Of a DNA stretch of 64,000 nucleotides, positions 1 to 64,000 are shown piece after piece (position 1 is the first letter of the stretch; each line of letters opens with the position of its first letter). The position numbers were made by a program, and so were the translations under genes. The DNA lies in NCBI GenBank assembly GCA_964035545.1, contig OZ037770.1, positions 4,693,662 to 4,757,661 on the forward strand, given 5' to 3'. Under the pieces are notes generated by a model, which worked only from the letters and a program-made list of their open reading frames with translations, made no database searches and was not told the origin of the DNA. Source of the stretch: Bugula neritina (Eukaryota; Bryozoa; Gymnolaemata; Cheilostomatida; Bugulidae).

Positions 1-96
1 TTGGGGATGAAGACTGCCATCGCCACTTACGAGAGGGTCGAGGGGAGACGGGTGAGGATGGGCATCATCTCTGGGGGACTTCTATCCGTTGTAAGA

Positions 97-918
97 CTAC
101 TCGGGGTACGATGTTGGGACGGGGCGCAGTGTGAGCGGGGGTTTGGGGCGAGGTACCAGGAGCTTCTTGAGCCCAGGGGGTTTGGGGCAGGGTCCCTGGG
201 TAATGGCACGGGGAGCGGGAAATTCTTGGCTCAGCCGTTCGTAACGAGCAGAGTCTGAGATGAATGGCTTGATGAGGCCGAGAAAAGTTATGAAGGAAAG
301 CTTGTCCACATTGTAGAGATGTCCAACGTGACACTCCATAGTCCTCTGGTGACGGAGGGTGTAGTCCCTGTGGTAGCTGTACTCCCCACAGGGGCAGAAG
401 GTGGTGATGAAATGTTGATGGATGTGTACTCGGAGGCGGCGAGGTGTGGTGAAATGCTGTTGACACAGCCGGCAGGTGGTGCAGTCGTCGTTTCCTCTAT
501 CTTGTTGAATTATGTTCTCGATATCCTGGGTAACCCAGCTAGACCGGGTTATGAGTATCTCCGGTAGTGTAGCGGAAGTAGGTTCCGTCTCCCAAGCCAT
601 CTCCAATGGTGGCATATCATCGTAGTTAGAAGAGCGAGTGATATCTGAAAGAGCAGAATTTTTGTTAGATCGAATTTGATCTTTACAGCATAATTCTGAT
701 GACAATCGACTGTTACTAGTCTGAGAGTCATGCATCTTTTTGTACGGCACTTGAGAGACTGTGTTTAGACGTGTAGACTGACTGAGAAACATAGTGTCAA
801 GCTCCAGATCTAGTAGATCGTCGGCCATTGTTATGTCCTCGTTTAGCCCAGTCTCCAGTAATTGTGATTCAACCGGAGTGATTAAATCAGAGTTAACTGA
901 TGTCAGACCCGTTTCCAT
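97..918 (-). CDS. C2H2 zinc-finger ORF, 273 aa, beside or within the Gypsy element
   Basis: An intact 273-residue frame runs from an ATG at 918 to a stop at 97-99, on the same strand as the dead pol to its right. The N-terminal half is acidic and Ser/Thr-rich with no recognisable domain. Around residues 145-170 there is a regular C2H2 finger (C-x2-C-x12-H-x3-H). A degenerate second finger follows directly (C-x-C-x12-H-x6-H). The C-terminus is Pro/Lys-rich. It lies 3' of pol, where some retroelements carry an extra ORF. However, a possible 3' LTR (a purine-rich tract near 1110, then an AATAAA on the minus strand) would end at about 930, which would place this ORF outside the element. It is striking that this frame stays open while the pol next to it is full of stops. 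Function unknown; nucleic-acid binding is the family expectation. Confidence 0.5.
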   Translation of the reverse strand: METGLTSVNSDLITPVESQLLETGLNEDITMADDLLDLELDTMFLSQSTRLNTVSQVPYKKMHDSQTSNSRLSSELCCKDQIRSNKNSALSDITRSSNYDDMPPLEMAWETEPTSATLPEILITRSSWVTQDIENIIQQDRGNDDCTTCRLCQQHFTTPRRLRVHIHQHFITTFCPCGEYSYHRDYTLRHQRTMECHVGHLYNVDKLSFITFLGLIKPFISDSARYERLSQEFPAPRAITQGPCPKPPGLKKLLVPRPKPPLTLRPVPTSYPE

Positions 919-1338
919 AGATAGGAATATTAGGACTAGGCAGGCTTACTTTGGAACTTGGTATTTGGAATCATACTCAACGTTCAAGTTTGGATTTTAG
1001 TGGTTTTAGTATGTGTACCTTTGGTGATGTCAGCGTAAGAAAAGACTGGACAGCGTGTTTATTTTGCATGGCTAGAACTGTTTGCCCCGGGCGCAATAAT
1101 TCCACCTAATACTCCGCCCTCGCAAAAGTTGATATTTTCGCGGTGTTCACAACTTCCTTCGTTTCGCTACCAGTCTCTCAGTACCGCACCCAGCTTGGCC
1201 TTCATGTCTGCCGCTTGTAACGCAGTCGCATACGAAGTCTCAAATATACTAGGGGTTGCCTAGTACGTTGTCCACTTTCTAAGGGAAATGGTGTGCTAGT
1301 TGGGGGAGATGGTGTAGTCACTGCTGGTGGGGGTGTAC

Positions 1339-3053
1339 TCACTGGTGGACTTTTATGTTCCGCCGGGGGCGTTTTCGGCCTGCTATTGACTGTTGTATCA
1401 TTTTCAAGATTTCCGGATACAGCCCTCCCCCGGGGGGGTTTTGCACTTCCGGAGCTAAAACAGGTTCCGGAAGTGTTGGCGTTAGACTTGGCGCTGAGGG
1501 TGGTGGGCGCACTTCTGGTAACGGAAGTGGTCTTTCCTGCCTCACCAAGTCTTCTGCCCGCGGCATGACCACTTCATACTCTGGTTCATGTCGTCGCCGC
1601 TAGCGCGTTGCTGTCTGCCTCCTGGGCTCTAACAACCGGGGGGGAGGGGGGGTTCTCCAGCCGCACCTGGGCTAGCCCAATACAGCTTCAAGGGAGCCTC
1701 ATTCTGGATAGACACCTGTCCTGAGCGCTCAAGCTTGTAGGTGTGATTGGGCATCACTTCAACTACCGCGTAGGGTCCCACGAACTTAGGCTGTAGCTTA
1801 GCCGCCTGTCCTTGATGCCTACGGTAGTTGACCATCCACACCCAGTCTCTAACTTTGTAGAGGGGTGGTTCCTCGGAGTCTTCTTTTCGCACCTGCCACT
1901 GCTTTTCCCGTAGTATTGTGTGTGCGACCTTCATTTGCTTTACCAATTTGCTGACATACTCGTGGATGGGGTAGTCCTGCTCAGGAATGTGGTAGGTGAG
2001 GTCATCTGGCACCCTAGTCTTTCGAACGAGCATCAGGAGGTTAGGGGTCTCACCAGTACTGGTGTGCGGTGTGCTACGATAGGCCCGCATGACTTGCGGC
2101 AACACCGTATCCCATTTCTTCTGACTCCGGTCGAGGAGAACACTGCGGAGTGCATCGCCCAGCATCCGGTTGTTGCGCTCCACCACTCCGTTTTCCTGGG
2201 GGTAGTATGGAGTGGTCCTGCTTTAATTTACTCCTCAGAGGCAGCAAAGATCGCTCATCAGCTGAGACTAAAATTGAGCCCCCTGGTCCAAATGTATATG
2301 CTCAGGCAAGCCAAAATAGCAGAATACATGTTGGTCCAGCACCCTGGCCATTGTTGGAGCGGACGCATCTGGGATAGCCAGCGCGTCTGCCTACCTAGTG
2401 AAGTGGTCGGTTAATACTAGGATCCAACTGTTTCCTCTGGGGGTTAGGGGCATGGGTCCGACCAGGTTGACAGCCACCACTTGCCGCGGCCTTCCAGCAT
2501 ATAGCCTCCGCCGTCCCGTTTCACCAAGGAGACGACCATGCTTGCTGGCCTGGCAGATTTCGCACTGTCTTACTCTGATTCGTACATCACGCTCCATGCT
2601 AGGCCAGTACCACCGGAGTTGTAATTTGGTATGCACCCTCTGGACTCCTGCGTGAGCCTGTTTGTGGGTGTTCCATACTAACTCCCGGCGGATAGCAGCT
2701 GGGCAGACTACCCTCTTCTTCTCGGGGTGTCTGTTGCTTGCGGCCAATGTCATGGTCAGCAGAAAATCCGGCCCGATCCGCAGGGAGTCCCAACGTCGAC
2801 AATACAGCCGTAATTCGGCGCATCTCTGCCTCAGCTTTTCTTCATTGGGTCGTCGCCCCTCCTTCTTGGCTTGGTACACGTCGGCTACCACTCCCAGAGG
2901 GTTTTCCTGGAGTTTTCGTAGCTCCCTAACATTACTGGCCAAGACAGGGTTGTCGCGGAGGTTTTGTACTACCTTCGGAGGCGTACCCGCCTTCTGTTGG
3001 AGTTGACCCTGGTCCCAGTCATACTCTATCCCAGGGTGGTCCAGTGCCGTCAA
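1339..3053 (-). pseudogene. Gypsy integrase region with stops and frameshifts
   Basis: Frame 3053-2391 has the His-His-Cys-Cys zinc finger (HKQAHAGV, then CEICQASKHG) and the first catalytic Asp in WILVLTDHFTR. It is stopped at 2391-2393, where a Trp codon is expected. The core continues in the same phase toward about 2190 with a further stop after GAQF and an altered DxG context. Frame 2186-1629 has the catalytic Glu region (VERNNRMLGDAL) and the C-terminal domain through about LKLYWASPG. Frame 1572-1339 looks like the Pro-rich C-terminal tail of pol. Confidence 0.82.
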
Positions 3054-3104
3054 CTAGGACCGCAGGAAACTTCCATCCCTCTTCTCAATGTTGAGACACT
3101 GCCT

Positions 3105-3686
3105 TCACCCTTCGTCTGGTCGCCGGCTCAGTCCGTCTGCATTGCCGTGCTTCTTACCGGGTCGATGTTTGATCCGGTAAAATAACTCGGCCAGGACCTT
3201 GAGCCATCTCGCGACCTGGCTAGACAGTTCTGCTCTCTTGCACAACCAAATCACAGAGGTGTGGTCCGTACGCAGCCGGAACTTCCGGCCGTATAGATAA
3301 GGTCTAAAGGTCTTCACTGACTTGATTACTGCCAGCAGTTTCTTGCGGGTAGTGCAGAAGTGCCGTTCAGTGGGTGAGAGAGACTTGCTGTAATAGGCTA
3401 CTACTACTTCACTACGTTCCTGCACTTGCGACAGCACAGCGCCAACATTCTGGTCACTGGCGTCCGTGTCTAGGATATACACCAGAGTAAAGTTTGGGTA
3501 GGCCAAGATAGGAGCCTCCAGCAGACGGCCCTTGAGGCAGACGAACGCCCTCTGTTTGACGGAAGTCCACTTCCAGGTCACCCCCTTTGCGGTGAGCCGA
3601 ATTAACGGCTGTGCCACCCCTGCAAAGTCTGGTATGTATTGCCTGTAATACCCTACCAGCCCCAGGAAAGCCTGATGTCCGGTCAA
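3105..3686 (-). pseudogene. Gypsy RNase H region
   Basis: A 193-residue frame carrying the connection domain and Ty3-type RNase H. It begins in the segment with GLVGYYRQYIPDFA. It has an RNase H start at DTDASDQNVGAVL and a later LRTDHTSVIWL segment. It overlaps the RT frame by a few bases in another phase, so a frameshift separates what must once have been one pol frame. The end (around HRPGKKHGNADGLSRRP) leads toward the integrase zinc finger. Confidence 0.85.
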
Positions 3687-5185
3687 ATCATGGGGGTAAC
3701 CCAGTTTTCCACAGCTCGTACTTTTTCAGGATCAGTCGCCACGTAATGACGGCCGACGATGTGCCCGAGGTACCTCACCTCCGGCTGCAAGAGAGCGCAC
3801 TTGGAAGGTTTGAGCTTCAGATTGGCACCTCTGAGTCGTTCAAACACCTCCCGCAGACGACTGACGTGTGTCTGGAAGTCTGGGGAGATCACGATGACTT
3901 CATCGAGGTAGAGTAGCAGTGTCTTCCAGTGGAGCCCACTGAGGACCTGTTCCATGAGCCTCTGAAAAGTGGCAGGGGCGGAGGTCAACCCAAAGGGTAG
4001 TACTTTCCACTTCCACAGTCTGTCCCGTGTGATGAACACCGCCTTCTCCTGGGCGTCGGGACTCAGAGGGACCTGCCAATAACCGCTCAGCAAGTTTAGT
4101 GTACTAAAGTACTTGCTGCCGGCCAGGGCGTCCAGAGATTCATCAATCTCGGGTAAAGGATAGGCGTCCTGTATGGTTACGCTATTTAGTTTGCGGTAAT
4201 CCACGCAGAACCGCCAACTGCCGTCTTTCTTCTGGACCAGGACAACCGACGAGCTCCATTCACTATGTGCTGGCTCCTTCTCTTTTTCCGGCCCCAACCT
4301 CCTCATGGGTTGCCAGGTAGGGAGAGTCCCCACAGCCAACGGTATCTCATGACAGACAGCTCTAGTCAGGCCCATGTCATGGTCTCCGCTGCTGAACACT
4401 TCGTTGTACTCGCATAGCAACTTGGCCATAGCCTGTCGCTCCCCGTTGCTCGCGCAACTATCACAGGACGACTTGTACAACTCTTGGACATGTAGCGGGA
4501 CGGTCCCCCGCCCTGGAGACGGGCGTTGTTGGGGACCTTCCGTCGCATCTCCCAGCGACGGCCCTATATCCTTTTCCTGAACAGAATGGAAACGGCCCAG
4601 TACGGACCCTGATGGTAGCTGTACCGCTTCTGAGAAGGGGTTGACACACTGCATCAAGATTTCTCCTCGTTCAGTCAGCCGGTTAAGACTACTGGCGAGT
4701 TGGAATCTTGCGTGCGCGCCTTCGACAACTCCCAACCCAGAGATCTGGCTACTGTGTACTCTACAGTAAATGGTAGCCCGGGTACGGCCTGGTATTGTAC
4801 AGTTCCGTATTACCTGCACGCCTCCCACTAGGGGACGGCCAGACTTGTCGACACAAGTGAGCTCTTTGCCGGCCATCAGTATAGCTGACTTGTTAAAGTC
4901 AATGCGGCAACCATGTCGCTTCAAGAATGGCATCCCTAGTATAGCATCCTCCTCTAGTTGGCTGATGACGAAGGTTTCCTGGATGGCCCGGTCGCGGACG
5001 CGTCCAGTCAGCTCTATAATACCGTAGAATGGGATACGCGACCCGTCTGCAAGGGTGCCAGGTTCCCCGGTATAGGGAGCTAATTCTCTCCTCTCCTTAG
5101 GGGGAAGAGCGTCAAAGACCCGACGGCTGAGGAGATTCGTGGTACACCCGGAGTCTAACAGGAAAGTGACAGACCTGCCGGCCAC
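3683..5185 (-). pseudogene. Gypsy protease and reverse transcriptase with ruined active site
   Basis: A 500-residue open frame. Near the start it has a retroviral-type aspartyl protease with LLDSGCTTNLLS (DSG active site). The reverse transcriptase follows, recognisable from YRKLNSVTIQDAYPLPEI, PFGLTSAPATFQRLM and LGHIVG. Two catalytic positions are wrong. The motif-A region reads STLNLLSGYW where Asp is expected, giving Asn. The YxDD box reads YLDEVIV, with the second Asp replaced by Glu. With the frameshifts on both sides this frame is dead. Its openness means only that substitutions have not yet made stops here. Confidence 0.88.
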
Positions 5186-6312
5186 CTTCCTGGTAAGAAA
5201 TAGCTATCTCCATGTGGTTGTACCCTTACTCCCCCAGCGTGCTCGGTCTCGGCCTGGTGGGGCAGTGCCCGTTTCGACCGCGGTTTTCGGGGCCTTTTAG
5301 GGCGAGGATTTCTCCGCGGAGGGGCGATTGGTTCCCCTCCGATGTCCGGATGGACCTTGCCAGCCGGCTCCATTTCTGGTAGCCAGCTGAAGCGGTTAGC
5401 GAGAGGCGGTGTGAATGGTTCCAGTCGCCGCTCTGGTCGACTGGTCCAATGGGGTGCCTGCCACTCGTGGGGGGTATACCGCGCTGTCCGTACGAACGCC
5501 CTGCGGTATCCACCTCGTGGTTCCTTCATTCTCGGCCTGCGGGGTTTGGAGGCGTCCGCGAGCCGTGGAAGTTTAATCGTTTCCCAGATTGTGGGCAACT
5601 CGAGCGGAGATTTCCTCGTGTGCTGCATCTTCAACATAAAGCAGCTGGCCTCAGAACCTCTACCCTCGGCCTCAAAGGTCCTTGGGTGGGTTCTGTGGGG
5701 TTGGCACGGGCTAGGATCGCCACCAACTGTTCTAACATGGCTATCATGCGGTCCACCTCCGCTTCAAGAGGAAGGGTGGTGGTGGCGGCAGCCACTTGGA
5801 CTGGATGGTCCGGTCCCGAAGTGATTTGTTGGGAGCTCACTTTAGCTCGATAGAATTGTTTGGCCAAGATATAGGCTTCACCTTCATGCAGTGCATCCTC
5901 TATCGTGGTCACCCCTCTTGCATGAAGCTGGTGGTGGAAACCCAAAACATTGAGGGACTGTACAAAGGCGTCATAGGTGTAATGTTCCCGGTGTGTTTCT
6001 CGCAAGTTGCTGTATGCGATCTGTGCCAGTCTCTTCACTAGGGTAGCATGATCCTGTAGTGGTGTGCGCGCTTCTTAGTGCAACCTTTGTGAACGGGCCC
6101 TGGCGTCCACAGCGGTGATGCCAAAACGGGCCCGCAGCTCAGCATAGATCCCGTTTACACTGGATCCCAGTCCGTACGACTTGGCTTACTTCGTCAGCGC
6201 TGTCCGTAGTTGAATCAGGGCTACTCGTGGTGGCTATCGAGTGATGGCCATGACTTCGTTGAATTCTCGAATAAATTGTTCAACATCTTCTAGGCCCGTA
6301 ACATACTACACT
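5155..6312 (-). pseudogene. gag relic of the first Gypsy element
   Basis: The minus-strand translation begins abruptly near 6310 inside gag. It shows several in-frame stops up to about 6040, then an open stretch of 135 residues (6038-5631) typical of Gypsy gag. Around 5590-5640 one frame shows a CCHC zinc-knuckle remnant in which one codon is a stop and the His position reads Asn. The following open frame (5637-5155) is basic and Pro/Arg-rich and runs into the protease, with a frameshift near 5185. The N-terminal gag and leader are absent. Confidence 0.75.
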
Positions 6313-7321
6313 TCCCACTACAACATTATATATTTTTATAGTAACACAGTTTCTTATTATTGTCTAATTAGTAAGAAAACTACTTTCTTATATTTATAAT
6401 GACATCACATTGCAACATAATTGACTCAATCAACCGTATTGTATAAAGCTCATTAGTAAAAAATCACTTAGTAAATTATATAGTATGTTTGATTTAGGTA
6501 ATTCAAGTTCTACTTTTAATTATTTTGAAATAAAAGATCTGCTTTTATATTGTAAACCGAAGAGGACAAAAAGAATTATTATTTTTTTTCATGCTCTCCT
6601 TTGGTTATCTATCTCCGATTCTCAGTGTAATAGAAGCCAAATTTTGTCTTATTCCTGTTCTCAAACAGCCTGTTAATATATTGTTTCATAATTAATTTAC
6701 AATTCTAAATTACGAATCAACTGGCCTTTAAAGGTGCAACATGTTCCTGCAAGCCGATGACTTTCCAGAATTGTATTCTCTCATAGTGAAATAATTCACA
6801 ACTTCTATTTCCTGTCTAGAAACTGTAATACATTTATTAGGGTAATTAGTGAGAGGTTGTGGCAGAAGTATTTTATTTTACTTGAAATTACTTTAATGCT
6901 TTGCGTAGATGTTTCAGAGCTGTACTGTGTTCCTATTTGATGGTAAATTGCATGTATTATGGCACATAGAACAAAATTCCTTATAATGATAACATCCATA
7001 TAGTAGAATATCAGTGTGAACAGTTACTCAGTGATCAGAAGTGTCAGAAGTATTTTATTTTCACTTCACATTACTTTAATGCCTTATGCAGATGCCACAG
7101 AGCTGTAGCCTACCGTGTTCCTATTTGCTGATAACTGTGTTGTGGCACATACTAGGAATTTTCTACTCTGTAGTATAAAATATTATTCCTTCTGGTAGAA
7201 TACCAGTGTGAACAGTTACTCAGTTATCTGCCATATAAAAAAAGATGATAGTATTACATGTAGGTTGTTTTTTTATGACAGTACTTAGTACAAATGTAGC
7301 ACTTTTTTTACCAAATATATA

Positions 7322-8637
7322 GGGTTAACGGGGCACAACGGTCATAGGGGTACAAAAAGCCGGCCAAATTGTGAGAAAACTTATTGACTTAGAGTTGTGA
7401 TTTTTTTTTCATGAAACGATATTGACATAATTATTCAGCCTTTGTAGTTTCAACACTTTCGGAACATACGTGTTGAAAAGGCGAGTAAAAAACTGTTTTT
7501 ACCTACTTTTTGTAATTTTTTTAGGATGTCGTTGAAGCCTTATAACTTTTTACACTAAAAGGCAAGAAGCCTATATTTTACTAATATTGTTGCCATTGCT
7601 TGTCTCTACAATGCTTAACTAGTATAACAGCAAACACTGAAATAAATTTTCCTTGAGGCACATTTATTTTCAATTTTGGCCACACGGGGCACAATGGGCC
7701 ACGCTGACCGGGGCACAATGGGCCACCTGATTATTGCACCCTGATCACTGTTTTTAGTTTGTTTGCCCAAAAAGTTGGTTGAACTGTTACTAAAATCTAT
7801 AAATATAGCCATTTCTGACTTTTTTGTAAAATATCAAAGACATCATGGTAAGACTACAAAACTACAAGTTGAAGCTCCCCTAATACATACATCTGGTGAG
7901 GTTAAAGCTTTGCCATTTTATACATAATACAAAACACTTTGCTGTTGCTACTAGTAGATAGTCATGATAATCATTATATATTACACCATTGAGGGAATAT
8001 ACATGCATTTGACTGAAATAAGTTGTGATTTGCTCATTTGCTCCCCCCCCTCTCCCTTCTGTACTCCAGTCACAAACCTCAGCCATGGATGCACCATAGC
8101 TACAGTTCATTGAAAAAAGTTCACTCAGAATTTTGTAGTACATTTTAGTAAAGTTTTTTTTTAATAAGTGTTGTTCTGAAGTAAAAATAACAAAACATTT
8201 TTAGTTTTAAACAGTAATGATAATGGCACTGCAGAACCGAGTGACGTGCGTTTGATTTTGATTTTGCTATCCGTAGTGGCACAAACTGTACAGCTAAAAC
8301 ATGAATTTTGCTGTAGATCTGAAAGAGTATCTTTCTTTATTTGTATTATTAAATAAATAAAGATCAGATATAACAAAATACACAAAATTTCAATATATTT
8401 GTTGTGTCCCACCCAGTGGCCCATTGTACCCCGGTACCGGGGCACAATGGGCCAATTTTTTCGTCATGAAAATTTCATTATTCTGAAAGTTGTGAAAGAG
8501 ATAGAAACAACAAACTGGTACCTGTAATAGACAACAGATGTAGCATTAGGACTAGGGATTATTGAACTAGTAACTTGAAAAACAGACAAATGGGAGCAAC
8601 AATTGCAAAATTCGGCCCGTTGTGCCCCCGTTACCCC
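7322..8637. mobile_element. 1.3-kb non-autonomous TIR element in intronic DNA of copy A
   Basis: The ends are inverted: GGGTTAACGGGGCACAACGG at the left, and at the right the complement of GGGGTAACGGGGGCACAACG. Each end is flanked by TA. The paralogous site in copy B (about 45805) is empty, so the insertion limits are well defined. Inside, the motif GGGGCACAATGGGCCA occurs at 7686 and 7711. A near-perfect 38-bp palindrome built from the same motif lies at 8417-8454. No transposase is visible; the two small minus-strand frames inside have no recognisable features. TA duplications fit Tc1/mariner-type mobilisation, but the family is not identified. Confidence 0.8.
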
Positions 8638-8934
8638 TACTTACAATTATACTGTTATATTATATATCTTTATAAAATACTTAAAATGTTATGAATCATA
8701 TATAATATGATACTCGTACATAATTGTAACTTAGACATACTTGTTTTCTTTCCTTAATTAATGTACTAAATCAAGGTATTGTATATAAACTTGTTATTGT
8801 AACTGCAACTTAGTACTATATTATGTGTAATTATTGTTATATTAATATTGGGTATCTTTATGAAAACTAATATATCAATTACCTGTATAGTTAAGTCTAA
8901 TAATAGAATTATTATATATTATTAGAATACAGAG

Positions 8935-11900
8935 ATTAAAGAAGTTACAGGAACTCACAATTTCAGAGAATAACTTCACCAGTCTACCTTCTTCAGTATG
9001 TGCATTGAGTAATCTGCACACACTGGATATATCCAACAACAGATCCATGACGTCCTTGAACCCTGAGATACTACAGCTAACACATCTTGAGTCTTTCCGT
9101 ACACGTGAATGTGATGCTCTTACATCTCCTCCGCTAGAAATCTGTGTAAGTGGAGTGGATGCTGTGCGACAATACTACACAGACTTGGCTAAAGGTGCTG
9201 GTAGAAATCTTCCATTTGCTACAACAGTGGTGTTGGGGAACACCATGGCAGGTAAAACCAGTCTAATCAGAACATTACAGAGCACTGACAAGAAGAGAGT
9301 TCTGACTGACAGAAGTCCTAATGCAGAGTATGATGAGACCACAAAAGTGTTTAATGTGGAGAAGGTGGAGGTGGATGGTACAACTCTTCGTCTATTTGAT
9401 ATGGGAGGCCAAGAAGTTTACCATATCACATACCATTTAACACTGAGACAGAATTGTGTACCAGTCATTGTAGTCAACATGGAGCAGTATGATCAGATTT
9501 CGAAAATGTCTACAAACAGAGAGGCTGTGAGAAAGCTGGCTTTTGACTTCATGTCTCACCTCTATCTCGCTCATCCAACTCTTGGTCCGCCTAAGCTTGT
9601 CTTCACACACAAGGATAAGTTTCGGAGTGAAGTTTTCCACCAGCTTCGAAGAAAGTTTCTTGTAGTGTCCGAGCAGTTATGCAGAAATATTCTTGAAGAA
9701 GAGAAAAGTTTAGAAGGTGACTTTGCTCGAATTCAACATTTCACTAAATCAAATGGAAAAATCTTTGAAAATGAAAGCATCTATGAAGTTGGGAAATTTG
9801 ATGAGTACAAGATATTTGAATCGATTAGAAGATCTCTTCTTCAAAGTTGCCAACACTTTGTAAAGCCACTTCCAAAAGTCTGGGAGGATGCCAACAACAA
9901 CATTTTGTCCTTACAGACTCCACATAACACCTTTGATGAAGTATTGGCTGTGATAAACAAAAAGCAGGATAACATTGAAGCAAAGCAATTGGATACGATT
10001 ATCATGTACATGCATGATTGTGGCAAAGTTCTCTGGTATAAACATATTGATGCACTCAGGCCATACATATTTCACAAGATCACAGAAATAACCAAGCTAC
10101 TCTGTGTCTTGTATCATCATGATCCAGACATCTGGCAAAGGAGAGTTGATCAGTTCAAACCATATTGCTGCAGAGAAGGAGTGAGAATTGAAAAACAAGA
10201 TTTTGGAGAGTTTGTGAATTCCTTTAAAATAAATGGCTTGATGACGAAATCTCTTCTTGAATATTTGATCAGAAAAGAAACTTCGTTCACTGATGATAAT
10301 AATGTCGAAATTGCTGTTTGTTTGCTCAGAACATTCCGTTTATTGTATGGCCCTTTGAATAAGGATTCTGAAGATCCTTACTTTATAATCCCCCAGTTTG
10401 CCAAAGAATCCTACAGCCTCTCCTACACTCCACCAAAGGAGCTACTGCTTCATACCGACACACAGTTTAATGGTCTGGCATTACCGCTACATGTCTACCA
10501 TCAGATGACGGTTGGATTGCTAGAACTATTTGCTGACGATTCTGCCACAATACAAGTGAAAAGGAATGGAGCAAATGTATATCAAGATAAAATATACACA
10601 CAGCTGATACATGACTATGAATCCAGGAGAGTGTTGCTCTATACGTCATCTGGTGCTAATAATATTACCAAAGCGTGGGAAAAACTCATTTCAGTCAACA
10701 ACAACATCCTCAGACATGTTATGGAAATTTGGACTGCCAGTCGTCCAGTCACTGCCTGTATCTCTGCTCACTGCTTCCTGCTAGGTGTTCCATGTCCTAA
10801 AAAGTCTATTCATTCTAAATGGTGTTTTCGCTCCTTGAAGAAGCCTTCACCAGTTGTCAAGAAGTGCAGCGGATCTTCAACAATCTTGTGCAATAATGAG
10901 GAGATCCCAAGAGCTTTGATTTTCCCATGTATGTATCACTAATAGTGGTTATTACTATGTTTCTATAAATTGAAACTATTGCCTACTACATAAATAATTT
11001 TCATTACTACAAACTCTAAAAAAAACTTGCTAATTTTTTTTTAAATTTGAAAATATTTAAACCAAATACATTCTGTTCTGCGTAGATTTGTAACATTCTC
11101 GTAGTGGTTCTGCCGCAACTTATATTTTAGCTACCAAATACGTTGATTACGGTATACATAATAGGTGAGCTGGTCATAGTATATGTAGACTGGGTACATT
11201 TTACGTAATATGGAAGCTGGTTGTAGTACATGTAGACTGCACTGTTTTGTTCAGGTGAGGCATTGACTGAGACAGAAACCGATGAGCTGGTGAAGCTATT
11301 GACTCAACTTAAACTTCGTAAACAACAGAATGATGCAATCAGAATTGGTACATCTTTATAATACTCATTTTCTCAAAATCAGAGATCTACAATGTAGCAC
11401 TTTATTTACCTTGAATGGAAATTTTATAAGAAAATGCCTTTTTTCAGACAATCAATTAAAGTGCAACCTTGCAAACTTTTTCTTTTTCAATTTATCCTGG
11501 TATTAGCCAATCAAATCATGTGACTGCAGATGATGATGGTGATCTGAGTGATCTCTCTGATGATGATGACAATCTGTATCCTGATGAAGAGAATGAGGAA
11601 AACGTGAAGTTAATACAACCCAACCTAAAGACTACCAGAAACCTGAGGATTAAGAATCTATTCTCGAATGCTGAAAAGGTTGGTGTATCAGTTTAGGGTC
11701 ATAATTTTTGCCATTAAAGTATGCTCACTCAATTTATTAGATTTTTATGTTCATATTGTATAACGTATTCTTAGGCCAAACTTTATAAAAACATGCACCT
11801 GTAGCAAAATGACACTATTTACTGTTAGCTCTAATATTAGGCCATGTCTGCCTCAAACATGTTTAACTAGACGTACAAGTATGTTAACTATTACTATCAT

Positions 11901-13971
11901 TCATTACAGTGTTTAGTAATCTGTTCTAAGTATATTTTTATCCAGGTATTCAGTATGACAAGAAAGAGAGGAAGAGCTCTTATAATAAACAACAAGAACT
12001 TTGTTGAAAGACCAGACTTATGCAGGGAAGGATCAGATGCTGATGTTGAGAATATGTCTGCCATGTTGAAATCTCTCAAGTTTGATGTTGAGACACACAC
12101 AGACCTGACAGCAGAGGTATGTTGTTATGGTGGAAGTAATGCGAGCACTATTTAACCATCAAGTAGTTTTTCATATATAATGTCTTGTTTGTTCTTTAAC
12201 CAAATATTTTGTAAAGTTTGTAAAATATTTTACCAAAATATTTTTTTTTTACATTCACTGAATTATGTCTTTAATTGTACTTAAGAATTTTTCTAAAGCT
12301 ACATTGAAAATTTTGGGTCTTGTTAGTTTCTGCTCACTTTTTGGTCTTTTGTTAGGTTGATGAGAAAACTTTTTGCTCACATTGCATATAACTTTATAGC
12401 AATTATTTGACACTTTAAAATGAGGTAAATTTGTTTGACTGTTTAAATTCGTTTTCAAATTTGTAGGAAATGCTGTCTGCTGTGAAGTCTGAGGTGAAAA
12501 AGGGGAAACACAAAGAGTTTGGATGTCATATACTGGTTGTTATGACTCTTGGTAGAGAAGATAACTGTATCTATGGAACTGACCTCGAGAAGGTCAACCT
12601 CACTGACCTGTGTGATTTGCTCACTCCTTTGTATTTCGATGGAATAAGTAGAAAACCTAAGGTTGTCATACTAGAAGCCTGCAGTGGAGGTAGTTTGTAG
12701 TATAAATTTGAACTTTTAGTTCAATGGTTGAACTAGTAAATACTCCCTGTCAGAAACTAGTCATCTAATTAATTGGCGCTTCAACATGATTCATAGTTTG
12801 GATTGCTTGAGCAACTGGGTGTCTTGAGATTGTTTAGCTCACAATATTAAGGTCGTTGTTATGTATGTGTTACAGCAAACATTGAAGTAAGCCCAGACAG
12901 ATCTGGTCTTGCAGCAGATCAAGAAGAAGAAACTGAAGCTGCCTCTTCTACACCTTCTGAAGCTAATGAAGAAGACAATGATGAATATCCTGAACCGCCA
13001 AGAAAAAGAATTAGACCCATCAGACCAGTCTCACCACCAGAACCTAGAATAGAAGAGTGTAGAACTGTACGGGATATAGATGATCTTCTTGTTCTGAAGA
13101 GTAGCGTCTGCTGTAAGTATAGCAAGAGAAAGTTGTTCATTGGTTTGATAAATGTGCAGCTACAGTTTTTTTCAATCTAAAAGTCTGTTTCCTAAATTTA
13201 ATCTGACCATGCTATATGTAATCTTTTTCTTGTTCTTCGTAAATTGCGAGTTAATGTTCAAAATCAAACAGAATTTAGAAAATTTCAGGCTTGCTTTGTC
13301 TACACCATGCTTTGAGTTTCATTTAATTTTATTGCAGCATCAAAAAGACATCCTGAGTATGGATCTCCTATGATTAGAGCTCTAGTATCTTCAATCTACA
13401 AACATGCCTGTCATCGTGATCTCTACACCATCTTTCAGCAGGTGAGTTTAAAATGATAATTTTGTCAATTTCTACTTGTATATAGAATTATTTTTATGTT
13501 TAGCTGTGTGATAATTTACAATTTGCATGTCCAATGAATAAAATATAATGTAAATTAGGTAGCTTCTTAAAACGTGCTCGTATTTTTACTAATTTATATT
13601 TCTCCCACTGTGCCTGTTGTAAAGGTTAAAGCCCAACCTCAAGCTTTTCTTTAATATATTCTATAGTGGTAGCAGACAACTCTCAGGATCTACTTGCTTA
13701 GATTGAATATGAATAGGAAAGCCTAGTTTAGCAGCTGAGAGTTGTACCTTATCACAGCTATAAGTAGTTAGTTAGAACACAGTCTTACTAGTCATTACTT
13801 ACTCTACAGGTGGACACTAAACTAGTGAAGAAACTGTATACAGGTGAAGATTCAGAGAGAAGCAGAAATTTGGTTGCAATCTGGAATACTCTTCCATTCA
13901 GTAAAAGACTTTACCTTTTTCCTGGCTTCGATGGGTTTAATAGAGAGGACAACTCCTCACTCAGCACATAA
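8935..13971 (+). CDS. LRR-Roc-COR-caspase fusion, copy A (5' incomplete; catalytic His lost)
   Basis: Exons seen: 8935-10928, 11255-11347, 11530-11678, 11946-12116, 12467-12689, 12876-13112, 13338-13441, 13810-13971. They join in frame into 1043 codons ending at TAA. Exon 8935-10928 encodes the last LRRs, a Roc GTPase (P-loop GNTMAGKT, G3 DMGGQE, G4 THKDK) and COR. The next two exons give a short helical segment and an acidic linker. The last five encode a caspase: p20 with RGRALIINNKNF and CREGSD, then p10 with SKRHPEYGSPMI. The His position in p20 reads Leu (MTLGRED, codon 12548-12550), and the active-site box is LEACSGG rather than QACxG, so peptidase activity is not expected although the Cys remains. 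The first exon starts in phase needing an upstream exon; none is visible to the left, where a Gypsy relic ends at 6312. The 5' part is either beyond the window or lost. Confidence 0.88.
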
Positions 13972-14819
13972 ATCCAATATGAAACTGCGCAAATTTTAGT
14001 TTAGTCGTTGAACAAAGTTCTATGACATTTTACTCTACTTGCAGAGTGAGCTTGCGTGTATGGGGATAAATAATCATAGCCGACAGCTAAATTATCTACA
14101 TGAATCGAAGAGTTCTTACTTTTATATTTTACCTTGGATATAAACCTATGTTGATTACATCTATATCATTAAATTTCCTTGTGATGTCATTTCCTATCAC
14201 ATAATCATATTATTATATAATATTTTGTCTTCTCACATTACCGTTACATAATCAGTTCACTTCGGAGTTAGTATTTGTGTTTCTATATAGTATTTTATGC
14301 TGTATAGTAGTTATATTACCACTTAAATAAATATTTTTTGCCTTGTAAAACATTAACCATTCCTGCTTATTATATCAGTTATATGGTTTTTACTTAGCCA
14401 AATTGGTTATCATTTATATTTTGATCTAACATTAAGCACTGACTATGTTGTTTCGGCACATGTTCTAATGGCTATGGTAATATTATTATCATAATTATAG
14501 TAGCTTGCTAATATATATTGAAGTTTGCTCTTTATATTTTATCAATAAATTTTATTCAAATATTTTATATAAAAAATTTCAATTGCTTTTAAGATTTCAA
14601 GTCTGGAAAATTTTATTTCAATAATCTGTGATTAAAGTAACGAGTACATTATTTACAAATAATGGTTATAAAATTTGTCATTTTCTTATCTGCATCTGCA
14701 AACCAATCATTTTTCAACTAAGCTAATGAAACGACAGCATCATTTTTCACTTAATGCTATTCAGACACTTTGTGCAGATATGACTCATTAGTTTTAGAAG
14801 ACATATCATTTAGGAGAAG
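13972..14819. other. 3' flank of fusion gene A
   Basis: AT-rich sequence after the stop. It matches the 3' flank of copy B (52138 onward). An AATAAA at 14544-14549 is conserved at the matching place in copy B (52700-52705), and another lies at 14326-14331. No gene is seen. Confidence 0.5.
14544..14549 (+). terminator. Candidate polyadenylation signal of fusion gene A
   Basis: AATAAA about 570 bases after the stop, kept at the equivalent site of copy B. A nearer AATAAA at 14326 is an alternative. The sequence alone cannot decide between them. Confidence 0.35.
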
Positions 14820-16600
14820 GTAAACTTCAATCTCAACCCTCCGCTGCCAACCAAAGGAAAGGCTTAATCTGACAGTTCATGCAACGGCGCTGGTGCCGAA
14901 CTGTAACTGCTCCTGTAGGTACGCCAGCGACGTGGAGAGTGGGGACATGCTACACGGGCAACAGCCTGTCCTCCGTATGATCAATGCCCAGGCACACACC
15001 TGCACACAACCATCCTTTTCTTACTGTAGAGAAAACTCCGGATTTGCCTTCTGCGGAAACACAACACGGGGAGCGGTTATAAGCTGAAGCTCAATTTGTG
15101 TAGAGCAAGGCACAAGGTGTTGCTTCTGACGGTGGAAGAGGTCTCTAGATCTCGCTGGACAGTTACCACCCGCAATAAGCTGGAAAGCCTCCAGCCAGTT
15201 GAGTGATCTCCTGCCACAGTCCGCCTTCCTTATTGGGTGCAAGGAAAAAAGGGGACAACCGAACAGCAGACTGCAATCATTTACAGGGCAACAAAAAATT
15301 GAAAATAAGAGACCAGGTCCTAAATTGAAATGTTTGAAGGTCCGTACTTTGCTAACTTTTCTATCTATCAATTTACAGAACATCAGAGACACCTGAAAAT
15401 CATCCACATAAACGATGAATTCAAGAGAATAAGCGTCGACATTACTACGTCCTTCAAGAAACGCAACTAGCTAATAGTGGCACTCTATAGAAAATTACTA
15501 CACATGTTACTGGCGGGAAAGAAGTTCTAATCAGCCAAAAGTGTATGAAGTTGGCTTTGCAGTGAAGAACAGTTTCTTGAGTATGGTAGAGCCATGTACT
15601 AGCAGCTCATAGCGTCAGAGCAATGTATAAGGGCATCGAGATGGCAATGGGACTAATCCAGAGCAAGATGCCTCCTCTCAAACCTTCCACTGGAGAAGTC
15701 ATCACCAAAAAAGAAAAGCAGATAGAAAGATAGGTAGAACACTAGACCCACCTACACTCTCACCAGAAAGTTGTGTCTTCCTCTGCTCTTGATGCAGTTG
15801 AATGTATGTCCACTATTGATGATTTTGATGACGAAACCACTGTAGTTAACCAATGGATAACGCCATTGATAGTTTGTCCTAGGGCAAGACACCTGGTAGT
15901 GATGGAATATCTCCTGATCACATCAATCGCTGCAAAACTAATCTTTTACATTCCCTGCATGAAGTTCTTTGTCAATGCTGAGAAGAAGGTGCTGTTCCAC
16001 AAGACATGAGAGATGCAAACATCACCAAACTTTACAAGAATGAGAGAGACAAAAAAAGGTCTCAACGACTAAAGAGGCATCTATTTCACTGCTCAGCACC
16101 GTTGGCAAAGTGTTTGCCAAAGTCATCCTGGCTCACCTACAGATACTAGCTAAACGGGTCTACCTGAGTCGCAGTGTGGTTTAAAGAGCAAAAGATGCCT
16201 TTTCATGTTGCCTTTGTCAAATTGACAAAGGCTTTTGTCCGGGTCAACAGAAAGGGGTTGCTAAAAATCCTTCCAAAGATCGGCTGCTCTTCAAAACTGC
16301 AAAGCATGATAGAATATTTCTACATGCAATAACAGGAAGGAGACAGCAATGTTTGACAGCGACTTTTCGGAACCCTTCGACATACGAAGTGGCGTCACAC
16401 AAGGCTGCATTCTTGCACCAACATCCTTTGGTGTCTTCTTTGCCACGCTCTAAAAGCACGCTTTTAATAATACATCAGAAGGTATTTACCTACAAACTAA
16501 ATTCAATAATAAACTCTTTAATTTTCCCTGACTCAGAGCATCCAAAAAGTTTTTCAAATTGTCATCAAAGACATGCTGGTTGCTCATGATGCTGCTTTGA
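14820..16600 (+). mobile_element. LINE relic (endonuclease and reverse transcriptase remnants)
   Basis: A decayed non-LTR retrotransposon between the two convergent genes. A GC-richer leader-like part (14.82-15.3 kb) is followed by endonuclease remnants; VRTLL lies near 15340, and the ISVDI-to-LQET region, with many stops, near 15430-15470. Reverse-transcriptase remnants follow from about 15620. Pieces such as SSSALDAVECMSTIDDF, GKTPGSDGISPD-like, VGKVFAKVILA and SGVTQGCILAPTSFG-like can be read only by changing frame repeatedly. The endonuclease half is shared with copy B at 53.0-53.96 kb; the RT half is absent there. No function remains. Confidence 0.75.
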
Positions 16601-17572
16601 TATGAATAATTGCTTGCAATATAAGATATAAGATATAAGTTGGCATATGCAATGTGTTTTGTTGGTGAAACTTCAGGTTTCGGGGTTGTTTTCTCTCATA
16701 GCCCTATAATTATACTATATCAACTAACTAGGCAAAACTCTGTGGACATAAAATCGAATGAACAACTAATTGAGAATCATTCAACATTCTTTGTTTAAAA
16801 TATTATAATGCTGCTCACTAACACAGACTAACATGCATGATTGAATAACTTTTTAACAGACATTGAGTGTTTTTTAAAACAATTAAAATCTTAGGTGGTA
16901 TAAAGTAGCAAATTGTTAAACCCCTTAAGGTATTCTGCAGTTATAATCAACTATGACGAAGCCTACAGCTGAACGTAATTCTATTTCCTGTATTGCTCAT
17001 CTAGAACAGGCACATATGACACGCTAGGTATAGGACTGTGTTTGAGGTAGGCAAGTGACCCCATGTCAATTGATACATCTTACACCATCTTTAAACTCAA
17101 TATAAAATTATCTAGATATAAGAATGTGTGATGAACAAACCAATGTGACAAACATTACCAGATATGAATCAAAACCAGATAGTTTATCTCTCCAGGTTTG
17201 TTAATTTACATTGTCTTCATGTTTGTAATGATTAGCTAAAGCATCACTTCCAATACATAACTTTTTTATTTATCAAAAATTATTAAACTTGCTTTGATGT
17301 CGATGAAATTATATATATATATTTTTCAATGTATAATAATGTTTGTGAGAATTGGTGAAAAAATACATAACGTGCAACTTTCTTGCAAAAACATAAATAG
17401 TTTTTGCAGACAAAAAATGGATCCCAGTGCATATAAAAAATATGTATATAGATCTCGTATATGCTTTGTATTTTCACAAATGATAATATTCTACACTATA
17501 ATGTGTCCAATACCAAAATATGAACGTGATCAAACAGTAATAGAGTATTCTAAGAAAAACATTCTTAACTTT
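16601..17572. other. Intergenic, shared by both duplicates
   Basis: AT-rich DNA between the LINE relic and the end of PRODH A. It aligns with 53.97-54.85 kb. Short frames at 17283-17596 are low-complexity and not conserved as protein. No gene is seen. Confidence 0.5.
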
Positions 17573-20500
17573 TCACCCCATAATCCTGTATTTTAATTCA
17601 GAGTTGAGGAGTTGTCGTTCTTGTCTAGAGTTGGCTATCAGAGAGGAATTTTCATGAGACCGTCTAGACAGATATGGCAAAGACTGGCTGATTTTACCAA
17701 CAGCCACTGATTTATACACAGGATATCCCTTTTGACTTAAATACAACAGGATATTGATAATAAATACTTATTGACAAGCTTCTCGTATAATTCGATGGAA
17801 GTTGTCTTTTTTTTAAAGAATAGCTTTCCTGAAATAGGTATATATAGTTGGCTGAGTGTCATAGGTTTAGATAGCTCTTAAGAATTATTAACTACAGATG
17901 AAGGTATATTTAAACCGGTCAAGTTCCGTTGGGTTTTGAATTTTTACTGAGTTTAAAACAGTGCGACATTGAATTTTATTGCATGATTCTCATCTGCATT
18001 GAAGAGTTTAAAGTTGATTTGTAACTTCATAAATTTTCCAGGTTTATATTCGCCAACCCTACAAAAGTCCCAGATAGAAAAAGTAAGCTACATTTTTCTC
18101 TTTTATGTTGTAAAAGAAACTTATGAGTGAGTGCCCTTCTTCAACTCACCAGTGGCCTTTGTATAAGATAGAACTGCTGTCTATATGCTTACTAAGCCTG
18201 TGCTTTAACCACTAGATCATGCTGCAATAGTTACACTTACCTAGAGTATATGTTATGTGGTCACACATCCCATAAACCTGAGCAAGTATCACTTTCCTCT
18301 CTTCACTTGAAATACCATAACTTCTCATTCTACATGAGAATAATAATACTAACTATCTTGAGTTTATATAATATATAATGCGTGCACATGGATATAATGT
18401 ATATATGCACATTGCATCAGAGAGGAATGGATTATGCAAAGTCGTTAGTAATAAAACATTTGATCAGTTTCCACCACATGACCAGCTACAATTAAACTGG
18501 TAAAACTATATCTACCTTTGTACAGCCTGTTTGATGGAGTCTTGGTTATGAGAAGCGAGAACAAATCTGATTTGTCTCCCCTGGTTGCTGTTATCACGGA
18601 TCTTCTGCAGTAGCCAGTTGGCTGTAGAGTTGTACGAGTTATGTGTAGCCTGTATTCCATCGTGTACAGGACAAGGATGATCTTGAATTTTAGCTTCATT
18701 TTCCTCAGCTACCATGTACGCGCCCCTTACCAACTTAGCTGAAATATCAAACACACAGTTTTTAGAACCTCAGCCTTCTGTTATATAAACAGGATGAAAT
18801 TAAATAATTCTACATAATATTTGTGTGAATCAGTCAAAAGGAAGTAAATGAACATTCCTAAGTAATTAAACAAATATAATATTGAACTATACTCATCTGT
18901 TGATAAAAGTTTTAAGTTAGCTGCATTTTGTCAAAGTTTATATTATGAACAAGCTCATTATAATATAAGTCAAGTGTTTTGTTTTTTACAAGAACCCAAC
19001 ATTGTAGAATCCTTAGAGTACAATTAGATGCGTCAATAACTTTTAAAATGCATTTTGAGTTATGCCAATCAGCTGAATAAAGGACATTGGAAGGTCACAT
19101 GAATCCACAAATTAGAGTCTAAACTGTAATAGATTTTCTCAAATCAATCTTTAATCTAATATACAATATGTTTGTGATTGTGAAGCAGAATTTCCTATCA
19201 ATTATTTATGTGTTTGCTAGTTCAACCTATTGGGAATTTTAATTATTATTTATATACTTGGGAGTTGCCCTCTTAAATTATGGTGAAGGCCAGAGTATAG
19301 ACAACTCCGTATGCTAATCAGCTAATCAACTGGAAAACTGACTGACTCACCTCCATAGTGAAGGTTATTCTTCTCGGCAAAATTGAATTCCCACTGCAAG
19401 GCCTCAGATGACTTCTACAATGTGCAAGAAACAACCAACATAGTGTGCACACATGAAGACATCTTTGTAGAATAAGTTATACAATTACCAAAAATATATT
19501 TACATGGAGAAACAAAAACACATCTTCTGCACCTTGAGAACCAATTTGGATCAAGTTTAAATGTTTATTAGAAAAAATAATGAAAGAAAGACAACTTTTG
19601 TTTGGTCTGTAAATCCACATTCTGAAACTTACTATCTGTAGATAACAGCAGTCTAACCTTGAGGTAGCATTGGGTTGTGTTCCAAACAACAGCCTTAGTC
19701 CTATTACACACTAGACTGAGAGCCATGGCCAAAGCTGTGAGAGCCGGGTTCGTGTTGGTATACTCAGCGTCCACCATCAACACAGTATCCGTGACAACAG
19801 CTTTTTGTCCCACTTCACCGAGCAGAATCAGCCCCGACAGCATTTCTGGGATGATGCCAGAAGCCCCAGGTGTCTCCGCTAGCCACCTCAGGGTGTCTAC
19901 AGGTACAGCCTATGTGCTGTATAATGCAGTAGAAGTAGTTATGAATATCAGGACAGTTCTTAGTTAATATTTGGATTCTTTGAAATGAGTCAACAAACTT
20001 ATCTAATATGACAAAACCCAGAGAAGTTTAAAGTCTCTATCCTTGATGGTATAAGGAACATTTTAAAAGCTGACTAAAGGCTTAAATTATTATGTGGCAC
20101 ACCAGTAAATCACACATGACCTTTACTGAGATTGACCCCATCACCTTGGTGTTACTAAGTTAGAAATCTAACCCCTAAACCACTGCTGCTTCCTAACATA
20201 TGTATAGGATAAGTAGAAGGTATAATAATACGCCAATTTGGTGAAGTCTAAATTTTTTTAAACTAATATCTTTGTGCTTTACAATTGGCACGTTGAATCT
20301 GCACTCCAAACCAAAACACATGATTACAGTATAGGAACTTAAGCCATATCTCATACAATATATAGACCTAAAGGACTTCTCCTTTACACAGATTACAGAC
20401 TATAATCACTGCTTCTCACTGCTACAAGACTATCAGGACTATCAAGAGAAAAGATTTAATGTGAACCAGTTACAACTGGCTTCAACCAAAACATTGGGAT

Positions 20501-23500
20501 ATGTAAATTCTTTTTCAATGATGGCTGTCACTGAGACATGACAAGATGACAGACTATGATAAGCTGACTGACAGCACAATACTAGGGAGACTGAAAAACT
20601 CATTAGTTATGAATTATAATATTTATTTTGTAACAAATATAAAATCTGCCAGCCTACACTGCAAATGCTCTTATATAATTGAGAGCTCCTCCCCCTCCCC
20701 CTACACTATGCCTTTTGTATAACCCCCGTTTCCCCTTCCCACACCACTTACACTCACTGCATGTCCATCATTGGGTTAAGTGAATGAATTGTTCATTTGG
20801 TCAACATGCAGAAACAACTACTTTGAATGAAACCACAACCATAGGTTAATACAAACTACAAGCACAATTTAATCTGTTAACATAATGACAGCCTAGCTTT
20901 TTGATGTAGAATGTTCTAGAAATATAATGAATAAACTATGGGGTTGTTTAAATACACAATGGCGTTGTTTCCATGACAACAAAGTCCGTCTACATTCACA
21001 CTAAACATTACATTATCTTGATTGTTATTCTTAAACTTGTGTAAGTCTTGTAAGTCTATGTAAACTCATGTAATTCTTGATTGTTTTTTTTTCCAAATTC
21101 TCAAATAGAATTCACACTTTCTATAAAGTGTATATATTTGCAGTTGAAATTGAAATTTATGATTTCTAGTTAAAAGTCTGGGTGCAGAGCGAAATTAGGT
21201 TACTGTTATAGTAATATAGGTGAAAACCAAAATATATAAAAAGAACTACAGCCTTAAAAAGGAATCAAAACCTAAATTATAGCCCAAGTCCTAACAGACT
21301 AAAAGAAATATCAGATGTTATACCAGGGTTGTGGGTGCGCATGTACTCAGCTGAACTATAAATAACTTTCTCTCTCACTTCATCAGACAGTAGGGACAGT
21401 GACTTCTGTTCAAATACAATAATAATATATCTTATAAGTATATCAACAGATGAACAGAAGTCTTAAATTATAATTAGACAATTGCAATTTTTAATGCTTT
21501 CATAAACATAACATACATAGATTTTCACAGGATAAATCTAATTCCGTTGAACTAAATGCCAAGTTTTACCAATTAAAATACTGAAACCAGAAATAGTAGC
21601 TAAAACAACAAAGCAAGCAGTGAACTCACCAACAGGTGTGAAGTGAACATAGCAGAAATACGAATTTGCATGTAGGAGCCATACGGAGTTATCTTTTCAG
21701 TAATACCTTCCATCATTTTGATAATGTTTTTAGCATTGCCATTAGCTTCCTCCACCCTTTAAAGCAATATATTTCAATTGCAAAACTTGAATGGAGCCAA
21801 AAATAACAAACATTTTTTTATTCTTAGTTCGCAGTCACAGTTGTCGTTTTGATAAAGATACAAAATATTGTTAGTAAAAACTTTTGTAATAAAAAGATGC
21901 TGATGTATCACTAATGATAGAGTACACCATATGACGTGTGTGGATCTTAAAAGTAACAGTATAAGATAAAAGTCAAACATGTTATATAAATTTGAATATG
22001 TCATATAACATTTGTTGATACCTTATGACACATTTTCAAGCATACAGTATTGGGCTGCATGCGCTGCAAAAAGCTTTAATGTGAAGTTTGCTATGTTAAT
22101 TATAATCAGCAAAGTACTGAATCAAATCATATCTCAGATCAAGTCACAGTTCAAGTCAATTATGGCAATGCATGACTTTATAGCATTTAATGAATTGAAA
22201 ATTCAATAAAACCAATGAATTGCTCTAACAGCATTTATCACAGTTTCTAAAATACTTTTTTGTAATCATAATACCAAAAACTTAATTGCAACAGATAGTT
22301 CAAGTCCTTGCTATAAAGTTATTAAATACAATTTTATTGATTCCATATTCTATAAAACTATTGTCACCACTCGGTACTGATCCCGACACCCGCCAGTTGC
22401 AAGTGCAGACGCACTAACCATTACACCAAAAGGTCTATTGGATAATCGCAATAATACACACTTGCTCAAAACTTAACTCATTCCAGAACATTTTTGAGAA
22501 CAAGTTGCATGTAGTCAACACTCTAACTAAGTCCACAGGTGACTTGAATAAAATCAGCTTGAATAAACTCTGAGAATTAGTAAGTCATTTAGCTGTCTCA
22601 TGCATAAAGAAGGTAGACAACTTAAAAATTGTTAACTTAGGTCTTTCATGAACTACACATTGCTACGCTTCGGGCCGTCATATACCAACCCTCTAATCTA
22701 CTTGAAAGAGAAAGGAAACTCACTTGTCTATGGCCTCCATTACCATCAGAACAAATGTGCCACTGTTGGCTTTAGCCAGTTTATCAATATTATATCTAAC
22801 ATCGGCTATAGTCACACCCCCAACAAACTGGTCATAGAACAAAGGCTTTACAACGGCAGAAGACAGTCTTTTACCCAGAATTCTCTGTGTCCTTTCAAAT
22901 ATCTGTAACAAAACAATTGCTGCTCAAGACTTTGCAAATATTTTTCATCTGAGACATAATATATGTACAGAACTATCAATATTCTATAACATTGTTACAC
23001 CTTTATATTATATCTGTTTAAATTACTGAGTGAAGCACATCACCAATTGATGTGATGGTAAAGGTAACTGATATCATTGAATTCGATAAAATTGCTAAAG
23101 AATATTTTATTCACTTTTTTATTTACTTTGCTTTCTATAAAATTAGCCTACATAATAATTGGCAAATTTCCAAGTTTTACTGGTTAAGAGTTGTATGCTC
23201 CTGCCACTTATCACAGTATTATATTGAGTTATAAGAAGCACACTGAGATGTAAATTATAATAAACTGTCATATCACATTGTGCAATTTTACAACTTCACT
23301 ATAATAAGATAATGATGTGCAATATTATATAAAGTTGTGGGGTTTTGTAATACAATACCCTATATAATTCACATAATAAGTTTCAAAAGTAATGTAAAGC
23401 AAGACTTAGTATGTAACACATAACCTCTGCTGATCTGCTCACAAACGTCCTGTTGGAACAGACTCTGAAGACTGTCAGAGCTCTCACAATCTCCCACAAT

Positions 23501-23679
23501 GACTTCTCTTTGAAAGCTTGCTTGTGATCAGTGAAATCCAAATCTGCAACTGGAGATGTCGCTGTATCTTCTGCAACTGTTTCTTGGTTTATTAAAACTG
23601 CCTTTTGCTGACGGGGCAAGACAGTTGATAGATATTTCTGCTGCTGAAAATGTCGGGCAGAGAGCTTGAGAAAAGACAT
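17573..23679 (-). CDS. PRODH: Proline dehydrogenase, mitochondrial, copy A (nine exons)
   Basis: Flavoenzyme family that oxidises proline to pyrroline-5-carboxylate in mitochondria. Exons on minus: 23425-23679, 22724-22902, 21630-21756, 21324-21405, 19658-19896, 19351-19414, 18516-18738, 18241-18329, 17573-17736. Together they give 1422 nt, 473 residues. The chosen Met at 23679 (MSFLKLSARHF) opens a basic, Ser/Arg-rich mitochondrial targeting-like segment; an upstream in-frame Met at 23730 is possible. Family marks are LDFTDHKQAFKEKSLWEIVRAL, DAEYTNTNPALTALA, VWNTTQCYLK, KLVRGAYMVAEENEAK, VLASHNQDSI, MCDHITYTLG, GYPVYKSVAVG and YLSRRSHENS. One oddity: the acceptor before the last exon reads AA instead of AG, so normal splicing may fail. 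The family also includes hydroxyproline dehydrogenase (PRODH2), which I cannot exclude. Confidence 0.92.
18165..18235 (-). mobile_element. tRNA-like SINE fragment in PRODH A intron 8
   Basis: On minus it reads ATGATCTAGTGGTTAAAGCA, similar to a tRNA D-arm or A box (TGRYYNARNGG). The B box further on is weak. A related piece lies near 55475-55495 in copy B. This is probably a decayed tRNA-derived SINE head. Confidence 0.3.
20095..20200 (-). mobile_element. tRNA-like SINE fragment in PRODH A intron 4
   Basis: The minus strand shows an A-box-like AGTGGTTTAGGGGTTAGAT. About 40 bases later there is a B-box-like GGGGTCAATCTC. That spacing is usual for tRNA-derived SINEs. The equivalent in copy B lies at 62425-62525, so it predates the duplication. 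It is too diverged to fold as a functional tRNA. Confidence 0.4.
22363..22437 (-). mobile_element. tRNA-derived SINE-like fragment in PRODH A intron 2
   Basis: Read on minus, it starts like a tRNA with ACCTTTTGGTGTAATGGTTA (A-box region). It ends with a T-arm-like hairpin, TCGG-GATCAGTA-CCGA. There is no clear anticodon stem, so I treat it as a SINE head rather than a working tRNA gene. Confidence 0.4.
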
Positions 23680-23730
23680 TACTGGACAAGTCAAAATCTG
23701 AGTGCAAATTAAACTTGTTTTACAAAACAA

Positions 23731-24794
23731 TGTTGTGAGAGAATCTAATGTCAGCTGTCAAGTGTGGTTACTGCAGAGTGTGTTGTACTGTGGACAGTAA
23801 ACTTCTAACACTCAGTTTGATTGGCTTAACAGGAATATCTGGTCAGTTACTTACAACAAACCAGCCACTGTGTAACATATTAATATAACACTGAAGTAAA
23901 GATTTACACTATAATCTGATTGGTATAGATATATCATTTGCCTACATCAGTGTTGGTATATTTAGCTTGCCTCCAAGGACTGCATTGTGCAAACAAATTT
24001 CTCATTGACCAATGGAGACAGTGCTATTGCAGGCACAAATTCATTCAAACAGTTCTATCAAATTAAATAAGGGCTTACACTATAATCTGATTGATATAAA
24101 AATACATTATTATTTGCATAAGCTTTTATATATGTCAGCATATTAAACCAACTGAGCAACTGGAAGTAGGAAAAGACAAACATCTGGTTGAATGAAAGCT
24201 AATGTTGTCACAAAATATTCCGCTAAAAATGTAAAATGAAACTGAAGTTGCATTTCATACTTTCACAACTTTCAGTCAAAAATTCAATTTGGTCAAATTA
24301 AACATTTTACCAAGTTGAATTGCATTGGAAAAGCCAGTTGCAAAAGTCTTCAATTGTGACAACCTAATTAGCCAATTTTAAAATAACACTTAAAAAAGAA
24401 GATAACTCCTTGTGGATGGTGATATTCAGTTATGACTTTAAAGACTAGATGACATATTTAAAGTATGTTTATAATTATATTGGCTACGCCTTTTATTATT
24501 ACTTTAAATTGCAATCAGCTTTACAAATTAACTACAGTCTCAAATGACTTCAAATAGCAATTAAGTCAGCCATATTTGACTGTTAGAAAGTGAGTTTCAG
24601 CAGCAATAAGATTTCAATGGGTTTCAATAATTTATTATAAAAGAGTACTCGCTCAAGTGAAATTGACTGAAACCGGCACTTTTTTCGAAATAAAAATAAA
24701 AATCAGCAACTAGTAGTTCGAGACATCAATGTAATTAATATTTCAGATGTCAAATCATGGTTATAGTAAAAGAGGGGTATCGTCACATTGGCAG
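23731..24794. other. Upstream flank of PRODH A
   Basis: AT-rich, with no coding frame of note. It contains a locally repeated phrase (near-identical ttacactataatctgattg at about 23907 and 24077), suggesting a small duplication. It would hold the PRODH A promoter, but no specific element can be identified. Confidence 0.45.
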
Positions 24795-26498
24795 TGAGAG
24801 GTTACTGAGAAGAGGACACCGAGAGGAGGATACTGAGAGGAGGATACTGAGAGAAGGGTAGTGAGAGGAGGATACTGAGAGGAGGATACTGAGAGGAGGA
24901 TACTGTGAGGAGGGTACTGAGAGGAGGATACTGTGAGGAGGATACTGAGAGGAGGGTACTGAGAGGAGAATACTGAGAAGAGGGTACTGAGAGGGTACTG
25001 AGAGGAGGGTACTGAGAGAAGGATACTGAGAGGAGGATACTGAGAGGAGAGTACTGAGAGGAGGATACTGAGAGGAGGATACTGAGAGGAGGATACTGTG
25101 AGGAGGGTACTGAGAGGAGGATACTGTGAGGAGGGTACTGAGAGGAGGGTACTGAGAGGAGAATACTGAGAAGAGGGTACTGAGAGGGTACTGAGAGGAG
25201 GGTACTGAGAGAAGGATACTGAGAGGAGGATACTGAGAGAAGAGGATACTGAGAGGAGGACACTGAGAGGAGGATACTGAGAGGAGGACACTGAGAGGAG
25301 GATACTGAGAGGAGGGTACTGAGAGGAGGATACTGTGAGGAGGGTACTGAGAGGAGGGTACTGAGAGGAGAATACTGAGAAGAGGGTACTGAGAGGGTAC
25401 TGAGAGGAGGGTACTGAGAGAAGGATACTGAGAGGAGGATACTGAGAGGAGAGTACTGAGAGGAGGATACTGAGAGGAGGATACTGAGAGGAGGATACTG
25501 AGGGGAGGATACTGAGAGGAGGGTACTGAGAGGAGGGTACTGAGGGGAGGATACTGAGAGGAGGATACTGAGAGGAGGATACTGAGAGAAGGATACTGAG
25601 AGGAGGGTAGTGAGAGGAGGATACTGAGAGGAGGATACTGAGAGGAGGGTAGTAAGAGGAGGGTACTGAGAGGAGGATACCAAGAGGAGAGTACTGAGAG
25701 GAAGGTACTGAGAGGAGGGTACTGAGAGGAGAATACTGAGAAGAGGGGAATGAGAGGAGGGTACTGAGAAGAGGATACTGAGAGGAGGGTAGTAAGAGGA
25801 GGGTACTGAGAAGAGGATACTAAGAGGAGAGTACTGAGAGGAGGGTACTGAGAGGAGGGTACTGAGAGGAGGGTACTGAGAGGAGGGTACTGAGAGGAGG
25901 GTACTGAGAGGAGAGTACTGAGAGGAGGGTACTGAGAGGAGGGTAGTGAGAGGAGGGTACTGAGAAGAGGGTACTGAGAAGAGGATACTGAGAAGAGGGT
26001 ACTGAGAGGAGGATACTGAGAGGAGGGTACTGAGAGGAGGGTATTGAGAGGAGGGTATTGAGAGGAGAGTACTGAGAGGAGGGTACTGAGAGGAGGATAC
26101 TGAGAGGAGGACACTGAGAGGAGGATACTGAGAGGAGGGTACTGAGAGGAGGATACTGTGAGGAGGGTACTGAGAGGAGGGTACTGAGAGGAGAATACTG
26201 AGAAGAGGGTACTGAGAGGGTACTGAGAGGAGGGTACTGAGAGAAGGATACTGAGAAGAGGATACTGAGAGGAGAGTACTGAGAGGAGGATACTGAGAGG
26301 AGGATACTGAGAGGAGGATACTGAGGGGAGGATACTGAGAGGAGGGTACTGAGAGGAGGGTACTGAGGGGAGGATACTGAGAGGAGGATACTGAGAAGAG
26401 GATACTGAGAGGAGGGTACTGAGAGGAGGGTACTGAGAGGAGGATACTGAGGGGAGGATACTGAGAAGAGGGTATTGAGAGAAAGGTACTGAGAGAAG
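24795..26498. repeat. 14-bp minisatellite, about 120 units
   Basis: Tandem GAGAGGAGGRTACT with variants (R = A or G; ACTGTGAG and AGAAG forms). One strand is almost pure purine. Because 14 is not a multiple of 3, any frame on the minus strand cycles through all three phases of a stop-free unit. This produces long Ser/Leu/Pro/Tyr-rich open frames that are not genes. A higher-order block with a shortened unit (GAGAGGGTACT) recurs near 24966, 25159, 25366 and 26190. Confidence 0.97.
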
Positions 26499-26582
26499 TT
26501 TATGCTGTTACAGAGCCCGGTACGGCAATGTGTGAACAAGGGGATAGTCTTCTTTGCCCCAATTTGTTCAGATAACCATAAT

Positions 26583-26650
26583 ATTGCATTGCATTGCATT
26601 GCATTGCATACGGATAATGTATAATGCATTGCATTGCATTAGGTCAAACA
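26583..26650. repeat. ATTGC pentamer microsatellite
   Basis: Two short runs of the 5-bp unit (attgc) separated by about 20 bases, next to the minisatellite. Confidence 0.85.
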
Positions 26651-27260
26651 AGTGTTTGGTTAAACTGACCAAGTTAAACAAAAGTTAGGGTAGATGCTCA
26701 GTGGCTCATTTCTATACTACATATAAATATATATTCTTCAACTAAGCTATAATAATATGCACAATATAACTGATACAATATCATATAATACATGTTGTTC
26801 ATGTTGCTATATACTTGGTAAAAGCGTTCATCACTCAATCACAACCAAGCAATATAAGTTATTCATGAAGTTCTAAAGTGTGACTGTACAAGGAAAAAAT
26901 TATATCACCTCACTAGTGCCCAACTGCTAGCTACTAATAAATGTCACACGCATCAACGAAAATATAAAACAAAGTCATGCAATACTAGAATGAAAAAACA
27001 ACATTAACTATTAGATGCATATTATGTTGATTTTATTTTTAGAATATATTCACAGACATTATTTTAAATTAATCTTCATAAGACTAACTTATAAAATGTG
27101 ATAAATATAAACTCAAGACTGGTAAATTTAGTATATTCTCACAAAAAATATATGTTTTGTAGTGGAAATTTCAGATCAAATTACATGTTTATTAAAATGG
27201 TAAATCACTATAATTGATAAACAATACTTTTGATTTGATAAGTTTTACAGGGGCTAGTCC
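26651..27260. other. AT-rich intergenic
   Basis: No open frame, RNA gene or recognisable repeat seen. Confidence 0.4.
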
Positions 27261-27261
27261 T

Positions 27262-27402
27262 AACTAATGTAGTATTTACCATGTACTGTGGTATTAACAA
27301 ATTTAGTATTGACCATGTACTGTGGTATTAACTAATGTAGTATTGACCATCATGTACTGTGGCATTATAAACTACTGTAGTTTTAACCACTACAATATAC
27401 CT
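27262..27402. repeat. About 36-bp tandem repeat, 3-4 units
   Basis: Units of the form taatgtagtatt-accatgtactgtggtatta repeat three times. A fourth, diverged unit follows at about 27375. Confidence 0.8.
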
Positions 27403-27499
27403 TACTAGTTAACACTCGTGGATGTCTTAGATAAGCTTAGGTTAAGTTTCTGAAGAAAACCATAACTTTGCGTTGCTCAAAAATTTCTTAAGTCAGATG

Positions 27500-28254
27500 C
27501 ACAGGATAGTTAAGGGCAACCTTTTAGTTCTAGCTGCTATGCTGATGATGCATTGTTATCATATAAGAAATCAGTCCCAGTAAAATAAAATCTTACCTAA
27601 TTATGCTAGAATCAAAATTTAAAAACTATGTTGTAGATAGCTTTCTTCCTCAGCGCGGTTTTTTTGGAATTTTTAATTTTCCATTTTTTGGCTAAGCTAC
27701 AGACAAAAAACTACCCTTTTTCTCCTATTTTTAGCTGAAAAAACATCATGTCAGTCCCAGTAAAATATCTCAGCAGGAAAACATAATATCTGAAAAAAGA
27801 AAACACTGTTGGAATCCTGAGATGTTTCTGCAGCGTGGTTTTTGTAATGTTTTTAATAGCTTTTATAGATTTTCTATAAATTAGTGATTTATACGCTGAA
27901 AATGAGATAATTTTTCTTTATTAATAAGCACTGCGCATCACTTCACGCTTCAGTGAACGCGTAGAGATGAGAAGATTTTGGCTTGTCCATTACTAATTAC
28001 AGACCTGCTAGACTACAAGCTAGTGAATAGCTTGGTGTGTAATTCATTTATAGAGTAGCCACAATGGAATGTTGATATATAATGCAGCCCTAATTGAGCT
28101 TGCTGTTTATTGGTCATAGTCTAATATTAGGCTAAACATACACAGGCAGGCAACACGCATGCCACCCACAGAACAATATTATAGCAAGAACCTAGACTAC
28201 ATTGTGAGCTAAATTTATGATATTCTTAGTAAGGATGCCCTTAACTATCCTGTG
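27500..28254 (+). mobile_element. TIR element (MITE-like), copy 1, 755 bp
   Basis: Starts CACAGGATAGTTAAGGGCAA and ends with the inverted version, ...TGCCCTTAACTATCCTGTG. It is flanked by TG on both sides, a possible 2-bp target duplication. It carries no transposase. A second copy in the opposite orientation lies at 30005-30754; the ends and most of the interior align. The superfamily is not recognised. Confidence 0.82.
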
Positions 28255-30004
28255 TGTGCAGTCAATAATAACTGGGTGACTAATTTTATTGTGATAAAAG
28301 GGAGATGACTCGCATCAAGTAACATGAAAAGTTGACATGAAAGTAAACATATTTTTTAGTTGACTTCTCTGTAAATCATTATAGTAACAACTTCTACACA
28401 CTGTGCCGTATGTTATATAGGGACTCCCTCACCTGCTTTAACTTATATTACTGCTAATATTAGTGGGTATTTAAACTGTGTGAAAGAATAACACAAATAG
28501 TTCACTTTGTATGTGTACATTTAGCAGTGCTTTTGTTAGCTCTAACCGATACAATTTTCTCACAAAGAGAACAAAATGCAGCATTACTTCTTAATTAAAA
28601 TTATATTGAGTATTATTTTTGCTTTGAAAAAAGTTTTTGTTTAAACTGGCAAATCTAAACAATGCTGTAAAAATATACACAATGGCTGAGCACAATGATC
28701 ATTTTTAATATTTGAGCCGGCAAATCTAAGCAGCACCCTAAAATTTCTATTAACTGCTGTGTATGTTGCCATGTACTCAGTATGAACATTATTAAGTCAA
28801 TTATATGTTTTTGTTGCAGCTGCATAGTAACAGGAGGAGTAACAAATCAACAGGCAGTTGACTTTTACTTCAACATTGCAAGTCGAGGCTGAAGGATCGT
28901 TTGAGTGTAGAAACTACAACTAGAGACTAGCCATTTGTAGTAAATGACAACTAGTAACTAAGAAGTGACAACCAGCAACTCTCTAATAATCAACAGCTCA
29001 CCCTTATCCTGAAAAGTAAGTTTCAAAGTTGTTCCAATAAATTTTAAGTTGGCTCCTAATTGCAGTGATTGTGTCTCACAGTTGTAATAATTACACAAAT
29101 CTATACACTGACATAAGTCATACAAATGTCATTTACTTCCCATGTAATAGAAGTATAACTGATTCAGTTTAATTACTATGACTAAATAATATTATGTAAG
29201 AGAAAACATACCTTATTTGATATTATAATTGGGCTTTTATGAGGTGCAGTATCTGATATAGAATTACTATAGTGAATTCGTAAGAAACCAATGCTCAAAA
29301 CATTTACAATCTTTGTTACAAGAGAAAAGTGAAAACTGTTATTCGGTCAGAAGGTAGACTTGTTGATAAGAAAAGTTTAAGTCTGACTACACACATAACT
29401 GCATTATGGTAATTAAGCCTTTCATCCTACTTATATGTGGTTTAGTATTGTTATCTGCTTCGTCTATTAAAGGCAAACTGTTTACAGCGTAGTGACTGTC
29501 GTCTGGCCATTCTCCCTTTGCTAATATGTCGTTATCTTGCTATTTAAATTAAATCATCTCGAGGGTCAGTCAATAAGTAGGTAGTGAGAATTTAGTTATA
29601 ACTTTTCATTCGAATGGGAGAGAGCTTTACAATTTTTTTCACTTTTCAACATAATCCTTTTATTTTTTATGCATTTGTTCCACCTTCCTACAAAATTTTT
29701 AATTTTGGCCTCCTATTTCTCTGGCTCCTCTCAAGGGTGGCTGGCTTTTGCAATCTTGCCTGCTCTGCGGGTGAGTGTGAGTTTCCTTAGCTATCTTAGC
29801 TATATTGAAAACATACATAGAAAAGCTTTCTACAGTACAGCTAGTGCTAACTAAAAGACCTCTGGCACTTGATAATAGCAGGAGCTAGTGAACTAGCTGA
29901 TATTTGTTGAGAGCAAAAATAGTAGGTCATTTATATTAATTGTATTGTTTCTTTTTTTGTGGATTACAGCTGTTTGTAGTTTTCATATTGTTTATTTATG
30001 TTTA
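28255..30004. other. Spacer between the two inverted TIR elements
   Basis: AT-rich, with no confident gene. A mariner-like remnant near 29570-29720 is listed separately. The short frame at 29669-29854 has no family features. Confidence 0.4.
29570..29720. mobile_element. Possible mariner-like remnant
   Basis: GAGGGTCAGTCAATAAGTAG at 29571 resembles the terminal repeats of some mariner elements. It is followed by T-rich sequence of the kind next to such ends (acttttcaacataatccttt). No partner end or transposase is seen; this is a weak call from general resemblance. Confidence 0.3.
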
Positions 30005-30754
30005 CACAGGATAGCTAAGGGCATCCTCACTAAGAATATCATAAATTTCTCTCAAAATGTAGTTTAGGTTCTTGAATAATATGGCTTTGTGGGTGGCATG
30101 TGTGTTGCCTACTTGCAATTGTTTAGCCTAAGATCAAACTACAACCAATAAGCAGCAACCTTCATTAGGGCTGCGTAATCTATCAACATTTCATTATGGG
30201 TGCTACATAAACAAAGTACAAAGCGAGCTATTCATTATAGCCTGCCAGCTAGCAAGCCTGTAATTAGTATGTTAGCGCCAATATCTTCTCATCCCTACGT
30301 GCTCATTGAAGCATGAAGTACTGCAGCTGCTAATTTTCTATGAAAAAATATAGCATTTTCAGTGTATCAATCACCAATTTATGGGCAATCTAGAAGAGTT
30401 ATTGGAAAAAAAAAGTTGCACTGGAGAAATATCTCAGGATTCCAGCAGTGCAATTTTTATTCAGATGTCATGTTTTCCTGCTGAGATATTTTACTGGTAC
30501 TGAAAAGTCAGCTTTTCAGGCAAAATTGGTCAAAATTGGGCAGTTTTTTGTCTATAACTTTGCAAAAAAATGAAAATTGAAATTTACAAAAAACTTACAC
30601 TGGGGAAAAAGAAGATCTACAACATAGTTTTTAAATTTTGACTCTAGCACAATTAGGTGAGATTTTATTTTACTGGTACTGAATTCTTATATGATTACAA
30701 TGCAAACCTCAGCAAGGCAGTTGCAGCTAAAAGGTTGCCCTTAACTATCCTGTG
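30005..30754 (-). mobile_element. TIR element (MITE-like), copy 2, inverted, 750 bp
   Basis: Same family as 27500-28254, in opposite orientation: CACAGGATAGCTAAGGGCAT at the left and TGCCCTTAACTATCCTGTG at the right. TA flanks it on both sides. The complement of its right end aligns well with the left end of copy 1 for over 140 bases. Confidence 0.82.
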
Positions 30755-30885
30755 TATGCTGATATTATTTAAGTTTTGAATTGCAATTGCAGTCTTTACG
30801 ATGTCAATAGAAGTCAATCAGTGTCAAATGAGATCAACCAATGTAATCTTAGAATAATAATATAATAAAGGACATCAGTGAGTAT

Positions 30886-32715
30886 TTATTGCCCAAAATC
30901 ACAGCCTATTTCACTACACCCCCCACGCCCACCGCAAGGATGGGGATGTCCTCTAACCGTGGATTTAGGATTGGGACTGGCTAGTCTAGAGTTGTAAGTT
31001 AAGAGGGCGGTTTTGGTTTGAGATTTCGCTCCGTTGTCCTGGGGACAAAGATCTCCCACTCTATGGTTCATGTCACCCTTCCTCTGGTATTTAGTTGACA
31101 AGTAGGCTCCAGTAAGGGGGGCTTCTCCAACTGCCTCTGGGCTGACATGGTAGGGCTTCAGATGCTGCTGGCTGGCTCTAAGCTGAAATCCGCTCAGAGT
31201 GTTCAACATGGTATGCGTTGTTCGGCAGTGTTTCCACCACACAATAAGGACCCACAAACTTGGGCTGTAACTTAGCCGACTGTCTGCGTCTCTTACGATA
31301 ACTGACCATTCAAACCCAGTTTCTAACCTGGTATAGGGGAGGCTTTTCTGAGTCTTCCGTCCGTACCTTCCACTGCTTCTCTCACAGGATGGTGTCTTCT
31401 TTCAGCTAGCTTACTATACTTCAAGGTAGTGTAATGATGCCGTAGAAAATAATACATGATTTGTCTGCCAATGTGCATCTTCATAGGGCTCAAGGTTCAT
31501 CCGCTGTTGGGCACCACGAATGGCAAAGAGATGCCAGCTCAAAAGGTTAGTAGTGCACCCAATGTTCAGTAAGAATGTGGCAGTTTTACCCAAAACATTT
31601 TTATGTAGGAAGTAGCTGCTTTCATATGGCTGGGTACTCCTGGAGCGGTTAGTCTTTGGGGGAGACACTACATGAGTCTTTATAGAGGGCCTTCTCTTCG
31701 TCTTGACGTCACCGGAGATTTCTGAGTTTAGGAGGGTAAATTCGGGAACTCATTTGAGTGAGCTGAATCCTCCTCTACAACCTCCTCGGGCAACTTCGCA
31801 AACCGGTTGTAAAGCTGCAAATCCTGAAGATCAGGTAGACATTGCGGTCTCTGAAATCTCCAAAGTGCTTGCCACCTTGCATGATGAGGCTCTACCCAGT
31901 TACAAAATAGTCAGGCAGGAGGTTCGGATAAACCTTTCGACCTCCAACTCCAATGTGTTTGCCATTCAATATCAACAGGCCCCTTGGGCGTCTTCCTGGA
32001 CTTTTCCACAGATGAGGCTGGCTTGGGGCCTATGGTTGGCAAAAGTTACCATGGACCTTGAGCGTTTAAAGACACCCATCTTTCATTAAGACAGTGTCTT
32101 TACACATGTCCTGATATGCCACCATTCTAACAAGTGAGATGTAGGGATCGAACAGAGTTTTCCCAAGATTTGAGAGCCTGCCTGTCAGCCTGTTTGAGTT
32201 GTAGCTCCGCCACCGTAGTCTGCAGGCGCTTCATCATGTCCATCAACATGGTCAGCTCCGGTGACCTAGTGGTGACCTAGTGACCTAGTGACCTGAACAT
32301 ATGTAAAAAAACAAAAATTGTTGCTTCTCCTAAAGCCTGGATAGCTGAGTGACATTTTTAAAAAAAGCAGGGTTTGCATTGCAACAAGCATTTTGATATT
32401 ACTGGGAGACAGGTCGAGTTGAAATTGACCAGTTTCCTACCTGTACGCACCCACCTTCTCTATCTGTTTTTCAGCGTCAGAGCAAGAAGGGTGTCTCCGT
32501 CCCCCTGTACATTTTGGTACTGCTTACAGTTCTCTTTAGGTTGTCAGCTCAGTTCATCTGCATTGACATAGTTCTTCCCGGGTTGCGTTTCAATTTGGGA
32601 GGAAAACTCATCAAGGATCTCAAGCCAATGCACGACCAGACCCATTATCTCTTTCTAGCAAAGAGTGGAGCTTTCCGACAAACAAACCAGCTGGTTACTC
32701 TACCAGAGCTATGAA
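30886..32715 (-). mobile_element. Rearranged, decayed Gypsy relic related to the element at 0.93-6.31 kb
   Basis: Minus-strand pieces match parts of the first element. 31140-31400 matches the integrase C-terminal region (about 1700-1920), including LKPYHVSPEAVGEAPL. 31530-31640 matches the protease (TFLLNIGCTTNLLS, where the active Asp now reads Asn). 32150-32260 reads as a gag-like coiled coil (LMDMMKRLQTTVAELQ). 32450-32700 matches the end of RNase H. The pieces are not in element order and the large middle of pol is missing, so this is a deleted and rearranged copy. It is again more GC-rich than its surroundings. Confidence 0.72.
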
Positions 32716-34120
32716 AAGATTGATGCATTGTACTAAAAATCATCTGTGTATATCTAGCTAAATCAGGTTATTGCATGGCTAACTGTACCCTTTCATGTTT
32801 CTTTTCCACGACTCCTAACCTGGAAATTTTCCTACAGTTCACTCTACAGTAAACTGTTGCCCAAATTCCAAATAATATTCAGCTTTGCACAGCCTGCACT
32901 CCCCACTATAAAGGTTTGTCAAAGTTGTCAACACAAAGAAGCTAAGGCCTTACCAATAACAACACTGATTTGATAAAGTATATATGGCGCTCTTGTCTTT
33001 CGAGAACGGCATTGCTTGACAAAGTAGAATCAATTTACTGTTACCTGTAGGAGACACTACTACCAATGTCAAGAACATAATACTTTTTGGAAACCAATTA
33101 ATAGAAAGCATTTCACCTGGAAATTGCATTCTCCTTTTTGCATTGCAAAAAAACTATGTTCAATAAGCTAGATTCTAAGAATGCAAAAATTTTCACAATA
33201 TGGTTGTTTCTGATAATTTGATGCAACATTTGTAGCAGTATGTATCAAAGTTGTATATCATTTTGATGGTGATAATAGATACTAACCTAATTCTTAGCTT
33301 TACTATGCATGTAAATTTTTTAAATATGATTACTATCCTAATTACTATACATTTTATCTGCTCAACTGCATTACCAACAGTGACTGTAATAGAAAAAATG
33401 TGATTATTAGTTATGATGAAGCTACACTACGGCATTTTAAATTATAACTTAATATTGATATTAAACATGCTTTCAACTAAGTTGAAAGTTCGGATTAAAG
33501 TCTTTTATTGCATTTTCTTTGCATTCCTCAGAATAGCCAAACCTTACTAGTATAATTGCATGATTTTTTGAAAGGGCAGTCAGCTAATAACATCTGGTTA
33601 ACTAGCTTTTGAGTTACTGCAAGTGGCATATGCTCCTAATATAGCACATTATAAATAATCTAACATTTTTAAAAGATGATGAAATGCTGCTGAAAATTAA
33701 TCTTTTATTCATCAATTACTGTATACAATATTACTTTGTTTAATTCTAATGCGTAGAATATGACTCCATTTATATGTAATGAGTAAAATAATATTGTCTT
33801 TTTATATTCAATGAAGGGAATGCTCAATGAACCAGTTTGATTAAATTGTATGTATCTGTCATAGAAATTATTTGATTTAAAGAGATTATATTTGCATAAA
33901 TCAATTACTAGTCACTAGTTACATACTTCGACTGTTTTTGTGTTCATGTTGATTGCTTCTTTCAGAGATAATCTTGTTATTTTTATAGATGACTGTATGT
34001 GTCTGGATATGAAATATGATGCAGAATCTGCTGGTTCAGCCTCCAACTGGTGGATCTCTGGGTATGTGTATTTAAACTATTTATTCAACTCCTGACTTGA
34101 CTGATTGTCACTGTGAATAG
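32716..34120. other. AT-rich intergenic
   Basis: No long open frame. A possible small exon at 33989-34061 (acceptor tatag, donor gtatgt) stays open for about 24 codons, but has no partner exon or homology I can recognise. Confidence 0.35.
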
Positions 34121-34632
34121 TTAGCACTAATATTCTACCTTACACTAATATTCTACCTTACACTAATGGTCTACTTTACACTAATACTCTACCTTACACT
34201 AATATTCTACCTTACACTAATATTCTACCTTACACTAATATTCTACCTTACACTAATATTCTACTTTGCACTGATAGTCTACCTTACACTAATAGTCTAC
34301 CTTACACTAATATTCTACCTTACACTAATATTCTACCTTACACTAATAGTCTACTTTACACTAATACTCTACCTTACACTAATATTCTACCTTACACTAA
34401 TATTCTAGCTTACACTAATAGTCTACATTGCACTAATGTTCTACCTTACACTAATACTCTACCTTACACTAATAGTCTACCTTACACTAATATTCTACCT
34501 TACACTAATGTTTTACCTTACACTAATAGTCTACCTTACACTAATATTCTAGCTTACACTAATAGTCTACCTTGCACTAATGTTCTACCTTACACTAATA
34601 GTCTAGCTTACACTAATAGTCTAGATTACACT
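34121..34632. repeat. 18-bp minisatellite, about 28 units
   Basis: Tandem TTCTACCTTACACTAATA with substitutions (AGTCTA, TTGCAC and TAGCTT forms). Because 18 is a multiple of 3, one frame reads a six-residue repeat and stays open for 80 codons. This is a composition effect, not a gene. Confidence 0.96.
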
Positions 34633-36007
34633 GGGTGACTGGAGAACACAGGTATTCTGGTAGCTGTGTAGGTATCTTCACCTCACTGTCATCACTCTAA
34701 ACACTCTTCTGGTAATCATCTCTTCTCAGCAGTAAAGTTATATTAAGAGTAGAAATAGTAAAACTAGGTAAGTCTCTAATTAGTACTACAGAGTAGGAGA
34801 TACAGACTACAAGTCTCTGTGTATGTAGCCTTGTTATCTAATGATACACATTAGGTATAGCAGTGCATAGGTATGCTGAAGGGTATCATCTTTTATAGTT
34901 TGTTCAGCATCGAACAATAGAATATAACAATGGCAGATTAAATGTGATTTTTTATATAGCTATTCTATTTTCATCATATAAGTATAACTATGAGAGGATA
35001 AGCTATAAGGATTGTCTTTACTTATCATTCTATAGAGTTTCTGATCGCTAATTCATGTTTGGTTTCATTACACATTATTTGCTATGCTAACTTGACTAAA
35101 CAGAAAGTGCTATACTTATATATGAAACAATTAAGAGTGTAGCTATAAGTTGTATGTTTTATTGAGTCTAAATAAATACAAAATACTTAATTTGAAAAGG
35201 TGAACATAAGCTACTACAAGACATGTTTCAATAGCACTGTAGCTAGTAGAGGTCAGTAATCTTGTAGAATTAGTCATAAATGGTGGAATTTCTGATTTTC
35301 AATATGTCTCCATATTAGACTGCATAGTGCTGTGTTTATATATATATAGCCATGTTGTAGTACTTGGTCTATTTATATAAGAGGTTATAAATTACTGGGT
35401 GATGATTATTCGATACAGCTTCAGAAGTTCAGAAGTAAAATATTATGTAATACTTCTGCCTTTGAGGAATTTCTGAATCCAGTTTAGGATTCTGCTGTTA
35501 CACTGTTTTAACTATCTTGTAGTTTGTGTATTAAACCACTACTATTGGATGCTGTTACACTGTTATATTTAATTACCTTTTTGTATAAGAATATATGTGA
35601 CTGTATCTAGCTTTGTTTATCCCACTATATAAGTGATTGAAATATTCCAAAAATTCCTTTGATATGAGTTTTTTGCATTTTCCGTAAACTGTGTTAAGTC
35701 AAATAAAAACTTTGAGCCGCAACTTATTCAACTTGTTTGATGCAAAGAAATATTAGTTATGATTATTTATTTATATATAATAAATAATAAATTATATAAG
35801 TGTTTAAGAAAGTTGTCAAAATCCTTGAATAAAGTTTGTTGACCTGATGTTTTGTTCAGCCCTCTCTGGGAAAATTTATGTACTACAATACTGAAAATAG
35901 CAGGTGACCATATTTTATTACTTCATGGATAATAAATGTTTTAGATGGAGTTGCTACACCTTAGCTGATAATTATTACCAAGAAGGACAATCTACTATTT
36001 GGTAGCC
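34633..36007. other. Upstream region of fusion gene B
   Basis: AT-rich, with no recognised gene or repeat. It should contain the promoter and 5' leader of the gene starting at 36008. No core promoter element can be called with confidence. Confidence 0.4.
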
Positions 36008-39000
36008 ATGGCAACAGCTGGTGAGTGAATTTAAATACTATTTTATACACTTATTTCTTGGAAAGTAGAAATGTTTAAACTCTGAAGATATGTTGATAAT
36101 ATGCCACCGCAATATAATACATCTATAAAACTATTTGATTATCACTACTCTCTATAGCACTGTTTTATGTCACCAATTAGCGTATTGCTTTGAGAATAGT
36201 AGAATAGATAATATTATGCAAGCAGTTGGGTTAGAGTTGTCTTATCTCAACACAATAAACACTGAACTATAAACCATACATTAATTGATTATTTAGAAAG
36301 AATATAAAGCTATCCGATAAAATATATGTTATGTTAGTCATTTTTATGATTACTGAAATCCACCATAATATATGACAGGTGTCAGAACGACATACATCAT
36401 CGGCTAGCACTGTGTAATAATCACACTGTCACTGTATGATGTTACAGAGAAGATGAGAATTTGGTTCAGACATTCTGGACAGCCTCCTGTAGACTGGTTA
36501 GATGTACTGTGTGCTGATACCAAGTCATATACTACTGCTGAGGTAAAACGTGAAGTTGGGAGTTACGATATCACAGATCTCCAACTGGAGAGAACAATTC
36601 CAAGTAACATTGGAGAGATTGCTGGTAAAGCCCTGTGTCTACATGTTTCTAACCTGACTGACGGAGCAAGTCTAGACAAGTGAGTGTCTATTAAAATAAT
36701 AGTGCAAATGTTAAACAAGTTCATTTGTGTTATTTATTAAATGATAATTGATAATATGTGGTGCTGAAGCATGTTTTTGCTCATAATATATTCATACAAT
36801 ATAATATACATAAAAATTAGAACATGTGCAACATTGCATGTAATCCAAATGAGCTTATAGCTGCAATAGCTAGGGAGTGTAAAACTGCCTGTACTGTTAT
36901 TCGATGTCATAGACTAAATCATATTTTATGTAAATATAGCTAAAATATGAGTAATGTACAGAATATGATATATTATACAAAAGACTATCTTATGTCATCA
37001 ACTGCAAATATACAATATGAAACATTACTTAATATATTAACTTACATAGCAATTTAGACTGAGGCCTTATGTACTATAAACTCACAGCTAACTTTGCAAA
37101 ATGAAGCTTCCTCTCCTCACCTACAACATAATATAACTGAAACTCTTTGCTGTTTTTGCAACAATGTATCTGTTTTCTGCATGTTTTTTTCGGTTAAATA
37201 CACAAGTAGCATGATATAATAGCATATATTATTTTAATATGGTAGACATAAATACATGACACACTTTATATTACAGTGTGTGTCAGCTGACTCAGTTAGA
37301 GAAACTAGACATAGGATGGAATCCTCTCAACACAGTACCAGAAGTTGTGTCATCACTTACATCACTCAAAGAGCTGGTTATGTGGAGCTGTGGTTTATCT
37401 ACTCTACCTGAGAGGTTTGTGTTTCACAATATTTCTTCTGTTTCAAACATCCAATATTGCACATCTTTAATGCTTCTCAAGTAGTGGTATGCTATGTTAT
37501 CATAATATATTGCCAACATATGTTAAAAACATAAGTATAAGCATTTTTTGAACTTATCTAATAGTTTGTCCTAACTTGGAAATAATACAGTTTTATGGTA
37601 TGCCATTGTATATTCTTATATCACAATTATTTTTTTAATTATAATAATAAAAGAGCCATCTGTAGTTTACTTGCGATCATGGAAATAACTGAATGCTTCT
37701 TAGCTTCTTGTCTTATTGACTTTGACTATCCATTACCAAAATGAATCTGTATTTTGCATGTTTTACCTGGTTGAGTGCACCAAATGAATATAATCTATAC
37801 AATATATATTATTATGATACAGTAGACTATATATATCCTATTTTTTATGATTATTACAGTCTATGATAATGAATAATATATGCTGAAGCTGAAGCATATT
37901 TTTGCTCATAATATATTCATACAATATAATATACATCAACATAGTAATATGTGCAACATTGTATGTAATCTAAATGAGATTATAGTTGTAGAAACTAGAG
38001 AAGCTGCCTCTACTGTTACTTGACAGTGTTGATTAAATCATGTTTTATGTATATATAGCTAAAAACTGAAGTAGTGTACAGTTTACAATATATTATACAA
38101 AAGACTATGTTATGTCATCAACTGCAAATGTACAATCTTAAACATTAGTTAATATATTAATTTACATAGCAATTTAGAGTGAGGCCTCATGTACTATAAA
38201 CTAACAGCTAACCTTGCATAATGAAGTTTCCTCTCCTCACCTACAACATAATATAACTGAAACTCTTTGCTGTTTTTTGCAACAATATATCTGTTTCCTG
38301 CATCTTTTATGTTGAATACACAAGTAGTCCGATATAATGGTATATATTATTTTGATATATGGTAGGCATAAATACATGACACACTTTATATCATGTTACA
38401 AAACCTAAATATGCATATTTTTTGAAGTTATCTAATAGCTTGTCCTAACGTGTAAATAATACAGTTTAATGGCATGCCATTGTATATCCTTATATCACAG
38501 AACTTTTGATAATCAATAATAAAACAGCCATCTGCGGTTTACTGGCAATCATGGTAATAATCGAATCTTTCTTAGCTTCTTGCATCAATCACTTTGATTA
38601 TCCATTACCGCAATGAATTTGTTTTCTGCATTTTTTACCTGGTGGACCGTGCTTAGCAATATTATATGACGTAACATGAACCTCCCCAACTCTGACAAAA
38701 TAAGACCAGCTAAAGCCACCTTTAATTCTGAGATGAATAAAAATGATTATATGTATAGATACAACACCCGGGAAAATAAAGCATCTACATTTTGTACACC
38801 AGACCTATCTCCTGAAGAGCGTGACCGTGACTATAAACTTAGAAAACTGAGGGACGAATTAAAAGCAACTCACTCAGACAAAATGTTTCAAGTAAGAAGT
38901 TTGCCCATGACTCTGATACTATTGCTTCAGAATCTCTCTGGGACCCCAGCAAGACTAACACCACAACTGATAAAAACACAGCTGGACATTAAATATATAC

Positions 39001-42000
39001 AAGTCATACTTACCACTCTACTGCTAACTAACCTGTCCAACTCAACTATCATGGCAGAACAAAAAGAGTTTAAAGTAATATCTTGGATTTGCAATGGTAT
39101 CAGGGGTAAAATACATGAACTTTCCATGCTATTAGATCAGCAATCGCCAGATATCTTTTGCTAATGTGAAACAAAACTAGATTCATCAGTTTCTGCTAAT
39201 GAGTTAAACAGAGACTACACCCTGTACCGGCGTGATCGAACTGACGGACTAGGACGTGGAGGTGGAGTCCTTATAGGCCTATCCAATGAATGTCCCTTTG
39301 TTGTTAGTAGAATCAATGTCTCACACCCTGGGGAAATCATTGCCCTTGATTTATCAATCTGTGGATACTCTTTCACTATTGCATGCTATTACCGTAGGCC
39401 CTGTATAAAACAAGTAGAAGATATAGTAAATTGGTATTATGATCAAACCAATCCGAACATTGTTATGGTTTGGGATTTTAACCTACCTGACATTGGCTGG
39501 AATGATAGTAACAGGCCTGTACTTAAAACAACAAGAGAAACTAACTTGCATCAATTGTTCGTAGATTTTATAATTTCGAATAATCTTTCTCAGGCTATCA
39601 ATAAACCTACTCACGACAAAGGTAATACGCTTGATCTAATTGTTACAAATGTAACTACCACTAACCCCTGAGTTGAGTCATCCTGCTCTGACCATTTTAT
39701 TATCAATTTCAATGTGTTGGCGGATAATGTTATTCAAAGGACAGCATCTTTAACCAAACCAAAACCATATTGGCAGTTTGAAAAGGCAGACATAACGAAC
39801 ATCACCGTGGACTGTTACTCCCTACATTGTAAAATTACCTAAGAAATGTAGCGCTGAACAATTATGGCATAATCTCAAATCTGGAATACTTCAGGTAGCA
39901 CATTCTAATATCCCATACAAATTTAGAAAGAAAAAAAATCAGAACTCTGGATATCCCAAGAAACTGAAAGTGAGATCAGAAAAAGAAAACACCTCCACCT
40001 AGCTTGCCTTAATGATCGCACGCCGCACAACATTTTAAAACACGCTACCCAGTCCCGGTACTGCAAGAAATTGTGTAACAGGGACTATAATAATTATATA
40101 AACAAACACATATGCAATACATTAGAGCAGGGTGATTCAACACCTCTTTATCAGTTCATAGCAAATAAAAAGGGCAGCTCAAATACTGTACGCCAACTAG
40201 ACAACATCCCCCCTAACAACAATACTGCTATAGCTGAATCTTTTGCGGACTCCTTTGCTTCTGTGTTTTCTATTGATGATGGTAATATCCCTCCCTGCAT
40301 TCCACCTCAAACTATATCATCTCCTATACAATTTGATCCTCGGGGAGTCCTAACACAGCTCACCAAACTCGATCCACGAAAAGGTGCTGGCCCAGATGAG
40401 CTTTCTCCTGCACTTCTAAAATATCTTGCACATTATATATATGAGCCCCTGACAAAGGTTTTTCAGTACTTTTACGATACATCTCAGACACCACAAGACT
40501 GGAAAACAGCAAACATTGTACCGATCTTCAAGAAATGAAGTCGTACAGACCCGCTGAATTATAGGCCAATATCACTCACTTCTATCATATCCAAAATCTT
40601 CGAGCATATCGTATCACATAATATCAACTGTTTCCTCAAATCAAATGACCTGTTTTACCCACACCAACATGGTTTCAGGACAAATCATGGCTGCGATACT
40701 CAGTTGTTGAATACCGTGAGTGAATTTATAGATTTTTTCAACGAAATGATAGCGGTTGCCCTCGCTGTCTTAGATTTTTCAAAGGCCTTTGACGCTGTGC
40801 CGCACCAAAAACTACAGATAAACTGCTAAATATCGGAATAGCTGATAAAACTGTCAAATGGATTTTTTCATGGCTTCAGAGGCGTCTTCTTTCAGTCTGT
40901 GTCAACAACGTCAAATTGGCCACTAGACATGTGACCTCAGGAGTGCGCCAAGGCAGTGTTTTAGGACCATTGTTATTTAATGTGTACATAAATGACATGC
41001 ACTCTGCGGTAGCCAACAGCAAGCTTAAACTATATGCGGATGATTCCTTGTTGTACAAACCAATCACAACACCTGCTGATTCTAGTTTATTTCAGAATGA
41101 CTTAGACCATCTTATAACTTGGGCAGACAGTTCTCAGATGAAGTTCAATATAAATAATTGCGAGCATATGACAATTCAACGCTCCACTGCAAATCCTCTA
41201 GTGTCTCAATACAGCATGAATAATGACCCCTTACAATGTGTTGACAAAGTATTATACCTTGGTGTCACGATTGATAATAAACTGTCATTCGATCAACATA
41301 TAATAAACATTTGCTCAAAAGCTAATAAATTATTACACATGCTGATGCGCTGTCTAAAAAAGGCTAAAAGTAAAACCAGAGCCATAGCTTATGAAACAGT
41401 CTGTTGCCCTATACTAGAATCTGCGACCCACACCTGGTCTCTATTTAAATTGAAAAACATCAACATCATAGAAGGTATAAATAGAAAAGCCTTCAGGTGG
41501 AAATTCTGTAAGAGAAAACGAGATCATATAACTGAGCTCATCACAAACTCTAATTGGGATAGCCTTGCACTAAGACGTGACAATGCAGACCAAAAAATGT
41601 ACTTTTGTATGCTTTCTGGTAGTGCCGCTATAGACCAGGGCCGGTTCTCCCTTCATTTTGCAGAGTCTCACAATACTAGACATGGTGCTATTAAGGGCAA
41701 TATCCTTACCAAAACTGCCAAACATTCATATAAACATCGCATCCATAAACTTTTCTAATGATTCTAGCTGCTTTGCCTAACTGATTATAAGCACTTAACA
41801 CCGACTCTGCTTCGTAACATCTGAAGCAGTGCTGTGTATATTTATTTATTTATTTACTTTTTTTTTCTCTCCTGGCAGTAGCTAGCTATTGAGCTTTGAA
41901 TCAAAGCATAATTAACTATATTCTTATCTCGTAGACAAAATGGTTTTCTTCCCTGCTACTGATAATCTAAACAATTGTTCATACACCACTGCATCTCGAT

Positions 42001-45000
42001 AAAGGAGCCAAAGCGCTCCGAGTGAGATTAATTAGATGAGATGAGATGAGATGAGATGAGATGACGTTCCATTGCTGGAATTATTGTGTTTTCTGCACTT
42101 TTACCTGGCTGACTGTGCTTAAGCAATATAGTCTATACAGTGTATAGTATTATCACACAGTAGACTACATATATCTCACCCTTTATGATTATACAGTCTA
42201 TGTCAGCTGACTCAGTTAGAGAACCTATACATAGCAGGGAATCCTTTCAACACAGTACCAAAAGTTGTGTCATCACTCACATCACTTGAGGAGTTGGATA
42301 TGAGGATCTGTAAATTATCTGCTCTACCTGAGAGGTTTGTGGAGTCTTTTATTATTTCGATCATTCAATAATTCACATTTTGATATAATGCTTACCAAGT
42401 ATTGCTAAATAGTGTATCCTTATGTACCGTTAAAAAGCATAAAGCTATAAATTGTAATTTGCTTGAGATTTTATTATATTATAGTTTCTAGAAACTTGAA
42501 AATAAACATGTTTTAATCATTTGGCATTACATACTCTAATGGTATAAACCTTGGTTAACAAATAATGTAAACTATCAGCCCTGGTTTGTAAACAGGCTCA
42601 TTGTGGTCTTCAGTCTCTACTGATGTTTTATTGGTAAAACTGTCGTGAAAACTACAATTAATGAAATAGTGAATATGCCATAATGAATGATAATATGTGA
42701 TAAAACTTTCATCAGTGATAATTTGACACTAACTAATAAGCTTCAAGTAAAGAACAAGTCTTGCTATAAAAATCAATATACACCATCTAAATTATTAAAA
42801 TTGATATTAAAAAAGATAATACAAATGCCATAAATGATTGTCAAAAATACTACAATAACAATAATTACCTTGTTAGACCATCCGGGAATGAAGCTTATAA
42901 CTTTGATGTTAATGCAGTAGGTATTTATTCTCTACTTTGATAATATTGATTTAAATGGAACAAAATATTTAACATAACAAGTGAAAAGTTACTCAGCAGG
43001 TTATGCTACATGTTAGCTGACTGAAAGTGTAGCATAGAATGAGAGCTGAGAGTAAAATATTCTTTAATGAATTAATCATTTCAGGAAGCTGATGGTGTAA
43101 AAAACTATTTATATAACTTAGTCATAGTAAAATTATACACATGAGGAAATCATGTTGACTGTCGTGTGCAAAATTGTCACAGCCATAAAAGCAAAACAGC
43201 TACATATACATGACTAAGCAATGGTTTTTCTAATTATAGGCACGTTGGTTAACTTTGTTTGTTTTGATGAGAGCAAGAAATTTTACTGGCATTCCAATTA
43301 ATTACAAATAATATATAGCACCAACTTCTAGTTTACTAGAATCTATTTCAATCATTCAATAATTCACATTTTGATATAATGCTTACCAAGTATTGCTAAA
43401 TAGTGTATCATTGTGTACCATTTAAAAGCATAAAGCTATAAATTGTAACTTTGCTTGAGATTATATTAAAGTTTTACGAAACTTGAAAATAAACATGTGT
43501 TAATCATTTGGCATTATATACTCTAACGGTATAAACCTTCCTTAACAAATAATATAGCACCCACTTGTAGTTTACTATAGTATCTATTTCCCATTAAATG
43601 CTTATTAGCTTTCTGTATTTCACTTTGAATACGCATTGTCAGAATAAATTTGTTTCTTGGATATTTTACCTGATTGGATATACAAGTAGTATAATATACA
43701 GTATATATTATTATCCTGATACAGTGGATTACATATATTATGTACCTTTTATTACAGTTTATGTGAGCTGACTCAGTTAGAGAAACTACACATAGCAGGG
43801 AATCCTCTCAACACAGTACCAGAAGTTGTGTCATCACTCACATCACTTGAAGAGTTAGATATGAGAATGTGTGAATTATCTAATCTACCTGAGAGGTTTG
43901 TGGAGTATTTAATTGTTTCAAGCATTCAATAATTCACTATTTGATATAATGCTTACCAAGTATTGCTAAATCGTCTATCATTATGTACAGTTAAAATGTA
44001 TAAAGCTATAAATTGTAATTTGCTTGAGAATATATTGTATTAAAAATTCACGAAACTTGAAAATAACCATGTTTTAATCATTTGGCATTACATACTCTAA
44101 TGCGGTATAAACCTTGGTTAACAAATAATATAGCACCCACTTGTACTTTACTAGTATCTATTTCCCATTAATAGTTTATTAGCTTTCTGTATTTTACTTT
44201 GAATACGCATTGTCAGAATAAATTTGTTTCTTGGATATTTCACCTGATTGGATATACAAGTAGTATAATATACAGTATATAATATTATCCTGATAGAGTT
44301 TATTACATATATTATGTACCTTTTATTACAGTCTATGTCAGCTGACTCAGTTAGAGAAACTAGACATAGAAGGGAATCCTCTCAACACAGTACCAGAAGT
44401 TGTGTCATCACTCACATCACTTAAAGAGTTGAATATGCAGAGCTGTGAAATATCTACTCTACCTGAGAGGTTTGTGTGTCACAATAAGTTTTATATATCA
44501 CTTTTAACATTCAATAACTATTATTTCATAGCCATATTTCAACACAGTAAATACTACATTAAGATGCAAACCTACATATGAATCTCACCGTTTCTGGGGA
44601 TATTGTCAATTAACACACTATAATCTATAGAAGTTTCCTCGACTTCACAAATTATTTTATAGTATTTCAATATCTTTTTTGAAATGCTTACCATGATAGG
44701 TTGACTAGGCTTTTTTTCAGAAATCGTTTTAATAACTCTTTTCAATATATTTTAACTATAGCCACTTTTGTACACAAAATTAGTTTTTATTATTTTATTA
44801 TAATAACATATTATCTCATTATTTTCAAATTAGTCAGAAAACCACTTCCTTATATTTTTAATGACATCATGTATGACATACTTGACTCAATCAACTGTAT
44901 TGTGTAAGGCTCATTAGTAACAATGCACAGTGGATTATAATATGGTATGTTTTACTTGAATAATTCAAGTTTGAGGTACAATTATTTCGACATGAAAGAT

Positions 45001-48000
45001 CTGACATTATATTTTTAACCTAAGAAGAGAAAACAAATCATATATTGCCACCTTGTTTTTTGCATGCTCTACTTTAGTTGTCTATTTCAACTCTCACTTT
45101 ACTAGAAGCCAATTTTTATTCTATTCCTGTTCTCAAATAACCCATGAATATATTTCTTTATATTTACTTTACATTTATAAGTTACTAATTAACTGCCCTT
45201 TAGAAGTGTAACATGTTCCTTGCGAGACTATGACTTTCCAGAGTTGTATTCTCTCTTAGTGAAATAATTCACAACTTCTACTTCCTGTCTAAAAATATGC
45301 TGCATTTATTAGAATACTTAGTGGGAAGTTGTGTCAGAAGTATTTTTTTTTTTATTGAAACTACTTTAATGCCTTGTGTAGGTGTTTCAGAGCTGTACTG
45401 TGTTCCTATTTGATGATAAATTACATGTATTATGGCACATAAAACAATATTCCTTATAATTATAACATCCATATAGTAGAATATCAGTGTGAACAGTTAC
45501 TCAGTGATCAGAAGTGTCAGAAGTATTTTATTTTTACTTCACATTACTTTAATGCCTTATGCAGCTGCCACAAAGCTGTAGCCTACCATGTTCCTATTTG
45601 CTGATAACTGTATTATGCATATGGCACATACTAGGAATTTTGTACTCTGTACTATAAAATATTATTCCTTCTAATAGAATACTTGTGTGAACAGTTACTC
45701 AGTGATCTGCCATATAAATGAAGATTTCTGTATGATAGTATTCTGTCTAGGGTGTGTTTTTATGACAGTTCTTAGTACGAATGTAGCACTTTTCTTACCA
45801 AATATACTTATAATTATGCTGTTATATATATATATCTCTATGAAATACTTGAAACTTTATGCATCGTATATATATATAACATGGTACCCGTACATAATTG
45901 TAACTTAGACATACTTGTTTCTTTCCTTAATTAATGTACTAATTCAAGGTATTGTATATAAACTTGTTATAGTAACTGCAACTTAGTACTATATTATGTG
46001 TAATTATTGTTATACTAATATTGGGTATCTTTATGAAAACTATTATATCAATTACCTGTATAGTTAGGTCTAATAATAGAAATATTATATATTATTAGAA
46101 TACAGAGATTAAAGAAGTTACAGAAACTCAACATTTCAACGAATAACCTCACCACTCTCCCATCTTTAGTGTGTGCATTGAGTAATCTGTACACACTGAA
46201 TTTATCTGGCAACAAATCCATGACATCCTTGAACCCTGAGATACTACAGCTAACACATCTTGGGTTCTTCTATACATCTGGATGTGATGCTCTTACATCT
46301 CCTCCACTAGAAGTCTGTGAAAGAGGACTGGATGCTGTGCGACAATACTACACAGATTTGGCTAAAGGTGCTGGTAGAAATCTTCCAGTTGCGACAATAG
46401 TCATGCTGGGGAACACAATGGCAGGAAAAACCAGTTTGATCAGAACATTACAGAGCACTGACAAGAAGAGAGTTTTAACTGACCGAAGTCCTAATGCAGA
46501 GTATGATGAGACCACAAAAGTTTTCAATGTGGAAGAGGTGGAGGTGAATGGTACAACTCTTCGTCTCATAGATATGGGAGGCCAGGAGGTCTACCATATC
46601 ACATACAATTTAACACTGAGACAAAATTGTGTACCAGTAATTGTAGTCAACATGGAGCAGTATGATCAGATTTCGAAAATGTCTACAGACAGAGAGGCTG
46701 TGAGAAAGTTGGCCTTTGACTTCATGTCTCACCTCTATCTCGCTCATCCATTTCTTGGCCCACCTAAGCTTGTCTTCACACACAAAGATAAGTTTCGGAG
46801 TGAAGTTTTTCAACAGCTTCGAAGAAATTTCCTTAAAGTGTCTGAGCAGTTTTGCAAAAATATTCTTGAAGAAGAGAAAGGTTTAGAAGGTGACTTTGCT
46901 CGAATTCAACATTTCACTCAATCAAACGGAAAAGTGTTCTCCGACGACAACATATATGAAGTTGGAAAATTTGACGAGTACAAGATATTTGAATCGATTA
47001 AAAAATCTCTTCTTCAAAGTTGCCGACACTTTATCAAACCCCTTCCAAAAGTCTGGGAGGATGTCAACACAAAAGTGTTGTCCTTGCAGTCCGCACACAA
47101 TACCTTTGATGAAATCCTGGCAGAGATGAAGAAAGAACGGAATGATATTGATAGAAACCAATTGGATACCATCATCATGTACATGCATGATTGTGGAAAA
47201 GTTCTCTGGTATAAGAATGTTGATGCACTCAGGCCATACATATTTCACAAGATTACAGAAGTTACCAAACTGCTGTGTGTCTTGTATCACCATGATCCAA
47301 ACATCTGGCAGAGCAGAGTAGATCAGTTCAAACCATATTTTTCAAGAGGAGTGAGAATTGAGAAGCAGGACTTTGAAGAGTCTGTGAACTACTTCCAAGC
47401 AACTGGCCTAATGATGCAATCCCTTCTTGAATATCTGATAGCTCAGGAAACTTTATTTAGAAATCCGGGTGATGTTGAAATTGGGCTTTGTTTGCTCAGC
47501 ACGTTCCGTTTGTTGTATGGCCCTAGGAATGATGAATCCTATGATTCCTACTTCATAATCCCTCAGTTTGCCAAAGAATCTTACAGCCTCTCCTACACTC
47601 AACAAAAGGAGTTACTGCTTCATACTGAGACTCAGTTTAATGGTCTGGCATTACCGCAGCATGTCTACCATCAAATGACTGTTGGTTTGTTAGAGATGTT
47701 TTCTAAAGAGTTTGCTACAATGCAAGTGGAGAGGAATGGTGCTAACGTCTACCAAGATGAAATATACACACAACTGGTACACGATTACGCATTGAGAAGA
47801 GTTTTACTCTACGTTTCATCTGATGCGTCCAACATTTCCAGAATGTGGGAGAATCTCATTTCGGTCAACAACAACATCCTCAGACATGTTATGGAGACTT
47901 GGACTGCTAGTCGACCAGTCACTGCCTGCATTTGTGCTCACTGCTTGCTACTTGGGGTTTCCTGTCCTAAAAAACTCTTTCACTCCAAATGGTGTCTTCG

Positions 48001-51000
48001 ATCCTTAAAAAACCTGCTGCCACCTAATGTCAAGAAGTGTGGTGGAGCTTCAAAGATGTTATGTAATGGAGAGGAGGTCCCTAGCGCTTTAATCCACCCA
48101 TGTATGTTCACTCATAAAATTGAATTTCAACAGAAATATTTTCAATAATTGTTTCAACAAATAAATATTTACTACTTTGTGTTGCAAAAAAACTTTTAGT
48201 AAAAATTTTGAGCAATTAGTTGAATATTTTGTCTTAATTATAAAATCGCAACTTAAAAGCATGAGCTCCTATTCACATGTCATTATCTCGTAATTTAAAT
48301 TATTTAAGGTTTAGTAATACAAATCTTGTTTGTTCTATTCAGGTGAGAAATTGTCAGAAACAGAATCAAATAAGTTGAAAAAGCTAGTTGCTGAGCTCAA
48401 ACTGCGAGGAGATCAGAACAATTCAACTGGTAAATTTTTTTAGACAGAACTTGATGTGGGTCATTTTACTTAATTTAGTACAGGAGTATGACCTGTGTCA
48501 TGAACACACCTAAATAATCAAACCTCCTCCTAATTTTGCTTGATTTCCCATGTTTTTTCCTAATTATTCAGCTACTTTTGACTGCAGACTGTCATGAAAA
48601 AACCATATTTCTCTGAAATCAAAAGTAGCTGAATAATTAGGAAAAAATATGGGAAATCAAGCAAAATTTAGAAGAACCTTGATTTTTTAGGTGTGTTCAT
48701 TTAAGCTTTACTACTTTTGGGCAAAACTGATGTTCATTAGCAGCTAAAATGTAAAAAAATAGCTAAAAACAGGTGTGTTCATCACTTTTGGGCAAAAACT
48801 TATGTTAATTAGCAGTTAAATTGTAAAAAATAGCTAAAAACTGGAGATTTCCAGTGTGTACTAAATTAAGTAAAATGACCTATGTGTACAGCCACCACTT
48901 GATAAAACTCCTTGTTTTGCAAAGCTGGCCATACATGTAGATATCTAAGAGCTTTTTTATGCATGCGTTCATTGTAATCCATTGCTTTTTGCTGCTAGTG
49001 GTTGAGAAAAATTTTAATTGTATGGCTTTTAAATGATGACAAAAATCAACTGTTCACATGACTGTCTAGAAATATTAGCTGATGATCTGAGTGATCTCTC
49101 TGAAGATGATGACAATCTGTACCTTGATGGAGAGAATGGGGAAGGCCTGAAGCTGATACAACTTGAATTGAAGCCAACCACCAACCCAAAGATAAAGCAG
49201 CTATTCTCAGATACTGACAAGGTGAATGTATATTCAGTTGATGAATATACGTCTATAGACTCTTTTTACTAGATAATCATGACTATAGTCGTTCAATTAC
49301 TTTTAGAAAAAGTTCAATCTGAACGCAATTTTTCCATTTACTTCAGTTAACTTTTAATTTTTAGCCATGTCTGTTTTTGGGCTGTGTCTGTTTGGTTAAG
49401 GTTTAATCTGTTGTCACACGGTTAGGAAATATTTGTAGTGTCGAGATTTCTGGCCCCTTTGATGTATTGATTTGTGCACCTGCATGCATGGTTGAATATT
49501 TTCTGCAACATATTCTGATTTTTTTGTGAAGAGTAGCAGTAGTATAAACGTTATTCCAAAAGATATTAAAGGTCAGATGTAAATAAAGACTAAAAGAGAG
49601 GTAGAGAGGTCCGTGGTGTCCTTAAGAAATAAACTGGATGTAGTGTTAAGATCGCCTATAAGTCTCTGTGGAATAATCTCAGTGGGACAAAATTGTTTTT
49701 CGCCTGGAACCTTAAACTTTTCTGTACCTTCGCCATAATTTGCTATTGCATTCTATGGTATCTTTAAAGTTAGTAAATACTTTGTTGAAGAGGTTTGGCT
49801 TTTGAAGTTTAGTTCACATATAATGGTTTAAATGTCAAAATTGATGATATCTTGTCAGTATGGCCATGCATTGTCATTATTTACTTCCATAGCTTTACCA
49901 ATTTATATACTTGATTTAGAAAAATGTAGGATTAATTACAAGCTATTATCAACAAATCAGAATTAATATACTTGTAGCCTGCTATTGTTTTTTAAACCAT
50001 ACCTCAATGATATTTTTTTATGCTTAACCGACTACCAAATGCAATGAACTATTTCGTTAGTAAAATTATCATTCGGTCTGATACATTAAAATTAATTTTA
50101 TTCTAGTTTATGCTACCCAATTGGCTAATAAAATAAAATCTAAAATACAAAAAGCAATTGAGATATAAAATGTTTTTTTTTCAAAAGTATGTAATTTGAC
50201 TGGTTTTTTACAAGACTTAAAAATTTAAGACTTGTTTGGAGTTTGTGAATTACTACTGTATGCAATGCTTTAAGCATATTTGTATCCAGGTGCTCAGTAT
50301 GACCAGAGAGAGAGGAAGAGCTCTGATAATAAACAACAAAAATTTTGTTGAAAGACCAGACTTATGCAGGGAAGGTTCAGATGCTGATGTTGAGAACGTG
50401 TCTGTCATGTTGAAATCTCTCAAGTTTGATGTTGAGACAAACACAGACCTAAAGGCAGAGGTATGTTGTTATGGTGAAAACAATGCGAGCACTATTTAAC
50501 CATCACACTTGAAAGTTGACCCAATGATGGACTGTAATTGTTCAGTTTATCAATGCCTAAAAATTAGGACTATATAAAAACCATAAGCATGTTTGCGGGT
50601 TACAATTTTGTTTTTTGCAGGTTGGATAATTGTTATTTTATTCAGTTTTCATAACTTTGTATCAGTTATTAAACATAGTTATTTTCATATTGGTAGGAAA
50701 TGATGTCTGCTGTGAAGTCTGAGATAAGAATAGAGAAAAACAATGGCTTGGGCTGTCAAATACTGGTTATTATGACGCATGGTGGAGAAGATAACTGCAT
50801 CTATGGAACTGACCTTGAGCAGGTCAACCTTACAGACTTCTATGATTTTCTCGCTCCTCTGAGTCTGAAGCCTAAACCTACAGTTGTCATCCTACAAGCT
50901 TGCAGTGGAGGTAATTACATTTTTGTATAGAAAACTTTCATTTTTAGTCAAGTAGTGAAAATAATACAGAGACCCTTGAAAAGTTTTTTCTGTACTGATC

Positions 51001-52137
51001 AAATTTCTTTTTTACTCATCACGGTGCAAGTTTGAATGCGTTTGTTTTTCTTGCAGCAAACATTGATGTGAATCCAGACAGATCAGGTCTTGCAGCAGCT
51101 CAAGAAGAAGAAACTGAAGCTGTCTCTTCTACACATTCTGAAGCTGATGGTGATATTGTATATCCTGAAACACCCATTGTAATGAGACCCATCAGACCTG
51201 TCTCACCACCAGAATATAGAGTAGAAGAACACATGACAAGACTGGATATTGATAATCTTCTTGTTCTGAAGAGTAACGTCTGCTGTAAGTATAATAAGAG
51301 ACAATGATAGGCTGATATTTCTAAACTGTTGTACTTTGTCACCTATCTAAAAATTGTTCTTTGCCGTTTTCTTGCGTTACTTCCACATTTTTAATCTTGT
51401 TGATTTGATAAGCTTCTAAACTGAGGTGACTAAAATGTTTTCTAGAACTTTGAAATTTAAATTGTGTTACACTTTAGCTTAAAACATCTTATACTTTGTC
51501 TGACTAGACCATGATTTTGGCTGCATTTAAAATTATTATAGCATCAAAAAGACATCCTGAGTATGGATCTCCCATGATTAGAGTCCTAGTATCTTCAATC
51601 TACAAACATGCCTGTCACCGTGATCTCTACACCATCTTTCAGCAGGCAAGTTAAAAGCTCAAAAGTTTTTTTGCTGTTTTAACTTTTACGCCAGAAACTA
51701 TTTCTCATCGTGGCACCTCTTTCATCTCCATGTTCAAACCATTATGTCATTTGAAAGAAACAATTTAAGTTGTTCTGAGTACGAGAGAAAGTCATTCAGT
51801 GCTTTACTCGTTTGAATCGTAACTAGTCCCCTTTATCAAATGACATTACTGTAGTGGACAACTCCAAAAGTTTTACTACTCAGAATTGTTAAAGTAGGAT
51901 GCAATATTCTAACAGCTCAGAGTTGTACCTTATTACTTATGATAGTGAATTTATGAACAGTCTTACTAGTCATTACTTACTCTACAGGTACAGACTAAAT
52001 TAGTGAAGAAACTGTATGCAGATAAAGATTCAGAGAAAAGCAGAAATTTGATTGTAATCTGGAATACTTTTCCTCCCCGTAAAAGACTTCACCTGTTTCC
52101 AGGCTTTGATGGATTTGGTGAAGAGGCCAAATCTTAA
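36008..52137 (+). CDS. LRR-Roc-COR-caspase fusion protein, copy B, 1298 aa, 14 exons
   Basis: Exons: 36008-36020, 36448-36679, 37277-37414, 42197-42334, 43758-43895, 44332-44469, 46108-48101, 48343-48429, 49070-49221, 50290-50460, 50697-50910, 51057-51284, 51542-51645, 51988-52137. Total 3897 nt, in phase at all 13 junctions. The start has context gccATGG. Residues: about 5-80, small unrecognised domain; 82-330, LRRs (four 138-nt exons each give two 23-residue repeats); P-loop GNTMAGKT 367-374, DMGG 421, THKDK 490 (Roc); COR to about 850; Cys-rich about 870-930; acidic linker about 960-1010; caspase p20 1011-1138, p10 1215-1298. Catalytic His1095 (MTHGGED) and Cys1136 (LQACSGG) are present, as are Arg1037 and Arg1218, expected to bind P1 Asp. 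The intron after exon 13 has a GC donor (gcaagt). I infer a cytoplasmic GTPase-switched caspase. I know of no standard animal family with this architecture. Confidence 0.9.
36720..38660. repeat. Duplicated intron unit in the LRR-exon region
   Basis: About 36730-37275 and 37860-38400 are paralogous intron segments (both contain gctcataatatattcataca). The second unit reaches the place where the LRR exon should start (after gacacactttatat near 38390), but the exon is missing. Another exon-start remnant (ttacagtctatg) lies at about 37855. This indicates that exon-intron units were copied and some exons later lost. Confidence 0.7.
38673..42060 (+). mobile_element. CR1/L2-like LINE, broken, in an intron of fusion gene B
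   Basis: Non-LTR retrotransposon in the sense orientation. It begins inside the C-terminal part of ORF1 (DLSPEERDRDYKLRKLRDEL), so it is 5' truncated. The endonuclease starts about 39060 (EFKVISWICNGIRG) and hits a TAA at 39162-39164 where Leu is expected. DFNLPDIGWNDS lies near 39475. The RT region includes KGAGPDELSPALLKYL, a TGA at 40536-40538, then NYRPISLTSI, VLDFSKAFDAVPH, GVRQGSVLGPLLFN and the intact catalytic box YADDSLLY at about 41033. It ends with a GATGA microsatellite tail. ATGACGT occurs at both edges (38666-38672 and 42061-42067), a candidate target-site duplication. CR1/L2-like is a judgement from the motifs and tail. Confidence 0.85.
38676..41758 (+). pseudogene. LINE ORF1 tail plus endonuclease-reverse transcriptase, interrupted
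   Basis: Open pieces are 38676-39164, 39465-39671, 40071-40538 and 40916-41758. Stops at 39162-39164 and 40536-40538, and shifts between the pieces (for example near 39830, 39935 and 40815), interrupt one ancestral frame. The last piece (280 aa) carries the RT fingers-palm end and a normal C-terminus. The catalytic Asp-Asp pair survives, but the protein cannot be made whole. Confidence 0.83.
42034..42064. repeat. GATGA pentamer tail of the LINE
   Basis: About six units of the 5-bp sequence directly follow the LINE 3' end. Simple tails of this kind are usual for CR1-group elements. Confidence 0.85.
42335..44331. repeat. Tandemly copied intron units between LRR exons
   Basis: The phrase attcaataattcac-tttgatataatgcttacc recurs at about 42365, 43357 and 43926, each at the start of an intron unit. 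At 43357 there is no LRR exon in front of it, so an exon-less duplicate is present. The same units share the aacaaataatatagcaccca segment. This explains how the four 138-nt LRR exons (all phase 2-2) multiplied. Confidence 0.75.
48459..48880. mobile_element. Hairpin MITE, 422 bp, in intron 8 of fusion gene B
   Basis: Perfect 24-bp terminal inverted repeats (GGTCATTTTACTTAATTTAG...) lie at 48459-48482 and 48857-48880. A long inner inverted repeat (48528-48580 against about 48620-48672, containing cagctacttttga and its complement) makes most of the left half foldable. It is absent from the matching 182-base intron of copy A. ATGTG flanks both sides and may be the target duplication. No coding capacity. 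Confidence 0.82.
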
Positions 52138-52929
52138 CTCAATACATGACTCTATTTGTAATTTGCACAACACTCAGTTTAAGTTTGACTAAAATCCCGT
52201 AACCATTGAACCTAAACAGATAGTGAGTTTGTGCAAATGGGTGATGTTTACTCAACAGTCAAATTATCTATCAACGATTTTTAACTTTTGTATCTTATTT
52301 TGAGTATAGAGCTATATACTGATAACATTTACTTCTGTAGATTAGCTTGTGATGTCATCTCATATTGAATAATCATATTATATGGTATGCTGTCCTGTCA
52401 GATTACATGTATTATATAATCAGTTCACTTGTGAATTTGTATGTTTTGCCTATATAGATTACTATGTTATAGTATTTAGTATAATATGGTTGCAGTTGAT
52501 TTTATGTCCTGTAAAACATTAACCATTCCCGCTTATATGGTTTTTACTTAGCCAAATTTTTGTTTTGTTTATATTTTGATGTGACACTAAGCACTGACTA
52601 TGTTGTTTCATCCACATGTTCTAATGCCTATGCTAACATTATTATCATAATTGCAGTAGCTTGCTAGTATATATCGAAGTTTGCTTTTTATATTTTATCA
52701 ATAAATTTATTCAAATATTTTATGTGAAAATTGTTTGCTGATATGATTTCAAGGTCTGAATATTTTACTTCAATAATCTGTGACTAAAGAAACGAGTCCA
52801 TTATCTACAAATAATAGTTATGAAATCAGTCATTTTCTTATCTGCATCTGCAACCAATCAATTCTCAAATGAGCTAATGAAATGATGACATTATTCTTTA
52901 TTTAATGCTATTCAGACATTATGTGCAGA
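52138..52929. other. 3' flank of fusion gene B
   Basis: AT-rich and collinear with 13972-14820. AATAAA at 52700-52705 is conserved between copies and is the best polyadenylation candidate. No gene is seen. Confidence 0.5.
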
Positions 52930-53965
52930 TGGGGCTCATTAGTCTGTGAAGACAGCTCATTTAGGAGAAGAAACATTCTGATCTCAAACCTCTGCTGCCT
53001 TGCAGCAATGCCTAATCAAGGTAAAAGGCTTGAGGAGTAAACCCCTGGGATAAATCAGGTGCTGGAGCCCAAAGGCATTTCCTGGTTATTTATAACCTCG
53101 ACCTGGCAGCTTCTATGGTGATCCTGGTGCTGAGCCGTAACAGCCCTGCTGTTCTTTTGGATACGCCAGCGACGTAGAGAGTTGGAACATGCTACATGAA
53201 CAACAGCCTGTACTTCATATAATCAATACCCAGGTAAACACCCGCACACCATCTCCCTGTAGAGAACACTCCATCTTTGCCTTTTGTGTAGACACAACAC
53301 TGGGAGCAGGAGATACTGGTTATAAGATGTCTCTCAATTGGTGTAGAGCAAAGCGCCGGGGGGGGGGGGGGGTTTCAACAGTAGGAGAGGCTTTTATATC
53401 TCACTGGAAAGTACTGCTGACTATAAGCTGGCCAGCCCCAAGCCATTTAGGTGCTGTTCTGCTACAGTCTGCCTTTCTTATTGTGTGCAGGGGAAATAGG
53501 GGACAGCCAAACAGCAGCCCGCAATTTTTGTACCAGGCAACAAAAAACTGAAACTAAGAGAACAGCTTCTAAATTGGGATGTTTGGAACATCCGTACTTT
53601 GCTCAACGATTTATTCACCAATTTACAGGACATCATAGGGACACCTGAAAAACTACCATTATAATCGGCGAACTCAAAAGAGTAAGCGTCGACATTAATA
53701 CTACCCTTCAAGAAACCTGGTTAGGTGGTTGTGGCACTCTAAAAGAAAAGTACTATACATTTTACTGGCAGAAAAGGAGTTCTAATCAGCTAAGAGTAGA
53801 CGCAGTTGGCTTTGCATTGAGGAACAGGCTCTTGAGTATGGTAGAACCATGTAGTAACAGCTTAGAGCAACTCTTGACACTTCATTTCGACACCACCAGT
53901 GGCCCTGTCAACCTTGTCACTGTCTATGCTCCGACACTATCCGCCACACAGGACGCCATATATAT
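52930..53965 (+). mobile_element. LINE relic, copy B (endonuclease part only)
   Basis: Paralogous to 14.82-15.62 kb: a GC-richer leader (here with a longer 53.0-53.16 kb part), then endonuclease remnants with many stops. The end (TTSGPVNLVTVYAPTLSAT-like, about 53900-53950) runs straight into ordinary intergenic sequence. The reverse-transcriptase half still visible in copy A is deleted here. Confidence 0.72.
53358..53372. repeat. Run of 15 G
   Basis: A homopolymer inside the LINE relic, absent from copy A at the same place. It may be slippage or a sequencing or assembly artefact. Confidence 0.9.
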
Positions 53966-54846
53966 TTATATATCAACTAACTAGTCTACACTCTGTAGAT
54001 ATAAAACTGAATGAACATGTTATTGAGAATAATATTATTATAAGGTGCATCTTCAGTCAACACTTTCTGTTTAAAATATTATAATGCTCCTCACTAACAC
54101 AGACTGAGATGCATGATCGAATATAACTATTTAATAAACATTAAATATTTCTTTGAAGAATAAAATCTCTAGGTGGTATAAATTAACAAATTGTTAAATC
54201 CCTTAAGATATTCTGCAGTTATAAGTAACTGTTATTACATTAGCCTTGACGGCAGAGCCGACAGCTAAACTTAATTCTATTTCCTGTATTTTCTTAATTA
54301 TATTATTCCCTGTATTGTTCATCTAGAACAGGCACATATGACTCGCTACGAGACTGTATTTAAAGTAGACAAGTGACCCCATGTCAATTGATATACAACT
54401 TACACCATCTTTAAACTCAATATACACTTATCTAGATATAAGAATGTGTGATGAACAAACCGATGTGACAATTATTGCCAGATATGAATCAAAACCAAAT
54501 AGTGTATCTCTCCAGCTCTGTCAGTTTACCTTGTCTTCATGTTTGTAGTGATTAGCTAAAGCATCACTCCCAATATAACCTCTCTATTTATAAAATACTA
54601 ATTGACTCAATTTAAGATCGATGACATGATAAAAAATATACATAAAATGCAACTTTCTTGCAAAAATGCAAATAGTTTATGTAAACAACCAATTGATTTT
54701 ATTCATATATAAAAAGTATGTATATATAGATCTATATACTTCATATACCTTCACAAATGACAATTAACTCCACTGTGAGCACAATAACATAATATGAAGG
54801 TGGTCATACAATAATACGGTATTCTAAAAAAACATTCTAAATTTTT
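53966..54846. other. Intergenic between the convergent genes, copy B
   Basis: AT-rich, collinear with 16.7-17.57 kb. No gene seen. Confidence 0.45.
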
Positions 54847-57800
54847 TCACCCTATAATCCTGTATTTTAATTCAGAGTTGAGGAGTTGTCTTTCTTGTCT
54901 AGAGTTGGCTATCAGAGAGGAATTTTCATGAGATCGTCTAGACAGATATGGCAAAGACTCGCTGATTGTACCAACAGCCACTGATTTATACACAGGATAT
55001 CCTTTTTGACCTAAATACAGCAGGAAACTGAAAATAAGTATTTATTAAAGAATTTCTTTTATAACTCGATGGAAGTTTTCTTCTTTTTAAAAAATACTTT
55101 TCTTGAAATAGGTATATATAGTTGGCTGAGTATTATAGATTTAGATAGCTGTTAAGAGTTATCATCTACAGATGAAGGTATATTTAAACTGGTCAAGTTC
55201 CGTTGGGTTTTGAATTTTTACTCAGTTTTAAACAGTGTGACTTTGAATTATATTGATTCTCATCTGGACTGAAGTGTTTAGAGTTGATTTTTAACTTAAC
55301 AAAACTTCCAGGTTTATAGCCGCTAACCCTGCAACAGCCTCAGATAGAAGAGGTGAACTACAATTGTCTCTTTATTGTTGTAAAAGAAAAATATGACTGA
55401 ATTCTCTTCTTCAAATCACCAGTGGCTTTTCTATAGAACGAAACCGTTGCCTTTGTGTTTGCTAAGCCTTTGCTCTAACCACTAAATCATGCTGCTTCAA
55501 TGCTTTAATTTATTACTGAATCAGATGTTTCAACTCTCATTTTCTGATTACTTCCTACCAGATCTACCAGTAACAGGGCGTGCTTATTGGTAACTCAGTA
55601 ATCAACACAGTAACTCGGACATTAAAGCTGGCAATAGTTACACTTACCTAGAGTATATGTTATGTGGTCACACATCCCATAAACCTGAGCAAGTATCACT
55701 TTCCTGTCTTCACTTGAAATACCATAACTTCTCATTCTACATGAGAATAATAATACTAGCTAACTTGAGTTTATATATTATATTATGTGTGCACGCGTAT
55801 ATAATGGATATGCACATTGCATCAGAAGAAGGTGGATTATGCAAATAGTCGTTAGTAATAAAACATTTGATCAGTTTCCACCACAGCATGACCAGCTACA
55901 ATTAAACTCGTAAAACTATATCTACCTTTCTACAGCCTGTTTGATGGAATTTTGGTTATGAGAAGCGAGAACAAATCTGATTTGTCTCCCCTGGTTGCTG
56001 TTATCACGAATCTTCTGCAGTAGCCAGTTGGCTGTAGAGTTGTATGAGTTATGTGTAGCCTGTATTCCATCGTGTATAGGACGAGGATGACCTTGACTTT
56101 TAGCTTCATTTTCCTCAGCTACCATGTACGCCCCCCTTACCAACTTAGCTGAAATATCAAACACACAGTTTTTAGAACCTAAGCCTTCTGTTATATAAAC
56201 AGCATAAAATTAAATAATTCGACATAATATATGTGTGAATCAGTCAAAAGGAAGTAAATATGAACATTCCCAAGTAATTACACAAATATAATATTGAACT
56301 ATACTCATCTGTTGATAAAAGTTTTAAATTAGCTGCATTTTGTCACAGTTTATATTAAGAACAATCTCATTCTAATATAAGTTAAGTGTTTTGTTTTTTT
56401 ACAAGAGCCCACTATTGTAGAATCATTAGAGCACAATTGGATGCGTCAATAATTTTTAAAATGCATTTTGAGTTATGCCAATCAGCTGAATAAAGGACAT
56501 CGGAAGGTCACATGGATCCACAAAATAGAGTATAAACTGTAATAGATTATCTCAAATCAATCTTTAATCTAATATACAATAGGTTTGTGATTGTGAAGAA
56601 GAATTTCCTCTCAATTATTTATGTGTTTGCTAGTTCAACCTATTGGGAATTTAAATTATTATTTATATACTTGAGAGTTTCTCTCTTAAATTTTGGTGAA
56701 GGCCAGAATATAGACAACTCTGTATGCTAATCAGGTAATCAACTGGAAAACTGACTAAAGTTGCGTTTATACCTCTGCTGAAAAAAGTACCGAGTTTAAG
56801 TTAATAATGCTTTTCCAGGTACCCCTTTATAGTCCAACTGAAACTCGTCGAAATCATATTGATGCGGTTGCTCACTTTCTGAAATTGAAATTTGACTCGC
56901 ATAATAGCTATTTGATGCCCTTTGTAAACGTCATGAATTAGTGAAGTGGAAAGCATAAAAGTGATAATTGAGAAGGCGTAGGCTATATAATTATAACCGT
57001 ATAAGTAAGTTGTCTAATCGCCAAAGTAATAACTAAATAACTGTTTTATGTTGATTTGTGATATTATTTCAGCTATCGTGAAAAAGAGAGAACGTGCTCG
57101 ATTCAGTTGATTAACGTAAGAGGCCGAAGACGTGATTTATTACCGCAATATATATACAAGATAATACTAAAACTATTACAATAAGTGAGACAATTAATTT
57201 ATTAAGATTATGACAAAAAATAGTAAAATAAAAAAATAACAAATTACAAATAAATGTTTACATGAACACGAAACATCTCCCACAGAATAGAAAAAAGATA
57301 TTTAGATATCATTGTTTTAGGAGGGCACATAGTCTGCCATCCAACTAGGTGGCTTCCGTTCTCTGGTTGAACGTCGTAGGTTGTCGCTATGATTGGCGCT
57401 CTCGGTGGTGTCAACCTGGGTACTACTAGCGTTTTGTTTAGGATCCTTTGGTGTCTCAGGACCCGCTGGCTCCGTGACGAGTGGTCTGATGTCTTGCCGG
57501 TTTCTCCGAAAGAGGTTGTTGTTAAGTTGTACGGCATAGGCTCTGCTACTCAATTGTCTGTTAATTTGTGCCTCCTGCCGTTTTCTCCGGTGCTGACTCC
57601 AGTCTCGAACCAAAACTGGTTGCCCTTCTTTCAGCACTGCCAAATCTCTTGCACCGTCATTGCATCTCTGCTGCAGTTTTTCATTGTGGCCCTGCTTTTC
57701 CCACCAACTTTGGTTGTTCTCTGTTTCTGGCCGAACTTGTGGTAGTACTGACCTGGTGGGCCCTCCAATAAGTTGCTGAATTGGGCTGGCCGTAAGGCCT

Positions 57801-60800
57801 TCTTTGGTGGTGTTGAGATGTTCCAGTAATGCAAGTTCGGGCTCTTCACATCTGCAGAGTATACGTTTGGCTATCTTCACAGCAGACTCTGCCTTCCCAT
57901 TAGACTGAGGATGATATGGAGAGCTGGTAGTGTGTGTGAAATTCCATGATTGGCTGAAAGTAGAAAACTGGTGCGAAGTAAACTGTGGTCCGTTGTCAGT
58001 GTGAACCTGTCTGGGTATTCCCAGGCGTCTAAAACAGCGCTTTATAGAGTTGATAACAGTCTCTGCTGTTTGGTTGTCCAGTCGGTCATATTCAAGGTAG
58101 TCAGTCGTATAGTCAACAATAGTAATGTAGTGAGTGTGATTGTATTCAAACAAGTCAATTCCTACTTTGGTCCAGAGTTGTTGGGGAACTGTGTGGAGTA
58201 AAAGTGTTTCCTTCTGTTGCCGGGGAGCATCCAGTTGACATTGTCGACAGTTAGCAATATTGTTTTTAATGTCATTGGTGATGCCAAGCCAAAACACTGT
58301 GTGGCGGGCACGTCTTAGTGTGGAGTTAATCCCATTATGGCCAGTGTGAAGTAGTTGGAGAAACTTTCTCTGGAGTGTCTTTGGAATAAGGGCTCTTAGT
58401 CCTTTGTAAACAATGCCATTGTCAACAGATAGTTCGTCTTGAAAGTGTTTGTACTTGTCATGAGTTGTGCAGTTGGCAATGTTCCAGTCATGTTTATTAA
58501 GGTTTGTCAGTGTCATAAGTTCATTGTCCTGTGCCGTAGCAGTCCTAATGTTGTCAATTAAGTCGTCACAAACAGGAGCGTCATTATTTCGAGAGTCAAT
58601 GTGAAAAATGTGTTCTGGTAGTTGTTGATAGTTGGGAGAGTCAAAGTATGAGTCTCTTGAGAGTAAGTCAGCCGTGATCTGTTCAGCACCCTCTTGCCAA
58701 GTTACCTTAATGTTGGGGTATCTTTGTAAGTGAAGAAGCATAGCCTGCAACCTCCGAGATGCCTTATGAATAGATTTCCTGAAAACAGATACAAGGGGTT
58801 TGTGGTCAGTTTGGATAGTGACAGCATGGTGACCAAAGATATACTGGTCAAAGCGTTCAGTGCCAAACACTATGGCAAGGCACTCAAGCTTTAGTGGTAC
58901 ATAGTTCTGTTCCGATTTTGTTAAACTGCGAGATGCATATGCTACAGGCTTGCCTCCTTGCATGAGTGTTGCACCCACACCAGCATTTGAAGCTTCAGTT
59001 TGTAAAGTTACTGGCTTGTTGCAGTCAAAGTATTGTAGAGTTTCCGAGTCAGTTAGTAAGGTCTTCAGTCTATTAAAAGCGTTCATTTGGTCGTCAGTCC
59101 AGTGAAATTCTTGAGCATTGTTTTGTGTCAGTAAACGTCGTAATGGTTCAGATTCCGATGCTAGGTTGCTAATAAATTTTGACATGTATGTGATGTGACC
59201 AAGGAACCGTTTTACTCCCTGTGAAGATGAGGGAGGTTTCATCTTAAGAATGGCTTTTACTTTGTTAGGATTTGGTTTAAGTCCATTAGTTGTCAGTATG
59301 TGTCCAATGTAAGGTAATTCGTCCTGAAGGAAGCGGGATTTTTCCTTGTTCAGTCTCAGTCCTGTCTGTCGAGCACGTTTGAAAAGCGCTTCAAGGTTTC
59401 TATTATGCTCTTTCCTTGTGCTTCCGAAAATTAGGATGTCATCTGCAACTATGGTGATGCCATCAAGACCAGCAAGATTTTCCGTGAGCCTTCTCTGAAA
59501 CTCCTCCGGCGCTGATGCAATTCCGAAGGGTAGCCTTAGGTACTTGTACTTCCCTATGGGAGTCCAGAAAGTTGTCAAGTTTGTAGATTCTTCAGCTAGG
59601 GGAATTTGATAGAAACCTTCTTTGGCGTCACACAAGGAGAAAAACTTGGCACCGTTGAGTTGTGGCAAAACATCTTCCAATGTTGGCATGACAGCGTGGT
59701 TTCGTTTAATTGCTTGATTGAGATTTTGCGGATCTATGCAGATGCGTATCTTTCCATTAGGCTTGCGTACTGGTTGTAGATGGCTTATCCAGTCTGTAGG
59801 TGCTTCTACCTTAGTGATAATTTGGCGTTGTTCTAGTTCAAGAATAGTCTTGATGAGATCTGATTTCATCGACAAGGGCACCTTCCGCGGTCGGACTTGC
59901 ACTGGTACAGCTTCAGGTCTTAGCTCTATCCTATATTCCTGTTCAAACTTTCCAAGTCCAGTAAATATGTCATCAAAGTCAGTCAGTAAAGTCTGAAGGT
60001 CTGGGTCAGTAGTGACAAAGTTTACATTCTCGCTTTTGGTGCTGAGCATTTGTAATAAATCCAGGTGCAAACATGATTTCCATGACAGCAAGCTATGTTG
60101 GGTGGTTTCCACAACTAGGAATTTTTCATGTAGTGTAACATCCTTGCTTGTTTAGTATCTGTATCAGTGTCCACCCTAGTGGTGCACACTTGCTTTGGTC
60201 ATATAAAGTTAGTACAGTATCAGTCGGTGTAAGTTTCGGTCTACCTAGCTTGTCGTAGTCAACCGTATTCAAAGTATTGCATGATGCACCAGTGTCAAGT
60301 TGGAATTCAATGTCATAAATAGTATCTGCTTGCTTAGCAGTGAGCATCGCTAATAATTTACGATCTCCTACTGTAGTGGAGATAGTACTTACATGTTGAG
60401 AGTCACTGTCTGAAGAGTAATTCCAGGTGACTTGATTGGCTGTTTCGGTTGAGTCGCGATAATGATGCATGCGTGACCTGCAGTATGCAGCAAAGTGGTT
60501 AAATTTCTTGCAATGATTGCACTGTTTCCCATATGCTGGGCATGCTCGAGGTGGGTGATTGCCTCCACAGTTTCCACACCTAGAAGCACCAACTGATCTT
60601 CTGACGTTGGGCTGAGAGTGAGTGTGTGAAAGTTGTCCTCTGTGTTTATCAGTGTTACGAGTGTCATTAGAGTGATATTGATGAGTCGAAGGTCTATGTT
60701 TTACCAAGTTCACTTGTTCAAGTCCATATGTGTTATCCTTAGTCATAGTCTTGTAGTCAATAGCCGATGCTTCTTCTCGTCTGCAGAGTTCAATTGCTTT

Positions 60801-63687
60801 GTCAAAGTCAGTCAAGTCAAACAGTTTCTTTCTAATCTTATCACTTTCAATTCCCAGTATCAGTGCTTGTAGTATCAGTCGATTGTACATGTCTTTTAAG
60901 TCACATAGTCCTGCAATGGTATGTAGTTCAGTCAAAAATTCGTCAATAGTTCTATTCTCTTGCTTACAAGTCAGTAGTGAGTGAGTCTTAGCCACTAAGT
61001 TTATTCTTGGTTTGCAGTAGTCATCAAACTGCGTCACAACTTTGTCATAGTCAGTTTTGTCATTGTTGTCAGTCCAGTTGAAAGAGTCGTATATTTGGTT
61101 GCCTCGGCGACCGATAGTTCTAAGTAGGTATGCAGTTTTCACTTTGCCTTCGGCTGTATCTTTCGATGTGGCAGTTAAAAAAAGTTCAAAATCACGTTTA
61201 AAAATCTTTCATTCCTCAGGTAAATTCGGTCCATCTGCTAATGGTTTCGGCGCTAGTAATTGCTCCATGTTGTTTCAGTGTAATATTAATAATAATTGGA
61301 CTCGGGGCACCATGTTTTATGTCAATTTGTGATATTATTTCAGCTATCGTAAAAAAGAGAGAACGTGCTCGAGTTAGTTGATTAACGTAAGAGGCCGAAG
61401 CCGTGAATTATTACCGCAATATATATACAAGATAATACTAAAACTATTACAATAAGTGAGACAATTAATTATTAAGATTATGACAAAAAATAGTAAAATA
61501 ATAAAATAACAAATTACAAATAAATGTTTACATGAACGCCGAACAATAACGATGTCTACGAGAAGTTATTACTCCTATTCTAAAGTTGGGCGATTAAGTT
61601 ATCACAGTGCAAAAATTTCAACGAGTGGCTTTTACAATGCAATGCAACTTGGAGAAATTTCAACCCGGCCAAATTGAATTTTTGACCGAAAATCGTGAAG
61701 GTATAAAGGCAACTTGACTCACCCCCATAGTGAAGGTTATTCTTCTCGGCAAAATTGAATTCCCACTGCAAGGCCTCAAATGACTTCTACAATGTGCAAG
61801 AAACAACCAACATAGTGTGCACACATGAAGACATCTTTGTATAAGAATAGGTTATACAACTACCAAAAATATATTTACATGGAGAAACAAAAACACTTCT
61901 TGTGCACGTCTTGAGAACCAATTTGGATCAAGTTTCAATGCTTAAAAGAAAGAATAATGAAAGAAAGACAACTTTTTTTTAAGTCTAACCTTGAGGTAAC
62001 ATTGTGTTGTATTCCAAACAACAGCCTTGGACCTATTACACACTAGACTGAGACCCATGGCCAAAGCTGTGAGAGCCGGGTTCGTGTTGGTATACTCAGC
62101 GTCCACCATCAACACGGTATCCGTGACAACCGCTTTTTGTCCCACTTCCCCGAGCAGAATCAGCCCCGACAGCAACTCTGGAACAGTGCCGGAAGCCCCA
62201 GGTGTCTCTGCTAGCCACCTTAGGGTGTCTACAGGTGCAGCATAAGTGCTGTATAATGCAGTGGAAGTAATTATGAATTTCAGACCAAAATTTTAGTTGA
62301 TATTTGAATTATTTAAAAGGAGTCAACACAGACTTATATAACAAAACACACTCAAGTTTAAAGTCCGTATCCTAGATGGACGAGATATTTTAAAAGCTGG
62401 CTAAAAACCTAAATTATCATGTAGCACAATGGTAAATCACACATGACCTTTACTGGGAATTGACCCCATCACCTTGGTGTTACTATGTCAGCAATCTAAC
62501 CCCTAAAACACTGCTGCTTCCTAACATATTTATAGGATAAGCAAAAGGTATAATAATATGCAGATTTGGTGAAGATCAAATTTTTTGCACACTGAGGTCT
62601 TTGAGCTTCACAATTGGCACGTTGAATCTGCACTCCAAACCAAAACACATGATTACAATATAGGAACTTAAGCTATATCTCATACAATCCATAGATCTAA
62701 ACGACTTATCACTTACACAGATTACAGACTATCACTGCTTCTCACTGCTACAGGACTATCAGGACTATCAAGAGAAAAGATTTAATGTGAACCAGTTACA
62801 ACTGGTTTCAACCAAAACATTGGGATATGTAAATTCTTTTTCAATGATGGCTGTCACTGAGACATGACAAGATGACAGCCTATGATAAGCTGACTGACAG
62901 CACAATACCAGGGAGACTGAAAAACTCATTTGTTGTGAATTATGACATTTATTTTGTAACGAACCTTAAATCTGCCAGCCTACACTGCAAATGCTCTTAT
63001 ATAATTGAGAGCTCCTCCCCCCTCCCCCTACACTATGCCTTTTGTATAACCCCCTTTTCCCCTTCCCACACCACTTACACTCACTGCATGTCCATCATTG
63101 CATTATGTGAATGAATTGTTCATTTGGTCAACATGCAGAAACAACTACTTTGAATGAAACCACAACCAGAAGTTATTACAAACTACAAGCACAATTTAAT
63201 CTGTTACCATAATGGCAGCCAAGCTTTATGATGTAGAATGTTCTAGAAATATAATGAATAAACTATGGGGGTTGTGTAAATACACAATGGCGTTGTTTCC
63301 ATGACAACAAAGTCCATCTACATTCACACTAAACATTATATTATGTGTAAACCCATGTAGTTCTTAATTCATTGTTTTTTTCAAGTTCTCAAATAGAATT
63401 CACACTTTCTATAAAGTGTATAAGTGATGCATATTTACAGTTGAAATTGAAATTTATGATTTCTAGTTCAAAGTTTGGGTGCAGAGCGAAATTAGGTTAT
63501 AGTAATATAGGTAAAACCAAAATATATAAAAATAACTACAGCTTAAAAACGAATAAAAAACCCCTTATTAGCCTGACAGACTAGAAGAGATAGCTGATGT
63601 CATACCAGGGTTGTGGGTGCGCATGTACTCAGCTGAACTATAAATAACTTTTTCTCTCACTTCATCAGACAGTAGGGACAGTGACTT
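54847..63687 (-). CDS. PRODH: Proline dehydrogenase, mitochondrial, copy B (first three exons outside the window)
   Basis: Exons 4-9 on minus: 63606-63687, 61990-62228, 61723-61786, 55926-56148, 55648-55736, 54847-55010. Lengths equal those of copy A (82, 239, 64, 223, 89, 164 nt) and phases agree. Encoded family motifs include DAEYTNTNPALTALA, VWNTTQCYLK, KLVRGAYMVAEENEAK, VLASHNQNSI, GYPVYKSVAVG and YLSRRSHENS. Unlike copy A, the last exon has a normal acceptor (atttag), giving an uninterrupted C-terminus to the TGA at 54847-54849. Intron 6 is enlarged to about 5.6 kb by a MITE holding a Gypsy element, in the same orientation as the gene. Exons 1-3 should lie just past 64000. It is the more likely functional copy, provided the missing part is intact. 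Confidence 0.9.
57042..57275 (-). repeat. 3' LTR of the Gypsy element
   Basis: 234 bases, TG...CA ends. It aligns base for base with 61313-61545 apart from about a dozen differences and one indel. Confidence 0.95.
57276..57290 (-). other. Polypurine tract
   Basis: On minus, ctgtgggaga lies immediately before the 3' LTR, the expected place of the plus-strand primer. Confidence 0.6.
57317..60142 (-). CDS. Gypsy pol: RT, RNase H, integrase
   Basis: One uninterrupted frame of over 930 codons; the first in-frame GTG is at 60112, but the frame is open further up toward 60142. It contains the protease end, RT with LFKR-type motifs, LCDAKEGFYQIPL and the catalytic VADDILIFG. RNase H follows; its first box reads TEASNAGVGATL, with Glu where Asp is usual. 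Integrase has HTGHNGINSTLRR...CRQCQ zinc finger and the D-D-E triad (KVGIDLF, VHTDNGPQF, PQSNGKAE). It is in a different phase from gag-protease. Apart from the RNase H change it looks competent. Confidence 0.92.
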   Translation of the reverse strand, partial: DVTLHEKFLVVETTQHSLLSWKSCLHLDLLQMLSTKSENVNFVTTDPDLQTLLTDFDDIFTGLGKFEQEYRIELRPEAVPVQVRPRKVPLSMKSDLIKTILELEQRQIITKVEAPTDWISHLQPVRKPNGKIRICIDPQNLNQAIKRNHAVMPTLEDVLPQLNGAKFFSLCDAKEGFYQIPLAEESTNLTTFWTPIGKYKYLRLPFGIASAPEEFQRRLTENLAGLDGITIVADDILIFGSTRKEHNRNLEALFKRARQTGLRLNKEKSRFLQDELPYIGHILTTNGLKPNPNKVKAILKMKPPSSSQGVKRFLGHITYMSKFISNLASESEPLRRLLTQNNAQEFHWTDDQMNAFNRLKTLLTDSETLQYFDCNKPVTLQTEASNAGVGATLMQGGKPVAYASRSLTKSEQNYVPLKLECLAIVFGTERFDQYIFGHHAVTIQTDHKPLVSVFRKSIHKASRRLQAMLLHLQRYPNIKVTWQEGAEQITADLLSRDSYFDSPNYQQLPEHIFHIDSRNNDAPVCDDLIDNIRTATAQDNELMTLTNLNKHDWNIANCTTHDKYKHFQDELSVDNGIVYKGLRALIPKTLQRKFLQLLHTGHNGINSTLRRARHTVFWLGITNDIKNNIANCRQCQLDAPRQQKETLLLHTVPQQLWTKVGIDLFEYNHTHYITIVDYTTDYLEYDRLDNQTAETVINSIKRCFRRLGIPRQVHTDNGPQFTSHQFSTFSQSWNFTHTTSSPYHPQSNGKAESAVKIAKRILCRCEEPELALLEHLNTTKEGLTASPIQQLIGGPTRSVLPQVRPETENNQSWWEKQGHNEKLQQRCNDGARDLAVLKEGQPVLVRDWSQHRRKRQEAQINRQLSSRAYAVQLNNNLFRRNRQDIRPLVTEPAGPETPKDPKQNASSTQVDTTESANHSDNLRRSTRERKPPSWMADYVPS
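60126..61268 (-). pseudogene. Gypsy gag-protease with one nonsense codon
   Basis: The natural start is the ATG at 61266-61268 (MEQLLAPKPL), 45 bases inside the LTR. A TGA at 61209-61211 interrupts it where Trp is expected; downstream the frame is open for 338 codons from 61142. It has a gag core, two zinc knuckles (CGNCGGNHPPRACP and CNHCKKFNHFAAYC) and an aspartyl protease start (FQLDTGASCNTL). It ends at 60126, and the protease continues in the pol frame after a +1 shift near 60143, either programmed or a lesion. Confidence 0.85.
61301..61312 (-). other. Primer-binding site of the Gypsy element
   Basis: Directly inside the 5' LTR the minus strand reads TGGTGCCCCGAG, complementary to a tRNA 3' end finishing in CCA. 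The tRNA species is not determined. Confidence 0.8.
61313..61545 (-). repeat. 5' LTR of the Gypsy element
   Basis: 233 bases, partner of 57042-57275, followed by the ATAAC target duplication at 61546-61550. Confidence 0.95.
62425..62525 (-). mobile_element. tRNA-like SINE fragment, copy B
   Basis: Counterpart of 20095-20200, with A-box-like GTGTTTTAGGGGTTAGATTG and B-box-like GGGGTCAATTCC on minus. Present in both duplicates, so it is older than the duplication. Confidence 0.4.
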
Positions 63688-64000
63688 CTTGTCAAATATA
63701 GAATAGTATATGTATTATGAGTATATCGAGCTATATTTCTTCATGTATATCAACATGTCCTAAATTATAATTAAACAATATAATTACATGCATAGATCTT
63801 CTATTTATAGCAATATTGTTTTACATTATAATTGTTCTAAAAAATATTATAGTTTCTAAGTCTTACATTTTTCTACAATTGACAACAAAACAGATTTAAT
63901 GCTTTTATAAACATAACATATATATTTTTCTTAGGATAAATCTAAATGCCAAGTTTTACTAATTAAAATACTGAAACCAGAACTCGTAGCTGAAACAACA

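Follow-up and report, generated by a model that had tools for sequence, protein, structure and literature searches.

A candidate family of one-chain LRR-Roc-COR caspase receptors in the bryozoan Bugula neritina

Caspase activation by LRR sensors in animals normally proceeds via NACHT ATPases, adaptors, and CARD or death domains. In NLR inflammasomes, an NTP-switched LRR protein controls the caspase, and initiator caspases carry CARD or DED. A locus in Bugula neritina (contig OZ037770.1) raises the question of whether an LRR array, a Roc-COR GTPase, and a caspase can reside on a single animal polypeptide and, if so, what such a protein would do. Rebuilding the exon chain at positions 36008-52137 of the window (the entire 64,000-nucleotide stretch analyzed) yielded 14 exons that form a single open frame of 1301 codons plus stop on the + strand (copy A). 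All 14 exons join without a frame break, as reported in the first-pass annotation, which had counted 1298 codons. Twelve introns are GT-AG and one is GC-AG, with the GC donor after exon 13. The exons are:

Exon 1, 36008..36020, + strand: putative start ATG, four codons plus one base, chosen on frame and GT donor
Exon 2, 36448..36679, + strand: N-terminal region, no Pfam match listed (scan to E 0.1)
Exon 3, 37277..37414, + strand: LRR exon, 138 bp, phase 2-2
Exon 4, 42197..42334, + strand: LRR exon, 138 bp, phase 2-2
Exon 5, 43758..43895, + strand: LRR exon, 138 bp, phase 2-2
Exon 6, 44332..44469, + strand: LRR exon, 138 bp, phase 2-2
Exon 7, 46099..48101, + strand: the final LRRs, Roc with P-loop GNTMAGKT, COR-A, and a COR-B-like region
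Exon 8, 48343..48429, + strand: linker
Exon 9, 49070..49221, + strand: acidic linker, DDLSDLSEDDD
Exon 10, 50290..50460, + strand: first part of caspase p20
Exon 11, 50697..50910, + strand: caspase p20 with catalytic His (MTHGG) and QACSG box
Exon 12, 51057..51284, + strand: linker between the subunits, then the presumed first strand of p10
Exon 13, 51542..51645, + strand: caspase p10 (SKRHPEYGS), GC donor
Exon 14, 51988..52137, + strand: C-terminus and stop

A stretch 74% identical to exon 2 lies upstream of a paralogue (L028). Domain searches of the joined protein with Pfam, the check proposed at first pass for Roc, COR, and Peptidase_C14, matched LRR families (down to 2.8e-30), Roc (1.6e-7, above cut-off), and Peptidase_C14 (1.3e-26, residues 1021-1259), with COR-A under the cut-off at 0.0048. 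COR is nevertheless assigned to copy A because profile comparison, divergent paralogues, and Foldseek back it. Residues 3-401 of exon 7 align with bacterial LRR-Roc-COR proteins at an hhalign probability of 99.9% (profile-profile), and divergent paralogues display COR-A matches, some above cut-off. The best Foldseek match is the Chlorobium tepidum LRR-Roc-COR structure (654 columns, E 6.2e-14) at a TM-score of just 0.22; the query was a predicted exon 7 model of low confidence (mean pLDDT 57.4), and the TM-scores of its matches are low. COR-B is the part of exon 7 assigned with the least certainty. Among 23 exon-7 sequences, all match Roc and 12 match COR-A in Pfam at E 0.01, and the P-loop residues G104, G109, K110, and T111 are invariant in all 23. 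Copy A thus appears to possess both features that define the ROCO family, a Roc domain and a COR directly following it.

The PDB entries nearest to the caspase region are animal caspases (ancestral caspase-3/6/7, 1.3e-18; caspase-3, near 4e-14). Copy A keeps MTHGG, QACSG, and the Arg of SKRH in p10. This Arg, located in SKRHPEYGS of exon 13 and within the Peptidase_C14 match, is presumably the substrate-pocket Arg by comparison with SWRN. By its residues, the predicted protein therefore qualifies as a caspase (Peptidase C14A), having the p20 His/Cys pair, with the Cys in QACxG, as well as the p10 pocket Arg. CARD, DED, and death domains were not found in the joined protein (Pfam to E 0.1). The rebuilt chain, Pfam, and the profile and PDB comparisons thus confirm the LRRs, Roc P-loop, COR, and C-terminal caspase with p20, QACSG box, and p10 named at first pass. 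The predicted order of N-terminal region, LRR array, Roc GTPase, COR, acidic linker, and caspase is strongly supported, as is, from the open frame, Pfam, and paralogue comparison, the placement of LRR scaffold, Roc-COR, and caspase in one polypeptide.

On sequence comparison, the copy A gene belongs to a large family whose members cluster locally and number at least 58 among the matches listed. Merged and counted once where they overlap, 39 Roc matches with stop-free frames of at least 460 codons and 21 COR-A matches with frames of at least 502 codons give this number. The Roc matches were drawn from 150 listed, the other 111 standing outside the count, and those 150 were scored from 338 first-look candidates; the COR-A matches were drawn from 23, two with short frames having been dropped. 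Every one of the 58 family-size Roc/COR exons among the matches listed has a caspase downstream on the same strand. For 51, a listed caspase match lies within 10 kb downstream on that strand (0/58 upstream, 0/58 antisense), and direct reading of the other seven revealed caspase exons. The listed caspase matches number 150 of 176, and 89 of the 150 are without assignment to a listed Roc/COR exon.

Exon-by-exon models of 22 loci recovered exon 8 in 22, exon 9 in 22, exon 10 in 21, and exon 11 in 20, with complete exons 8-14 in 14. Exon 8 is weak in two of them (L018, E 4e-3; L023, E 1e-2). The poorly bounded exon 9 of L009 entered neither the dN/dS count nor the linker tree, L014 is absent from exon-7 counts since the 5′ end of its exon 7 was not found, and a wrongly modeled exon 13 (L025) was dropped. 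Median dN/dS among paralogues is 0.25 for exon 7, 0.63 for exon 8, 0.34 for exon 9, 0.20 for exon 10, 0.28 for exon 11, 0.75 for exon 12, 0.21 for exon 13, and 0.58 for exon 14 (Nei-Gojobori; overlapping pairs with a synonymous difference of 0.05-0.55; 71 pairs for exon 7). Exon 8 appears only weakly constrained. A pseudogene was ruled out by the intact frame and by medians below 1 in each of exons 7-14.

These data bear on whether the locus instead holds two adjoining genes, one for LRR-Roc-COR that stops near exon 9 and another for the caspase that begins at a conserved Met in exon 10. That Met is kept in the 21 exon 10 copies compared, and the intron between exons 9 and 10 varies greatly in length, from 1.07 kb in copy A to 4.9 kb in the paralogue L020. 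However, the Met sits within what we take to be the Y-x-M start of the caspase domain common to animal caspases, so it can be conserved without a role in initiation. Further against two genes, the open frame continues from exon 9 into exon 10, the strand and order are the same in 58/58 among the matches listed, and the paralogues retain linker exons 8 and 9, both at a dN/dS below 1. Between copy A and L020, exons 8 and 9 can still be aligned, whereas alignment is largely lost in introns 7-8 and 8-9, though not in intron 9-10 (79% over 828 of 1068 bases). Because expected phases were imposed on the splice models, phase agreement provides no independent evidence, but exon order, selection, and the divergence of introns 7-8 and 8-9 are, at the sequence level, independent evidence for one gene. 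Two adjoining genes thus have only a slender chance of being correct. A false join is very unlikely and was rejected on the basis of selection on exons 8 and 9 and same-strand order in the paralogues, and LRR-Roc-COR and caspase very probably form one polypeptide in vivo.

The argument from paralogue conservation against an erroneous join, made in the first-pass annotation, therefore holds through the family-wide order and the linker exons. The second copy on which it had relied does not conserve the whole exon chain:

Copy B, 8926..13970, + strand: paralogue, exons 7-14 only; Leu in place of the catalytic His, EACSG box retained

Within the window, the sequence upstream of copy B yielded neither LRR nor N-terminal exons, and copy B lacks the catalytic His that defines a caspase. 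Among 23 readable caspases of the family, the His/Cys pair is intact in 16, while seven, copy B included, are without Cys or His. The proposed built-in executioner accordingly fits copy A, whose caspase has its catalytic residues, but not copy B and other members that have lost them; the effector is not always a protease. Trees of exon 7 and of the caspase (20 rows each, L015 left out) and pairwise comparison of paralogues (eight pairs) further demonstrated an exchange of Roc-COR and caspase modules among paralogues. As a separate observation, the Ser-for-Cys change that we take to be the silicatein hallmark was absent from the seven cathepsin-type exons read, of 42 cathepsin-type matches.

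LRRs of the family are encoded by tandem same-phase exons of 138 or 144 bp with two LRRs each. In these exons, pN/pS is 3.33 at six contact positions, 1.86 at ten positions listed as exposed, 0.74 at the other 35 positions, and 1.20 over all 45; the values derive from 15 intact exons of three genes in which synonymous changes per site are scarce, and the contact positions were fixed after the sequences had been viewed. The variation appears to fall on predicted ligand-facing residues.

Taken as a whole, the family is likely to consist of one-polypeptide, GTP-switched, NLR-like caspase receptors, and there is a reasonable case that the copy A protein acts as an immune or cell-death receptor. 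The LRRs would sense a ligand, and the Roc-COR unit would switch with GTP and dimerize. The C-terminal caspases, brought together, would then undergo proximity activation, cut their own linkers, and lead to cell death or inflammation, while copies without the catalytic Cys or His may have a decoy or regulatory function akin to that of cFLIP. Whether GTP-driven dimerization is what activates the caspase we regard as an even bet. The NLR-like reading of the first-pass annotation remains a good one in that it fits the LRR exon arrays, the contact-residue variation, and the very large family, although neither NACHT nor NB-ARC is among the 15 families matched in the joined protein (Pfam to E 0.1); copy A is not an NLR, though it may be NLR-like in action. 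Because LRR exons vary and output modules are exchanged, recognition and output may be recombined in the germline. We tentatively propose a germline repertoire of one-piece death receptors, at least 58 in number, whose LRR exons are multiplied and diversified at contact residues, whose Roc-COR units and caspases (active or dead) pass from gene to gene, and whose same-phase LRR exons are perhaps also alternatively spliced.

The domains by themselves are no proof of immunity and the nearest solved caspases are of the effector type, which might suit a non-immune role in development or tissue turnover, as a scaffold or GTPase-regulated initiator caspase. We consider this unlikely, given that at least 58 members, tandem LRR exon arrays, contact-residue variation, module swaps, and dead members resemble receptor repertoires, not housekeeping genes. 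Less probable still is a mainly regulatory family, in which pseudoprotease decoys predominate and hold other caspases in check by binding them: the catalytic losses in seven of 23, copy B among them, would agree with it, but the majority keep both residues, and copy A has QACSG, the His, and the SKRH Arg.

The preferred receptor reading can be placed among known systems. With NLR inflammasomes it would share an NTP-switched LRR protein controlling a caspase, the differences being that no adaptor step is present, Roc-COR replaces NACHT, and the protease belongs to the receptor chain itself. Animal ROCO proteins (LRRK1/2, MFHAS1, DAPK1, and placozoan ROCOs) have the LRR-Roc-COR core in common with the copy A family but a kinase as C-terminal effector in place of the caspase. 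The placozoan set is expanded to at least 17; CARD, death, TIR, and AAA domains are named for it, and "caspase" appears a single time in that paper, inside the full name of CARD (PMC4104024). No animal LRR-GTPase-COR protein with a caspase effector was found in the literature searched. Brown-algal ROCO candidate immune receptors display LRRs on tandem phase-2 exons, shuffling, and diversifying selection, with 72 bp LRR exons and LRR-ROC-COR stated as the sole architecture (PMC11378527); here, LRR exons are 138 or 144 bp and a caspase lies downstream, and the likeness between the exon arrays is probably convergent.

A comparable design exists in bacteria. According to PMC8195603, LRR-AP-GTPase-COR conflict proteins carry a caspase among at least 24 C-terminal domains and, as here, combine an LRR-Roc-COR core with a C-terminal effector. 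The Roc-COR-A of the copy A family displays homology to cyanobacterial and Bacteroidota proteins; none of five relatives scanned, of seven found, contained a caspase match at E 0.001. In contrast to the bacterial proteins, the present family has introns, a caspase resembling animal caspases, and LRRs on tandem exons, and a bacterial source for the whole protein was ruled out by the introns and animal-like caspase. Bacterial LRR-GTPase-COR proteins with a caspase are known from that source (PMC8195603); what appears new here is the tandem same-phase LRR exons with contact-site variation, the module swaps, and the catalytic losses.

A single chain uniting sensor, GTP switch, and caspase would, if true, constitute a second, shorter route in animals, paralleling the design predicted in bacteria. 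It would also offer a direct handle on how ROCO proteins, LRRK2 relatives included, pass on signals, as the output could be read by a simple protease assay. With its LRR exon arrays and module swaps, the family is a candidate system of diversified invertebrate recognition.

Rebuilt from sequence, the gene under study (copy A) joins its 14 exons as the first-pass annotation had described, into 1301 codons rather than the 1298 claimed. Twelve of the 13 introns have GT-AG ends; the remaining intron, which follows exon 13, uses a GC donor. The features used here are as follows:

window 36008-52137: copy A, LRR-Roc-COR-caspase (exons 3-6, LRR; exon 7, last LRRs, Roc and COR; exons 8-9, linker; exons 10-14, caspase)
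window 36448-36679: exon 2 of copy A, encoding some 77 residues and matching no listed Pfam family
window 38670-41758: open frames in intron 3 of copy A, reverse transcriptase-like by eye
window 8926-13970: copy B, a paralogue, exons 7-14
window 1-6000 and 24001-28000: high GC content (51-56 %) upstream of copy B, and a region strongly skewed in GC (0.53, then 0.25)

Among the domains previously named by eye, Pfam recovered the LRRs, Roc (1.6e-7) and Peptidase_C14 (1.3e-26, residues 1021-1259); COR-A (0.0048) stayed under its cut-off. The caspase itself was borne out, with the catalytic His and Cys, the QACSG box and the p10 Arg in SKRHPEYGS all kept. Compared with solved animal caspases, this part matched an ancestral caspase-3/6/7 p20 best (1.3e-18), followed by caspase-3 (among the best 60 of 176 matches). 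The introns, together with this resemblance to animal caspases, are the grounds for taking the host to be an animal. Exon 7 is similar to LRR proteins, bacterial Roco proteins and LRRK1/2. A profile comparison supports COR: exon-7 residues 3-401 align to five bacterial LRR-Roc-COR proteins at a probability of 99.9 %. Foldseek ranked a Chlorobium LRR-Roc-COR structure and LRRK1 as the best matches to the exon-7 model, aligned over about 650-680 columns; low TM-scores (0.22-0.26) and a weak model (mean pLDDT 57.4) leave the COR-B half likely rather than firm.

The intron 3 element is probably a LINE, and an ORF in the GC-rich stretch upstream of copy B is retroelement-like by eye. A stretch 74 % identical to exon 2 sits upstream of the LRR array in L028, one of the paralogous loci (L numbers) elsewhere in the genome. 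Small contigs such as C58, C90, C99, C133, C184, C202 and C281 carry strong small-GTPase and cathepsin matches with in-frame TAA and TAG and no TGA, as expected for a ciliate reading TAA/TAG as an amino acid; judged from this codon usage, they likely derive from a ciliate, either an associate of the host or a contaminant of its sample.

Whether copy A is one gene or two neighbours falsely joined was examined across the genome (215.8 Mb, 295 contigs; window at C6:4693662-4757661), the family itself being the strongest test possible without RNA. Listed Roc (39) and COR-A (21) matches in long open frames of family size gave, without duplicates, 58 loci, so that the family comprises at least 58 Roc/COR exons. 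Among the matches listed, a caspase match lies downstream on the same strand, 2.2-8.8 kb away, in 51 of the 58; none of the 58 has a same-strand caspase match within 10 kb upstream, and none has one on the opposite strand. The remaining seven (copy A, L017, L026, L027, L031, L032 and L033), read directly, all contain caspase exons. A caspase therefore follows Roc/COR in 58/58 loci, and the linker exons 8 and 9 are kept with dN/dS below 1, which makes a false join of two genes very unlikely. Of 150 listed Peptidase_C14 matches, 89 are unpaired with a listed Roc/COR exon and represent either additional members of the family or caspases of other architecture. At C7:5.06-5.11 and 7.58-7.71 Mb and C1:32.9-33.7 Mb lie Roc-COR subfamilies that are more divergent, score higher for COR-A and are followed by caspase matches, some of those on C7 sitting in open frames of 400-660 codons.

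Exons 7-14 were modelled in 22 loci (copies A and B and 20 paralogues). Exon 8 is present in 22/22 (weak in L018 and L023, E 4e-3 and 1e-2), as is exon 9 (boundaries poor in L009); exons 10 and 11 were found in 21 and 20 loci, and the full 8-14 set in 14. In L015, the sole locus lacking exon 10, a caspase match lies directly beyond the stretch examined. Since the modelling imposed the expected phases, phase agreement among loci is not independent evidence. More independent support comes from sequence features outside that scheme: exon 7 ends in CAT|gta in 21/21 loci, GTGA opens exon 8 in 17/22, and exons 8 and 9 have median dN/dS values of 0.63 (68 pairs) and 0.34 (87 pairs), compared with 0.20-0.28 for exons 7, 10, 11 and 13, 0.58 for exon 14 and 0.75 for exon 12. 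Between copy A and L020, identity reaches 81 % in exon 8 and 87 % in exon 9, whereas only 39/241 bases of intron 7-8 and 22/201 of intron 8-9 align; intron 9-10 is alignable (79 % over 828/1068 bases). The conserved exon-10 Met need not be a start codon, since it falls in the Y-x-M stretch with which animal caspase domains begin.

The family's caspases fall into at least two main types, which share 34-46 % identity, with a further divergent type in L031. L019 carries an exon 7 that groups (100/100) with those of L018, L025 and L027, at 84-89 % identity, while its linker exons group with those of L024 (90/90) and its caspase is 89 % identical to that of L024 and 39-43 % to those of L018, L025, L027 and L023. 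L019 and L025 DNA is 92 % identical through exon 7, after which 13/107 bases of intron 7-8 and 55/93 of exon 8 (76 %) align. Similarly, L020 exon 7 is 91 % identical to that of L016 and 75 % to that of copy A, and its combined exons 10 and 11 are 92 % identical to those of copy A and 79 % to those of L016. As its exon 10 DNA is near both (94-95 %) and exon 11 is not (93 % vs 81 %), the break lies near intron 10-11. These two mosaics show that the family's recognition and output modules have recombined. Copy A (window 46099-52137) and L028, about 370 kb apart, share 97-99 % DNA identity from exon 7 (97 %) up to and including intron 9-10 and 96-100 % across the stretch spanning exons 11-13, with dips at exon 10 (92 %), intron 10-11 (86 %), intron 13-14 (89 %) and exon 14 (91 %); this pattern suggests local gene conversion.

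Exons 3-6 of copy A are 138 bp each, phase 2-2, and encode two LRRs apiece. L028 has eight exons of this type, spaced about 560-580 bp apart (seven intact), L016 five matches within the stretch read (four complete), L025, of the other caspase type, eight of 144 bp and L012 two of 144 bp. Six ligand-facing positions were predicted from the motif LxxLxLxxN (in each of the two repeats, the x following the second Leu and both x preceding Asn). Across 15 intact 138-bp exons, pN/pS is 3.33 at these six, 1.86 at ten positions listed as exposed, 0.74 at the other 35 and 1.20 over all 45 codons. All six rank within the eight most variable codons (chance 28 in 8,145,060, by hand calculation), a test limited by small numbers and the repeats' common history, and with positions named after the sequences were viewed.

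Bacterial LRR-AP-GTPase-COR proteins are described with caspase as one C-terminal effector in the portion consulted of PMC8195603; of at least seven bacterial Roc-COR relatives identified here, the five scanned gave no caspase match. The phase of the copy A LRR exons resembles that of the shuffled phase-2 LRR exons of brown-algal ROCO genes (PMC11378527, in part), whereas the at least 17 ROCO genes of Trichoplax have partners other than caspase (PMC4104024, in part). The legend of an NLR-architecture figure for sponges names CASc and COR (PMC12909245); the available text describes no LRR-Roc-COR-caspase protein, and the figure may draw a related fusion. Among the matches listed in open-licence PMC literature on architecture or setting, seen in part, no such animal protein was found, which does not prove its absence from print.

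Catalytic His and Cys are both kept in 16 of 23 loci with readable exon 11. Cys is replaced by Ser in L014, L016, L017, L021 and L022 and by Tyr in L031, His by Leu in copy B, and the p10 Arg position is Ile in L010, L012 and L013. Alongside the anatomy, family, constraint and swaps established directly, we propose a mechanism in which the LRRs would sense a ligand, Roc-COR would switch and dimerise, and the caspase would be activated by proximity, with self-cleavage in the acidic exon 9 linker or the exon 12 linker leading to cell death. Catalytically dead members may act as decoys or regulators. Copy A is a genuine fusion gene, coherent and surprising, within a large, diversifying family.
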